The translations under genes and the position numbers were made by a program. Positions 1 through 64,000 of a DNA stretch of 64,000 nt are shown here, one piece after another. Numbering within the stretch: position 1 is the stretch's first letter; the number at the start of each line of letters is the position of its first letter. Under the pieces are notes generated by a model, which saw only the letters and a program-made list of their open reading frames with translations, was not told the origin of the DNA and did no database searches. This DNA is from Heliocidaris erythrogramma (lineage: Eukaryota; Echinodermata; Echinoidea; Camarodonta; Echinometridae), in contig CM046868.1 of assembly GCA_025617745.1 (NCBI GenBank), forward strand, positions 18,542,615-18,606,614, written 5' to 3'.

Positions 1-371
1 TGGTTATGGAGCATAATTTGCTTGGCGAGTGGTTGTGGAAGGATATCGGCTAGAAGAATGGATCATTAGGTCCATGCTGTGGTCGATGCATCGTTGGGTA
101 GTTGTTTTCTGGGTGTATTTTGTAAATAGCTGTATATATCTCACATTTATACACTTCTTTTCTTTTTTCTTTTTTTTCTTTTTTTGGGAAATCATGAACC
201 AGTTATCTTTGTCATATCAATTGAGGGACCTTAACTCAACAAGCTGTTCTTCAGACCAGGTCTCCTCGTCTTTCTTCACTTTATTTTGTATACTTCTGAA
301 ATTGTGTATGGGAAGATAATTCTTGTACTGTTATGATTACTCTCTATGCTTTGTTACATGTGTTTTCTGAA

Positions 372-402
372 AGACAAATAAACTTGAACTTGAACTTGAA
401 TG
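372..402 (+). repeat. Retroelement-like 3' tail with AATAAA and hexamer repeat
   Basis: An AATAAA sits directly before three copies of the hexamer ACTTGA. Short terminal repeats like this, placed after a polyadenylation-like signal, are typical of LINE or SINE 3' ends in marine invertebrates. The body upstream was not recognised, so this could also be the 3' end of an ordinary transcript. Confidence 0.35.
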
Positions 403-945
403 CGCCGCTTTAAGCTTTAATCTTTAATCTTGGTGCCTGATATGATATGATGAATGCTAATAGTATGCATACTTGCGTGGATTCTCGTAGGAGTCCCGGC
501 GCGCTAGCTAGGAGTTATACGGCTGGGACCTTAATTGAATTTTTGGCAACTAGTGGGGTAACTAGACATCTCCTACTTTCCTGGGTCTCCGCCCCCCCTT
601 GTTCCGCTAACTTTTTCTTATCACCTCTGAATTTGATACCCTTTTTCTTGATTTTTGCTGTTTTTAATATAAAACGCGTAACCCGGGTTATCCGCCCAAT
701 GCTGAAAAATACCCTTTTTATCCGTTTTCGTTTTCGTGTACGTGGATGATTTACAGGTCTCAATGAGACAAGCCACCCCGGGATATTACTCAGATTATCC
801 CTTTGACTTTTCTTTACTTTTGATGGATCAGAATATGAATAAATGAACAATGAAACAACCAATGTCTCTAATAACCCACAGTAACTAGATTCACCCATTC
901 ACTTTGTACAGCAATGCTGTGTGTAGCAGACAGCGTGGGTCAGAG

Positions 946-978
946 CAAGGAGTTATCACAGACCTGTGATAACTCCTT
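946..978. mobile_element. 33-bp minimal hAT-like relic (two termini joined)
   Basis: The sequence is C, then AAGGAGTTATCACAG, a 2-bp centre, and the exact inverted copy of the same 15 bases. It is flanked by an 8-bp direct repeat GGTCAGAG (938-945 and 979-986), as expected for a hAT target duplication. The same 15-bp terminus bounds the 1.84-kb element at 56443-58286, which starts with the same extra C. This looks like an element reduced to its two terminal repeats. Confidence 0.75.
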
Positions 979-2206
979 GGTCAGAGTTTGCCTGAATACG
1001 CTGTGCCTTGTGGGTGTACATGTACCGTAACTATGAATACATTAGTTAACAGGCCTATTGGTAGAAATTCATATTCTATTGTTTTTTTGTCTCTTCATGT
1101 TCTCGTGCAGATGTTTCGTAGGCAACGTAGTATGTCATGTACACACAGTACTGTAAAGTGATTGCAAATAAACATTCAATATATTGTTTGTTCATGCAAC
1201 AGTTGTTATCTTCTACCTTGTCTGGAACCATCTGTCCATGCTTATCCATAAGTTTTTATGTATACTTCCAGGGTAAGTGTGTAAACAATACATGTATGTA
1301 CTCATGAATGATTGTACAAATAACATGTACAATGTCTCTGTACACATATAAGTGTGTAATTTTTATGTGTTGGCAAATTGTGAATTCTACAAATTTCAAT
1401 GTACACGTAGGTCTATACTGTACTTTTATTGTAGCAATCAATCAAGTAAAGCAAATTGCACTGTGACGAGATAAGGAGGACACTGTATCACAGCGAACCC
1501 CCCTAAAGTCAATAGAAACCTGTAAATAGCTGCATAGCGATTCTACAGAGAGTGCGTATATGTGCATAGCGACAATCTGGGAGGAGTGCAGTTAGTCTGA
1601 TAAAACACTGCATTGGAGCAGCAATAAGAATGACGTCATTTACTGATTTTGCTCTTGTGCATCATAATTGCATGTGATGTAGGTTTATCTTTGAATATTT
1701 GTTCCATTACCAGACGATGCAAGTTGGCCTACATATGTAGATATTTTAGTCACACTTGTAGAATACGTGATTAGCTGTGCATAATTATCTTGATGTGCTG
1801 ATCAAGAGGAGAAACTTGAGCTGATTGGACCATTATTTTACATCTTGCTGTAATTTTTTGGACTGCAATTTTGGTAAAATATAGGTGCATGTCAGTATTA
1901 TAAGAGAATCGGTCATGTTCAATTTTCATTCATGTACATTTGTTTGTTTTAAATGAATTTGATTTGTTATTTTATTACTGAATTCATACATAATCGTATT
2001 ATGCAAAAATTTACTTCAGGGTCAGGGATCGTGGTATTTAGGTGCATCCCACATCTCAAGAGCATATTGCAAGGCAGTAACATTCAAACAGTTTGCTAAC
2101 AATTACTTGATATGTACTGTACATGACATGTATGTATACATGTACACATGAAGACCTACATTTAGGCCTACAGTAGTAATCTTGTATTCTTCTTTCCCAT
2201 CCCTAG

Positions 2207-2412
2207 GAACAGTGAACACATCTGGTGAATGAGTGACGCCCTCTATGAATGAACGCTTGGGACATCATACCCGCATAGAACCACCTGACCTAGGGATCCG
2301 TAGTTCCCAGCTATGCAAGTGTGTTAACAGGAGGATTGGGGAACTCTTTCCAACTCTGCAAGAAAACCTAGGTGCTTCATACGTACAAAGAGTTAATAAA
2401 CCGTCTCACACA
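2207..2412 (+). other. Prominin 5'UTR part of first recognised exon
   Basis: A pyrimidine tract ending in CCCTAG at 2206 looks like a 3' splice site, so a non-coding exon probably lies upstream. The segment contains an in-frame ATG at 2245 that would add 56 residues. That ATG has a poor context (T at -3, A at +4), whereas the ATG at 2413 has A at -3 and G at +4 and is followed directly by a signal peptide, so the segment is treated as leader. Confidence 0.55.
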
Positions 2413-2671
2413 ATGGCTGCATTTCGGACTAGAAACTGCTTTGTAGCAGTCAAGATGTGCCTGTGGCTCATGGTCTTTTATTACACCACAGACTCTGTAG
2501 GGGCACAGTACCCCAAGACTGATCCCAATGATGAGAGTACTATCATTTGGGGTGAGCTGCCTCCGGTCCCAAAGGCTACCAACACTACCATCTCTGGGAC
2601 CAGGCCTAGCACTTTGGCCACCATGGCAGAAGGGTTTGTGGACCTAGTTCAGCCAAAAGGCTTGCCTCTTG
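2413..2671 (+). CDS. Prominin coding exon 1: signal peptide and N-terminus
   Basis: Encodes residues 1-86 plus one base. A hydrophobic signal peptide covers about residues 10-30 (core VKMCLWLMVFYY), with likely cleavage near SVGA|QYP. The mature N-terminus is acidic and Pro/Thr-rich, with the WGELPPVP segment, an NTT sequon at residue 57, and FVDLVQPKGLP, which aligns with the conserved VQPNPFP-type stretch before TM1 in prominins. The exon ends at a strong donor GGTAAGT (GT at 2672), phase 1. Confidence 0.9.
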
Positions 2672-5600
2672 GTAAGTAATTAATAATCACTTTGCATTGT
2701 GAACTGCACTTACATGTACATGTACCTGTCTATACATGTATGTACGTTCAACACAGAGTGTTTCCCATTTTGCTGTAAATTATTTTACAAAGACAGCATG
2801 GAAGAAAATTTTTGCATCAGTGTTCTCACTGTTTGTCAGGAAAATTGAGTGGAGAGATTGATTTCAAACATTATTGTAGAGCTAGAAGACAACCGAGTAA
2901 AGTTACATGTAACTCTCAAAATGAAATTCCAGTATATTACAAATGACCTCAATGGTATTCCATATCAGATGTCCTCAGTCCATAGTTTTGCTGTAACTAT
3001 GAGAAATTGCAAGTTTTGGCACTGGCTCAGGGATTGGGACACGTACATGCATGTTCATAGCCCCATAGCTGTGCACTTCAATCAGGTTCTTGTGATGTAT
3101 TTATATTTTGAGAGGAATAATTTGTATAATTTGTGTATCATGCTGTAGATTGGCAGCTTAGATCAGTATACAGTGTACATGCAAGTGTGATTTGACAATG
3201 CTTGAACATGAGTACTGTACAAGGAGATGTAATATTTCCTGAATTTTAAGGGAATGCTCCTTTGTTTTAAAACTAAACTCTTGAAGAATATATTTCCAGA
3301 CCTTTTATTGAGCAGGCTCTGTTATTCTTTTTTTCAATTAAAAGTAACAAAGTCATACAATTTTCACTTCCAAAATGATGTTTCGCCCAACATACTGTAT
3401 GTAGATTAATATTAAATATCAGGCAATTCAGAATATATGTATTACATGTAGGCCTGTTTTGAAAGCTTAGACTTGAGTGATCACTCTATGGCTGCATTTA
3501 TGCTCACGTTTTTCAGGCCAGAATGAGGCTTTTGTTATGTATTTTTGTATAATCGCCAATCTAAAACGCTGATTGTAAACTCACAAAAGGTGCGTTTTGT
3601 ATCAGCGTTTATCAAAAAAGATGGTTTCTGGAGAAGCATAAACGCACGATCACTTGTAAACGCGTTTAAATGACGTCATAATAAACGTGTTTCCGGTTCA
3701 CGTGAAAATCCGCGAGCCGCTAACAGTGCACAATATTACATGTATGCAATGCTTGTTTTTTTCTCAAGGCATGCGCATATAGACGTCGTCATCCGAGCAA
3801 GATCTAACAGTCTTTTTAATAATACTTCTTCCATATTTATATCATTGTGTTGAAATGAGTGTCAAGGGCTCAAACTACAGCAAAGAGGAAGGAGGGCCCT
3901 TCTCCTCGCTTGGTCCTAACCTGAAATACCGGTACAAAATGAATTGAATGGGTTGACCAGGAACAAACTCATATATGACAAATTGTCAGACCAGCCTGTG
4001 GCCGCAGGGTTTCCAAGGAGAACCGGGCAAGCATGCAGGACAAAATCAATAGAATAATGGTAGATTTATGTTTATATCGAACCGATATTTTGTGGTAAAT
4101 CTATTTTAACATAATGTTGAGTTGAGAGATGTGCAAGACTGCCAGTTGTAATTACTTGTACAACACATACATGTACAAAAACATCAAAAACACACGTCGA
4201 TCTTTTCCCACCATGGTAGGAAGTCCACGGACGTAATATCCGAAATAATAGATGTAAATAGCTGAAGTAATAACAGTAAATCGAGACCGAGGAAGGCGAT
4301 AACTTGACCTGCCCTCCCGGGGTCAAAGTATCATGCGCAGTGCAGGTTTGCAAATCCAGCTGCAGAGCCCGAATTTACCCGGAGAAGGGAAGCATAAACA
4401 GTAGCCTGTGAAACTGCGTTTATGATGAGCGTTTTCGATGAGCGTTTCAAAACGCTCATTCTGCCTTCAAAAGTAAGCATAAATGCACCCTATGAGTGTT
4501 CAGTTCTTTTCAAGTGCATTAATGTACTGAACCATAATTTACTTTCAGCTTCAAGTGGTGCATGTAGGTGTTTGACATACCAGAACACCAGGGGGTATTT
4601 TACGACAGGAACCCTGTGAAATACCAGCAATACACTATACACATTAATGCGGTTGAGGCTAACATTGTACAATATATATTTCATGATGCATCAAATGACA
4701 GTGATTGATTTGATTTTATTCAGATTCCACATTAACAATGAAATTACAAAAATATGTGGAAATTACAAACACTGCAAAAACAGAGAATACATGGATATGA
4801 CATAGATGACAAAAGGATATGTGGAGGGATCTACTAAAAAGCTTAGCTTGTGTGATGTAGACCCCCTAATCGAATAATGATACAATATTATATGTTAAAA
4901 AAAATGATTTTCATTTAATTAATCAAAGTAATTGTTTGACAGTGTTACATGATACAGTTAAAAAATGGGGGGGGGGGGGGGGAGGAGGAAATCACATATA
5001 CAATGTACAGGACATATGATTTTGATCTGGAATGTTAAAACCGTGGAGATAAAGAAACTTATACATTTACAGTACTTTGCAGGCCAGTGATATGAAAAAA
5101 ATGAGCATGTACATATAAGTTTGATGGATGCGAAATGTGCCTATTCTATCAAAAAACAAATAAAAAATAAAATTGCAATTTCATTAGCAAAATAAATTTG
5201 ACATCAAATCCCATAAAATACATACATTGTAAATGTACATGTACAGATGTATGTACAGCTGTATGCCTAACTTATTTGGAAATATATTTAAAGGAAAATC
5301 ACTTTATGTACATGTACATGTATGTGTTATCCACTGTTGGCTTTGTTGTTTGATTTTGACGCTTAATTTCATACCATACATGTATTCACATTTTTGTTTT
5401 GTTGTTGAGATAACGTATTTGATACTGGTCTTTCCTGCCAGCTATTTAAAGGAAATTGAATATTATGCTCATTAGATTCTTAGAATTAAGAAAATGTCTA
5501 CATTGTATGTGGCATGAATTTATAAATTTTGTTTGCTGCATTGTACAGTACTTGACTGATGATATCATTTAATAGGAAATGCTTTTGAAGCAGGCAAGTT

Positions 5601-8600
5601 TTATAAATTAACGCAGTGTTTTATTTTTTTTCTTAAGGAAAATATCGTTCCGAAGACAGCATACTTTTACAGGGTACCAATTAACAAAAATATTTTGCTC
5701 TGTATGTTAGGGATTCCATATCGCCATTCGTCATTCAAAGTATGAGCTTCAAATGTTAATTATATAAAGAGTTGTTGCAGTTTTCAGTACTCTCTTAATA
5801 AACATTACTGCGACTTGTGAGCAGACTAATAGACGCACTTGTACGCGCTCGCACATAATGAGGCCCCGGAACCGAACTCGGAGTTGGGTTCCTCGCGAGG
5901 GTTTTTATGTTATCCTTTATTTTCTTCATACTCCTTAACAGTTAACCCATAGAAGGTCAGGTACAGTTACAACTTGTAAAGTGAACTTGTCACTGTACAC
6001 AAATTATTTTTTTAGGTGATTGGTACACTTTTAAGGGAAAGTCCACCCTGGTATTAAGTTAATTTGAATAAAAGAAGAAAAATGAAAGAAATAGATTAGT
6101 GAAATTTTGAACAAAATCTGATAAGAAATAAAAAAGTTATGAACTTTTGAATTTGTAATCAGACACAAATTGGCAACTCTGTGACGTATATCTTTCGAGC
6201 TCATCTCATCATAAAATTTCATTTTCTTAGTTTTTGATGAAGGAATAAACTTGTTTCATACAGGTGTTGTGTAAAAACTAAAAACTAAGGTGCATGTACA
6301 TGTATGATTTGGTATTTTCTTCATGGAAAATGGCAATTAATGATATTTTGGCTACAGGGCAAATGAGAGAGGAGCTCGCAAGATACGTCATGGAGTTGCC
6401 AATTTGTGTTTGATTGATTAAAACTTCAAAAATTCATAACTTTCTGATTTCGTACCATATTTTGCTCAAACATTCACTGATCTGTTTCTTTAATATTTCT
6501 GCTTCTTTTAAGACCAACTTTGAAAGTGAAGTTTTACATTTCATGACATATAGTCCCAAGAAAAAAGGAGATGTCTCTTGTTTTCTTATTTTTTGCTACG
6601 TTTCTTCTCTTGTACATGTAGGTATTGAATATTAAATCTAAAGTATACTTTTTAAAATCCAGATGTTCAACTATTTATGCCATCAATCTTTCCTGGCTTG
6701 TTTTCTCCTGACAAGTTATAAACATTTTCAGACAATCGCTGACATACATGTATGGAATTTCATAGATAAAATAATACGAATTGTGATTCAATGTATCGTT
6801 CCATAGTGGAATTCACAAACAATACCATACTCGAAAGGTACATCAATCAATCTGACATTCCTTATCAAATTCACAAACAAATCACTACTTTCCACCTGAA
6901 TTGTAATTATTTCTTCAGTTCAGTTTCAGTTTAAAGACATTTCTTCTCCAATTTTCCAATGTAAGTAAAGATTAAGTAATTTTACAAAGTAATAAATGAA
7001 CAAAATGATGTACATGTACCTGTACATGTATAACAGATCTGGGGAGCATTTCATCAAGTGTCTTGTCAGTGATTTTTACTGACAAATTTGCTCTCAGCCA
7101 ATCAGATGCAAGAATTTCAGTAGCTTATAGTTGTCTGTAAAAATCACTGACAAAACACTTGATGATGAAATGCTCCCTTGTACAGATTTTATGAATAATT
7201 CACTACTTTCCAACCCCCTCTGTCTTAACTTAATCTAATTCCACTTTGCACTGATTGAAAAAATGATAATATTGATATAAAAAAATGCATAAATTTCTTG
7301 TTGCTATGGTGGGAGGATTTCTAGGTTAAATGTTAAGTGCAAGCTCTCAGAAAGAAGATTATTTATTGATAAAATTGTGCTTAGTGAGCAAGTTTATTAT
7401 TTTACAATGTTTTTCAATCTGAAGTCCATGCTCAAGGCAGTAAGATAATAAAAATATAATAACAACAGTGGCTTCTTATAGAGTGCTTAGGTCCGTCAAA
7501 CAAGTGAATAATATTTTATGGGATGAGTCAACTGAAATTCTTTTGATTGGAAGGAAATATCTTGATACGTAACACTGGCCTGTACGGAAATGGTTGTGAT
7601 AATTGCATCATCGTCATTTCTTTCTTGAGCTTCTTCTCCAAATTGTTTCAATGAAATTGCAGAAGTATTAACACCTGGTTCCTTTCATCTCTCACTCTGA
7701 ATTTCCTGTTTGGTTAATTTGTTTGGGGAGCAACGACTGGGCCCAGCATTTGCTGTCACTGTTATGTCAAATCATCCTTCCTTTCTATTTCAAACATTTG
7801 CTTCATGGTTGAAGCCCATGAGCTTCTTATGTGCTTTTCACACTTGATTTTTGTAGCTTGTTACACATATCCTTAAATGGAAATCCAACCTTAATAGCAA
7901 GTTGCTTTGAAAGAAAGAGGAAAAATCAGGGAAGCAGATTGGTGAAAGTTTGAACGAAATTGGATGAGCAATATTTAATAAAGAAAGTTATGAATTTTTG
8001 AAAGTTTTAATCACTATACATTTCAAATTGGCCGAATAGATAATGTCCTGCTCCAACACCCCAAATTTCTAAAATGTCACTTTTTTGAAAATGTATTGCT
8101 TAGTAGGAACTTTTTCTTCCATGAGGACCAATAACAATATGGTATCTCCAATATATTTTGAGTACTGCCCCGAGGGTAAAAGCGCCTCAAAGAAAACCGC
8201 AAATTAATGATATTTTTGTATACGACAAACGGGAGAGTTGTCTACAAAGATGTCACAATCAACTCACCAAATTGCCAATTTGAGATTCGCATAGCTGTAG
8301 TGATCTCAATTTTCAAACATCCATAACTTTTTAGTAGTTTTTGTGTTGGAGCAAATTAACGGGGGAGTTGACTGGCACTAGATCATAGTGACATTACTAC
8401 AACTTTCAAAAATTGATAACTTTCTTATTGCTTGTCCGATTTCGTTCACTGCTTCTCTGATGTTTCACTGTTCTTTCAGAACAACTACCATTATGGTTGG
8501 ATTTTCCTTTAACCCCGGTTTATTCATTTTACCCATCTTACTTTAGTTTTTAGACCCATAATTTTTTGCATAACCCGGGTTTAAAAAATACTTGCTATTA

Positions 8601-11600
8601 ATTCTCAAGAAAAATTGCTGGCCTAAATGGAAATGGCAATTTGTGTTCATTGTGATCCTTTATCCTGGTCTATTTTGATTTCTAGAGTTTAAAAAAAATG
8701 ACAAAAATAACAACAACAAAAAACACTGAATTCATGATTTTTATAAACCTCATCTTCTGTATTTCCTCAAATTATTCTCCAATTCCTCATCTTCTTCTGT
8801 AAAAGTCAAAGAGAAAATATAAAGTAATGACAGAGGCAGATTGGAAAAAGGGAAACTAGGAATGAATTTTAATTGGCCCTATATAAGATTTAAAATACAT
8901 TGGTTGCTTTCTAAAAAAATTATGCCAATTGGAAAACACGTTACAGTCATTGATAAAAATATTCATATTTACATACTGGTTGCTCTTCAAACAAATTTGG
9001 CAGTAGACTGGTTCAGTCGTGTATTCAAATTTGATACATACCTTTCAAACAAAGGTTGTTCTTGACAACCTGAAAGCTTGCTGGACATAGCAACAAGTAA
9101 TGTATGCAAACTGGATTCCAAGCATTGAGGCTCATTTATTAAAAGCAGGTTAATGGATACTTTTCAGCCATTGGCTGAATTATGCAGTTTAAAATGATTT
9201 CCTACTAAGAGTCAACAGATACATTTCATAATAGAATTTCATCATTGAGATTGAAAGGAGATGTGATGTATATTTTTTTAATTATTTTCAATTTTGTATA
9301 TATTTATCCCTTTTTTGTGGGGGGGGGGGGGGGGCTGATCGGATAAAGGATATGATGAGTTAGGGACACTTGTGTGTCTTCTCTTGATATGACTGAATTC
9401 TTCTTGTTGAATTCATGTCATCTCTCTTTCTCTCTCTTTTGGTTATATTGTAATCTGCATTTGCGTATCTACAAGTTTATTGAAAGTGCAAAGTATAAAT
9501 GTACAATTATTACTATTACATTGTATCTTCCTAGGGTTGATAAGAGTTAAAAAGGGACATGCGCTGGTGTTTCTAAGCAACAATGTGTGTACAAGTATAT
9601 GTCATGCACACATTGAACATCCATGAATGTTTACCAAGGATACGAGAGCAGCATATTGCAGCTTGCAAATTGACCACACCCTATTTTACGGGCTATTCAT
9701 AATGAAGCATACATGTAGATCCACTTCACTGTGGTATCAATTTTTATCTGAAGCATTTCGAGGGAAGTACATGTACATGCATGTACCTGCATCTTGAAAA
9801 TCAATGAGTAACAAATGACTGTGAAATGTGACAGCTTATAGAAACATAGTCTGCACGTGGAAAAGAAATGAGGCTACTGATGCAGATTGATGTGATCACA
9901 TGGTCTAGGCTTTTCACTGTTGAGTATGAGGCACTTAACTGATTAAAATATCCAAGAATACCAAAATATTTGTTTTAATGTATATTTGTTTTAATCTGTT
10001 TAAAATATCCAATACTCAATCTCCTTACACTTCCATGATCCATATGACAAAAAAAGAACCCCCAAACAGTTTTTTTACATAATTTTAGCCTGCGATGATT
10101 ATAATATTAGGTATTAGCCTATGTATTTGTGTTTTTTCATGCGCCTCGGAATAGTTAACTAGATAGATGGCGCAATGTAAGTACGTTGTATTATTATTAT
10201 TATTATTATTTAGATACTGCAGCTGCATGCCTGTTAATAGTTTGTACAGTTTGTATATTAAGTTTTTGTGACATATTTCTTTTAATTGAATAAAATCAAG
10301 ATATAGGCAAATTAGGCATACATTTGTTATGGCAGTAATACAGACACAAGAGTATGATATCATGATTCTTCCCATTGACAGTCATTAGTAATTTCAAGCA
10401 AACATCAGTTTTATTCTTGTGAAATTAGTCATACATGTACATGGACGAGTGGAATTTTAGATTTAGAGATAAAGTTGAGTTCTGGGCCCTGTTTCAGAAG
10501 ACTTGTTATCAATAACAACTGCCTCATTTCTATGACAAATTTGCTCTCAGCCAATCAGATTCAAGGATTTCAGTGGTTTATAATTATATTTAGTTATACT
10601 TGTTATTAATAACAGGTTTTATGATGAGAGGGCCCTTGGTCATGCAATTAGATTGTGAAAGAAACTGTCTCGAAGCAATTGGAAAGGTTGATCATGTCTA
10701 CATAAGAATTGGTGTACATGTATACTGTGAAGTTTCATCAAAATTATAAAATAGAATCAATGTCACTAAAAAGCTTATGGACTGTAGTACTGCACACAAA
10801 TATGGGTATATGGGACTGCACACACATGTGGCATGAATGCTCAGCCCGAATACTTCAGCAATTTTTCATACATGACTGTACATGTACATGTATGTCGAAT
10901 ATGAGGGCATTTGAAGAGCAGTCCTTTTCAGGGGACATTTGTACTGTGGTGTTCTTCCAAACTGACATAAAAGGAATGAAAGCTCTCACAAATTATTTTT
11001 CACCTTTCCCAGCCCCCACCCTTCTCTTTAATAAAAGAGTGTGGCAATACCCTAAATATGGTTACAAACACTTTGTCTCGATAGTTAAGGAATAAGTTTA
11101 ATGTAAGTGTGTTTATGTTATTAAGATATATGTAAATAGTGATTGATTCCATGATATTACAATAATATTACTATAGTACATGCTTGAAATAGCTCCAATT
11201 CATACAGGAAATTAAAATCACACATTTTCTGTTTGAAGTGTTTTCTCAAGTGGCTGTACTCGTATAAGTGCTTGGGCAATTAATATACCTTTAAAGGTAT
11301 TGTTTGACTATTTTGACATGGCCTCAAAATTATATGAATTATTCAAAATATGATACATGTACATGTATTCGTGTCCAACAAACAGGGAATTGTATCATGC
11401 AGTTGTATCAAAAATGTATCATGCAGTTTAAAATAATTCTAAGGGGAAAGTATAATTGTCATAATATAATTTGTCATCCATTCCGCACGTCAAAAATAAT
11501 AATTATCTGAATATGGTTGGGTTGCCACATCATCAAGCACTTGCTTATTATAGTGACAGTCCATCTTCTGCTTTTCATTAAAATATCTGCTTTTCATTAA

Positions 11601-14600
11601 AATATCAGTAAGTTGGCAAAGGTTAATTTATGATTAATTACTACCGCCTATTCATTTCATACTCATTGTTTCCCCGAATATGATTGTAATTATATTTGTT
11701 ATACTTAAGTCGAATTGTGCCTATACCTTTGTAAAATGTGAAACATGCAGAAGAAAATAATTAAAATCAAATCAAATCAAATCAAAATTGAAATCTTGAT
11801 TCATTGTAAGTAAACCTCCATTCACTCTCCTGGACTTACGTCTAGGGAATGATAATAGAAAAATGGAATTTATATGAAATGAGATTTATATGAAATGATA
11901 GAACGTTTAGAAAGAAAGATAAAGGAGAGGATAAGAGAGACAACAAAAATCAGAGCCCCTGTTTCATAAAACTTATTATCAATAACAACTGCCACATATC
12001 TATGACAAAGTTGCTCTCAGCCAATCAGATGCAAGTATTTTGGGAGCTTATAACTGTTATTGTAACTTGTCATAGATATCAAGTTTCATTCAAATTAGGC
12101 CTACATGTAGGTCTAGGAGTATACATGTGATGACATAAATGGTACCCTGGGGTAGCAAATAAAAATCAGCCATTTTTTAAAATTATTTAATTTTTTTTAG
12201 GGCTGTACCCTGGGTTACCAAAAAGTGGGAAATTATTTTGGTGTGATTTTTTCAACATTCAAATGTGTCCCATGTTCTTGTAAAAAATCCTATTAGTCAT
12301 GTATTTTTCTCAAATTCATTGTTGTTGTGAGTAATTATTCTATTACTGATTTCTATTTCTTCGATTTGAGAGAGGGATTGGGCCAGCAGTGTCATAATAA
12401 CACCATCAGCCTGCTCCTTGTCTCCCCCTTCACTCGCCTTCCTAAAAACCGCTACCATGTACACAGATCAGCGGCCTGCTCGTCCCCCAAGTTCTGTATT
12501 GCACGATATCGTGCTCTTTCAACTTTCTCGGTCCTTGAAATCTTCCGTCTTTTACGTCCTTACAGTAAATTTCCGTATCCACCATTACCTTCCACCATTG
12601 TCTAAGTTTGAAAGTTTGACAGCTAAAATACAGTAACGATGATGTGATGTTTTTTAGGAAGAAGTGAAATAAAATCAAGTTCTAAAGCCGCGGGAGCTAG
12701 CGCTATATATAATTGTGAGGGCTAGCAGCTAGCGCTAGCGCGAGCAGCAGTACAGTGCATGCACACCATGCACTGTTAACATGCATTGGTAATACGTACA
12801 CGCACTGCATTCATAACTCTGGGGTTGTACTCGAGTGGACGTGAGATGGGGCTGCACAACGTGGTACCCTGGGGTACAACGCTACCCCGGGGTACCGCGT
12901 GGTGCATCATGTAGATACTGTCATTTTGTAACTTCTACTACATGTATATGAAGAGGAAACTGGACAAGATGCTGTTTGTTTAAAAGTGGAAATCCTTGTT
13001 ATGATGGTGTTGATTTTCTCCTATTCAACTGTATACACAGTAGTGTAAGAATAACTGCTGGGCCGGCATCCACCCATGACACAGTATACTGTTAATACAT
13101 GGTTGGGAGTGTGTTAGTGCGATCCGGCAACACAAAGGTTTTTATCGTGTACCTAACGCACGAGGCGTAGCCGAGTGTGTTAGACACCACGATAAAAACC
13201 TGCGTGTTGCCGGATCACACTAATGCACGACCTCACAACCATGTATTAACAGTTTTATAAAACGGGTCTACAATCTTAGTGCTTTCACTTACCTCAAACT
13301 GTCGTGGCATGTCCCATGCGTGAATCCTGCTCAGCAAAACATGATGTAGGCTAGTAGACTAGTGTTGCAAACGTACAATGTTTAGGCCTAGCCTACATTG
13401 TAGTCTAGACCGTTGCGAACGTATATAAGCCTGCACATGTTGTTTATTTACAATGTTTAGGCCTCGTCTTAGACCTATTTGTTAGTAATGTGTAATGGAA
13501 GTGATATTGAATCTGGTTCACCGATGTATTTTCACTTCCTTGAGCTTGGCTGAGCATGTTCGAATTTGAGCTTATATTGAAGCCTGAAGATGAAGACAAG
13601 GTACCACCAATGACACTAAGAGTAGGACTAGTACCAGTACTAGCACTAGTAGGAACAGGACTAGTACTAGCACTAGTAGGAATAGGACTTGGAGTAGGAA
13701 TCACTTGGCACAGTTGTGTTCTTTGTGTAGTCCGTTCCATCCACTTTTGTGATGATATGCCTGCATAGAAATGGCTCAACATTAACAGCGTATAGACTTA
13801 CCTTGCGTGATGGTGGATAGGTCCGTGCGAGTTTAGCGAAACATTCAAGCTTTGAAAATCCAAATTTCACTGCTCTTTTCGTACTGTTGGAATCCTTCCC
13901 ATTCAGTAGATCGTCGAGTTCTTCCTCCGTGAGAAGTGCAAAACTGAGATTCGAAGATACAGCCATTTTTTACACGCTTCTATCGTCAAAAATTAAACTT
14001 AAACTTTCATTTTCGGTACTGAATTGCAACGATCCGACCGCGGTAGCGCTACAGCTGTAATTTTATTGATTTGTTGATTTGTTGACATTAGCGCGACGAT
14101 CGATATCGCGATATCGATAGCTATACGGTATAGCGTGTAAAAACATACAGTATATAGCAAAATCGAGTCGTATCGTCTGCGCTACATAAATGTTTACATG
14201 TTTATGTTTACATGTTTACATGTGCAACAGTTCCCTTTTGCTGTATGTTATCACTTTTTTTTTGCACAGTCACGTGGTGTTATTTGACCAATCAGGATGG
14301 CTACATTCTTGAACCCGTTTTATAATAGGGGTTAATATAGACGTAGCCTCCAATGAATATAGAAGCTTGTCAGTTGTCCTTCTTTAAACAGTAGCTTGGG
14401 AATGGTGCTACATGTATGTTGTATTCATGAAAAGGAAATTACTTTTACTTTAAAACCAATGAAAGAATGAGAAAGTATAAAATAACAAGCACAAGACTTG
14501 TAAAGCAACAAATAAGTTTGTCTGATAACCCTTCAAGCAAACAAATCCATCTTATGATGATATGAGTAATCACCCAAATATACATGTAACTAATCAACAT

Positions 14601-17600
14601 ATTCAAATCATTTGTATACATATACATGTATAATCAGCTTTTGAATAGTGCTAATATCAAGGTTATGGGAAATCTTTTTGTTTGTTCATCTGAGTACTTG
14701 TAATTTTGGCAATAATAAAATATTATTTTGCAGACTTACAGATTCCTTGTAAACTTTGCACAGGTTAAGTAGACATCCTGTATATACTACCTATAAATTT
14801 TAAGGTCACAAGTTCTACAACTCCTTTGTAAGAAATGAAAATCTTGCTTTTGTTGCAGAGGGAGCTATTCAGAAATAAGCGCACATGTATGTACATGTAC
14901 TTGTAACGGCCAAAAACTAATTTTAAAATTACATGATTATTTTTTTTAGTAAAAAAAAATAAAATGTTACCAAATTATTATTACTTATACATGTAAGAGC
15001 AAATGATAATTCTTTTCACACCCTCACAAGGTTTCCAATTGTAATTCTTTTGTGATTCTTCCCTTACTCACACAGTTGCAAAATTTAGGGTTGCAAAAGG
15101 GATAATTACCTTTAAGCTTCAGTGACCTATTGTGAAATATTTCCATTCTTCTTTCAATTTGTATTATACATGGTGTAGTGTGTTGTGAAAGTACACACAA
15201 AGTGCCAGTTGTAGCTACATGTACCCTACATCAAGTTTATGATGGAGTGAACTCTGATTTATGAGATTATGAATATTCCATTTTCAAGGAATATGAAGGC
15301 TATTGACTGTATGTGTACACATGTAACAGTGGAGTAATTGTGTAATATATTAGAAAAAAGTAGAGTGGGATTTCCCCCTCCTTTTCATCCAGTCTGATTG
15401 TGTAAACACATTTATAAGATACAATATACACAGTGTAGAGCTGTATAAGAGTACATTGTGTACAGGGCTAATAAATGCCTCCTGTTTGAGCTGATTAGAT
15501 AGAAAGCAAACAAGATATTTTTGTTAATTAACCAGGCATCCACATTACCTTAAATTTATTTTGCATACACAGTTATACAGTTTGATTATTATGCATCTAG
15601 ATGTACATTTTATATTGATTTTAGTCTATGTATTTTTACATACACATGTAGTTGTAGTCATGCCAATGATGTATATTTGCCTTACATGTACATAGGTAAA
15701 TTCATTACCATTACAAAAATTGGATAATTCATGTTAACTATTGTACTGACAATATGAACATGAATACTCTACATGTTCTTATGTACAGTAGTATTACATT
15801 GCCATTTCGGAAACTTGCATTAACATTTTTGCTCATTTTCTTAGGATAAAAATAATATAAGTTTTACCAGTACATACAGTGTATATTCTGTGGTGTCCAA
15901 TTAATGCTAATGTGTACATGTTTCTCTCAAAGACCATCAATTTGAGTTTCATATCCATTAACTTGCAAGTTTGTAACATACATACATATTTTTGATATTT
16001 AATGTTGGAAATATTTTGTTGACTTGACTACATTACGATGTTTCATTGACATTCTAATTTACATTTTGATTTGTCTTCCTCAGATTACATCCGATTTGTT
16101 CTTGAAAATGTCTACAATGAAACATCATCATACTATGAAGATAACTGGCAGACAGAAATGTGGAAGGTGAGGAAAAATGTTTATAATATTTGTGAATTTG
16201 AGATACTACTGATCTTGACCATCTTATTAAAGGGCAAGTCCTCCCTGATATCAAGTTGTTTTTTAAAGGAGGAGGAAAACTACATGTACATGTAAAATAC
16301 CAGGGTGTACTTCCCCTTTTAAAGGGTAGACCTACCAATCACCAACAAATTATTTGCTTGGTATATTAGGGTTCCATGTCTCTATAATATTTGAAATATG
16401 AGCATCGATAGATATTTAAATTCTCGCGTAGAATAAGGTGCACACGGAACCAAAGTAGGACTTGGGTTCTGCGTTTATGTTATCTTATTTTTTTCAAATT
16501 CCTAATCATCAACCCATAGGATAGCAGGCAATTGGTACCCTTTATGATTTTGATTTATTGTATTGGCTTTGATTTGAATTTCATATGGAAACTTGTGTTC
16601 TTGATAGTGGGATAACCAAGAAAAGCAGACTTTAAAGTTGAATGTCTAAATAAAAAGGGTAAATTTTACTAATATGGTTTTGACATACATGTACTTATAT
16701 TTGATATAAAAATACAGAAAATGATTATTTGCTTGAAGTTTCAAAATATAGTTGTCAAGCATCATCAGATGTACATGTATTTATGTTGTTTTTTGTTGCT
16801 GTTGAAATTTTTGATAACAATGATCATAAATATGCAAGTACATCAAGCACAGTATTTTGCCCCTGAATCTACAGTATATATATATACAAATGTTGGTTTT
16901 ACAAAAAAAATATAACACCAAAGCCCTCCAAATACTGTATACGCCATTTTTGAGAACTGGACTAGCCCAACTATTTCGCGGTTGGTTGAATTCGTGATCG
17001 GGAAATTCTCAGATTTACAAACAGCAGTGATGATGTACTTTCGCAAAGCTACATGTAAGCTTTGAATTTCTGACTAGGAGACAACAAATTCAACTGATTA
17101 TTTATTTACAGTACGGTATGTTGGCAATATTTTAGCTTGTTATCAAGTTCTAAACTCACTCGCGATTCGCGAAATTCACAAAAATAACACCCCCGCAAAA
17201 TATATATGGTGTATACAGTAACTTCAAATTTTTGCTTTTGGAGAATGTTTATACAAATTTTTGTTTTGTTTTTATGAGGGGATATGGGGTAAAAAAAGGA
17301 AAAAATAAAGAGAAAGATTTTGATAGTAGCTTTAACTTCTAGTCATGTTTTTTTTTTCTTTCAGGTTATGGGCCTAATCGTAGGCATCATTGTATGTGTC
17401 CTATTTGGCGTTCTCTACTTCATCATCGTACCCATCACCGGGTTCATATTCAGCTGCTGTCGATGCTGTGATCGGTGTGGTGGGAAGAGGGTGCAACGAG
17501 AGAGCAAACGCATGGGATGCAAACGGGTCACCCTTTCTCTCTTCTTCTTTTCCTTCACCGGTATCATCTGGTAAATATTGGTTTGCATTAATCTTTCTGT

Positions 17601-20600
17601 CTGACACCACTGTAGGTTTTAAAGGTCTACCAGTGTTCAGGCTTTTATATTGTCAATGAGAGCAACTGACAAAAATATTACTGGTATTTAAAACCAACCA
17701 TAATTCATTGCTCTATGTATTGATTTACAGGAAGGTACATGTAATTCATTCAATGGTACATGTATGACAAGCACTTCATTTATTCAATCAAATAATAGGG
17801 ATTTTAGAGGAGCACCCATAAATACCTGAGGATGACCTTAAAAAAAATCACCATACTTGGTGTTAAAGACCTGTAAAGTATTAGTCTGCTCAAATGACAT
17901 CAAATGATCATAAATTTATAAATAATAGGTTATACTGCACTGTGTCATAGATATGTGTGGAAAGAAAATTGCTAACAGTAAAACAGTGGAAGTAAAAGTT
18001 GAAAAACAATACAGACCTACCTTGCATAATTTATGACAGTTTTACAGTCAAACAGGTTTAAACATTTCAGATAGTACTTATTTATAATTCATCATTTACT
18101 TATGTGCTGGCATGTATTTGGGAAAATCATCTGTATATTGTAAAGACTTGATTTCTAGCTGTACCTTACTGGTACTTTTGTATTGGTTTACCGCTTTTGA
18201 ATTTTTTCCAGCATGTAGAAAACAATCATGCTTGCATAAATTGGATACCCGCATTGCTTGATAGTAATAGCTATCATGGGACTCTTTGCATGCCATTGTT
18301 TAGGCGTCACCAGTCATAGATCTGAATCTCGATAAACTAAATGAATGTAAATATTATCCTTGACTGGAGCGCTTGCAGTATAATCTCAGGATTCAAGAAC
18401 ACATCTGTATGGGGTCACCCACCATATAAACATACACATGTACATGTACACGTACATGGACATGAAATCAGTGTTTACTTTGGATGGCTCCAATTGCGTG
18501 AGTAATTGGTGTCAGTAGATACCAGTATACCACTCAGTATGGGCGTCACCATTTTCCTGGTTTAAAATGACTGTGATTCATGATGGTATTTATTGTTGTT
18601 TTTGTAGACATCTACTACAATTACAGGATGTTATTTTGTTATCTTTTAAAATCTCATACGTTGCTACTCACGTCACGCACAGGATACAATAACATACACA
18701 CCAGAAAATACACATACATGTATTTTATCCAATATTATATTGAGGTAATTTACATACAATAAGGAAAGGAGTTTCTAGTCTTATTCCATGCTGTGGAATT
18801 ATTATACCATTTTGATATCCTCCTCTTCAAAGACCTTACAGCAAACAAAAAAGAATAGGTACTTTACTGCTGGCAAAGAATAGTTTCAATGTACTCTAAA
18901 ACATTTACATATAGGTCGTCCGAAAAGCCTGGGTTATTTTCAGTTGAAATATGAGAAGGTAACATACAGGAGAGAATAAATGTTCTTGTGATGTGGAAGC
19001 TAGGCTATTAGGTTCATCTGAGGTCCGTCAGGTTAGGAGCATAAGATCAGATAGCATGGAGACCTTCACTTCACATGAAACAAAACTTGTTCAGATTCAA
19101 AGAAAAAGATTTTCCTTTACAAACGTGCTATACTCTCAAGTATACAGTTAACTGAAACTGTTTTGCACTTCTGTAGAAGCCCAAATGCTGAGGCTCTGGG
19201 CATTTTCCCCTTGAAACTGCTGCAAAAGCTCCCTTTGGCTGCTATTTTTTTCTTTATGGGGAGTTTTCTTTTCTTGTTGAACATTTTATATAGAACCAGA
19301 GAGAGAGAGAGAGAGAGAGAGGAAGGATTTATTTTTAGACAGTTAGCCAGGTAATTTTTTTTTATTTAAAAAAAAATCATAACATGTTTTATTGTAAAAA
19401 GGGAAGAAAAAAAGTGACATTTCATAAAAGAGAGAACCATCACGATTATGTTATGTCCAGGAAAGCACAGCTCCCTCGAAGACCCCCGCCCCATAGCACA
19501 CATATGGAAGAGTGCCTCCCCCGTTAGCCAGGTGAAAAAAAATTGGCTTCATGATTCACAATGATACTCTTTTTGATGAGATAGTCTAAAGGCAAAACCT
19601 GTATCTGAACATGTACCAGGTCTGAGTAATAGGAAACAGGATTAGTGAAATCAAATCAGGCATGGAGATGTACACCATTGTCATCCACATGGCAAATGAA
19701 ATGGATCTATCTTGAAGCAGTGAAGCGAAGTTCATAGTTTAAACTGCAAGCTCAATCTTTATATTACCGTACAGGTAGTTCACGCTTGAATCATAGCTTT
19801 TACTTGTGGTATAGCAGTTTCATGCATTAATAATTTAGTAATTAAAAAGACTGGAGACTTTGCTTGAAGTGTGCACAAAAGAATCTATCAGGATTTGAAT
19901 GTCACCTTTTTCATTTACTCTTTGGTATTTAGACAGCTGTTCTTTCTTTGTCTACCAAAAGTATATTGACACACTCCGGTTATCTCCTCGTTCATCTGTT
20001 TGACAGAAAAATGTATGATATGATGATTAAGATGACATTTCTCAATTGCTTTTGAAATTAATATTTTTGAATATATGTATGCAACCTCTGAGTTCTGTGG
20101 AACAAATGGACAATAATTAGACGAAATGAGTTGATAAAGACATTGCATCATGTTAGAATCAATTTTGGAAACATCTACATGTATGTTGTATTTTGGATGT
20201 ATGACATTTGCGACAATTGTTCCGATCTCACTTTGCCATGTTCATCCTGAACCTAACCCTAACCCTAACCTTAACCCTAACCCTAACCCTAACCCTAACC
20301 CTAACCTTAACCCTAACCCTAATCCCAATCCCAATCCCAAACTTCACATTGTCCTGTAAAGGAATCTTCAATCATAAATCTAATATGAAATGGAAATTTC
20401 TTTCAAGAGACAGAAAATCTTCTTGTTTTCCTCCTACTTGGAGAGATTGTGTTTTTTTTTAATTTGCCCCTACACCCTGTCAAATTATTTTGAGTTGTAG
20501 TGCAGAGCATGTCACTCATGTAAGGATGTAGAAAGGTTGATTGTGTTTTTGCACTTCTTGTAGTTGGAATTAGATTAGAGAAATATTAAAGATGAAAACA

Positions 20601-23600
20601 AGAAGTCCTTTTGGGGGGATTAAAACTTCCATGTAAATCTATGGGGGAAGGACGAGCAGGTAATCCATGAGTGTAATTAGTTGTGATTCAACGACCTTTC
20701 GCCTCGTTTGCCATCATTCCCTAAGCGTACAAATTACGGCAGAGGAAACGAATCTTGTAACAGCAGGAAAGAGGGAGGAGAGAGTCTTGTCACCGCGAAT
20801 TCTTTGAGACAGTAAACGCTGGTGGGCCGAAGGGTAAAGTTGTACATGTAGATCCGCCAGATAACCTTTAGGGACATCTCATTCGGTTTATCATCAACTG
20901 TCGAAACCACACTCTTCAGTTTGTGTATCTCATCTGAAGAACATGTAGGCCATACTTCTGCTCCAATTAAACTTATAAGAATGATAAAGTTAGAGGTATT
21001 AATTAATACCTCAAGGGTAAAATGTAGCAAATTTCATATTTTTGGCACATTTTATTGGAATTTTTCAATATTTTCCACAAGGTACATAAAGAGTTTTGTG
21101 ACAAGAGTAAAATTTACACACAGTCAAGAAGGGTTTTAGGTAAATACCTGGTTCTTTTAAAGGTAAATTCCAGTTATTTTATACATATATTTTGCAATAT
21201 TTATATCTGACTCCATTACCTTTTTTGACATGGCCGATGAACCTTATTTTAGGAAAGAGTTAACTTTGGAGGAAGCAAGGGAAATCTTCATGCTGACACT
21301 GATTGACCCGGACAGTTAGTGCGGTGGCGATCGATTCAAGGGCCACAGGTCAGATTCTCTTGCGATGTGTCTGCAATCGCAGGAGGGGGATGTGAGATAG
21401 ATGAAGATTAGGCCTGTACGTGCTAGCAGGAATGGCTGTCATAATATTAGCCCCCTATCTTCAGGGGGAATTCCCCTGCGATGTAAACTGGACTGAGTGA
21501 GAGAGGTTCAGAATGACAGGAGTGACAGTAAGAAAGGGTTTCGATTACAGTCTGGTTTGAGAATAATGTGTTGTTCTCAGACATAATGTGCCTGTGTAAA
21601 TTGCCTGAATAATATTGTTTTCATATCATCACAGAAGAGAGAGGGAGGAAGAGAAAAAGAAAAGAGAGAGAGAGAGGGAGAGAGAGAATGGATTATTCTG
21701 ACAGGGGTAACCTCGCTATTCATTAGGACTGTTATTCATAAGGACCGTTTTTCATAAGGACCGTTATTCATAAGGACCGTTATTCATAAGGACCGTTATT
21801 CATAAGGACCACTTATTCATAAGGACTGCTACCCATAACGCGTGACTAAATGAATAGTGGTTTTGTATGAATAGCGGTCCTTCTAAATAGCGAGCAAACC
21901 ATAGACAAAGAACCTTGCTATTCATAAGGACCTCCATTCATAAGGACCACTATTCATAACTATTCATAAGGACTGCTATTCATAACGCGTGTTAAATGAA
22001 TAGCAGTCCTTATGAATAGCGAGCGGACCCCTTCTAACATACTGTATATATAAACAATTTATTTCATTAAAGCTGTTTTGTTTTACAAATTATCAACTTC
22101 AATGCAAATATTTCTATAAAGAAAAAAAAGTTTAGTGTCTACAAGTATCTCCAGTTATGCTGTGAACCATGTAGGTTCCAGTTCTTTCAGTCAAGTGAGG
22201 GTTTTTTTTCTTCAACCAAGTTACAAGGCTACACTGTATAATCGGTAGAACTTTGTAGTGGGGAAGTTCCCTTTGGCTTTGTATAAGCCTTTCAATTATT
22301 GACCAGAAGCTACATGTACACATGATACATGTAATTGGCATTTTGTTTACATGTATCAGAGTGATGTGGTATAAAAGAAACATTTAAAGAGAGGACATTC
22401 ATTAGAGTCAATTAATTTTGATCTACCCAAAGGCCAGCATAATTGGCTCAGAAGTGAAAAGAGGTTAGGTTTTCTTTCTTCATATAATATCATGAAGTGG
22501 AAAGATCTGCTAGGGGTATGAGACCAAGCAGGCCTTACTGATTTTGAATGGATAACTTATAGTTTTGCCAGAATGAATTTGGTGTGCAGGGAGTGTAAAA
22601 ATGAAAAAAAAAAAAAACTTATCCTACTTTCTCTTTTTTTGTGAAAGTAGAACACTCAAGAAAATCACAAATATGGCAATTAATGTATCACTAGAAATTG
22701 GGAAGCTTACAGATGGCAATCGTATAAGTTTTATGTCAACTGCGTATATGATGATTATAAAAACAACATAAATAAAAGCTCTTCTCAGCATCTGGAATAT
22801 CCGAGGATTCGCCAGAAATATAGCGATGTTTTGATGTCGTCATACGAGGGATCGATCCTGCTTAAGCAGACGACGTCCTATAATGAATGAACGTAATTGC
22901 AATGCAATTATTTATCAAATTATAAAGAGTTTGGTACATTTAAACATGACCTTATTTCACACCATTCGAAAAGGGAAAGTGAACTGATTCTGATAACTAA
23001 AACCGTTTGATTGTAAATACACAGGAGAAGGGTCAATGATCAATGAAATAAACCCCATTTTCAAATTGAAAAGCCCTGCGAATAATAGCTGGATGGTATT
23101 CGTTCCCTCTTGAAACGCCGAACATGCCGCGGTGCAAGCAGCTGAAAATACAATGGCGTCTTATTTTGTTTACAAGTGACTGATTCCTTTATTTTTTTAA
23201 CGCTGCATTTTTCATCAAAATAATACCATACACGAAGTTAAGAGTGAGGCAACAGACTAACATTAAGACTGACGCTAGTCAAGTAAGAGAAATAAGTGAA
23301 GAGGAGATGACAAAACAGGCACTGAAAAATGTGTATAATGTTATGGGACATCGTCTGCTTAGACAGGACTCGCCCCTCTTGTGTCGTCACACATCTCAGC
23401 AGCGTTCAAGGAGCTTTTCAGCTGCTATATCGGGGGCTGTATTTTACCGTTTTATAATTGATAATAATCATTAATTCAAATGTTTCCAAGCTTTAAATTT
23501 GGATAACCTTGTTTAATTTATGCCATCTATGCAATAATAAGTATTAAGCCAATATTTAAAATCATCAGTGTTCTACTTGAAGGCCATCATCTACCTGTTA

Positions 23601-26217
23601 CAGTTTATGTAGAGAGACCTGTGTTTAGACTGGAATGCTACAATGTACATGTAAGTCCTGAATATAATCAAAAGTTCTGGTTCTTAGACTTAGGTACATG
23701 TAGCTGTCTCTGGACACCCCAGGACTAGACTAAAAAAACACTTTTGTTTACCCTCTTGTGGTCCCTCATGTGTCGCCCAATTTGTGTCCAGGTTTAAGTG
23801 CAGGAAGCAGACAGATTGAAGACACATGCCACAGTCAATTTATGACTTACTCTTGACCACCTTGACCATGCCTTGACTGACCAGTTCATCCAGAATATGA
23901 CCCTTTTGACCATTGGCCTAATTGGTGACCAGACTTTTTTTCTTAGCCGTCCACTAAGAGTCGGCTGAAAATCCTTGCTGCTTTAGTCTCAGAGCATTCT
24001 GATTTGAAAGTGGCATTTACTCAAAGCTCTATTGCCTTTCAGTTTCTTGTTTCACATTTGATGCCTCGAGAACAAGGTTTCTTTTTACGAGCTACTTACA
24101 GCTGTAAATCATATCCAAGAAACCTCAATGTATACTGAGCATGAGCTTCTTACTTGCACTCTAACTTTCTTTACAAGAGGGCATCTACTGTGCATAAACC
24201 AAAAGGGCAAAATGCTGTTAAAATAGTGTTGATTTCTCCTATTCAGAAGTAACATAGTTTTTCATAACTAATTTGTATCCATGTACATGTATTGTGTAGG
24301 CCTGCATCTACATGTAAGCGCATAGAGACATGCTCCGCAAAGTGTTATGCGCTATATAAGAATTGTTAATTATTATTATTGTTATGTATAGGCCTGTTCA
24401 ACCGCAATACATCAGCTTTTGCAATTAGTGCACTTACATTGGGGAATTTAAAGAAAGCTTTGTTATTTTCCCCTTTATTTTTAGGTAATTTAATAAAAGA
24501 ATTAATACAAGAATGAAAACATATAACAATCAATTCATGTAGGATTTCAAATTTGGCATACAAGTGCACATGTTGCATAAATTTGTAATTCCCCAGTGCC
24601 CCCCCTCCCTAGATTGATAAAGTTCATGATAAAATGCTGATTAGTCACTCCCGACAACTTTCTGTCCCTTTCCAATTTGGTGTCATCCCTCAAAAGATTG
24701 TTTCGTCTGGCTTTGGTTCTGGCTGACCTGTTTGGGGTTCCTTTTCTTGATTTGAACAGCTGATTTTCAGAAGGCACTACCTCCACAACAGTTCAAGTTG
24801 TTATTGATCAGAGATGTAAACATGGGAATGTAAATCTTGATTTTATTGATTATGTAAGTTTCTCTTTTTCACCCCCCCTTCCCTCTCATATCACCAATTT
24901 TGGCAGTATGACTTGCATGTATATTATAACAAATGTGACAATAATTCTGTTTTTCTTCAAAGTTGCACATACCACCTTTGGGAGCTACCTACCCAGTGTG
25001 TTGAGTCAACCCCCAGCAGCTATTTTTTTTTTAAATCACAGAGCAATATATTGGGGTGCTGGTATTGAGCTGACTAAAAAAAGTATGATTTTTTAAAAAC
25101 TTCTTTGCACCATGCAGATTATTCAAAGATTTAAGTTAAAACTAAAAATGTAAATACATTTCTTTTAATTGAGGCTCATTTAAATTCTTAACATTTCATT
25201 TCTACCCAAATTATAGTTGAACGTCATAAATATCAAGTGAAAATACATATACATGTATGAGACAGAGTGAGTTTATAGGCAATAAGAATTTTAATGTATG
25301 AGTATGTTGTGGCAAACTGTTTTGTAATTTGACAAATTTTATTTGTACATGTATACTCTGGCTGAGTTATATGTTTATGGTGCCAGTGTATTCATCCATT
25401 ATTTCCCTCTAAATTCTCTTGCATCTTGCACCTTGAACATCAAGTAAATTAACAAAACCTATGACTTCCTTCTTGAGAGATTTAAGGGGTCAAACCTTGT
25501 GTTTCAAAGTTCATTATCTAGAAATCATTAACCCAGTAACAAGGGAATAAGTTAGAGCTTGGTATCTTCGGGTAACCTGTTTTTATCCCTTTTCTCTGAA
25601 TGATTTCAGGATATTTACATTTTTTTCATGACCAGAATGTCAAAATGATCCTTAATCAAAGTATAATCTAGAAATGGTTTTTAAGGATGTGTTGATTTAG
25701 GGATTAGTTACAATTATTTTGTATACAAAAAAAAAATTGTTTGGGAGGTGTTAAATTCAATTGAGAGGTGTCATAGTCCAGTGGTTTAAACTGAAATGCG
25801 AAGGTCGATAGTTGGATCTCGGCATGGCATGTATTTCCTTGAGCAAGGCATCTGATCTACATTGTTTGGCATATTTGATTACCATGCAATGTGTGCGTGT
25901 TGCGTTATAAAATGTGAAAGGGGGATAGTGAAATGAATAATAGTCATGATTGATCAACTGCTTTAGAGATAGTTGGTAATCACTTATACTCCAAATATAT
26001 TTCTTGTTTTTCATTTTGTGGTAATCCATTGGAATAAATGTTAGAACAATGATAGCAGAGGCCAAACAGTTCATATAAATCTATCAGATCCTTCACAGTT
26101 TAAGCATTCATTTGATTCAATGTTAAAAACAGTTTATGAATATTCTCCTAGCAAAGATTTTTCAAAAAATATGAGCAGAGAATATTTCTACAGCCTTAAC
26201 CCCCCCCCAAAAAAAAA

Positions 26218-26248
<31 letters not shown>

Positions 26249-27066
26249 TAGAAAAAACCCAGGATCTATCTGTACTTTTTTATTCATAATAAGTGATCAA
26301 GATATCATTTCCTTTAAAAACAGTTTCTGTTGTGAAAAGGGGAAATTCTCATAAGTTCAATTAATGATATCCCGAGCCTGAGAGCACAGTATCAACCTTC
26401 CTAAATTTCCATTTGTGTATCCTTGTATTTATATCTTGTCATTTAAAAAAAATAGTTAATAAAGGGAGAGAAGTTTCCAGAAAGTAAGGGGTCGAGAATG
26501 CTTCACAATCTTCAATTAATGATATCCTCAGCCTCGGAGAACAGTAGCAGCCCTTCCTAAATTTCCATTGCATATCCTTGCATTTGTATCTTCTCATTTA
26601 AAAAACAGTTGATAAAAAGAGAGAGATGTTCTGAAAAAGCAATAAGTACATGTAGGTAAGGTTTCAGAACTTCAATTAGCCATATCCACATCCTCGGAGA
26701 ATAGTATCCTACCTTTAATATTCCTTTGCATGTACATGTATCCATATACCTTCTTATCATTTCAAAAACTGTTTCTGTGTTGAAGACAGAAGTTTTCAGA
26801 AAAATTAGCTTGGATGGTTCCTATGGCATCAATACGCAGTATCCACAGCCCCAGGGAAAGGTATTCAACCTTATTCCTTACAAAACAGTTTCTTCTCTCT
26901 TGGAAAGAGAAAGAGATTAAAGGAAAGGGAGAGAGAGAGAGAGAGAGAGAGAGGGGTGTAGACATTATGAGCAGAGAGGTCAACTGCAAAAGCCTCAAAT
27001 AATAGTACCCACAGTCAGCAGAGAACAGTATGCACCCTTACTCCATATCTTTTAACAGTTTCTGCT

Positions 27067-27111
<45 letters not shown>

Positions 27112-30100
27112 TGGTGCTTGTCTCAAATAACAGTATCCTCAGCTCCAGAGAACAGTAGCCACCCTTCCTTCGTTTCCTCTCTTCATCGACAATGTGAAAA
27201 CTCTTCTGCCAAAACTCTTTCTGTCATTAAGACTGTTCATATCCTGGATTGATTTGATTGAAATGATACTTGTTGTGAAACTGCTGATTAACAAGGGGTG
27301 AAATATGGGGTGAAATATAGGGTGAAATATGACCTTTTGTTTTCTTTAATAGTAAAGGCATAAATTGAAAGTTTAATTTCTTTCAAGTAACAATACATGC
27401 TGTAGTACATGTAATTCAGGAGAATATCTGATTGGTTTATGGAAGAAGAAAAAAATCTTCATGGTAATTTCAATTTCCAAAGAGTATGCTGGACTCTAAT
27501 GACAAAACACTTCCAGTACATGTAATAGAGGGAAATTATGGTGTTTTTACCTCACAATAACATTTTACATTAGATATTTCATTGGTCTATTTTATTGATT
27601 AATAAGATTTTGCAACTCCAAATATGATTCATGGTACATACATGTAGATAATGCTAGGAGTCCACTGGGCCGGCGCCAGTTGGTGCCAGTAAGGTGCCTA
27701 GTGGCGTGTAGTGGCTCAAACTGCCTCCCAACTGGCTCGTGGTGGCACCAAATTTGAATTTGGCGGCAAGAAAATTTCAAACTGTTTGAAAACTTCGTCG
27801 CGCCACTTGCATCGAGCAATCAGCGCCAAGTGTCCGCCAAGTGGCACCAAATGGTGCGAACATATCGCCCTTTGGCGCAAACAATCCGCCTATTGGAATC
27901 CACTGGAATGTAATGGTGCGCGTCAAGTTGCGCCAATGAGATTTCGCGCCACATGGCGCCAAGTGGCACCTTGTTTGCACCACTACGCGCCAAATAATTC
28001 CAACAAATGTGCAGTGGCGCGAGCCAAACGGCACCCGATTGGTGACTACTTCGCGCCAAATGCAACCTGGTTGCCCGCCATTCAGCGCCACTTGCCGCCT
28101 ATAAAAGCAGGGCGGCATCGCAGGACTTTCTCACACAACTTGCAAGATTTTCAACGAAGATGCCCCCAAAAGGCAAGAAAGGCAGTAGGAAGGGGAAGAA
28201 GGACAAGCCCGATGGCCGGTATTTATATAGTCGGCAAGTAGCGCCAAGTGGCGGCAAGTTCAAACCAGTTTGGCGACCTTTGGCACAAACTAATCACCAA
28301 GTGCCGCAAAGTAGCTGTCTGTTGGCGCGAATGGCGCCAACAGGGTGAATTTTGGAATCAAATGGCCGTGTAATGGCGCAAACTGGCGCAACATTTTGGA
28401 GCAAGCCGGGTGGCATTTGGCGCACGCCATATGGCACCCAGTTTATTCCACTTGGCGACACATACCGAGCGGACATTAATTCCGCGCCACAGCGAGCCAC
28501 TACGCGCCAATCACATAATCTTTGGCGCGAACTGGCACCAACTGGCGCCGGCCCAGTGGACTCCTAGCATTAAGTTTCATATGACCTCTTGCATTGTAAA
28601 GATTTTAGAGCCCAGAATGAGATTAATATTGCATATATACATACTGTACATTTTGTACATATATTTTTCGGGCAACCTTCCAGCACTAATATCAATTTAC
28701 ATCCATTTTCACTTTTTAGTAGTTGATGAAAAGAGAGAAATCCCTGTCATGTTTTTAAAATAGTACAACATACAAGTATAGAGCAATCATAATCTTAGTG
28801 TGTTACCAGAAATTTGCTCTATGGCATGCACTTGTGTTTACATCCTTCTGCCAGCAACATGATTTGTTCTTTGCAATTGTGTTACACCCATGTTTCACAA
28901 TTGTAACATGAAGAAATCAAACGTGAATTTAAAAGAAAATAAAAATCTACATTGCACTGTACTTCATATTGCCTAAATCTTGTTGATATTTTATTTCATA
29001 ACAGACCATTTTTTAAAGATTTACATACATGTATTTAGTGGCACAGCTGTAGAATCAAGAATTCCAAGTTGACCAATACAGGATATGGATTACTTCCCTA
29101 CCTGAGACAAGAATTGCTAGGAAACGCGTCCCGCAGAACTTGGATGGACAAAGCGAGACTCGAGGGTCGCTCTGAGAGCACACTTCCTCCTCGAAAAGCT
29201 TCCGAGACAAAAGTTCAAAGAACTTGGTTGTTTAGGAGAATAATTTCCGAGCCCACGGTCCTTTAACCCTACCCATCAATCATATGGGATTGTCAAAAAG
29301 ACAAATCAAATTATGTCGCTCATTAGGGGTAATTACGGCTGACAAAGTGATCCTGTCACTCAAATATTTGAGTGGTAAGAATAAAGCAGCAATAAATTGT
29401 TGTTTGTAATGTATATTTAGCTCTCTTTGACCTGTAAAATATAATATACATGTACAATGTACCCAGTATGTTGATATGAGGCAGGGTTTGACCCTTGCAA
29501 GGATCCATAAGAAATTCACAGTGACCCCAAATTTTAAACTATTATGTCATTGAGATACTAAGGCAGGAGTTGCAGGATCCAATGTTTTTGATAATCTTCT
29601 AAAATGACACCCTGTTCTTTTATCTTATTTTATACATTGTAGGTTCATTACTTCATCAAGCAATATTGCGTTGGCTATTTTAGCCTTTTCCACCCCTCAG
29701 AATTATATGTAGGTGCCATATACATGATAGTGACTGAAACATTAATAGTATGGCAGCAGCAATTTCCACAAGGCCTTGTATAGCAAGGCTGAGCTGAATA
29801 TTACTGTTAATTAAAAAGTATGGATAAGCTAGGTGTCAAGGATGGGTCACATCATAGCCAGGTAATTGCAGTCTATACTGTTTGAAATAGTTTCCATGGT
29901 AACAACCACTTTATCTCCTTGTACAAATTGATACAGTCTGCCTGGCTCGCAGAATGGTGGTGTAATGTACATAAGTGGATGAATATGGGATGGTACGTGG
30001 ATCTGTATTTAAAGTCAATTGAAAATGAATATTTTAGTGGTGTTTGCTAAAATATCCCATAATTTTGAATTTTAGATCAAAGTTAAAGATACAATTGATA

Positions 30101-33100
30101 AAAAAAATACCAGACCCATAAAACTTATATTCATACTCTCACCCTTATGTGAATTTACATGGCTGTGAAGCACACATATATGCCATCCGATATTTAAATA
30201 TTTTTCATAAATTCTACTCTTAAGCAGGTAGAAAACAGGTAGAAAATGTTTTTGGTTTGATCATATATGCTTCAAAACGTTCCTTTGGCTATACATGAAC
30301 ATGCTTTTGTTTTGAAAAGTTCTTGCAGTCCTGTGTGTCTGGCACTGAGTCATACAGGATTAACATGCCTGGCCCAGTACTACACCACAGTCATCACACC
30401 TTGGTTAATGAATGAATGATTGACATGTAATAAATCCCTTTAATCTACCCCCTTATTAGTGGCATACCAGTACTAATATAATTACATGTACCTGCCCCAA
30501 TATAGTTCTAATAGTTTTGTTCATACTGTTCTATCGTTCAAGCAAACAGAGATGGTTTCATTGAGGAATTCATATTTTTGAGGTTTGGAGTTGATGAGAA
30601 AACCTGCTGTAGATTGGTATTTTGGTTACAAAATGAAAGCTCATATTCATCAGTAAAGAATGTATGAGAAAAATAATATTGATTTCTGCATAGCTCGCCA
30701 TTTCTATCTTGGGTGACAAATCGTGGAAATGATCAATTATTATTTTTCAAGTGCATGTAGAAACAGCTTTAATAGATGGATTGTTTACAGATTTATACAT
30801 GTATCAAAAATAATTTAGATGTGAGAGTGTTGATCAATGCCAAGTTTTGTTTTGTATTAAATTCAAGTCACAGGGCTGTCAGCATCAATGGGCTTTATGA
30901 TTCTTGACTTTGCACGCTATCTTATTCTGTAATCTGTCAACTTAAGTTTCACATTCGCAACTAAAGTTTCATGACCAACTTTTTTTCTTATAATGCTACG
31001 TTTACTTTGAAAGGACTGTTTTTGATTGTCTTCTGCATTCCTGGAAGCTTTTCCACACATTCCTTTGCAAAACAGATGAAAATTGTGGCATTTTGAAAAC
31101 TTCTTCAAAATGTTTTATAGCCCATTCAAGAATTCCCCCCCCCCTCAAACAGGCTTGAAAAATTAGTGTTTCTTGCATGATTTTGTATAATCATCATCCA
31201 GATCTTCAAACAAATCTTATCAGGGCAGTAAGGCTGTAGCCTGGTGGTAATATCCAAAGGTCTTTGGAAGCACATCAAATTGTATCACTGTGCAGCTGGC
31301 AGAAGAGTGTAAGCACTCTGCGCCATTCTCCTATTAAAATGCAGACGCGCTCTGTTCTGTGAAGCAGAATGTCGTAGCATTAAAATACTGTGACTTAAAA
31401 TTAGGTACCATCCATTTTAACTTTTTTATTAGTCGATAAAGAGAAAACGGTGTAACGTAAAGAGCAAACAAAACCTTAAAAGCGAGTTACCAGAAATTTG
31501 CTACTGCTTTTTGATCTGCCAGTCACACAGCGATATAATAATGTATTTATATGATGTATTTTGCATATACATGTTTAAATGCGCTTTACAATGTTATTAA
31601 CGGAATAAAAGAGTTTTGAGAAGCTTTTTGAAAACATCCAGAGATTGTTGGTTACAGAGACTTTGAGGTAGTTAATTCCACAGTCTGGGAGCAGCAGTTG
31701 AAAAGGCTCTGTCATCAAGTGTGTCACCAAGCATCTTGGGAGATAGATATTATGTATAATGTGATATGCACTATAAAAAACAGAATACTATTATTATTTC
31801 ATTGTAATTTATAGCCTACTTATATTCATACAACTTTAATCTTTGGGTGATCGTAGGATGAGTATACAGAGGTTATAAATTGAATAAATGAATTCTGATG
31901 TATAACATGACATCAGTAAAATGTATATTTTTCTCTTTTTTCTTCTTTCTCCTACTTGCAGTGCTGGTATGGCATTCACAAACGTTTCCAATGAATTTCT
32001 GAAGACATCGGTGGACGTCTTTAAAGAGACTGCAGACAGCACTCTTGGAGACCTAGAGTCATTTTTCAATGCAGTAAATGAGGTAAATTACACACTTAAC
32101 CGTTTTCCCTCTACTGTCGACTCCCGTAACCAGCGCGGGTTCGCTTCTGTTGCTGACCGGGCTGACCGGACCGGACCGGACCGGACATCATAATGTTTAT
32201 GCCAAAATTCTATCTATACATGGAAAATAATATAGCAAATTATACATCATTGGAAAGCCAAGAACCCCCTCTACAACTTTGCTGTACATACTTTTCCTCT
32301 AAAAGGCACCAGTAAAGAAAAAGGGTAAAAACACCCTTGCATCTGAGTACTGGTTGGGCATATCACCTTTGAAAATAATTCAGCAGCCTTGGGTTTCATA
32401 ATGCACAGGGCAAAGAGTTGAACTAGCCGTTTCAGTGACAAATTGAATGGCAAACTGCACTTAAGGTACTTATGATCTACGTACATGTATTGTACTATTA
32501 TTTTGGGCTAAAATTATAAATAGTGTAAAGCCAGAAACTTTTGCGTGCAGGAAATGTCCACAAATTTTGCAAGTGATTAAGAATTTATAGGGAAAGTTAC
32601 ATGCCTGAAAATAATTGAATCACAATTAATGGACACAAGACTAAATTTTTGAGATTTGTGAATGACCTGAAAATTGCTGTCATTTACAATTTTCAAAAGT
32701 TTCACATCACAAATGTTTTTGGTTTACGATAACATGTATGTCTAATTTGTTATGACTGGTATTATATGAGTACTAAATATGAACATTGAATAAAATGCTT
32801 CTTTCATCAAAGAATATAATCTGTTAGTAATTTTTTTTTGAGTGTTTGATAAATGCATAAACTAAGTAAAAGAAAAGAAGTACAATGTAAATTTTCTTGT
32901 TTTTTTAAACATACAGATCAAATTTTGTTTAAATCTTTTTTGATTAATTTAGAGCATTTATGGCAGAATTGTGCACAATTGGAACCATAAGTGATCCAAT
33001 CAAATGATTGCATTTATCAATAAAATTCAAATATATGGTGATTAGAATGGTCTTCGATTTTCTGACTAGATAGAATGCTGAAATACAGCAAGCTATTCTG

Positions 33101-36100
33101 AAACTTCTTTACAGAAATAGATTAATATTTAAAAATATGATTTCGTTTTTTCAGAGTAATTTGGTCTTGTAATGAACTTTTTTTTTCTCTTTTACTGTGT
33201 GTGACATATTTTGTTTCTCTACTTTACCCACAGCAAATTAAATACATGGTGGAAACAGAATATGGATATGTGGACACACTACTTACAAATAATTTAGAAG
33301 GTAAGTTGTTTCTGTGCTCAATTCTAGAGAACAGTTCAACGAATCATACATATTCTATAGTAAAGTACTTATATATTATTGCACAATCTTATTGTCTAAT
33401 CCAAGGTTCGGCATGCATTTGAAGTTTCCTAAAATTTGTATCTCACTTTCCAAATAATGCAATAGTTTTAATACTTATACAGTAAAGTTTACATGGGGAT
33501 GATGTAGTGGTACATGTAGTTGTATTTTGTATGGAAAAGGTCTTTTTTGCCATGTAAATATGTGGCTTGTGCTCCATTTTACTTGGACCTTACTTGGACA
33601 GTAGATTTTGCAATGAAATCACATGATGCTTTTTTTAAATGTTGAAACCAACCATTTAGTGACATGTCATTTGTTTCTTTCTTTGCTACTTTAGTGCAAT
33701 ACCATCAAGCCAAGTAATCCTTGTTTCTGTTTCAATAGAAAACCCATCAATTAAATCTCCTTTGTTCTATGGAAGCTACCTTGGACAATATTGTGTTGAT
33801 TGATGGTTCCTGTTGCAATAGGAAACAAGTCAGTTTCTATTAGTATACAAATTGCATGTTTGCGAGTGCATTAGTGAATATGCATTACACGAATGTTAAG
33901 TCACAATGGGATAATGAACGAGACTTGTCAAGTTCATTATCTGTCTCATTGTGACTTAACTGAGTGCAGTGCATATCACTAATACTCGAGCCACAAACCT
34001 GAATTATTTGGGCCAACAATATGAATATAAGGTGCAAAAATTGGTTACAAACCCCATCAAAATGCAAAGAATTGTACAGTCAAGGATGCCGCTATTTGCT
34101 TTCCTTGATAACATCACATTAAGCGCAGCCAAAAAGTATAATGCGCGTGTCAGTGTGCGCATCAAAGTCCTTGCCATGGCCTTTCTATATGAAACTATGC
34201 GTTAGAGGTACGCATACGGACATCTTAGCCGTGCATTATCACTTTTTGCCGTGGACTATCACTTTTTTATGGCAACTTTTTTGCATGGTCATGACGGTAG
34301 GAAAGAAAAATGCACATTCACGTTGTGTAATATGACCAATGAGAATGTCTACATGTACATCCGAGAACCCATTTTATAATATTCTTTAGCAACCATTTTG
34401 GAACAATGTAATGATGAGTTATTTCTGTTTCGGCAGGATGACTTTATACAAGTTTAGATTCATTGATGGGGTTGCTTAGTGGCCGTATATTTAGGCTTTT
34501 CATGTTTATCAGAGTGACTTGCCAGCTTGGAAGATAGATGTTTGGCTGTTGATTAACCCATTCTGTGGCACCAAGTTTTATGAACATTATAACTGTATGT
34601 TCAGCATAAATTTTTAGAGTAAAGATTTTTTTTTTTTTTTTGTATCAATGCTATATTATTCAGAAGAAATATATTTCATGGGAATATACTTCACAATGCA
34701 TGGAAACAAGAAACAACCATTTTTAAGTTCTGAAATACTGTACATGTATATGCCATATACAATGTACATGTATGTATATTTCGCGGACATAATTTTCGCG
34801 AATAGGACTAGACTATGTCCTGAGTGGTTAAATTCATGATCAGAAAATACTGAAATCTACAAACAGCAATGATGACGCACTTTCGTCAAGTGAAGTTGTA
34901 AATTTAGATTCTTCTACACAGTCTGCATGCATACAGCCTCTTTGTGCCGCAGTATAGCTGCACTGAGATCGATCGGATTAGTACCAGTACTGGTACATGT
35001 ACATTTATGTAGTACAGCTGGCTGGCTGTGTACGGACGCCCAGGCCAGATGCACATCAACTGTGTATGAATTTTAGCAATATTTTAGCGTGTTGTTAAAT
35101 TCGCGAAAATAAAACCCTCGCAAAATATATGGCGAATACAGTATTGTATGATACCAGTTCATGGGCAGGTTTGTCACAGAAGGAGTTAAAACCTATATGT
35201 AGTCTGCAGACACAGACCCTATTCCATAAAGCCTCACGTTGACCATAAATTTGCCAGTCTCTGGCTGTGAGCAGCTATAAAACAGGAACTAGGAGTACAG
35301 TGGACCATGCAGGCTACCTTGCAGGCACTCTGTTATGCGAATGACAGAGGGTTTGTCTCTGCAATCTAGTTAAAACCTACCATCGGTCACTGAATGTACG
35401 TTATTCTAGTCACCCCTACTGAAGTTGATCACCTGTTGTGAGGTATCTATCAACTCTTTCCATTGTGGTACAAGTTGATTCGTTTCCTGCTTGAAGGCAT
35501 GATGGCATCATGGACCGGGTTATCCTGTGTTTCGTTACATACCCTGTTCAGAAAGAAAGAGAGAGTAATGTCATCAAGATCATCAGTAAACTCTTATGGC
35601 AATAGTTTCTCTACATTTGTATTTTTAAAATCTAGTTTGACCCAAATCAACAAAGAAAGTTCATACAGCAAAACTGATTCCTAACTGACCACTAATTGGC
35701 TGTTCTTGGTAATGTAATTTTTAAATTTTGTTTAAATTCAGTCTTATAGGTATGCCTAAGGTGTACATGTATAAAATACAAGCCAAGATCTAATCCATGA
35801 TTTAAAATCAAGGTGGTGTTTTTCTGTCAATGGTGTACAAAAATTAATTTGTGCACGACTGAAGAAAAATATTGTTAAAAATCTAAAAGAGTTCAAACTG
35901 TTCCTGAGCGTGATCAGTTAACCCTTTCTGGACAGGAATTATTCAAGGGCTAAATTGATCACTGTTCGTTCTTCAAATTGGCAACAATAATATTTTTCAT
36001 AAAGAAAGTGCTCTACCTACTGAGCTATAATATAATAATATTTTTCTTTTAGTGCTACATGGTTCTAATAAGGTGTAATGTCTTTGAGAAAAATACTGGT

Positions 36101-37824
36101 TAGGAATTTTGTTGAAAAGTTGAACAAATTGCCAATTTTGATGAAAAACAATTTTGAACCTCTCAATATGTTGCCAATTTAGGAATTTTAAAGTTTTTGA
36201 AATTCCTGGCATCAAACGCAATATGGTCATGCAACAGAAATGGACATAGTGTGTGTAGAAATTTTTGCTCTTTATACTCATGCATCTGGTATATTTTTCA
36301 GAGCTCTGATCAAAAGTTATGGAGCCAAACCACAAAATGTAGTCAATTGTCTCGAAAGGGTTAAGAGTGAGCATTTTGTCCGTCCGTGACACAAAATATA
36401 GTTTATCATAAAATTAATTGAAAGACTATCACTACCATGAAATACATCTAAAGTTACGAGAAATTTGGTTCTTCAAAAAGTTCCAACTTACCAGGTTCTT
36501 GGACCAAAAAATATCTGTCTGTGACCCGAACTGATCACACTCCCCTTCATATTTTGTTGCATAGAGCAAGAAGGTTAGTATCATTTTACATGTAGTTCAT
36601 GCTCTTTTGATCATTTTTTATTTTACCATTTTTTATTTTACCATTTAAATTTTATAGGACTTTACTTCCAAGGGGAACATCTATCCTGTTAAATTCCAAG
36701 TTTCACCATGCCTACCTGAATATGCAAATGTGAATGATCTGTTCATTATTTGATTTGTATGGAACAATGTCTAATCAGATTACATACAGATACATCCTAC
36801 AGGTAGACCCTTTCTCCTGGTGGAAAAAAACACACAATGGATGTCCATGTACATGTATACTATTCTGCAATGTTATTCACATATAATCATTTTACAGCAT
36901 AAATCTAGACTGACACAGATGTAGGCTGTATGTATTTTCCTGGCTGGCACATCAAAATAGTTTGTCTCTGGAGTGTGAGTCTCTTGATGACTTTTGAAAG
37001 TAGAATGTCATGATGGAGTTGCCTGCTCATAAATCATTGCTCTTCATTGTTACAATTGACGGGTGCACAGAGATGACTGTTTGAATCAAGATTGATTGCG
37101 ATGCAAAATGTCAAAAAGATGTGTTTTTTTCCATAGTGTCTATGAATAATGGCTCTTAGTGTAAGGTTCAGTCATTGGGGGGCATGGGTGGTTGGGGGGG
37201 GGGGGGGCACTGGTCTACTAGATGAGTGAAATGCAGAAGAATGTTGAGTGATGTAAGTGTGTGGAAAGGGGTTCAATCTAACTTCTCTTTCATGCTTCCC
37301 CCTCATCCGTTCTCACTCTCTTTTAATTTTTTTTTTACCATTTGATTGGGGGTTGGGGGCACGTGACCTGTGCCTCCTTGTAGCTTCACCACTTCATGTC
37401 TTTCTGGGATCTATTCAAAGATATCAAATTGCAAGTTGGGATGTAAGGGACTTTCTGCACATACTGGAGTGATGTATGTTCATTTGATTAGTTGTGTTGG
37501 TGCACTTCCAAGTTCTGGTTCTTATAATCATTTGGGACCTAGGTCAGGAAAAAAAACAGGCAGTTTTACAATTTCATACATTGCAAAACTTTGCAATTTC
37601 TTTCAAAATCTGGTCATAGTTGGATGAGATGTGTAGCAGCCATTATCCTTGTGGTAAGAAGGTTGATAGGCTTGTAAAGTCAAAGGAACCTATAGCACTG
37701 ACTTTGTATTTGAAGATTCGGGAATCGGTAGATAAATGCCTTGATATGGCAGAAAGATGATCCAGACAAGTTTGTTAGAGATTATGGAGAGAGGGAAGGG
37801 GGAAGTGAGATGGACAGAGAAAGA

Positions 37825-37867
<43 letters not shown>

Positions 37868-40800
37868 GGGGGGGGGAGGGAGGGCAGAGAGAGAGAGAGA
37901 GAGAAGAGGGAGACGTGGGAGAACAAAGGAGTAGAGAAAGCTTGGTCATAGAGGGATAGAGTGGAAGAGAAAGAAAGAGAGAGAGAGAGATGAAGGAGAG
38001 GGGAGAGAGAGAGGAGGGGAGAGGGAGATGAGGGGAGAGAGAGAGATGAGGGGGAGAGAGAGAGAGAGAAACTAGATTGAAGGGATTCTAGTAATGAATT
38101 GAAAGGCATTCAGGTATAAAAAAACAGTAAGCTATCACATAGCGCACCGTCCAATAAAAAAACCCAAAACAAGATGGTAAAACTTTAAAAACATGAAGGG
38201 GAAAAAAGAAGAATCTGTCACTACCTGAGATGCTCAAGATTTTGAGATCCTCAATCATCCTAGCGGAAATTCTGAAGAAACGTAATCCTTTGCTTCAATT
38301 GAATTAAAATGTGCAGTATGTCACCCAGATGTAAACCTGAGGTTTGTCGTACATCTCATCTCCAAGATTGTTGGGGGTCTTTCTGCTGTGTGGGCCTACC
38401 CGTAAGACCGGTGTCGATGGAACGGAAATGGCTGCCCGGAGGGGCGCAGAGTGGTATTTCATTGTTCTCTGGTGATGATAAACAAGAATCTTATGTATCA
38501 TGTCAAGTCATGATGTCACCCCATTGACTAACTTCCTAGGCTGCCCGAAGCCTCCATGACAAATGTCATATTCACTTTTTTTATGTCCGTTTCCAGCAAG
38601 GACATCTGATTCATGCCCTTTTCGCACCGGAAATCAAATCTTTCGTGGCGACCACATCCACGCACTGCGAGCTTGGAAATACGAGTGTGGTTATTATCTG
38701 GAAAGATGGTATTTGTTCTTGAGTGATAGATTCGCTGCTGGCGAGACAAACAGAATAGTTTAGACTAGAATTTCAAAGATCATCATTTTTGGGAGCTCAA
38801 GAAAAAGATGGGGATGGGGGGGGGGGGGGGGGGGGAGTGGTGCTACCTTCAGAGGGATGACTTATGCGATATTACTTCTTGAAGTTCCTGAATATACTGC
38901 TCAAAAATTGTGTTTAGTAGCTGGGCTAGACACATTATTTATACAGGAAATTCTAAGATTATCTTTTTTTTTTTTAAATAGTGAAAAACAGAAAGGGGTC
39001 AATTTTACAGCTCATAAAGGAGGGGGGGGGATTGGTGGAAGGCAGAGCTAGCTTCATACGAGTGAGGTGAAGTTCAATGTGAACAATCTATGAAACTTGT
39101 GAACTTTTACTTCGATATCAGAGATAAATAGGAATGGTGACCTTGTAACAGTGTATTTAATATACATGTCGTGTACAAGATTACATATAGTTTTAGATCT
39201 AGAATGATTCATGGATATTATTTTTACGTATGTGTGAGTCATTCATAGACTGAATAGATATAATTTTGGGACCGTTATTTGCTAAATCAACAAAAGATGA
39301 CTACATGTACATGTATCTAGGTTGTTTTATTGTGGAGCATTGCAGTTGAAAAGATTCATTGCCATCAAAGAGCATGTACATGTATAGAGCAGATGAACTT
39401 TATGTCAATAAATGGATTTGAAGAATTCTAGCATACAGTGTAGTCAATTCTTATTTCCTTTGTGGGATATTAAGATGTACCAGGATTGCCATTGTGGTAT
39501 AGAGGTCCTGGGTTGGATCCTTGCTCATTGCTTACATCCTCGGACAAGGTGTTTTGCCTGCATTTGTTTCAACCCAGGTGTATTGAGTGGGTTCCTGGCA
39601 ATGCTTGGGTAGTAACTATTGCAGGGCCCTCAGGAAGGGCAGTGCAAATACTGATGAGCCTAAATGGGTTAACAAGACCATATTATGACATTTATATTTA
39701 AATTAAATAGGGTTATTTGGTTTATGTTATCATTCAAACTGGTACAGATACCTTACATGTACACAAAGTTGACATCCAAGCAAAACTCTTTTATGTGAAA
39801 AATTATGAAAATTATATAATTACATGATCTCATGTTATTACTTCCTTCACTTCAGCTGCTTAGAATCAGATGGCCGTTAACTCTATACTGCACATAATGT
39901 GTTTTCTGAAAGACAAATTGTCAAGCTATAGAGATAGTTTTATTATTGTTTGCTTTGTACTCTGAAACGATGAATGAGTAAAGGTGCTGTCACATCTTTC
40001 GGGGCAAGCCTTGCGTGTGACTTGTGGGGAACAATTTTTGCTACCCGCAGGTCCCCGCAGATAGCCCGCAACTGACAGTAGGTTGCCCGTAGATCCGTGG
40101 CTATGCGTCAGAAACGTGTGTCATCTGAGGGCATTCTACGAGCATATAGTACGGGTGTTTTACTGGCAAGGAACGGTGTCGATACGGCCAACATCCATGT
40201 AGCTGATCAGCTCTGCGGGCGTGGAGCGAGTTATACGAGCAAATTACGTGCATGTTGAGGGCCAGTTACTGCCTTTCTGCTGGTTAGTTGAGGGTTGGAT
40301 GCGGCATGAGGCATCTCTATTTCTTATATTTCTAGTTCTGTTTCTAGACAACTCAGAGAAATGATGGTTTCTCCATCCATTAGCAACTCGCAGGCAACTC
40401 CCACGCAGGTAACACGCAGTTGAAGCAGAAACCTCGCAGCGCCCGTATGTTGCCCGTAATTAGCACGGATCACTTTCAAAGCTCTCCCGCGCCACCCACG
40501 CGAATCACCCGCAGGTCACACGGACTACACGCAAATAAAAGTAGCACGCGTCTAGCAGGTTAGACGCACGCAAAACTCGCCAAAATTCTTGTCTGCCCGC
40601 AGAAATTATCCTGCATGCGTGAAAATCCCTGCACGCAGCTAGCCCGCGTAGGTTGCCCGGGAAGATGTGACAGCGCCTTAGATATGTACCTAGTAAATCA
40701 TAGAATGTGCAGGAATATCTATGGACAACTCAGTTTACATTAATTGTATGGGACATTTCAGACAACATTTCTGGCTTAGTGAGTGTACACATACTGTACA

Positions 40801-43800
40801 TGTTACTGATAGGAAACTGTTTATTACAAAGTGAAGCTAGAACAAAAAAAAAAAAAAAATTGTCAATAATAATGCCAAATGATGTTTCATTTTTTTATAA
40901 ATTAAAAAATGAAACAAACATGTCATATGGGTAATATTTCATGAGATTATGCCTTAATTTTCATATTTATTTCAACTAAGACCCTATGAAATGTGATAAC
41001 ATAACAATATTAGTCACGTTCACATGAAGAGAGCTAAACTTGAAGTTATCTTGTAGTTTCAGACCGTATGAACGTACTCATAGTTTCAAAAATTTAATTT
41101 TACTTGTAGTTTACTTGTAGTATAATCACAAGCGAGCTTGTAGTTTGGCATCTGTCTCATGGACCTTCTGTCAACTTTTCTGATGGTTCACTAGACCGAC
41201 ATTGTCAGTCTTGTGGGCTATTGGTCTTGTTAGCTGTAGCCTTTGGCAACAGCTTTTTACATCAGAGATCTTTTGGAGATTTCCAGGGCTAAATGATTCT
41301 TTGTTTCTTCTCTCTTTGCTATTTTATGCTTCCAAAGTTCCAAATAGTTATAAAACATCACAAGAAACAAATACATTTCATTTTCTGTTGCTTTATAAAC
41401 TATTTTCCAATAAATTGCTGTAAAATAGGGGATTTATTTGCTGTTGTATGACTTGACCTCTAGTTATTTGTTCCAAGCTTCATGCTACGATAACATTTCC
41501 TGCTGTTGGAGTCTGTTTACACAATACAGGAAAATGAGGAAATTCTATGTACGTGTGTTTGTAATTTTATTCTATCGATCCATTGATTCGGTATTTTTCT
41601 TCTGCTTGTATTGATTCACCAATTGTAGATGTAGATATTTTCTTATTTTTTATAAAGAAATTGCTCCTGATAGTTCATGTATCTCTAAAAGTACTTTGAT
41701 TCACCAGTATACAAAGGCATTTCTTCTTTTATTTCATTTAATTTTAAAGGTACATAATACACCTAGCAATTCACTTTTGATACTAATGAAACCATGAATG
41801 AATTGATTGGAAATTAGAAGAGAAATTAACTTTGTTGATGCATGATTTAAACTTTATTTCAACAAATCATCTGAGAAAGAAATAGGAAGGAGTAGGGAGG
41901 CAGGAATATTGTGCGATCAGTTCTTTGATGAACATTATAAATACTGATATTTTGAATAAATTGCTGGTACACAGTATATTTGATTTTTTTTGTTGTTGCA
42001 AATACATACATGTACATTTACTTTCTATTTTTCTCTCTCTTCTTGTTTTTCTTCAGAAATTGGTAATGAGATAGGCGAACCAGTGGAGGAGTACATGTTA
42101 GATGAAGGTGGACTTCAGGAAGTTCTTGATTCTATCACAAATATTTCTTCCAGTAAGTATAGGGAATGTCCAGGCATACACTATTTTTTTGTAGTCTCTG
42201 GGATATTTTGGTACATGTACTTGTACATTGTAATGAACAGTGCTGAAAATGCACTGATGCTCAGGGCAATTTTATCCACATCAAAGCTCTGAAGGAGTTA
42301 TCATAATACAACTTAAATATTACCTAACGCGACCAAAAAATCTGTGTCTTTCAATTGATTTTATAAGCTCTTCAATTTAGCTGGAATATCTTAATTGTTT
42401 TCTGCATATTGTTTGTGTTTGGGCAACCATTCATGTAGTGATACATGTTCATATTTACAAATTATGCTTATTTGATTCTTGTTTGTTTGTAGCTTTCAGT
42501 AAAATGGAGGATGCATTGAATGAGATTGAAAGCCTTCGGTCAGATTTGATGAACCAGTCCACCATCTTAGAGAGTGAACTGACCCAAGTAAAGGACAATC
42601 TGGATGCCATCAGTGGGAACTGTGACAATTGTATACCGAACACAGACCAACTTGTAATTATTATGAACTACACAAAGGTAAGTTGGTCACACCAATTTAA
42701 TGTGTCGGGTCAAATTTTACATTTTTTATAGTTTTGCAATAAAGGGATTGAAAGAAATGATAGGGAGAAGTTACGTAACTTGCTAGGTTACCCCTTCCTT
42801 AGTGTTGAAGATTAGCGAAAGTTTCATCCCGCAAAATATTTAGAATGAATATTAAGATTGAATCATAACATGACAGCTTTGTGCCATGCACACAGCCTTT
42901 ATTAACAATTCGCAAAAGTTTTTTCGTCGCAAAAGTTGCTGATTCTCCAGTTGTTCTATCTCCTGTCGGACAAAGGAAGCAAAAAGTGAATCATGAGACC
43001 TCATATTGAATGGACTAATGTCTCAAAATAAGATTCATAACTTCACTCATCTTTTGGCATAAGTTCAGACTCTTCCGTTGAGAATTGTACATTGACCTGT
43101 CCATTAATAAATCCCTATCCTGTCAATTTAGTGACAGGAAAGAAGAAGAAAACAGGGACCGATCAGGAGTCCCTCTCAGTTGGAACTGGTAAGAGGCCAA
43201 ACCTTGAAAAAGATTTAGGGGAAATATGAAAAAGATCAAAATCTGAAAGATTGATTCAAACTCTCTCAGTGGTCAGTTGATCGCTTAGTCTCAATTTTTT
43301 TTTATCATGTAAATTTACATGGTCTATAGTGATTGAAAGGAAATATAGTAAAATGGCAAAAATCGAGATCGAGGTATGATATTTCAGATGTGTAAGTACA
43401 ATTAAAGGTGAATGGAATCTTCCTCTTTCATCTATCTTTTTCTAAGATTACCTGACATAAATAATGGAATAATACCTCTGTAATTTAACATCTGTCACCC
43501 CCCCCCCCCCCCCACCCGGAAAAAAAAGGGGAAAAAAGAAAGACAGATTAGAGACATGATAAGCTGTTGACGATGGACCCTTCTGAGATTTTTGAAGATG
43601 ATCACTAAAATATTCTTTTTGATCAAGTAATGTAACTCTTTTATAGATAAATGATAACAGTGTCACTCATTTCCATGCTCTTTGCCAGAACTTTCTATTG
43701 CCTTTCAGTTCTGCTTTGTGAACTCTAAATAACAATTTTGTGAATGTGTTTCAAGGGGTAGCTGGCACAAAAAACATGTATTTCTATTCTTTGTCCAATC

Positions 43801-46800
43801 TGATGCCAAAAAATAAATCATCTTAATCTTTTGGTGATGCTTGGAATGTGATAAAATATTAGGATGTTCAGATAGACCAAAAATAACATATTATTATTAT
43901 GTTTCTAGGGTGGCTGGCACAAAAATACCCAAACAGGTCTTTACTTCTTGATGTCCTGATGCCTGTATACTGTAATATAAAAAGCCTTTGATTATCCCCG
44001 GCTTTTGAGAAATATGAGGACATCCAAATTGTCAGAATATTGGTTTTTCATGAATCTCATAATCCATGCCAAAAAGTGGCTCATTTTAGAAAAAGAAATA
44101 CAGACTTCAGGAAGTAAGCTGCCAACCACAAACCTAGATCTACTGACTTTTGGTTAGGGTAAGGGTCTGAATGGATTAACCTACTTCTTTTTCTTCAGGA
44201 AATCGATTGACTATTATTAGCAATTTTATTAGAAACTTCATTATTATTTATTATATTATGAGAGTGCAGCACATTAGAAATGTGTTGTTGTTTTTTTATA
44301 GAGTTCAAAGTTTGTGTCTTTGGTTCGATTTAGATTTGACCATAAATTACATATCATCAGTTTTTGGCTTCTGAAGTTAGTAGACTTCCAAGTCATGAAT
44401 TCAGTTGTTAGAAGAAAAAAATGTAAGATACAGTTGTAAAACTGATTTTTTGAGAGAAGTGTGGGCTGTTAGAATGATCCTGTACATCTGCATGTCACAC
44501 ATATCTATACCCACTAACCAATCGTTAAAAGAAATATAATATAAAAAAATCACTGTTATGTACAATGCACAAAAAAGGATTTTTAATTTCATTGGAAAAT
44601 ATTTGAAAATACGTAATAGATCTAGGGTGTGTCTTGTATTTAAAACCCATACAATACATAAATTCAAGGACAAGGAATACATAAACACTCCCAATAAACC
44701 AATAATAACTGGTTATTTCCCCTTGTTAATCCAAAGAATATTGTGAGATATCCTTTGTGATTCTTTCTTGTAAATTCTTCATTTCCTTAATCCCCATATA
44801 TTGAGATGTATATCCTGTAATTATTCTATTTTTAACCCGTAGCAATAATGAATTTTCTAAAGGTCTGGGAAAATAAAATCCAAATCAAACTGCATTGTAC
44901 ATTAAATGAATCAGTGTGAATGAAAATTACAGAATGACAAAATAACCAACTTGTACACAAATATAGTGAATTTACTACATACATGTAATTTCAACCGAAA
45001 TTAACTCTGTTTTGCTGATCTAGAGACTATAGGGCAATCCAACCTTTAAAATTAGCTAAGTTTGTGAAAGCCGGAACATCAGAGAAACGCTTTTGTGAAA
45101 GTCAAAAAAATATGGACAAATAAAGTTTAAAAGCGGAGATCATTAAGTCTACAGGGATCTCAAATTGGCAGATTGGTCATTAGACTGGAGTATTTCGGAA
45201 TCTCCCATTTGCTTTACCATAAAATACGAATTTCCATTTATCTTTCAAGTAACCTTTTCCACAGGGCTTTACTTATTGTTTTTTCTTTATTCTTTTATAA
45301 AATGTCCTGTGACTGCTATTTACTGCAATAAATCATATATACCTACCTATTATGCCTGTAGTCTTGACTACGGGACCCCTTCGAGAATTTAACACACATG
45401 AGTCACAATATTGTGCGCACCCCCCGTAATCCTATTGTCCCCTTCGCCACTCACGCGCGTCAACACGCTACGGCCATCTTCCTCTTTCTTGCTCGCCCCC
45501 GACGAGTTAGGACGTATAGTCACAGCGCTCCTGAAATCAGGTCGTATAGTATCTTTTTGGTGCGCTTTTTCACATAGTTAAAGCACTTTTAGGTACCTAT
45601 ATTCGTTTAGATTATAGTACTTTGTGTTTTATTAGTCACTCTTGCCGATTGCAAGGGATTTTTTGATTCCCTTTCTTGGCATTTATTTTTCTCTTTCACG
45701 GTCAGCCCCACGTAGATATTTCCGTGTTTGCGGGTGTTTCCGTTTGTCACCGAGCCTTCGGGTTCGGTGTTTGTTCTTACGGTTTTTAGGCCGTGAAAAT
45801 TTCTTTAGTGCGTATCTCCCAAATAAACTTTAGTTTTATTTACTGCATTCAGTTGAAGTATTTTTTAATTTGAAAAGTATACTTTATTGTCTGTTTTATT
45901 GCAGTGGTATGAATTCGGAAGAAGAAGCAGCTGGGTCAAGGAGACCTGCTTCTTCCGAAGAGTTGTCTAGCAAGACGACTCGGCCTTCCAGAACTCCCCC
46001 GAGTACAGCGGTACGCGGGGGAGGGAGGAGGGCTAAAGGTAAGTTGCCTAGTGGTGTTCCCTTGCAGAGTTGGCGTTAACTGAATCGGGATTGTCAACTC
46101 CGAAGCCTGTGGTTTCGGGGTGGGTGGCGTCAGATTCTAGTGGTTTGGATATCTCGAATCCAATCCCCCGGTCGCTGAGACCAGAGGGGGGGGCTGTTGT
46201 TTCCCGTACGGTAGCGTTCACTCGCTCTGATCCGTTAGGGGAGACGCGCCCCACTACTGCAGGGCAACCCACGGGCTTAGTCCATGTTGGTCTGGGTTCT
46301 CAAACCCTAGCCCCCGGCAAACGCCATATGGGGGAACGAGTACTTTCTGGGCTGTCTCAGTTGCCAGCTGATGGGAATGCTCGAGCTAACAATTATGGAC
46401 GCTCTTCGGAGCAACAGGTGTTTTCACCTGAGTGCGTGACTACTAGTGCTCCCCTATTGCCGCTTTCGAGCGGTCCAATAGTGGGTTCACATGCCTTTAG
46501 TAGTCATCGGGCACATACCGAGTCATCTCGGTCTGCCCACGCACTGGGAGCTTTTAGCTCCCAACCCATGGCTACTGCATCTTCTTGCTTAGCCAATATG
46601 GGTGATTTGGGCGATTCTCTAGGCTTACGCCATGAGCGCTCCAATCCCTTTTTGGGAAGTGAACGTCCCTCCGCGGAGGGATCGGTTCGTGTTTCCGAAG
46701 TGGCTTCGGAGATCCGAATGAATCCGATTAAGCGTTCTAACAAAAGGGTTTCGGCTACGACTCTTGTCGAGCCAGCCAAGATAAAGGCCAAGAAGAAGGC

Positions 46801-49800
46801 AGAAAGTGGCAAGGCTTTGCCGGCCTCTTGCCCGTCTGGCCTGGCTAACCCAGCTAGCTCCTCTCAAGCTGACATGTTCAGCATGATGCGGGCTTTTGCT
46901 CAGAATCAGGGTTGGTCCTTTGTACCGGCTACTTCAACCCTGACTTCTGTCCCTATTCAGGGGTCTGACTTTGAGACTAATCAGCCTTTTGTGTTGGATT
47001 TGTCTTTGTCTGAGTCGGTTTCGCATGTGCCTCCTATTCCCGCGGCCCTTGGGGCGCCGCTGGGCGAGGAGACTTTCGTTGAACCATGCGGGGCTCTGCC
47101 TGCTGAGGCCTTTGTTAGCGTTCCTTTGTCTCTTTCCACTCGGGTGGAATCAGATTTGGAGCTGGCCTCTCAAGCTTCGTTTTTGAATCGCTTGGGCAGG
47201 CGGAGTCTCAATCGCTCGCCCTCTGTGGGGTGGAAGTGATTGCTTTGTTATCCAGATATCTCTCTGAATTTTAGTCAACCCGCGCGCAGGGTTCGACTTC
47301 GCGTTGGTTTAAGCAGCGGGATTTCTGCTGAGTCCTTTGTTGGCGTTCCTTTGCCGGGTCATCCCGGTCCGCCCTTGCTCTGGGCGCCTTGGCGTCCGGC
47401 CCATGGCTGTTGCATCTCCTTGCTCGGCCGATATGGGTAATTGGTGCGCGTCTTTGGGTTCAATACCCTCAGCGCACTTCTCCCATAAAGGGAGGTGAGC
47501 GTCCCTCAGTGGAGGGTTCGGTTCGTGTTCCCGAAGGGCTTCGGGGATCCGAACGAAACCGAATAAACGCTCTGAAAAGCGGGTTTCGACTTAGGCTCTT
47601 TTTGGGCCAATCAGAAGCCTAGGGAAGGGGCTAAAGGAGGCAAGGCTTTGCCTGCCTCTTGCCCATCGGGTTTAGCTAACCCTCCGGTCTCTCAAGCTGA
47701 GATGTTCAGTGTGAGATGGGCTTTGCCCAGACTCAGGGTTGGTCCCTTGTACCAGGATTCACATCCCCTGCTCTTGTCCCTTTTTTGGGTTGGACATCGA
47801 GACTAATTAGCCTTTTATGGTTTATTCTTCTTTGTCTGTGATGAGATCACATGAGCCTCCTAGTCTCGCAGCCTCGGGGCTCCGTCGGGTGAGGAGGCTT
47901 ATGGCGGTTCATGCGTGAATCCGACCGTTTCGGCCTTTGTTCGTGATTCTTTGTCACGATCATTTCAGGCGGATCCAGTTTTGGACGCGGCCTCTCAAGC
48001 TTCGGTCTCCGAATCGCTGGGGCAGGCAGAGCCTTAGTTGCTCTCCCTTTGTGGGGTAGAAGCGATTGCTTTGTTCTAAACTTTCCCTGACTTTTAGTCA
48101 ACCCGCGCGCAGGGTTCGACTTTGCTTGGGTTCAGGCAGCGGGCGGACGAGACGGATTCTTCATAGATCTGTCCGCCCCGCTCCCCGGAGGTGCTATAGG
48201 AACTCGGTCACCTCACAGGCTGTCCTTTTCCCTTTCTCCGACTTTTGTTATTCCCAAGCGCTCGGGAAAACTTCAGTACATTTTCGGATGGAGACTCTCG
48301 CCTCCATTCTCCCGTTGATCAAGAGGAAGGACTACGCGGTCTTGATAGTTTTCGAAGATGCGTATTTCCACTTTCCCGTTCATCGCGCTTTGCGCGATCT
48401 TCTGGGGCTTTTCTTCCTCTCAGAGACTTATCGTTTTTGCACTCTTCCCTTCGGGCTGTGCCCAGTCCCTCGGGTTCTTACTCAGGTTGTAGCCGTGCTG
48501 GCAGCCTCTCTGAGGCGATGCGGCCTTCGGCTATTTTTGCTACCTGGACGATTGGCTTCTCCTAGCGGAGTTGCGCGATTGTTTGTTGGACGAGACTAGT
48601 TTGCTCGTCAATCTTACTCAAGACTTAGGTTTCCTAATGATTTGGGAAAAGTCAGAGTTAGTTCCCACTCGCAGCCCAGTTTTTTCTGGGGGCGGTGTTA
48701 GACATAAGGAATCAGTTGGCTCGGCCCAGTCGAGACAGGATTCTCACCATTGTCTCTGCGGCTCGCAAGCTCTTGCTGGCCAGAAGAGTCTCGGCCAGAC
48801 AGTGGCTTCAGTTTCTAGGTTAACTAGTCGATGTTTTAGAGGACTGCCGGCTCCTCATGAGACCCTTTCAGAGACATCTCCTCAGGTTCTTCAAGCCGGG
48901 AAAAGACTCTCTTTTGGTCTGGATTCCAGTACCAGTATGGTTCAAGTCTCTTCTCTCTTGTTGGACGAGCGAGGTGTTTCTCGCGCGAGGCAGGTCCTTC
49001 TCTGCCCCTCTTCCGTCGATATCGGTTTCGACGGACGCCTCTCGGTTGGGGTGGGGAGGACACTGCAACGGCAGCACGGTTGCGGGGGATTGGTCTCATC
49101 TTGGGACTCTTCCTCATATCAATGTCCTGGAGTTTATGGCAGTTCTGTTGACCTTGCTCCATTTCAGAAGTCGACTTCTCAGTCGTTCGGTTCTGATTCT
49201 CACGGACAATGTTACTGTGGCGGCATATATCAATCGGCAGGGAGGCACTCGTACGGTTGCCCTGAATGCCCTAGCAGCTCAGCTGTGGAGGTGGTGTCGT
49301 CGCATGGCATTCACACCCGTGGCCTCTTTCATCCCCGGTCGGGAAAACCTCTTTGCGGATTTTCTGTCTCGGGGCAGGTATCTTCCATCGGAATGGACGC
49401 TCCATCCGGAGGTATTTTGCCGCATTCGCAGTTGTCTAGGTCCACTGGAAGTGGATCTATTTGCGTCGGTGTTAAATCACCAGCTGCCGAAGTATTGATC
49501 CCGTGTTCGCGATCAGGGAGCATGGGCTCTCGATGCTTTCTCCCTCAGCTGGGAGAACCTTCAGGGATTCACCTTTCCTCCCTTCCAACTGATTCCGCGT
49601 GTCTTGCGGAAAATCAGGGAAGATCGGGCGCGGGTGCTCGTAATAGCTCCCTTTTGGCCCAGGAGGAATTGGTTTCCAGAACTTATGAGCCTCCTAAGGG
49701 CTCAACCGTTCGTTCTCCCGTTAAGAGCGGATCTGGTGTTACAGCCCCTATCGGGGATTTTTCACCACAGTCCGGAGTCTCTTCATTTGACTGCTTGGCC

Positions 49801-52800
49801 CCTGTCAGGGAATCTGCAAGACAGTCGGGGGTCTCTCTGATAGAGCCGCGGACTTTTTAATGTCCAGTCGTAGGGTTTCTACTAGGGAAATTTACAATTC
49901 CCGTCTCTCTGTCTTTTTCCTTTGGTGCAAAGAGAGAAATCAAACCCCTTCTAAGGCTCCTATTGGTTCAATTGCGGATTTCTTAATCTCGTTATTTGAC
50001 AAAGGGAGATCTATTTCTACTATCCGAGGCTACCGTTCGGCGATCGGGGCCATTCATTCAGGTTTTTCGGATGGTTCGGGGATTTCCAATTCCCCGCTAC
50101 TAAGCGGTTTGATTCGTTCGTTCTTTCTGAAACGACCTTCGTTTTCTAAGTTAGTGCCGTCTTGGAGTCTGCCTAAGGTCCTGGAGGCCTTGGCGAAACC
50201 TCCTTTTGAACCGTTAGGTGAAGCTTCGCTTCATCATCTTACGGTTATGACGCTCTTTTTGGTAGCTATTGCCTCTGGGCAGAGGCGCAGTACTCTTCAT
50301 GCTCTCTGTCTTACTCCTGGTCATGTTCGCTGGGAGAGAAAAGGTGTTAGATTGATTCCTAGGGCTTCTTTCGTTGCCAAGAATCAGACAGCTACCTCCG
50401 GTCCTGTTGAGATTTTTCTTTGTCCGCTTTCTGACCTTTCTTCGGTGCGTGAGGACAAAGTTTGGTGTCCTGTAAGGGCTCTCAAATGGTATATTGATAA
50501 GACTAAGTCTTTTCGTAAGGATGATCAGTTGTTCTTGATCACTAGAGAGCCTTTTTCTCCTGCCTCTCTGGATTCCATCTCTAGATGGATCGTTGAAGCT
50601 TTTAGGGCCGCTGGCACAGAGGCTCTTTTATCCGACAGTAAGCCTCGTGCTCATGATACTCGTAGTGTCAGCACTTCTTGGGCTCTGTTTCAAGGTGTGG
50701 CGCTTGTTGTTATTTTGAAGGCTGCTTATTGGCGTTCGCCCAATTCCTTCATCTCTTGCTACCTTAGGGATGTTCCCGCAGGTGAAGCTTTGTTTGCGTC
50801 AGCCACCTTGAAGGCCGCTGTGTCTTCTTTGTAGTCTTTGTAATCCTATTCCCTTCTGCTCGAAACATGCCTCCCGGTCTTTGAGTTGGCGCTGGTCTGG
50901 CATAATAGGTAGGTATATATGATTTATTGCAGTAAATTTGTAAAATCAGCACTGATTTTCTTATTTACTATATAAATCTATATACCTACCTATGACCCTC
51001 CCTCCTTCCCCTCACCTTGCAAGCAACATGTTTCTACTTGAGATTGCTCGCAAAAGAGGAAGATGGCCGTAGCGTGTTGACGCGCGTGAGTGGCGAAGGG
51101 GACAATAGGATTACGGGGGGTGCGCACAATATTGTGACTCATGTGTGTTAAATTCTCGAAGGGGTCCCGTAGTCAAGACTACAGGCATAATAGGTAGGTA
51201 TATAGATTTATATAGTAAATAAGAAAATCAGTGCTGATTTTACAAGTCTGTTCCAAAATGTTTGAAGATGATTGCATTATGCAATATTTCTAAGTTGAAC
51301 CATTATCATAAACTGCAGTGCATCTAAAAAGTTTATAATATTGCACAAATACCTAAAATAATAGGTACCAAAGTGGCAAATCGTCAGTTCATAGAAATAC
51401 TTTATACATTGAATATGTTCAGAACAAAATGATTAACATGTGCATTTCTATAGGTAAAAATCATCAAAATTCACTTCCAAGAATGAGGTTTCTTTATTGA
51501 TTGAGGGCGTTATTTGTCATCATGCACCTCTGTCGTTTGACATACATGTGTTTTTAACTTAATTGGATTTTGAAATAATAGTGCTACTTTCCTGAAGAAG
51601 ATCCAGAATTGATTGTAATCATGACGTGAATAATATTTGTACGAGTTCCTGTCAATCACCTTAACCAAATTTGACAGTAATTGTTGAGAACATCATGGCT
51701 GGTAGAATATAGATAGTATATCACTCCTTGAAGTTCCTCCATGCCATCAGTGATTTAATGTGGTAATCTTTGAGTGTGCTATGACTACATATATTCTCAC
51801 ATGCCCGCAATTATATATCGCAAACACTTTCTTCCTAACTCCTGGCAATTTTCATTTTTACAAACAAACCTCAGACTTCTTGTCAGTTGTCATCACCATC
51901 ATACAATGGAAAGCAATATTTTGCCTGTTTGATGTTGTGAAAGTGTTACATTTTACGACTTCTTGGCTAGACTTTCTTTGTCTTCCCCGTGTCTGGAATT
52001 TCTTGCACTGATTCCTAAAATCTTTGTTCTTAGTTGTTAAAGGTACTAGTAATATTTGCAGTGAAATCCTTACCTGTATTAAAGCCTTCAGAGTCTTTCC
52101 ACATTTACAAAATCCGGGAAGTCAAAAAAGAGCCAAAATTTCTGTCAATGGTTTGCAATGCAAAAAAAAAACTGAACATAATATTTGACTTAAATGTAAC
52201 CCTGCAAATGATTTTTCCCCCTGTATATTACTCATTGCTTGTGCTTCCTTATAATCTGAAAATATATAACTTGAGTTTTGTTGCTTCTCAAACTGGCTTG
52301 TAGAGTAATCTGTGATAAATAGCGAATTTAAAAGAAGGATGCTGTCGTATTGGATCATGAGTATCGAGCACAGTAGCAACAAGGTAGGATTAAGCCAGCC
52401 AATACTTGTATCGATGATTGGCAGGAAGGGATTAGCATAATTGGTGTTTAAATCTTTTAATTCCTGAAGATATGTAGAGTTTGGTTCCTATCCAAAATGT
52501 CCGATCAGCACTCAATGTAAATTATAACATGGTTACACATTATATGTGGGTGTAGTTTCTTGATGTTTTCAGATGTACTTGTCAAATTTTGTTTTGTATC
52601 AAGATGGTAAGATGCCTGTTCCTGTTATGTTGTACAAGCAACCACTGTTTATGAAATGTTTTTGATTCTGGAAGATTTGTGATTATTCTTTTTGAAAGTG
52701 ATAAGTGTTTAACCATGGAACTGTCAACATTTGGTATCATATGTTAGGAAAAGCAACATTTATTTTGATCTGTTGCCAAAAAATAGCGATTAATTATACC

Positions 52801-55800
52801 ACCCCCAACTTTTGCACTTCCTTGCTGCATTTTGGATGTTCAGTTTTTTAATAACAAGTAGTGGGAGTGAGATGGGTGGGGGGGGGGGGGTTAAAATGAA
52901 TTGAGGTTAAAATATATTTGATTTTTTGTCATATCTAGTGTGCAAAATTTGCATCTGAAGGCCATTCACATGAAATACAAAATGAGGCATTCATCCAGGG
53001 CTTGACACATACATGTATGGGTCTGGTGCAAGTGGGCCCCTGAAGTCGAGCTGTGGACCCCCCCCCCACCCCCCCCCCCCCCACTTTAAACAAGTTTTAA
53101 TGGGGAGCCCATGCCAAGAGTGTGAAATGTTAATCCGTACCCTCTGTTCATAAAGATAGTGTGGAGTTATAAGATATGTTTTTTCTCAAGAAAATCGCCT
53201 TTTTATCTTATTTTTCTTTGTTTTTGACAGTTGCCTTCTGTAGATACACAAATAGCTGGAGTGGAGGAAGCCAATATGTTAACTGTAAACATTACAGAAG
53301 AGGTATGTATTTTATACGTGTATTACAGGAAAAGGCAGGACAAGAATTTTCTAATTTATTAATTTGTTTATATAGTTTTTAAAATCTATTTATTCACTTC
53401 TTTCTTTCTTTCTTTTGCTATTTATACATTTATTAATTTATGCATTGACATAGTAATTTATTCATTCATTTATTTTTATATACTTGTTTATTTGAGTAGT
53501 TGTTCATTTAATTATTTCTTTCTTTATTTCTTTATTTCTTTATTTCTTTATTTTACTTATTCATTGTTATAAATCAATTTATTGGGAGTATGAAGCCAAT
53601 GAAGGAAAAACAAACCCTGTGGCGCGGAACCAAACTCCAAGTTCGGTTGCACGCCGGCCATAATTCTATGCGAGAGTGTACGGGTGCTTCACTGGTCTCC
53701 TCACATGTTACTGTTTTATTTATTGGGAGGTAGTTCAACTTGCAATATCTCTTTCTAGAATCCACATTTAAAGCTCATATTTCAAATATAGTATAGCAAC
53801 GTGGAACACTTAATATACAGAGCAAAAATGTTTTTTGTGATTAGTACCATTTATAGAATTAAAGAATTTGTTCACTTCTAAAACCTTTGCGTACATTCCA
53901 AATAAGCTTCTTTATAACTTTTTAGAAATATACCCTCAGACCTGTTGTTTATAAAGAATACAAAAATAATAGTAATAGCACAGGTGACTCCTGTATGGAT
54001 TATTCACAAATTAAAAAAGGATACAGCCAAAGTTGATTATAGATAAAGGAACCTCACATACAATGTGTGCAATGGCCACATGTATTTTAGTCTTCTCTGA
54101 TGAGTCACAGAAGAATGGCTTGTTTGTATTGTCGGTCAGACATTGCATAAAGATGGCAGAAGCTGTTTTCATCTCCTAAACTTTTCCCCCCATTTTTGAT
54201 ATCCTTTAAATACCTGTTTGATAATACAAACTCAAAACAGTTGTTTTCTGAAAAAAAAAGTAGCATTGATGACTTGGCGTAAGGATTATTCCAGATTGAA
54301 AATGCTTTCGGCTAAAGATGCTGATTTTGATAGTGGGACCTCATGATGTTACATTCACATTTATTTTGGTGTCTTTGTAGTGAGTCAGAGAAGTGAGAGT
54401 TGTGTGTATCTATGAGGATCATTGGATTACTCCATGACTACATTGTTATCCAATCCAAAAGTTTATTCCGAGACCTTTCTCTGCCACCCCTAACAATTGT
54501 GGTTTCAGCTATATTTGAATGATTTTCTTGTTTCCTGTTTCATTGAAATTAATAATCCCTAGATGCCCCATCCCCCCATCCCTCCTTTCCCCTCTCCAAT
54601 TAGCCAATTAGTTAGTTTGTTGCTTATAATTCTATTTTCACTTTGAGATTGTTTTCCCACTTTGAACAGTTGTGGTTTCAGCAATATTCTCTTTATTGTT
54701 GTCCCATCTCCTCTACAGGAATGGTCCCTAGATACCCTCTATCAACACCATCCCTCCTTTCCCCTCTCCTATCTTTTGTTGCTTCCTATTTCTATAATTC
54801 TATTTTCATTTTGAGATCCCTTTTCCACTTTGAAACAGTTGTGGTTTCAGCAGTATTCTCATTATTATCTTCCCCTGCTTTATACAGTAGAGGTGTTGTG
54901 GTCTAGTGGATAAGTCACTGGACTGCAGATCATAAGGTACGGGTTCGAATCCCACCGCGGCACTAACGTCCTTTGGCAAGACACTAATCTACATTTGCCA
55001 CTCTCCACCCAGGTGTAAATGGGTACCTGATATACTTCAGCGCTAGTTACTTTGGTGGCTCGGCTATAACCGGGGTAATAATGTCTAAGCACCATGAGCG
55101 TCACTGCGTGATGGATATGAGCGCTATATAAGTGGCCATTATTTACATGTATGGATGGTCCTTATATACCCCATCACCCAAAGTAGCCAGCGCTAACTCT
55201 ATGTTTTTACATCTTTTTTCTTCAGCTATTCCTATTTGTAGTGTAGGCAAAATGAAGAGAAAATTGATATGAACAAGCGATGAGGAACAAAGATATACTA
55301 ATAAATCTTATCCTTTTTAGCTAGTCCTGTATTTGTTCAACGTGTAACTCTCTTTCTAAGTAATATCTCCTATTCCCAATAAGGAGAATATCTGCATTGA
55401 TATCTGCTTTAATACGTATCTTTCTCACCAAAGTGCATCATTTTATAATCTTTGTCCTGTAGTAATTCCTGTGTGTACTTCAGCTATTAAGAAGTAAAGG
55501 GAAACAATACAGACGAACAATAGTGAACATAGGAGATATGCTAATGAATCTTATCCGCTTATGAAAACCAACCCCCATCACATTTGTTCTCTTGATTGTT
55601 CTCTCTATTACTAATCTTAAAAAGTATCTACATGTACCTATTGATAAGGAGATCTGCATCGATATGTACTTCTTTTCCATTATGTTTATCAAGATGCATG
55701 ACTGTTAATCTTTGTCACCAGTTTTTCCTATGTGCAGATCAGAAAAGATTATTGAAAAGGGAAAAGGATACAGGAGATCTGCTTAATGACTCCCATGCGC

Positions 55801-58800
55801 TAATGAAACCGGCCCCCATCACAATTATTCTCAATTGTTCTTTCCCTATCTCACTACCCAATCCAGATTTCCATTGATAATATCTTATTTTCCTTTAAAT
55901 ACTTCATCAAGGTGCATGGCTTTTTATCTTGGTCGGCAGCTTTTCCCATTTGTAGAGAGTAATGAAAAATTGAAGAAGGAAATGGGAACAAAGCACAGGA
56001 GACATGCTCATTAATTTTATCCATCGATCAATCTTTGCCACTTTGTAATAATTTTCAGTTGCTCTCTGTTTCTTCCAAACTTTTATCTTCTTCTCATCTT
56101 TCCAAATGTTTCCAAATAATAATAATAACCCACTCCAAATTTTATTAATCGAAATGGAAATTCTTTTTGCCCAATTGATCGTGGGCCCGGCAGCCACTGT
56201 GCAGCGCCAGATCGACGTTGCTCTATCCTTTCAATTGTTGAACGCCAAACAAGGTAGCAGCAACTCCCATTTTTAACGTCTTTTGGTATGACGCGGCCGA
56301 GGTTCGAACCCACGACCTCCCGATTGTGAGGCGGACGCTCTACTGACTGAGCCAACACATCGGTATCTACCCATTAATGAAGAGGTCCCCACTGATATCT
56401 GCTTATTTCTCTCTGTATTTTACAAACCTACAAGAGTCTATCCAAGGAGTTATCACAGAACTGGAGTTACAGCAGAAGCGAGCTTCTTTGAACCGGGTTT
56501 GATGCCGCGCCATAAACTCAGCGGGTGTTCTTCAGTGATTTACTACAGCTGTTTACTTGGGTCTGGTGCCGAGGCTGGATCTGCGCATGCTCATCTTCAG
56601 CCGATCGAGTTAACTGACGGCATTTTAGCTTCTTGCTTTTTGGGAAAATCGCAAACGCAGAGTATAAACACAAGGATAATATCACTTTAGACAAGGAATT
56701 ACTGTTCTTGTCGGAAATCGATGAATTGGGAGTACAACTAGATGAATGGGAAATTGGATATAGTGGGGAGATAATTTTCTAACTCTATATAGATCTAGAT
56801 ATCTTTGAAAAGACAAGTAGACTACAGTACCTCCTGCATCGGTATAGTGTAGCTCTGCCGGGCTGGCTCTTTCAGCGCGCGGAGCTGCCCCGCCAGTCTT
56901 GCCGGTGTGGTGGTGTGGCTGAGCTGCGTGGGGGAAGTCCGTGTGAACGCTACCATTTTGTTACCCTATTCTCTGATCTCTATTTTGTTGCTTAACCAAG
57001 GAGTTATAAATGCCCCCCCCCCCAAAAAAAAAAAAAGAAAGGAATCTGTAATTTGTCATGCTGGGGGTAGGGGAAAATCTGGCAAGCAGGAGCATCTCTA
57101 AGTTAAGTAAGTTAATTTGGAATTTCGACATTCTGTTTTTTCCTTGTCGGCAAATGTAAAACTCTGAAGACCCTTTTTAAAATATATATTTATTATATAT
57201 TTTCATTTTCCTTCATGGGGCATTTTCAGTTACCTTGCCAGTGAATTTGCTCCAGCATCCTCATTCAGAATATTCTACTATAGTGATGCCACTGAATAAA
57301 AACTCAGAATTACACTATATTTATGATTTTTGTTTATTGTCTGCATATTCTCTGAATCTTAATTTTGAAACAGCTACGGGTCTACAAAGAGTTGGAACAA
57401 GAAACACTAACTAGGGATAAATTTTATTTCGGTTAACTTACTCCCCTAGATTAATCCAGCAAATCCACCTCAACGTACCATGCCATATTGACGTTATGAA
57501 ATTGGCATTATTATTGACTTTGTGAGTCAGTCAGCGTTTATACTCGCAGTCACAGTCGCAGAGACAGACTCTCACTGCCACTGTCTCAAACACGTGGGAG
57601 ACATCTACTTTGTCATGATTCATTTCAATAATTGATAAAAAGAAGTAAGGTGCAACAGGGAAATAGTCAAAATTTATTAGTAAAACCATAGAAATTAGTA
57701 CGTAAAAGACAACATACACAGAAAAGCACGAGTGGGACTGAATGAATCCCACTTGGCAGACGACAAAAGAATTCGCAGACGAGAGTCGACTCCGAGAGAA
57801 CGACCATTGCATTCATGTATTTTCTATTATGATGACACGCGTTGACACTCTAATGACAAGGTGGGTCTTGATCAAAAAGATATGCTCTTTCCGAAGAGAT
57901 ATGTTTTGAATGTTGCAGAATTTGGGAACATATTATTAGATAAATATGAAAATGATATCTAAAATATTGATATTTATAGAAAACATGTCATAACTCATCC
58001 ATTTCTGGACATATTTTGACAAAATAAGCATCTGTGAATTTAGAATTTTGCGGAGCTCAAGATACAACCTACTGCGCATATAATGAGAGCAACAAACTCT
58101 ACTGCGCAAGGGTGAACTGATTGTTAGTTCACATTCACTGAAAAATTTATTTTTTAGCGAGGGAATTGTCAAGATCGAGCAATAAGAGCGGAGCGGTACT
58201 TTGATTTCGGGTCTTATCTCTTGCGTTGCGTAACACTTTTGGTCGTAAAAAATTGTGTTGTGACTCCAGTTCTGTGATAACTCCTTAGTCTATCTAAGAA
58301 GTCACTGAAGGCATACCACCTATCCTATCTGTAAATAATCTTTTCCACCTTGAGAAACAATTTTGAATTGTTTCACTGTTTCTTCCAAACTTGTATCTCC
58401 TCATCTGCCTATTAATGAAGAGATCCGGATTGATATCTGCTTATTTCTCTCTATATATTACGAACCTGCAAAAGTCTATCTCTGACTCCAGGCATTCCTG
58501 TTTGCAGCTGAGAAAAAAAAAAATCATGTTGAAACTCATGATGAGGCTCAGGAGATACATTGATTAACCCTATCTGGTCCCTGTTTCATATAACTTGATA
58601 TTAATAACAAGTTGCAATAACTGTTATAAGCTACTGAAATTCGTGCATCTGATTGGCTGAAAGCAATTTTGTCTTAGAAATGTGGCAGTTGATACTGATA
58701 ACAAGTTTGATGAAACAGGGCCCTGATAATGAAATACTTCTCTCCTATCATTTCTTATTCATCTACCCACTAATAAAAGAGATTTCCCCTGATACGTTCT

Positions 58801-61800
58801 ACCACTCCAATCAAACGGAAGCAGTCCCCGAAGGCATATCACCTACCCTCTCCCACTCCACCCCCACCCCCCCAACCGTACCCCTCTAACCTCCCATGTG
58901 GCCCCCCTTGGGATATAATATAGTGGTTCCTCTGTGCATCCTCAGTCAGGAACCATTTGGCACCCTCCTTTCCTGCTTACCCCTCTCCATACCCTTCTCC
59001 AGCACCCTTCTCCCCAGCTCTTGAATCTCTCCCATCCCTTTTGTGTTAGGATCTCGTCCCCGTTGAGTCAATTGCAGACCCCATTCTGTCATGTTGCTTT
59101 AAAGGTAATCTGGAGTTTTGGTTATGATGATGAAAATAAGATTGCGACAGAATTCAACAAAATCTACACTACATGTTGAAGATAAGAAATAGATTATATC
59201 TGAAAAACAAATTTCATAGAAAATTTCTATAATTTTGTGAATTAGAAAAAGAAAGATGAAGAAATCAGGATGATAAACCTTGTCAAAGGAATATGCCGTC
59301 CGTGTGTGCATATCATTGCTGGTGTTTTTCTGTGTATCTGATTTCTAACATGCTTTTATGATTAAAACACTTTTAGAATTTGTCCAAACAACCAATTTAC
59401 CCCATGAGAAATAGTTCTGAATGACTCCAAGACTGTTCCATGATGTGGAATCCCGACACCGACATGTAGATTTCAAGATGACCTTTAAAGTTATCACAAC
59501 ATTGTGAAAGAAATAGAGAATTCCCTCAGTCATCCTGTAACACTGACATTCATTACATGCCGATGTGCTTCAAACCTAAATGGGTTGGTGGCAGGATATT
59601 AAATCACACAAGCATAATACAATTTCTAGACGGAAAGGTGCGTGCGTGCACAAAACTGAAAAAATAGGATTAGGAGACCTGTGTCTTTTGGGACATTTTA
59701 CGTTTTTATATTCGCTTGATATCAATTTCAACCTGTTGCATTATTCACATTCTTGTGACGATTTGATACTTGAGATTTGTCGATGCATGATTAATATATC
59801 TGTGACTGTTTGTTGAGAGTTCATTCTGGGCACGTTTGATGCTGATCCCTGTGATTTTGTGCCATGTGTCGGACAGCAATGCAGTAGGGAGCATCTCACA
59901 AAATGAATTATTCATGAATGAAACTGATTCTAAATCCCTACGTACCCACACAAAATAGGGAAGCATTGTGGCCTGGATTGAATCTATCTATTACATCCAT
60001 ATTACAAGATAAATCTGAGGAAATTATTCAGTGATTGTATGCAGTTGTTATTCCAGAACTGTACTGAACCCGAGTAAACCTTCATGATGACGATTGACGA
60101 TGTTTGTCAAAAGATTTGAAAAGGCAAAAATGAATTTGACTGCCATAGCAGTTTCCCAAATATGTAAAGTTATCTCATTTCAATGAATCTAATGAGCAGA
60201 TCCTTTTCCTTAAATATTTTCATTAATACAAATGCCTACAGTATTCAAACCAATAGAACTACATGTATGCATGTAGGTACATGGATTCATTGGTAAAAGA
60301 GATTAGTTGAAGTTTGTACACATGTACATGTCTTACGATAAATTTTCTGTTGTGTATTTGAAAGGTAATTTGTCTGTAACTGTAGCCAAAAACAGCAATT
60401 ATTTCCTTGTTTTAGTTTGATTTTGTGTTGTGTTTGAAGTGAAATTGTCTGTATATTTACATTCATATTTTGATTACTTTAGACTTTAGTGTACAAAGTG
60501 ACATAACAGTGGTCCCTAATGCTTGTGACTCCATATATTTTCAATACTGTAAACCCGAAACTTTCACATGCATTTTATGCTTGGGAATTTCATGAGTGTT
60601 TGAGATTTTCATGCCGCAAAATCATTGAATAATAATTGACCTACATGTAACACTAAATTTGTGCTAACCGTGAAAGATTCTTGCAATGAAAATGGCTGTT
60701 GCTTACCATTCAAGCAAGTTTTGTGTCGTGAACGTTTCTGGTATGACAGTAATGTGCATATTTTGATTATCTTTCAAAATAGGGATTGGAGATCACAGCC
60801 AAGAAAATATATATATTATTTAGAAACTAAAAATAACGAGAAATGCACTGGTGTAAATATTTCGTGGGTAAAGGTATTGCTCATGAGAAGTAATGACATT
60901 CTCTGTTGATGATAAATCAATGAATATTATTTGTTCATCATCCATTTGAAAAAAAAGCATGATCAATTATTAGAATAATAACATCATTGTTATTGATGTT
61001 TACATGTACTTTAAACTTCCAATGCATGTAACTTTTTGCACAATTCTTTTTCACAGATCAATGCTGTACTAAATGACATTCCACGCCAGATCACAGTAAT
61101 GACAGAAACTGATGTTCAAACTGCTCTAGAGGAACTCGATAAAACTGAGCAGGAAGTGAAAAGCAGCTTTGATGAGATCAATAAAACAATATCAGATGTG
61201 AGAAAATTGTATTCTTGTATTTCAATGCCCATTTAATACACACAAGGCATCATTTTGATTGCATTATTACCTGCGCTAATCGATCCTGTGAATGCAATTG
61301 ATTAGCCCTTAATGCCATTAATTCAATGCAGTGTTCACACTGTTCATTTTGCATTTACTTCTTGTACGGTGTAACGTTCACACGGCGCATGAAATACCGC
61401 GCTGTTTATTCCTACATCAGTAAAATGATGCTTTGTATGCAACGGGCTCAATGTAGATACATGTACATGTATCTATGTAACATTGGTTGTGTCTGATCAA
61501 TTTTGATATAAATACAATATAAATTATTGTAGTAAAATATTCAGGACAAATTTCATTCAACAAAGCTATCAGATTTAGGAAGAATTTTCAAATACAGGTG
61601 TGGTGTATGTTTAAAAAAAGAAATAAGAAATAGATAAATGACGTATGAAAGCAATAGAAATTACACAACTATTTCTCAAGATACAACATATCAAAGAAAT
61701 ATGTTGATATTTATAACTGTACATGTACAGGTCTCTATTACTGTAATGTGATTGGTCATTTTGAAGTAACTCAGTTGTTCGTAAATTTTATGTGTAAACA

Positions 61801-62960
61801 TGAACTTCAGTAAAACATTTGCAATTTGAAGGTAGAGGTTTGCATGGTGGTACTGATAATGTTGAGAAGGGCTTACCCACTCACTCCTGATGACGTACAG
61901 TCAACCTGCCCGAAACATTGAGTCTTCTCCACTCTCGGCCTTCTCATCTGGTTTACAGTCCTTTTCAGGACTTCACACTTCAAGAAAGATCACTTCTTTC
62001 TACATTCTCTGAATTTCTATCTCGCCTTTCCATTTCTTCTCCTCTCAACTTTTCTCCACTTTTTCTTCTCACTCAACAGTCCTTTTCAGGACTAACCACA
62101 TGGTGAACCGTAAGCCCTCTCAACATTACATTTGCAATGTATTAAACAATTTTTTCCTAAACTTGTTGTCACCATAATTCAAGTACCTTTTGTGATTTTA
62201 TTATATTTTTATTTTTTGTAGTTTGCTGGTACAGTCTCAGGTGCCAAGGGAGATTTGGATAACTCATGGGAAGATGTGACAGTTTACACACAATATGTGT
62301 AAGTATACCTGCAGTTGTGAATGAGAATTGCCTCCATTTGACAGTATGTGCCCCAAATCGGCATGCTACATGTATGTGTGTTAGGTTAGCTAAGAACAAA
62401 ATAAAAGAATTATGAAAATATTTTGATCAGACTTCCGTTCAGATTTTTTTTAAAAGGGACTCATATATTGAAGAGTAAGAAAATAGGAAAATATTTGAAA
62501 CTTGATGTTATAGGAAATTGAATGTTTTAAAGGTAGCTTTAAAGATAATGCCATTGCGTATAAAAATGCAAATACGTTTTAGTTTCAAAATCAGTTGTAT
62601 TATAACCTGAGGAATAAACTTGAAGTTACCATTTAATGTAGGTACATCAGTTGACTTACATTTCTTTCTTGGAATTGGATTCCTAACATTCATATGCAAA
62701 TGTAGCAGTCAGGTCCCGGAACTGAGATTTCAGATTGAGGAAATTTAAAAATAGTTCACCCCATTAACATCACCTATATGGATTCTGTTGGAATTCTTTT
62801 ATTTTTACAGATACTATGCATTGATAGGTCTGACGTGTACAATTTTGCTGATTGTCATGTTCAACCTGATCGGTTTCACTATGGGTACCTTCTCCTACAA
62901 GAACGTCCATCCCATGGAGCGATCAAGGATGTCGAATGCGGGTGGCAATGTCCTTATGGC
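2413..62960 (+). CDS. Prominin (CD133-like) gene, 5' part, 11 exons
   Basis: Prominins are pentaspan cholesterol-binding glycoproteins of plasma-membrane protrusions (microvilli, cilia, photoreceptor discs). The coding pieces are 2413-2671, 16084-16166, 17365-17570, 31962-32082, 33234-33300, 42057-42152, 42493-42677, 53231-53302, 61057-61197, 62222-62298 and 62811-62960. All junctions are GT-AG, the phases agree at every join, and the sum is 1457 nt (485 codons plus 2 nt) with no stop. Visible parts are a signal peptide, TM1 (about 117-143), the CCRCCDRCGG turn (145-154), TM2 (about 169-188), a first extracellular loop (about 190-435) with several N-glycosylation sequons, TM3 (about 437-461), and a short cytoplasmic loop entering TM4. 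The Cys-rich turn between TM1 and TM2, the motif before QIKY, and LNDIP are prominin hallmarks. The 3' half is outside the window. Vertebrate orthology (PROM1, 2 or 3) cannot be decided from sequence alone, so no symbol is given. Confidence 0.92.
3482..4498. mobile_element. Non-autonomous inverted-repeat element rich in GCGTTT/AAACGC
   Basis: The ends form an imperfect inverted repeat of about 45 bp: the left end carries TGCATTTATGCTCACG and CCAGAATGAG, matched by CTCATTCTGCC and AAGCATAAATGCA at the right. TA occurs just outside both ends, consistent with a TA target. Inside, near both ends, GCGTTT/AAACGC recurs in both orientations. No transposase reading frame is visible. It is probably a MITE-like element about 1 kb long, locally richer in CpG than its surroundings. 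Confidence 0.65.
4700..4740 (-). repeat. LINE/SINE-like 3' tail, minus strand
   Basis: Read on the minus strand, this ends in AATCTGAATAAAATCAAATC, the kind of AATAAA plus ATCAA repeat that terminates many non-LTR elements. The element body (lower coordinates on this strand orientation would be 4740 onward) is not recognisable by eye. Confidence 0.3.
4967..4982. repeat. G homopolymer (about 16 nt)
   Basis: An uninterrupted G run followed by GGAGGAGG. Similar runs occur near 9319-9334, 37194-37207 and 38815-38835 (G) and near 43497-43513 and 53059-53083 (C). Lengths may be unreliable because homopolymers are prone to sequencing error. Confidence 0.8.
5670..5970 (+). repeat. Dispersed repeat family R1, copy 1
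   Basis: Contains GGGTACCAATTAAC, TTAGGGATTCCATAT, a GGAACCGAACTC/GAGTTGGGTTC inverted core, TTTTTATGTTATCCTTT and TTAACCCATAG. The same order of blocks appears at 16326-16545, and in the opposite orientation at about 53580-53840. No coding potential is seen. It is probably a MITE family. Confidence 0.55.
6030..6550. mobile_element. Foldback element F1 (TTAAAGGG-type ends)
   Basis: Two arms of about 150 bp (about 6071-6210 and 6380-6520) are imperfect inverted copies. The left arm reads AAAAAGTTATGAACTTTTGA and the right arm TCAAAAATTCATAACTTTCT, and each contains CAAATTGGCAA or its complement. The left end AAGGGAAAGTCCACCCTGGTAT matches the terminus of the short element at 16213-16326. It is a non-coding MITE or foldback. 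Confidence 0.6.
7042..7177 (+). mobile_element. MITE family M, copy 1 (CCAAT core)
   Basis: A 136-bp inverted-repeat element: GGGAGCATTTCATCAAGTG at the left is matched by CACTTGATGATGAAATGCTCCC at the right. The centre GACAAATTTGCTCTCAGCCAATCAGATGCAAG is shared, in spirit and almost base for base, with copies at 10.5, 12.0 and 58.6 kb. Confidence 0.75.
7872..8512. mobile_element. Foldback element F2
   Basis: The ends TTAAATGGAAATCCAACC and GGTTGGATTTTCCTTTAA are inverted copies. The inner arms pair as GAAAGTTATGAATTTTTGAAAG with CTTTCAAAAATTGATAACTTTC. It is related to F1 (6.03 kb) by both end sequence and arm sequence. A second, smaller inverted pair around CAAATTGGCC/CAAATTGCCAATTTG lies inside. 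No open frame of note. Confidence 0.65.
9319..9334. repeat. G homopolymer
   Basis: A 16-nt G run after TTTTTTG. It marks no recognised gene feature. Confidence 0.8.
10484..10636 (+). mobile_element. MITE family M, copy 2
   Basis: Starts GGGCCCTGTTTCAGAAGACTTGTTATC and ends with GATAACAAG-like inverted sequence and GGGCCCTT. The centre contains GACAAATTTGCTCTCAGCCA and ATCAGATTCAAGG, the same core as the copy at 7042. About 150 bp, non-coding. Confidence 0.75.
11700..11790 (+). repeat. Non-LTR-like 3' tail with (AATCA)n
   Basis: AAAATAATTAAAATCAAATC is followed by three more ATCAA-type units. The preceding region is T-rich with no recognised frame. It is consistent with a truncated LINE 3' end in + orientation. 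Confidence 0.4.
11955..12091 (+). mobile_element. MITE family M, copy 3
   Basis: GCCCCTGTTTCATAAAACTTATTATCAATAACAACTGCC at the left and TGTTATTGTAACTTGTCATAGATATC at the right flank the core GACAAAGTTGCTCTCAGCCA/ATCAGATGCAAG. The right terminus is more decayed than in the other copies. Confidence 0.7.
13612..13698. repeat. ACTAGTA-type minisatellite inside the relic
   Basis: Repeated blocks of about 36 bp built from AGTACTAGCACTAGTAGGAA. On the minus strand they read as Pro-Thr-Ser-rich codons (PTSAST repeats). The array lies between the Crypton-like fragment and its foldback end, and may be a linker or a decayed minisatellite. Confidence 0.6.
13673..13966 (-). pseudogene. Crypton-like (DUF3504-type) N-terminal fragment
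   Basis: The minus-strand frame starts at an ATG (13966) and runs 97 codons. Its first 50 residues contain LTEEELDDLL, KDSNSTKRAVK and FGFSKLECFAKL. These resemble the N-terminal part of Crypton tyrosine-recombinase relatives (KIAA1958/DUF3504-type proteins), where a TEEELD...KDSKNTKR block precedes the core-binding region. A good donor (AAG|GTAAGT on the minus strand, near 13803) follows PPSRK. Further on, KVDGTDYTKNT resembles the second conserved block. The catalytic domain is absent. Family assignment is from memory of motifs only. Confidence 0.45.
16084..16166 (+). CDS. Prominin coding exon 2: pre-TM1 segment
   Basis: The acceptor TTCCTCAG ends at 16083. The phase-1 join makes Asp87, followed by 27 codons (YIRFVLENVYNET...EMWK). 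It contains an NET sequon at residue 98 and corresponds to the conserved region just outside TM1. The donor AAG|GTGAGG leaves phase 0. Confidence 0.9.
16213..16326. mobile_element. Short MITE (F family), 114 bp
   Basis: TTAAAGGGCAAGTCCTCCCTGATATCAAG at the left pairs with TACCAGGGTGTACTTCCCCTTTTAAAG at the right. The ends match foldback F1 at 6030. The element lies 46 bp downstream of the exon 2 donor. Confidence 0.7.
16326..16545 (+). repeat. Dispersed repeat family R1, copy 2
   Basis: Same block order as 5670-5970: TATTAGGGTTCCATG, ATGAGCATCGATAG, GGAACCAAAGTAGGACTTGGGTTC, TTTATGTTATCTTATTTTTT, ATCAACCCATAGGA and a closing TTGGTACCC. The GGTACC ends of copy 1 and copy 2 are comparable. Confidence 0.6.
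16920..17222. mobile_element. MITE family T, copy 1 (ends TACTGTATACGCCA)
   Basis: AATACTGTATACGCCAT at the left and ATATGGTGTATACAGTA at the right are inverted. The interior has TTCGCGGTTGGTTGAATTCGTGATC, ACAAACAGCAGTGATGATG, TGGCAATATTTTAGC and CGCGAAATTCACAAAAATAA in the same order as the copy at 34737-35148. Confidence 0.7.
17365..17570 (+). CDS. Prominin coding exon 3: TM1, Cys-rich turn, start of TM2
   Basis: The acceptor TTTCTTTCAG ends at 17364, phase 0. Residues 115-182 comprise a strongly hydrophobic TM1 (MGLIVGIIVCVLFGVLYFII), PITGFIFS, then CCRCCDRCGG (145-154), the most diagnostic prominin motif, a basic KRVQRESKRMGCKR linker, and the first part of TM2. The donor CTG|GTAAAT leaves phase 2 (TG), completed to Cys by the next exon. 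Confidence 0.95.
19298..19322. repeat. (GA)n microsatellite
   Basis: About twelve AG dinucleotides. Other GA runs are at 21655-21688, 26927-26953 and 27070-27110, and a large compound tract is at 37786-38071. Confidence 0.85.
20250..20340. repeat. Interstitial telomere-type repeat (CCCTAA)n
   Basis: About 91 bp of CCTAAC units, mostly exact, with CTTAAC variants, decaying into CCCAAT units at the right. (TTAGGG)n is the telomere repeat of echinoderms and vertebrates, so this is an interstitial copy inside the gene, more likely inserted during break repair than marking a fusion. Confidence 0.9.
21701..22033. repeat. Foldback minisatellite of ATTCATAAGGACCGTT units
   Basis: About six tandem copies of a 16-bp unit (TTATTCATAAGGACCG) are followed by inverted copies (GAATAGCGGTCCTT), then a second head-to-tail plus inverted set around CATAACGCGTG. 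The outer ends AGGGGTAACCTCGCTATTCAT and ATGAATAGCGAGCGGACCCCTT are inverted. The whole could fold into two large hairpins. No coding potential. Confidence 0.8.
22790..23465. mobile_element. Decayed foldback element
   Basis: An imperfect inverted pair of about 55 bp: 22830-22885 (CGTCATACGAGGGATCGATC and CTTAAGCAGACGACGTCC) against 23338-23392 (GGACATCGTCTGCTTAGACA and TCTTGTGTCGTCAC). The interior is non-coding. The pair is a probable terminal repeat of an old DNA element, but target duplications are not evident. Confidence 0.45.
24290..24375 (+). repeat. SINE-like tail
   Basis: Ends with GCGCTATATAAGAATTGTTA followed by TTATTATTATTGTTAT. This GCGCTATATAA tail is shared with the complete tRNA-SINE at 54889-55147. 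The head is missing. Confidence 0.5.
25763..25875 (+). mobile_element. tRNA-derived SINE head fragment
   Basis: GAGGTGTCATAGTCCAGTGGTTTAA (A-box-like) and GGTCGATAGTTGGATCTCGG (decayed B box) are followed by TTCCTTGAGCAAGGCATCTGATCTACATTG, the same body block (GGCAAGACACTAATCTACATTTG) as the SINE at 54.9 kb. Confidence 0.55.
26200..26244. repeat. C8-A10-(CA)n microsatellite
   Basis: A C run, an A run and about 13 CA dinucleotides in succession. Confidence 0.85.
26360..27170 (+). repeat. Diverged tandem array, about 155-bp unit, six copies
   Basis: A marker block similar to ATATCCTCAGCCTCGGAGAA followed by CAGTAGCAGCCCTTCC recurs near 26363, 26516, 26677, 26835, 27000 and 27126. The copies share AATTTCCATTGCATATCCTTG-type sequence and have diverged. 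Units 4 and 5 have gained long (GA)n runs at the same internal position, after CAGTTTCTGCTGTC-type sequence. Confidence 0.7.
28100..28133 (+). promoter_or_regulatory. Core promoter (TATA box plus initiator) inside the TGGCGC element
   Basis: TATAAAAG at 28100-28107 is followed about 31 nt downstream by TTTCTCACACAAC, an initiator-like pyrimidine-CA context (CA near 28132). This spacing is textbook for RNA polymerase II. The surrounding segment (28100-28220) is the only part of the element lacking TGGCGC repeats. Confidence 0.5.
28160..28348 (+). CDS. Short basic reading frame behind the TATA box (possible captured exon)
   Basis: The ATG (AAGATGC, purine at -3) lies about 28 nt after the inferred start site. 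The first 20 residues are Lys/Gly-rich (MPPKGKKGSRKGKKDKPDGR), unlike the translation of the TGGCGC repeats that follows. The repeat-free stretch ends near GGCCG|GTATTT, which could be a weak splice donor. This looks like a 5' exon with its promoter carried by the element. The downstream part of the 62-codon frame is probably not meaningful protein. I do not recognise the parent gene. Confidence 0.35.
   Translation: MPPKGKKGSRKGKKDKPDGRYLYSRQVAPSGGKFKPVWRPLAQTNHQVPQSSCLLARMAPTG
31555..31800 (+). repeat. Retroelement-derived fragment
   Basis: Contains GAAGCTTTTTGAAAACATC, GAGGTAGTTAATTCCACAGTCTGGGAGCAGCAG and GCTCTGTCATCAAGTGTGTC, ending in (ATT)n-like AT-rich sequence. The GTTCCA...GGGAGCAGCAG string is familiar from interspersed repeats of marine invertebrates. 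The exact family is unknown to me. Confidence 0.4.
31962..32082 (+). CDS. Prominin coding exon 4: end of TM2, start of extracellular loop 1
   Basis: The acceptor CCTACTTGCAG ends at 31961. The phase-2 join completes Cys183, then AGMAFTNVSNEFLKTS and 24 further residues to VNE (residue 223). An NVS sequon is at residue 190. The helical, acidic stretch FKETADSTLGDLESFFNAVNE begins the ectodomain helix. Donor GAG|GTAAAT, phase 0. Confidence 0.9.
32083..33233. other. Prominin intron 4 (1.15 kb)
   Basis: A GT-AG intron. It contains a GGACC/GACCGG-rich stretch at 32158-32190 (tandem GGACC units) and a fragment at about 32520-32720 with AAAGCCAGAAACTTTTGCG, reminiscent of a repeat near 60545. Nothing coding. 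Confidence 0.7.
33234..33300 (+). CDS. Prominin coding exon 5: QIKY segment
   Basis: 67 nt, residues 224-245 plus one base. It begins QIKYMVETEYGYVDT. The QIKY tetrapeptide at this point after the VNE/TPE turn is a clear match to vertebrate prominins. Acceptor CTTTACCCACAG and donor AAG|GTAAGT. The phase-1 exit joins the next exon as Glu246. Confidence 0.9.
33840..34385. mobile_element. Short relative of the 13-kb foldback relic
   Basis: The head is a foldback: GTTAAGTCACAATGGGATAATGAAC pairs with GTTCATTATCTGTCTCATTGTGACTTAAC, followed by TATCACTAATACTCGAGCCACAAACC, compared with CACACTAATGCACGACCTCACAACC at 13225. The other end TATGACCAATGAGAATG...AACCCATTTTATAAT matches TTTGACCAATCAGGATG...AACCCGTTTTATAAT at 14283-14325. 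It lacks the Crypton-like frame. Confidence 0.55.
34737..35148. mobile_element. MITE family T, copy 2
   Basis: AATACTGTACATGTATATGCCATA at the left and TATATGGCGAATACAGTATT at the right are inverted. Internal blocks are TTCGCGAATAGGACTAGAC, ACAAACAGCAATGATGACG, TTAGCAATATTTTAGCGTG and CGCGAAAATAAAACCCTCGCAAAATAT, in the same order as at 16920-17222. Confidence 0.7.
36005..36035 (-). repeat. tRNA A-box-like SINE fragment
   Basis: On the minus strand this reads TAGCTCAGTAGGTAGAGCAC, a canonical tRNA D-arm/A-box sequence, but no B box or clover-leaf follows. Probably a truncated SINE head. Confidence 0.45.
37786..38071. repeat. Polypurine tract, GA/GGGA-rich, about 285 bp
   Basis: Almost uninterrupted purines on the + strand: long GAGAGA runs, a G10 run, and GGGAGAGAGAG blocks with partial mirror symmetry. 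Such tracts are prone to triplex (H-DNA) formation and replication slippage. Confidence 0.85.
39478..39700 (+). mobile_element. SINE with decayed tRNA-like head
   Basis: TGCCATTGTGGTATAGAGGTCCTGGGTTGGATCC (A/B-box-like) is followed by GACAAGGTGTTTTGCCTGCATTTG and CAACCCAGGTGTATTGAGTGGGTTCCTGGCAATG. That body matches the block in the SINE at 54.9 kb (CACCCAGGTGTAAATGGGTACCTG). Confidence 0.6.
39979..40681. mobile_element. Inverted-repeat element packed with CCCGCAG/CTGCGGG motifs
   Basis: The ends AAGGTGCTGTCACATCTTTC and GGGAAGATGTGACAGCGCCTT are inverted for about 30 bp. The interior repeats CCCGCAG, CGCAGGT, CACGCAG and GTTGCCCG in both halves. There is no coding frame. It is GC-rich against an AT-rich intron. 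Architecturally it resembles the elements at 3.48 and 27.65 kb. Confidence 0.7.
42057..42152 (+). CDS. Prominin coding exon 6: extracellular loop 1
   Basis: The acceptor TTTCTTCAG ends at 42056. Residues 246-277 (EIGNEIGEPVEEYMLDEGGL...TNISS), with an NIS sequon at 274. Acidic and helical in character. Donor CCA|GTAAGT, phase 1. Confidence 0.88.
42153..42492. other. Prominin intron 6 (340 bp)
   Basis: The shortest intron of the gene in this window, with a strong donor (GTAAGT) and acceptor TTTGTTTGTAG. A competing AG at the CTTTCAG just downstream (42499) would also keep a phase-compatible read only if two residues are lost, so tandem acceptor use is possible. Confidence 0.75.
42493..42677 (+). 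CDS. Prominin coding exon 7: extracellular coiled segment
   Basis: Residues 278-339. It contains heptad-like KMEDALNEIESLRSDLMNQS followed by ILESELTQVKDNLDAIS, matching the EIK...LENMNSTLKSL-type helix of prominins. A CDNC pair (Cys321 and Cys324) follows, with NQS (298) and NYT (336) sequons. Donor AAG|GTAAGT, phase 0. Confidence 0.9.
45336..45487 (+). repeat. DIRS left inverted terminal repeat
   Basis: 152 bp, essentially identical to the complement of 51053-51204. Contains CCTACCTATTATGCCTGTAG, GGACCCCTTCGAGAATTTAAC and ACGCGCGTCAACACGCTACGG. The near-identity of the repeats indicates a young insertion or repair from a template. Confidence 0.92.
45909..47239 (+). CDS. DIRS gag-like protein (two frames, possible 29-nt excision)
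   Basis: An ATG at 45909 opens a Glu/Ser-rich frame (MNSEEEAAGSRRPASSEEL) running to the basic GGGRRAK at about 46038. The long gag frame (46050-47239) is in another frame without its own early ATG. Between them 46039-46067 begins GTAAGT and ends TTGCAG. Removing these 29 nt joins the frames exactly (AKELALTESG), but this is shorter than known metazoan introns, so a frameshift is equally possible. The main frame is Ser/Pro-rich with a basic KRSNKRVS...KIKAKKKAES stretch near its middle. No zinc knuckle is seen, as is usual in DIRS gag. Confidence 0.65.
47323..48143 (+). pseudogene. Degenerate tandem duplicate of the 3' half of gag
   Basis: This segment repeats about 46500-47322 in the same order: CCCATGGCT, GAACGTCCCTC, TTCGGTTCGTGTTCC, TTTGCC...CTCTTGCCC, CTCAAGCTTCG, and TTTTAGTCAACCCGCGCGCAGGGTTCGACTT. 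The offset is about 820-840 bp. It has many substitutions and indels and no long frame. The first copy keeps gag open, the second does not. Confidence 0.75.
48144..49840 (+). pseudogene. DIRS reverse transcriptase/RNase H/methyltransferase-like, disrupted
   Basis: RT is recognisable as KRKDYAVLIVFEDAYFHFPV (catalytic Asp codon 48357-48359) and FCTLPFGLCPVPRVLT in frame 3, then YLDDWLLLAEL at 48541 in frame 1, then the downstream RT and RNase H in frame 2. That makes two frameshifts (between about 48500 and 48541, and near 48685). Frame 2 also has stops at 48821 (TAA) and 49496 (TGA). RNase H shows STDASRLGWGGH, INVLEFMAVL and LTDNVTVAAYINRQGGT. The tail SWENLQGFTFPPFQLIPRVL and APFWPRRNWFPEL is the DAM-like region typical of DIRS1 elements. 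Confidence 0.88.
49860..50834 (+). CDS. DIRS tyrosine recombinase (intact)
   Basis: A 324-codon open frame. The N-terminal SAM-like core-binding half has YNSRLSVFFLWC and STIRGYRSAIGAIHSGF. The catalytic half has the first Arg in ASGQRRSTLHAL (Arg142 or 143), the HxxR motif AHDTRS (His265, Arg268), Trp291 in AAYWRSPNSF, and the Tyr nucleophile in SCYLRD (Tyr301). These match the R-H-R-H/W-Y set of DIRS recombinases. It would resolve the circular cDNA into the host DNA without target duplication. The ATG is immediately downstream of the RT/RNase H unit, and the frame ends 65 bp before the internal complementary region. It is the only clearly intact protein of the element. Confidence 0.93.
   Translation: MSSRRVSTREIYNSRLSVFFLWCKERNQTPSKAPIGSIADFLISLFDKGRSISTIRGYRSAIGAIHSGFSDGSGISNSPLLSGLIRSFFLKRPSFSKLVPSWSLPKVLEALAKPPFEPLGEASLHHLTVMTLFLVAIASGQRRSTLHALCLTPGHVRWERKGVRLIPRASFVAKNQTATSGPVEIFLCPLSDLSSVREDKVWCPVRALKWYIDKTKSFRKDDQLFLITREPFSPASLDSISRWIVEAFRAAGTEALLSDSKPRAHDTRSVSTSWALFQGVALVVILKAAYWRSPNSFISCYLRDVPAGEALFASATLKAAVSSL
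50899..50993. repeat. DIRS internal complementary region (circle-junction template)
   Basis: 50899-50937 is the complement of the left outer end (45318-45356) and 50938-50993 is the complement of the right outer end (51190-51245), directly abutted. In DIRS1 this region is thought to template the joining of the two ends into a circular intermediate. It lies just after the recombinase stop codon. Confidence 0.9.
51053..51204 (-). repeat. DIRS right inverted terminal repeat
   Basis: The inverted partner of 45336-45487. It is followed by a right-end-specific extension to 51245 (AGATTTATATAGTAAATAAG and AAAATCAGTGCTGATTTTAC) that is found again, complemented, only in the internal complementary region. 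Confidence 0.92.
53231..53302 (+). CDS. Prominin coding exon 8: LPSVD segment
   Basis: 72 nt, 24 codons, phase 0 at both ends: residues 340-363, LPSVDTQIAGVEEANMLTVN and ITEE. LPSVD corresponds to the LPPVD of vertebrate prominins. NIT sequon at 359. Acceptor TTTTTGACAG, donor GAG|GTATGT. A symmetric exon of this size could be skipped without a frameshift. Confidence 0.9.
53580..53840 (-). repeat. Dispersed repeat family R1, copy 3 (inverted)
   Basis: Reads as the complement of the 5.7-kb copy, including GCGGAACCAAACTCCAAGTTCGGTTGC, an AAAGCTCATATTTCAAATATAGTATAG block (compared with ATAATATTTGAAATATGAGC at 16384), and a TTGGGAG/GGTAG end. Confidence 0.5.
54480..55200 (+). repeat. Tandem repeat, about 171-bp unit, three copies
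   Basis: TTGTGGTTTCAG recurs at 54497, 54669 and 54840, each followed by an ATATT/GTATTCTC stretch, then CCCTAGATACCC and CCATCCCTCCTTTCCCCTCTCC. Copy 3 is interrupted by the SINE at 54889-55147 and resumes with TGGATGGTCCTTATATACCCCATCAC. Confidence 0.7.
54889..55147 (+). mobile_element. tRNA-derived SINE, complete
   Basis: The head GTGTTGTGGTCTAGTGGATAAGTCAC (A box) and GGGTTCGAATCCCACCGCGG (B box, perfect GGTTCGAATCC) give a tRNA-like 5' end. The body has GGCAAGACACTAATCTACATTTG, CACCCAGGTGTAAATGGGTACCTG and GGGTAATAATGTCTAAGC, and the tail has GAGCGCTATATAAGTGGCC. It would be transcribed by RNA polymerase III. It is inserted inside unit 3 of the 171-bp repeat. Confidence 0.85.
56113..56364 (-). 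mobile_element. tRNA-derived SINE (different family), minus strand
   Basis: On the minus strand the head reads GTTGGCTCAGTCAGTAGAGC, then CCGCCTCACAATCGGGAGGTC and GTGGGTTCGAACCTCGGCC: A box, an anticodon-loop-like CTCACAA (CAC, Val-like) and a perfect B box. The body is unrelated to the 54.9-kb SINE and ends in a TTATTATTATT tail. It interrupts the 240-bp array. Confidence 0.8.
56443..58286. mobile_element. hAT-like non-autonomous DNA transposon (1844 bp)
   Basis: Terminal inverted repeats of about 28 bp (AAGGAGTTATCACAGAACTGGAGT, one mismatch after) with 8-bp direct repeats AGTCTATC at 56435-56442 and 58287-58294, the hAT signature. The longest frames are short and unconvincing, and no transposase or BED motif is seen. 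A partial internal terminus (AACCAAGGAGTTATAAA near 56994) suggests a nested or rearranged copy. It interrupts the 240-bp array, so it is younger than the array. Confidence 0.82.
58577..58724 (-). mobile_element. MITE family M, copy 4 (inverted)
   Basis: GGTCCCTGTTTCATATAACTTGATATTAATAACAAG at the left and GATAACAAGTTTGATGAAACAGGGCCC at the right are inverted. The core reads GCATCTGATTGGCTGAAAGC, the complement of the ATTGG/CCAAT core in the other three copies. The best-preserved ends of the family are here. Confidence 0.8.
61057..61197 (+). CDS. Prominin coding exon 9: LNDIP segment
   Basis: 141 nt, 47 codons, phase 0 at both ends: residues 364-410. It begins INAVLNDIPRQITVMTETDV, where LNDIP is a precise prominin match, then EELDKTEQEVKSSFDEINKT helical sequence with an NKT sequon at 405. 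Acceptor TTTTTCACAG, donor GAT|GTGAGA. Symmetric, so skippable in frame. Confidence 0.92.
61883..61923 (+). ncRNA. Hammerhead-like core (CTGATGA...GAAAC), unproven
   Basis: CTGATGA at 61887-61893 and GAAAC at 61912-61916 are the conserved core strings of hammerhead ribozymes, flanked by complementary ACTC (61883-61886) and GAGT (61920-61923). The 18-nt stem II region pairs only weakly (CAG/CTG), and no stem III hairpin is visible, so an active fold is doubtful. Similar cores are known from Penelope-like and retrozyme elements. Confidence 0.3.
61957..61989 (+). terminator. Histone-type 3' stem-loop with CAAGAAAGA downstream element
   Basis: AGTCCT-TTTC-AGGACT (61957-61972) is a perfect 6-bp stem with a 4-nt TTTC loop. 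It keeps the G-C second pair, the pyrimidine run and the TTTC loop of metazoan replication-dependent histone mRNAs. Eight bases later comes CAAGAAAGA (61981-61989), the U7-pairing element of sea urchin histone genes. No histone coding sequence is upstream. It could be a relic of a histone-like transcript or part of a mobile element that uses this processing route. Confidence 0.5.
62078..62099 (+). terminator. Second histone-type stem-loop
   Basis: An identical AGTCCTTTTCAGGACT hairpin 121 bp downstream, preceded by AAC and followed by AACCACA, close to the usual ACCA flank. No CAAGAAAGA follows. Together with the first copy it suggests a duplicated 3' end. Confidence 0.45.
62222..62298 (+). 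CDS. Prominin coding exon 10: end of extracellular loop 1
   Basis: 77 nt, residues 411-435 plus GT. FAGTVSGAKGDLDNSWEDVT then VYTQY leads into TM3. Of two overlapping donors, GTGT and GTAAGT, the second (exon end 62298) is stronger and gives the phase-2 exit that matches the next exon. Confidence 0.88.
62299..62810. other. Prominin intron 10 (512 bp)
   Basis: A simple GT-AG intron with donor GTAAGT and acceptor TATTTTTACAG. AT-rich. No repeats recognised. Confidence 0.8.
62811..62960 (+). CDS. Prominin coding exon 11: TM3, cytoplasmic loop, start of TM4
   Basis: 150 nt, residues 436-485 plus GC. TM3 is YYALIGLTCTILLIVMFNLI (about 437-456) followed by GFTMGTF. The loop YKNVHPMERSRMSNAGGNVLM contains the SNAGGN string that corresponds to the SNTGGV of vertebrate prominins at the TM4 entrance. 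Donor GC|GTAAGT, phase 2. The gene continues to the right of the window. Confidence 0.92.
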
Positions 62961-64000
62961 GTAAGTATCAAAGCTCATCTGCTTCCTCATCAGGCCTCTT
63001 CATTATTTAAAAAAAATGGAAGTTGGAAGGGGATGTGATTTTATTGTGAAAGAAGTTGTTTGGACAAGCTGATATTGCATGGATTTTACAGAGTTCCAAG
63101 CAAATAAGTCTATCTGTGTAGTGGGTAAAGAAAGTGAGCTATAGTTTTTTTAGTATCAGAAACATTTACGATGGATATCCTCTGAATTTTCTTCTTCAAT
63201 ATTGTGAGAAAGTCACCTTGACTGGAGACAAGATAGAGAATGACCTCAGTTTCCTTTGACCTACATTCTGATGTAGAATACCTCTAGGGTATGCATGTCT
63301 GAGGCTACTGACATCACCAGAACCCTTGTCAACTGGATCACTCGCTCTCTTGACTCAACTTCACAATCATGGTGTGATCTGACATTCGCTCTTCCGACAG
63401 TACAATTGACCTTCTGTAGTGTACGCACCAGGATGTGCGCACCAGTATGATTTTTACGTGTTAAACAAGTAGCGCATCCACCAAAACAGATGTGCGTGGA
63501 CGGACATATTGGGGTCATTTCAGGGTCATTTGTACCATGTACTAATTAGGCTTGGGCGGTTCTGCTATGAGAGATAACTGATTCTGATTCCGACGCAACG
63601 TCTCGGTTCCAAAGGGAGACGACTCCGAGGCTGTATCGCACGCAAAGCCATACGTTGCTTACACTAGTGCATGCTAGATGCTCGATTTCGATTCCATTCA
63701 GAGTCGACTCCGACCGGGCCCGGCCCCGGCCCGATACACTGTATGTTGCACTGGTGGCTTCAGTTGAACAACAATTGTCCGATCTTCATATAAAAAACTC
63801 CGCTTTATAAAAAAAATTATCGAAATTCTACATACATGGCCAGAATAATCCTAGTCTAAGCTTCGGTTTCATAACTGTAATGACGAAAACCAGATTGAAT
63901 TCGCGACTATAATGATGGAAATAGATTGTCTTTTTCATTTGTTCGCAAGATGGCTGTAGATGACTGTGCGTGTTATGACCAAGAAGTTGCGAGTGCGGGC
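62961..64000. other. Prominin intron 11, 5' part
   Basis: Opens with GTAAGTATC. No further exon is seen to the end of the window. A CpG-richer patch at about 63590-63740 (CCGACCGGGCCCGGCCCCGGCCC) with CGACTCCGA/GAGTCGACTCCGA direct repeats may be another GC-rich inverted-repeat element truncated by decay. Confidence 0.6.

Follow-up and report, generated by a model that had tools for sequence, protein, structure and literature searches.

A dispersed Penelope-type retrotransposon carries two histone-like hairpins in the genome of Heliocidaris erythrogramma

The locus and its features

The stretch of DNA analyzed here (the window, 64 kb) contains a short retrotransposon copy with two hairpins in its tail. 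The features are as follows.

61826-62127: retrotransposon copy, with an 11-bp target-site duplication
61857-61876 and 62110-62128: inverted repeats
61957-61972, forward strand: first AGTCCTTTTCAGGACT hairpin, exact
61981-61989: purine motif CAAGAAAGA, 8 nt downstream of the first AGTCCTTTTCAGGACT stem
62078-62093, forward strand: second AGTCCTTTTCAGGACT hairpin, exact
About 62815-62961: frame with a Pfam Prominin match

The two hairpins start 121 bp apart, and they and CAAGAAAGA were found, letter for letter, where an earlier note had placed them. No other AGTCCTTTTCAGGACT site with up to two mismatches occurs in the window (shuffle mean 0.07, 100 shuffles). The CAAGAAAGA 9-mer taken alone is near chance level, with five occurrences in the window versus a shuffle mean of 1.25 and at least five in 3 of 100 shuffles. 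The inverted repeats had not been reported in the earlier note, nor had the 11-bp repeat that lies on both sides of the whole copy.

The element plausibly sits in a prominin intron, as previously proposed. One frame, at about 62815-62961, agrees with this setting by a Prominin match of 1.2e-06, below the family's cut-off. Three other peptides tested nearby gave no prominin match.

A dispersed Penelope-type element

Exact matches to AGTCCTTTTCAGGACT number 2,512 in the whole genome (1,272 + 1,240), far above chance, with 0 + 0 for the reversed control. All 51 loci drawn from the genome's hairpin list and fetched belong to one repeat superfamily, locus L044 being a diverged variant. The window stretch itself is dispersed: a first look gave 1,925 candidates, and among the 40 scored, the best 39 matches, excluding the window copy, have 91-94% identity. 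Both the hairpins and the purine block are retained in other genomic copies. The hairpin-bearing stretch is thus a dispersed retrotransposon, present in very many copies in the H. erythrogramma genome, and the mobile-element alternative raised earlier was right.

Both hairpins are part of the tail of a short Penelope-type element. At its left, the window copy carries part of its 3' tail in inverted orientation, and its 3' end coincides with one of two end points, roughly 30-40 nt apart, used throughout the family. Relatives of the window element have a GIY-YIG endonuclease frame upstream of the same tail. The target-site duplication, the inverted tail piece, the two end points and the GIY-YIG frame of the relatives are Penelope-like hallmarks. 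A lost histone pseudogene, the other origin considered earlier, is contradicted by the dispersal, by the frame preceding the relatives' tail and by the Penelope-type ends.

Histone-type processing and the role of the hairpins

It was also suggested that a mobile element or non-coding RNA had adopted the SLBP/U7 pathway of 3'-end processing, with the hairpin and purine block as its signals. This is unlikely and was not supported: Histone3 scores were 16.7-24.7 bits, under the curated cut-off of 34 bits, no adenines lie immediately 5' of the stem, and the spacing from stem to purine block varies among copies (4, 12, 14 or 18 nt). Moreover, none of the sampled SL1 copies ends before the purine block, and the copied RNAs extend beyond the supposed cleavage site. 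The likeness to histone message ends is most likely a coincidence. Within the Penelope-type element, the hairpins probably represent structure in the template RNA, that is, the element's own RNA fold, because they vary less than the remainder of the element and one base pair is altered on both sides.

Structure and setting of the probable insertion

The two histone-like hairpins of the Heliocidaris erythrogramma window, SL1 and SL2, lie in what we take, at a probability of about 90%, to be a Penelope-like element (PLE), inserted in short, 5'-truncated form into the sense strand of a prominin-like gene. Both hairpins and the purine block CAAGAAAGA were found again at the positions reported in the earlier note. 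The exact hairpin occurs twice in the window against a mean of 0.07 in shuffled sequence; the 9-mer CAAGAAAGA, taken alone, is near chance, with five occurrences in the window, a shuffle mean of 1.25 and at least five occurrences in 3 of 100 shuffles.

Parts of the window copy (window positions)
61815..61825, no strand: left target-site duplication ACATTTGCAAT, identical to 62128-62138
61826..61876, minus strand: left arm, an inverted piece of the 3' tail of its own family, running towards 3' end point 2 and matching family-tail query 232-277 inverted
61877..62127, plus strand: right arm, the terminal ~250 bp of a Penelope-like element truncated at its 5' end, stopping at 3' end point 1
61887..61924, plus strand: hammerhead-like stretch CTGATGA ... 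CCGAAACATTGAGTC
61950..61956, plus strand: GGTTTAC, 5' strand of a long-range stem around both hairpins, pairing with GTAAACC in the family-majority fold
61957..61972, plus strand: hairpin SL1, AGTCCTTTTCAGGACT
61981..61989, plus strand: purine block CAAGAAAGA
62078..62093, plus strand: hairpin SL2, AGTCCTTTTCAGGACT
62096..62116, plus strand: CCACATGGTGAACCGTAAGCC, a short CAC/GTG hairpin and the 3' strand of the long-range stem, adjoining the 3' end points
62128..62138, no strand: right target-site duplication ACATTTGCAAT, identical to 61815-61825

The right arm agrees with the majority sequence of 21 aligned copies at 92.4% identity, and the letters of the left arm are those that follow end point 1 in other copies. 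The window copy thus carries both family ends, the first in its right arm and, inverted in its left arm (61826-61876), the tail leading towards the second. Its letters have diverged in places: the hammerhead-like helix, a perfect CGGACAG/CTGTCCG in the family majority, has two mismatches, and the possible partner of GGTTTAC is GTAAGCC (62110-62116), with one G-U pair.

Downstream of the element, a frame at about 62815-62961 matched the Pfam Prominin model (1.2e-06; 27.4 bits, cut-off 34.3), and the element lies on the same strand as this frame. Three other peptides, two from upstream of the element and one from immediately downstream, did not match prominin. On these results an intronic position is plausible rather than established.

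Dispersal and 3' ends of the family

The earlier note had proposed searching the host genome with 61860-62115. In the host assembly (1.06 Gb, 26 contigs) the exact hairpin occurs 1,272 + 1,240 = 2,512 times, and its reversed control does not occur at all. The stretch that holds the hairpins is itself repetitive, with 1,925 first-look candidates and 53 matches from the 40 that were scored; the 39 best matches other than the window, among these 40 of 1,925, are 91-94% identical. Twenty copies drawn from the best matches, and hence chosen by similarity to the window, were aligned with it to give the 21-copy set.

In this alignment the common unit starts a few bases ahead of CTGATGA (61887) and has two 3' end points roughly 30-40 nt apart: nine of the 21 copies stop at query 245-248 (…ACGTTA), and 12 continue to query 277-284 (…TCAGTACCACCATGCAAACCTCTACCTTCAAAGATCA). 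Inverted, head-to-head left arms are of variable length, or none was found; a script detected them in ten of the 21 (the window, L012, L013, L014, L015, L017, L020, L022, L023 and L028, the L numbers denoting further loci of the same repeat superfamily). Flank repeats of 11-13 bp accompany four of these ten (the window, L012, L013 and L020); in the other six the best common flank is 4-8 bp, which may be chance. By eye, flank repeats were also recognised in L009 (12 bp) and L024 (10 bp). Several longer copies carry tandem units of ~150 bp before the tail.

The inverted ends might also be read as those of a cut-and-paste MITE, with terminal inverted repeats at 61857-61876 and 62110-62128 and a TA duplication. 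The 20-bp inverted ends, with one gap, and the TA adjoining each of them are in keeping with such an element; the inverted arm, however, reaches 31 bp further outwards than the right arm and represents the family's longer tail, the left arms of other copies are quite different in length or were not found, and an 11-bp repeat lies outside the arms. The MITE reading was dropped on the longer tail and variable arms of the other copies, and we consider it very improbable.

Relationship to Penelope-like elements

Two longer loci connect the tail with a GIY-YIG endonuclease frame upstream. L053 has a PF01541 frame scoring 30.3 bits (cut-off 22.6), which stops ~430 bp short of a tail unit that shares 96% identity with the family majority, and L052 has one scoring 28.3 bits (cut-off 22.6), which continues into a fragment of the tail. 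In L030 a shorter piece gave a weak GIY-YIG match of 15 bits, and the truncated window copy lacks the frame. The loci read look truncated at their 5' ends, and none of them showed a reverse transcriptase frame. In L052 the GIY-YIG frame passes CTGATGA without a stop and enters the tail, so that the protein's C-terminus may overlap the RNA element.

The earlier note had left open a mobile element or the 3' end of a lost histone pseudogene. Its first alternative agrees with the dispersed family, the GIY-YIG frame and the Penelope-like ends; the second is contradicted by the dispersal and by the GIY-YIG frame upstream in relatives. If the stretch were what is left of a replication-dependent histone gene or pseudogene, a histone-like hairpin followed by a purine block would be accounted for, but not the great number of dispersed copies, the GIY-YIG frame upstream of the tail or the two hairpins per unit; the probability of this reading is close to nil.

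Among the published marks of PLEs are a GIY-YIG domain, arms inverted head to head, duplications of short length and a tail of 30-40 bp that may be present or absent (PMC11167929, PMC3846280). Rotifer PLEs are described there with inverted pLTRs, target-site duplications of 8-10 bp and a 31-bp tail (PMC3846280), and PAc of Anolis carolinensis is reported to cut and extend both strands in vitro, starting at two internal RNA sites, which explains the optional tail (PMC11167929). The present family resembles these members of the Penelope/Poseidon group (PAc, PMC11167929; Pen2 and Pen3 of A. vaga, PMC3846280) in its GIY-YIG endonuclease, its head-to-head inverted terminal arms with a short target-site duplication, its optional tail of ~30-40 bp and perhaps also the hammerhead-like motif near that tail. 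It differs from PAc and Pen2/Pen3, as far as the consulted portions describe them, in having two identical AGUCCUUUUCAGGACU hairpins and a GAAAGA block downstream of the hammerhead-like motif and ahead of the 3' end points.

On this reading, the endonuclease-reverse transcriptase of the element would have nicked both target strands, and copying of the element RNA would have begun internally, at the two end points; with nicks on both strands and internal starts, both ends of the insertion would therefore be outward-pointing 3' tails. Structured template RNA close to the start sites would then include the AGUCCUUUUCAGGACU hairpins, together with the GGUUUAC/GUAAACC stem around them and the hammerhead-like helix. 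The evidence for the family comes from one genome.

Conservation and folding of the tail RNA

In the family-majority fold, SL1, SL2 and the CAC/GTG hairpin are enclosed by the GGUUUAC/GUAAACC stem, and UGAUGACG is paired with CGUUAUCA at the first end point. The diverged window copy is predicted to fold otherwise, the arms of SL1 pairing with those of SL2 in place of two separate hairpins.

SL1 shows two mismatches in 320 letters over the 20 other aligned copies. Against 92 of 3,340 letters off the majority elsewhere, SL1 and SL2 together have 5 of 640 (Fisher p 0.0018), the hammerhead-like part 5 of 580 (p 0.005) and the purine block 2 of 180 (p 0.24, so that the block alone is not significantly conserved), all these values being optimistic, since they compare related copies that had been chosen for their similarity to the window. 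In subfamily E, represented by L039, SL1 is changed on both sides to AGTTCTTTTAAGAACT, and the helix after CTGATGA has other letters with its pairing kept; L072 has the same SL1 as L039 with one G-U pair, AGTTCTTTTAAGAGCT, again with pairing kept. SL2 is missing, by eye, from subfamily B (L037, L048).

In the main family a frame is open from the ATG of CTGATGA through SL1 and CAAGAAAGA. A coding role for this stretch was rejected on inspection by eye, because subfamilies B and E shift or stop the frame yet keep the hairpin and GAAAGA. Judging by where the hairpins lie, their likeliest task, and one we regard as somewhat favoured, would be to let the reverse transcriptase of the element bind and position its RNA.

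The core letters of the hammerhead-like part (61887..61924) were assigned by the hammerhead consensus, against which this part has one extra base beside helix II. No hammerhead was matched in Rfam, whether in the window (E <= 10), in 20 loci or in eight further loci (E <= 3), and the ribozyme was rejected as a formal member of a hammerhead family. A non-autonomous hammerhead retrozyme, spreading in the form of a small circular RNA and merely using the Penelope machinery of others, would be in keeping with these core letters, with the tandem units of ~150 bp that precede the tail in longer copies, with the many short copies and with the direct repetition of part of the tail in L085. The family is like animal retrozymes, in the part of their description consulted, in its short, dispersed non-coding units with a hammerhead-like core, and unlike them in having no recognised hammerhead and, in some longer copies, an attached GIY-YIG frame (PMC7229834). 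The failure to match Rfam and the presence of part of that frame in line with the tail make the retrozyme improbable.

The locus L085 (C1:7458000-7458600 of the same genome) contains three hairpin-plus-GAAAGA units in 600 bp, with a gap of 4 nt, two of them in the same direction and one inverted, and one hairpin with a changed base. Its long hairpin scores on several microRNA-precursor models, all below their cut-offs.

Resemblance to histone 3' ends

Whether the retroelement uses the histone 3'-end pathway, with SLBP on SL1, U7 pairing with CAAGAAAGA and cleavage between hairpin and block, was weighed on 71 loci. Twenty had been chosen for their similarity to the window, and the other 51 came from the first 100 hairpin positions listed, which all lie on one contig. 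Together these loci contain 101 exact hairpins, of which a script placed 57 in SL1 context and 39 in SL2 context; of the remaining five, four are SL1 or SL2 by eye and one (L044) is diverged. The likeness to Histone3, the Rfam model of the histone 3' stem-loop (RF00032), and its downstream element extends to a 6-bp stem, a UUUC loop, a second base pair G-C as in histone mRNA and downstream purines, CAAGAAAGA resembling the sea-urchin histone downstream element named in the earlier note. GAAAGA follows 50 of the 57 SL1-context hairpins, an adenine stands directly after SL2, and seven Histone3 matches below threshold were obtained: one comes from the window, and the other six are spread over five of eight further loci.

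The six matches in further loci score 16.7-24.7 bits and that of the window's SL2 scores 20.1 bits (E 0.0093 in 801 bases). The cut-off is 34 bits, and no match in the window or in 20 loci attained it; SL1 of the window gave no Histone3 match at E <= 10 in the same 801 bases. Such hairpin scores speak weakly, because SL1 also matched the unrelated bacterial RNA Atu_C4, at 21.4 bits against a cut-off of 80. The first stem pair is A-U and not G-C. Wild-type SLBP affinity is stated, in the part of the source consulted, to require two adenines on the 5' side of the stem and one on its 3' side (PMC10388802), whereas SL1 is preceded by UUUAC and followed by U, and SL2 is preceded by CUCAAC and followed by A, so that the adenines directly 5' are absent. 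Unlike a histone 3' end, too, the unit has two hairpins and lies within a retrotransposon, and the spacing of GAAAGA from the stem varies, at 12 nt (28 sites), 14 (18), 4 (3) and 18 (1). GAAAGA is absent after the other seven SL1-context hairpins: five have a changed block, L012 continues with the sequence of SL2 and L038 has an internal deletion. A search for U7 snRNA of the host gave no match, and its control was likewise recovered in 0 of 14 genomes. Moreover, the retrotransposed RNA passes the supposed cleavage point, with end points ~155 and ~190 nt after SL1, and in none of the 57 SL1-context cases does the element end between hairpin and purine block. Use of the histone pathway by the element is accordingly given little chance, and the histone likeness of the UUUC loop and CAAGAAAGA is most likely convergent or accidental.

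A weaker form of the idea is that a PLE lineage with a histone-type stem-loop and a U7-like block might make transient use of SLBP or U7 while uncleaved templates are copied; this, too, is given little chance. If it were true, such use might tie PLE RNA to S phase, and might give a fraction of PLE transcripts a non-polyadenylated 3' end. In a literature search, the exact hairpin letters had no match, no title or abstract among the matches listed dealt with mobile elements carrying histone stem-loops, and Penelope and SLBP/U7 terms did not occur together in any of the 25 listed of 220 papers.

Other features of the window

A CCTAAC array (20252-20322; 11.8 copies, 93% matches) is a telomere repeat of the TTAGGG type inside the contig. 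A recently active element with inverted ends may lie behind two features, a pair of inverted copies at 45317-45487 and 51053-51221 (97.7% identity across 171 bp) and a foldback structure at 50899-51245. Adjacent direct repeats of ~800 bp (46518-47320 and 47354-48143) are 74% identical. On the minus strand, 56289-56361 matched the Rfam tRNA model at 34 bits (cut-off 29) amid dispersed repeats and is perhaps the head of a tRNA-derived SINE; the neighbouring 56365-56442 resembles 58403-58480 (86%).

Implications

What had seemed a puzzling intronic histone signal is recast as an ordinary PLE insertion with an unusual paired-hairpin tail, and a hairpin with a purine block is, by itself, a poor test for SLBP/U7 targets. 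For one PLE a mechanism with two starts and cleavage of both strands has been reported in vitro, and the two ends of the insertion agree with it. In the portion of the account consulted, the RNA recognition region has so far been inferred from truncations of one element (PMC11167929). The large family described here, with its paired hairpins and a two-sided stem change, offers material for defining the RNA that a Penelope reverse transcriptase recognises.
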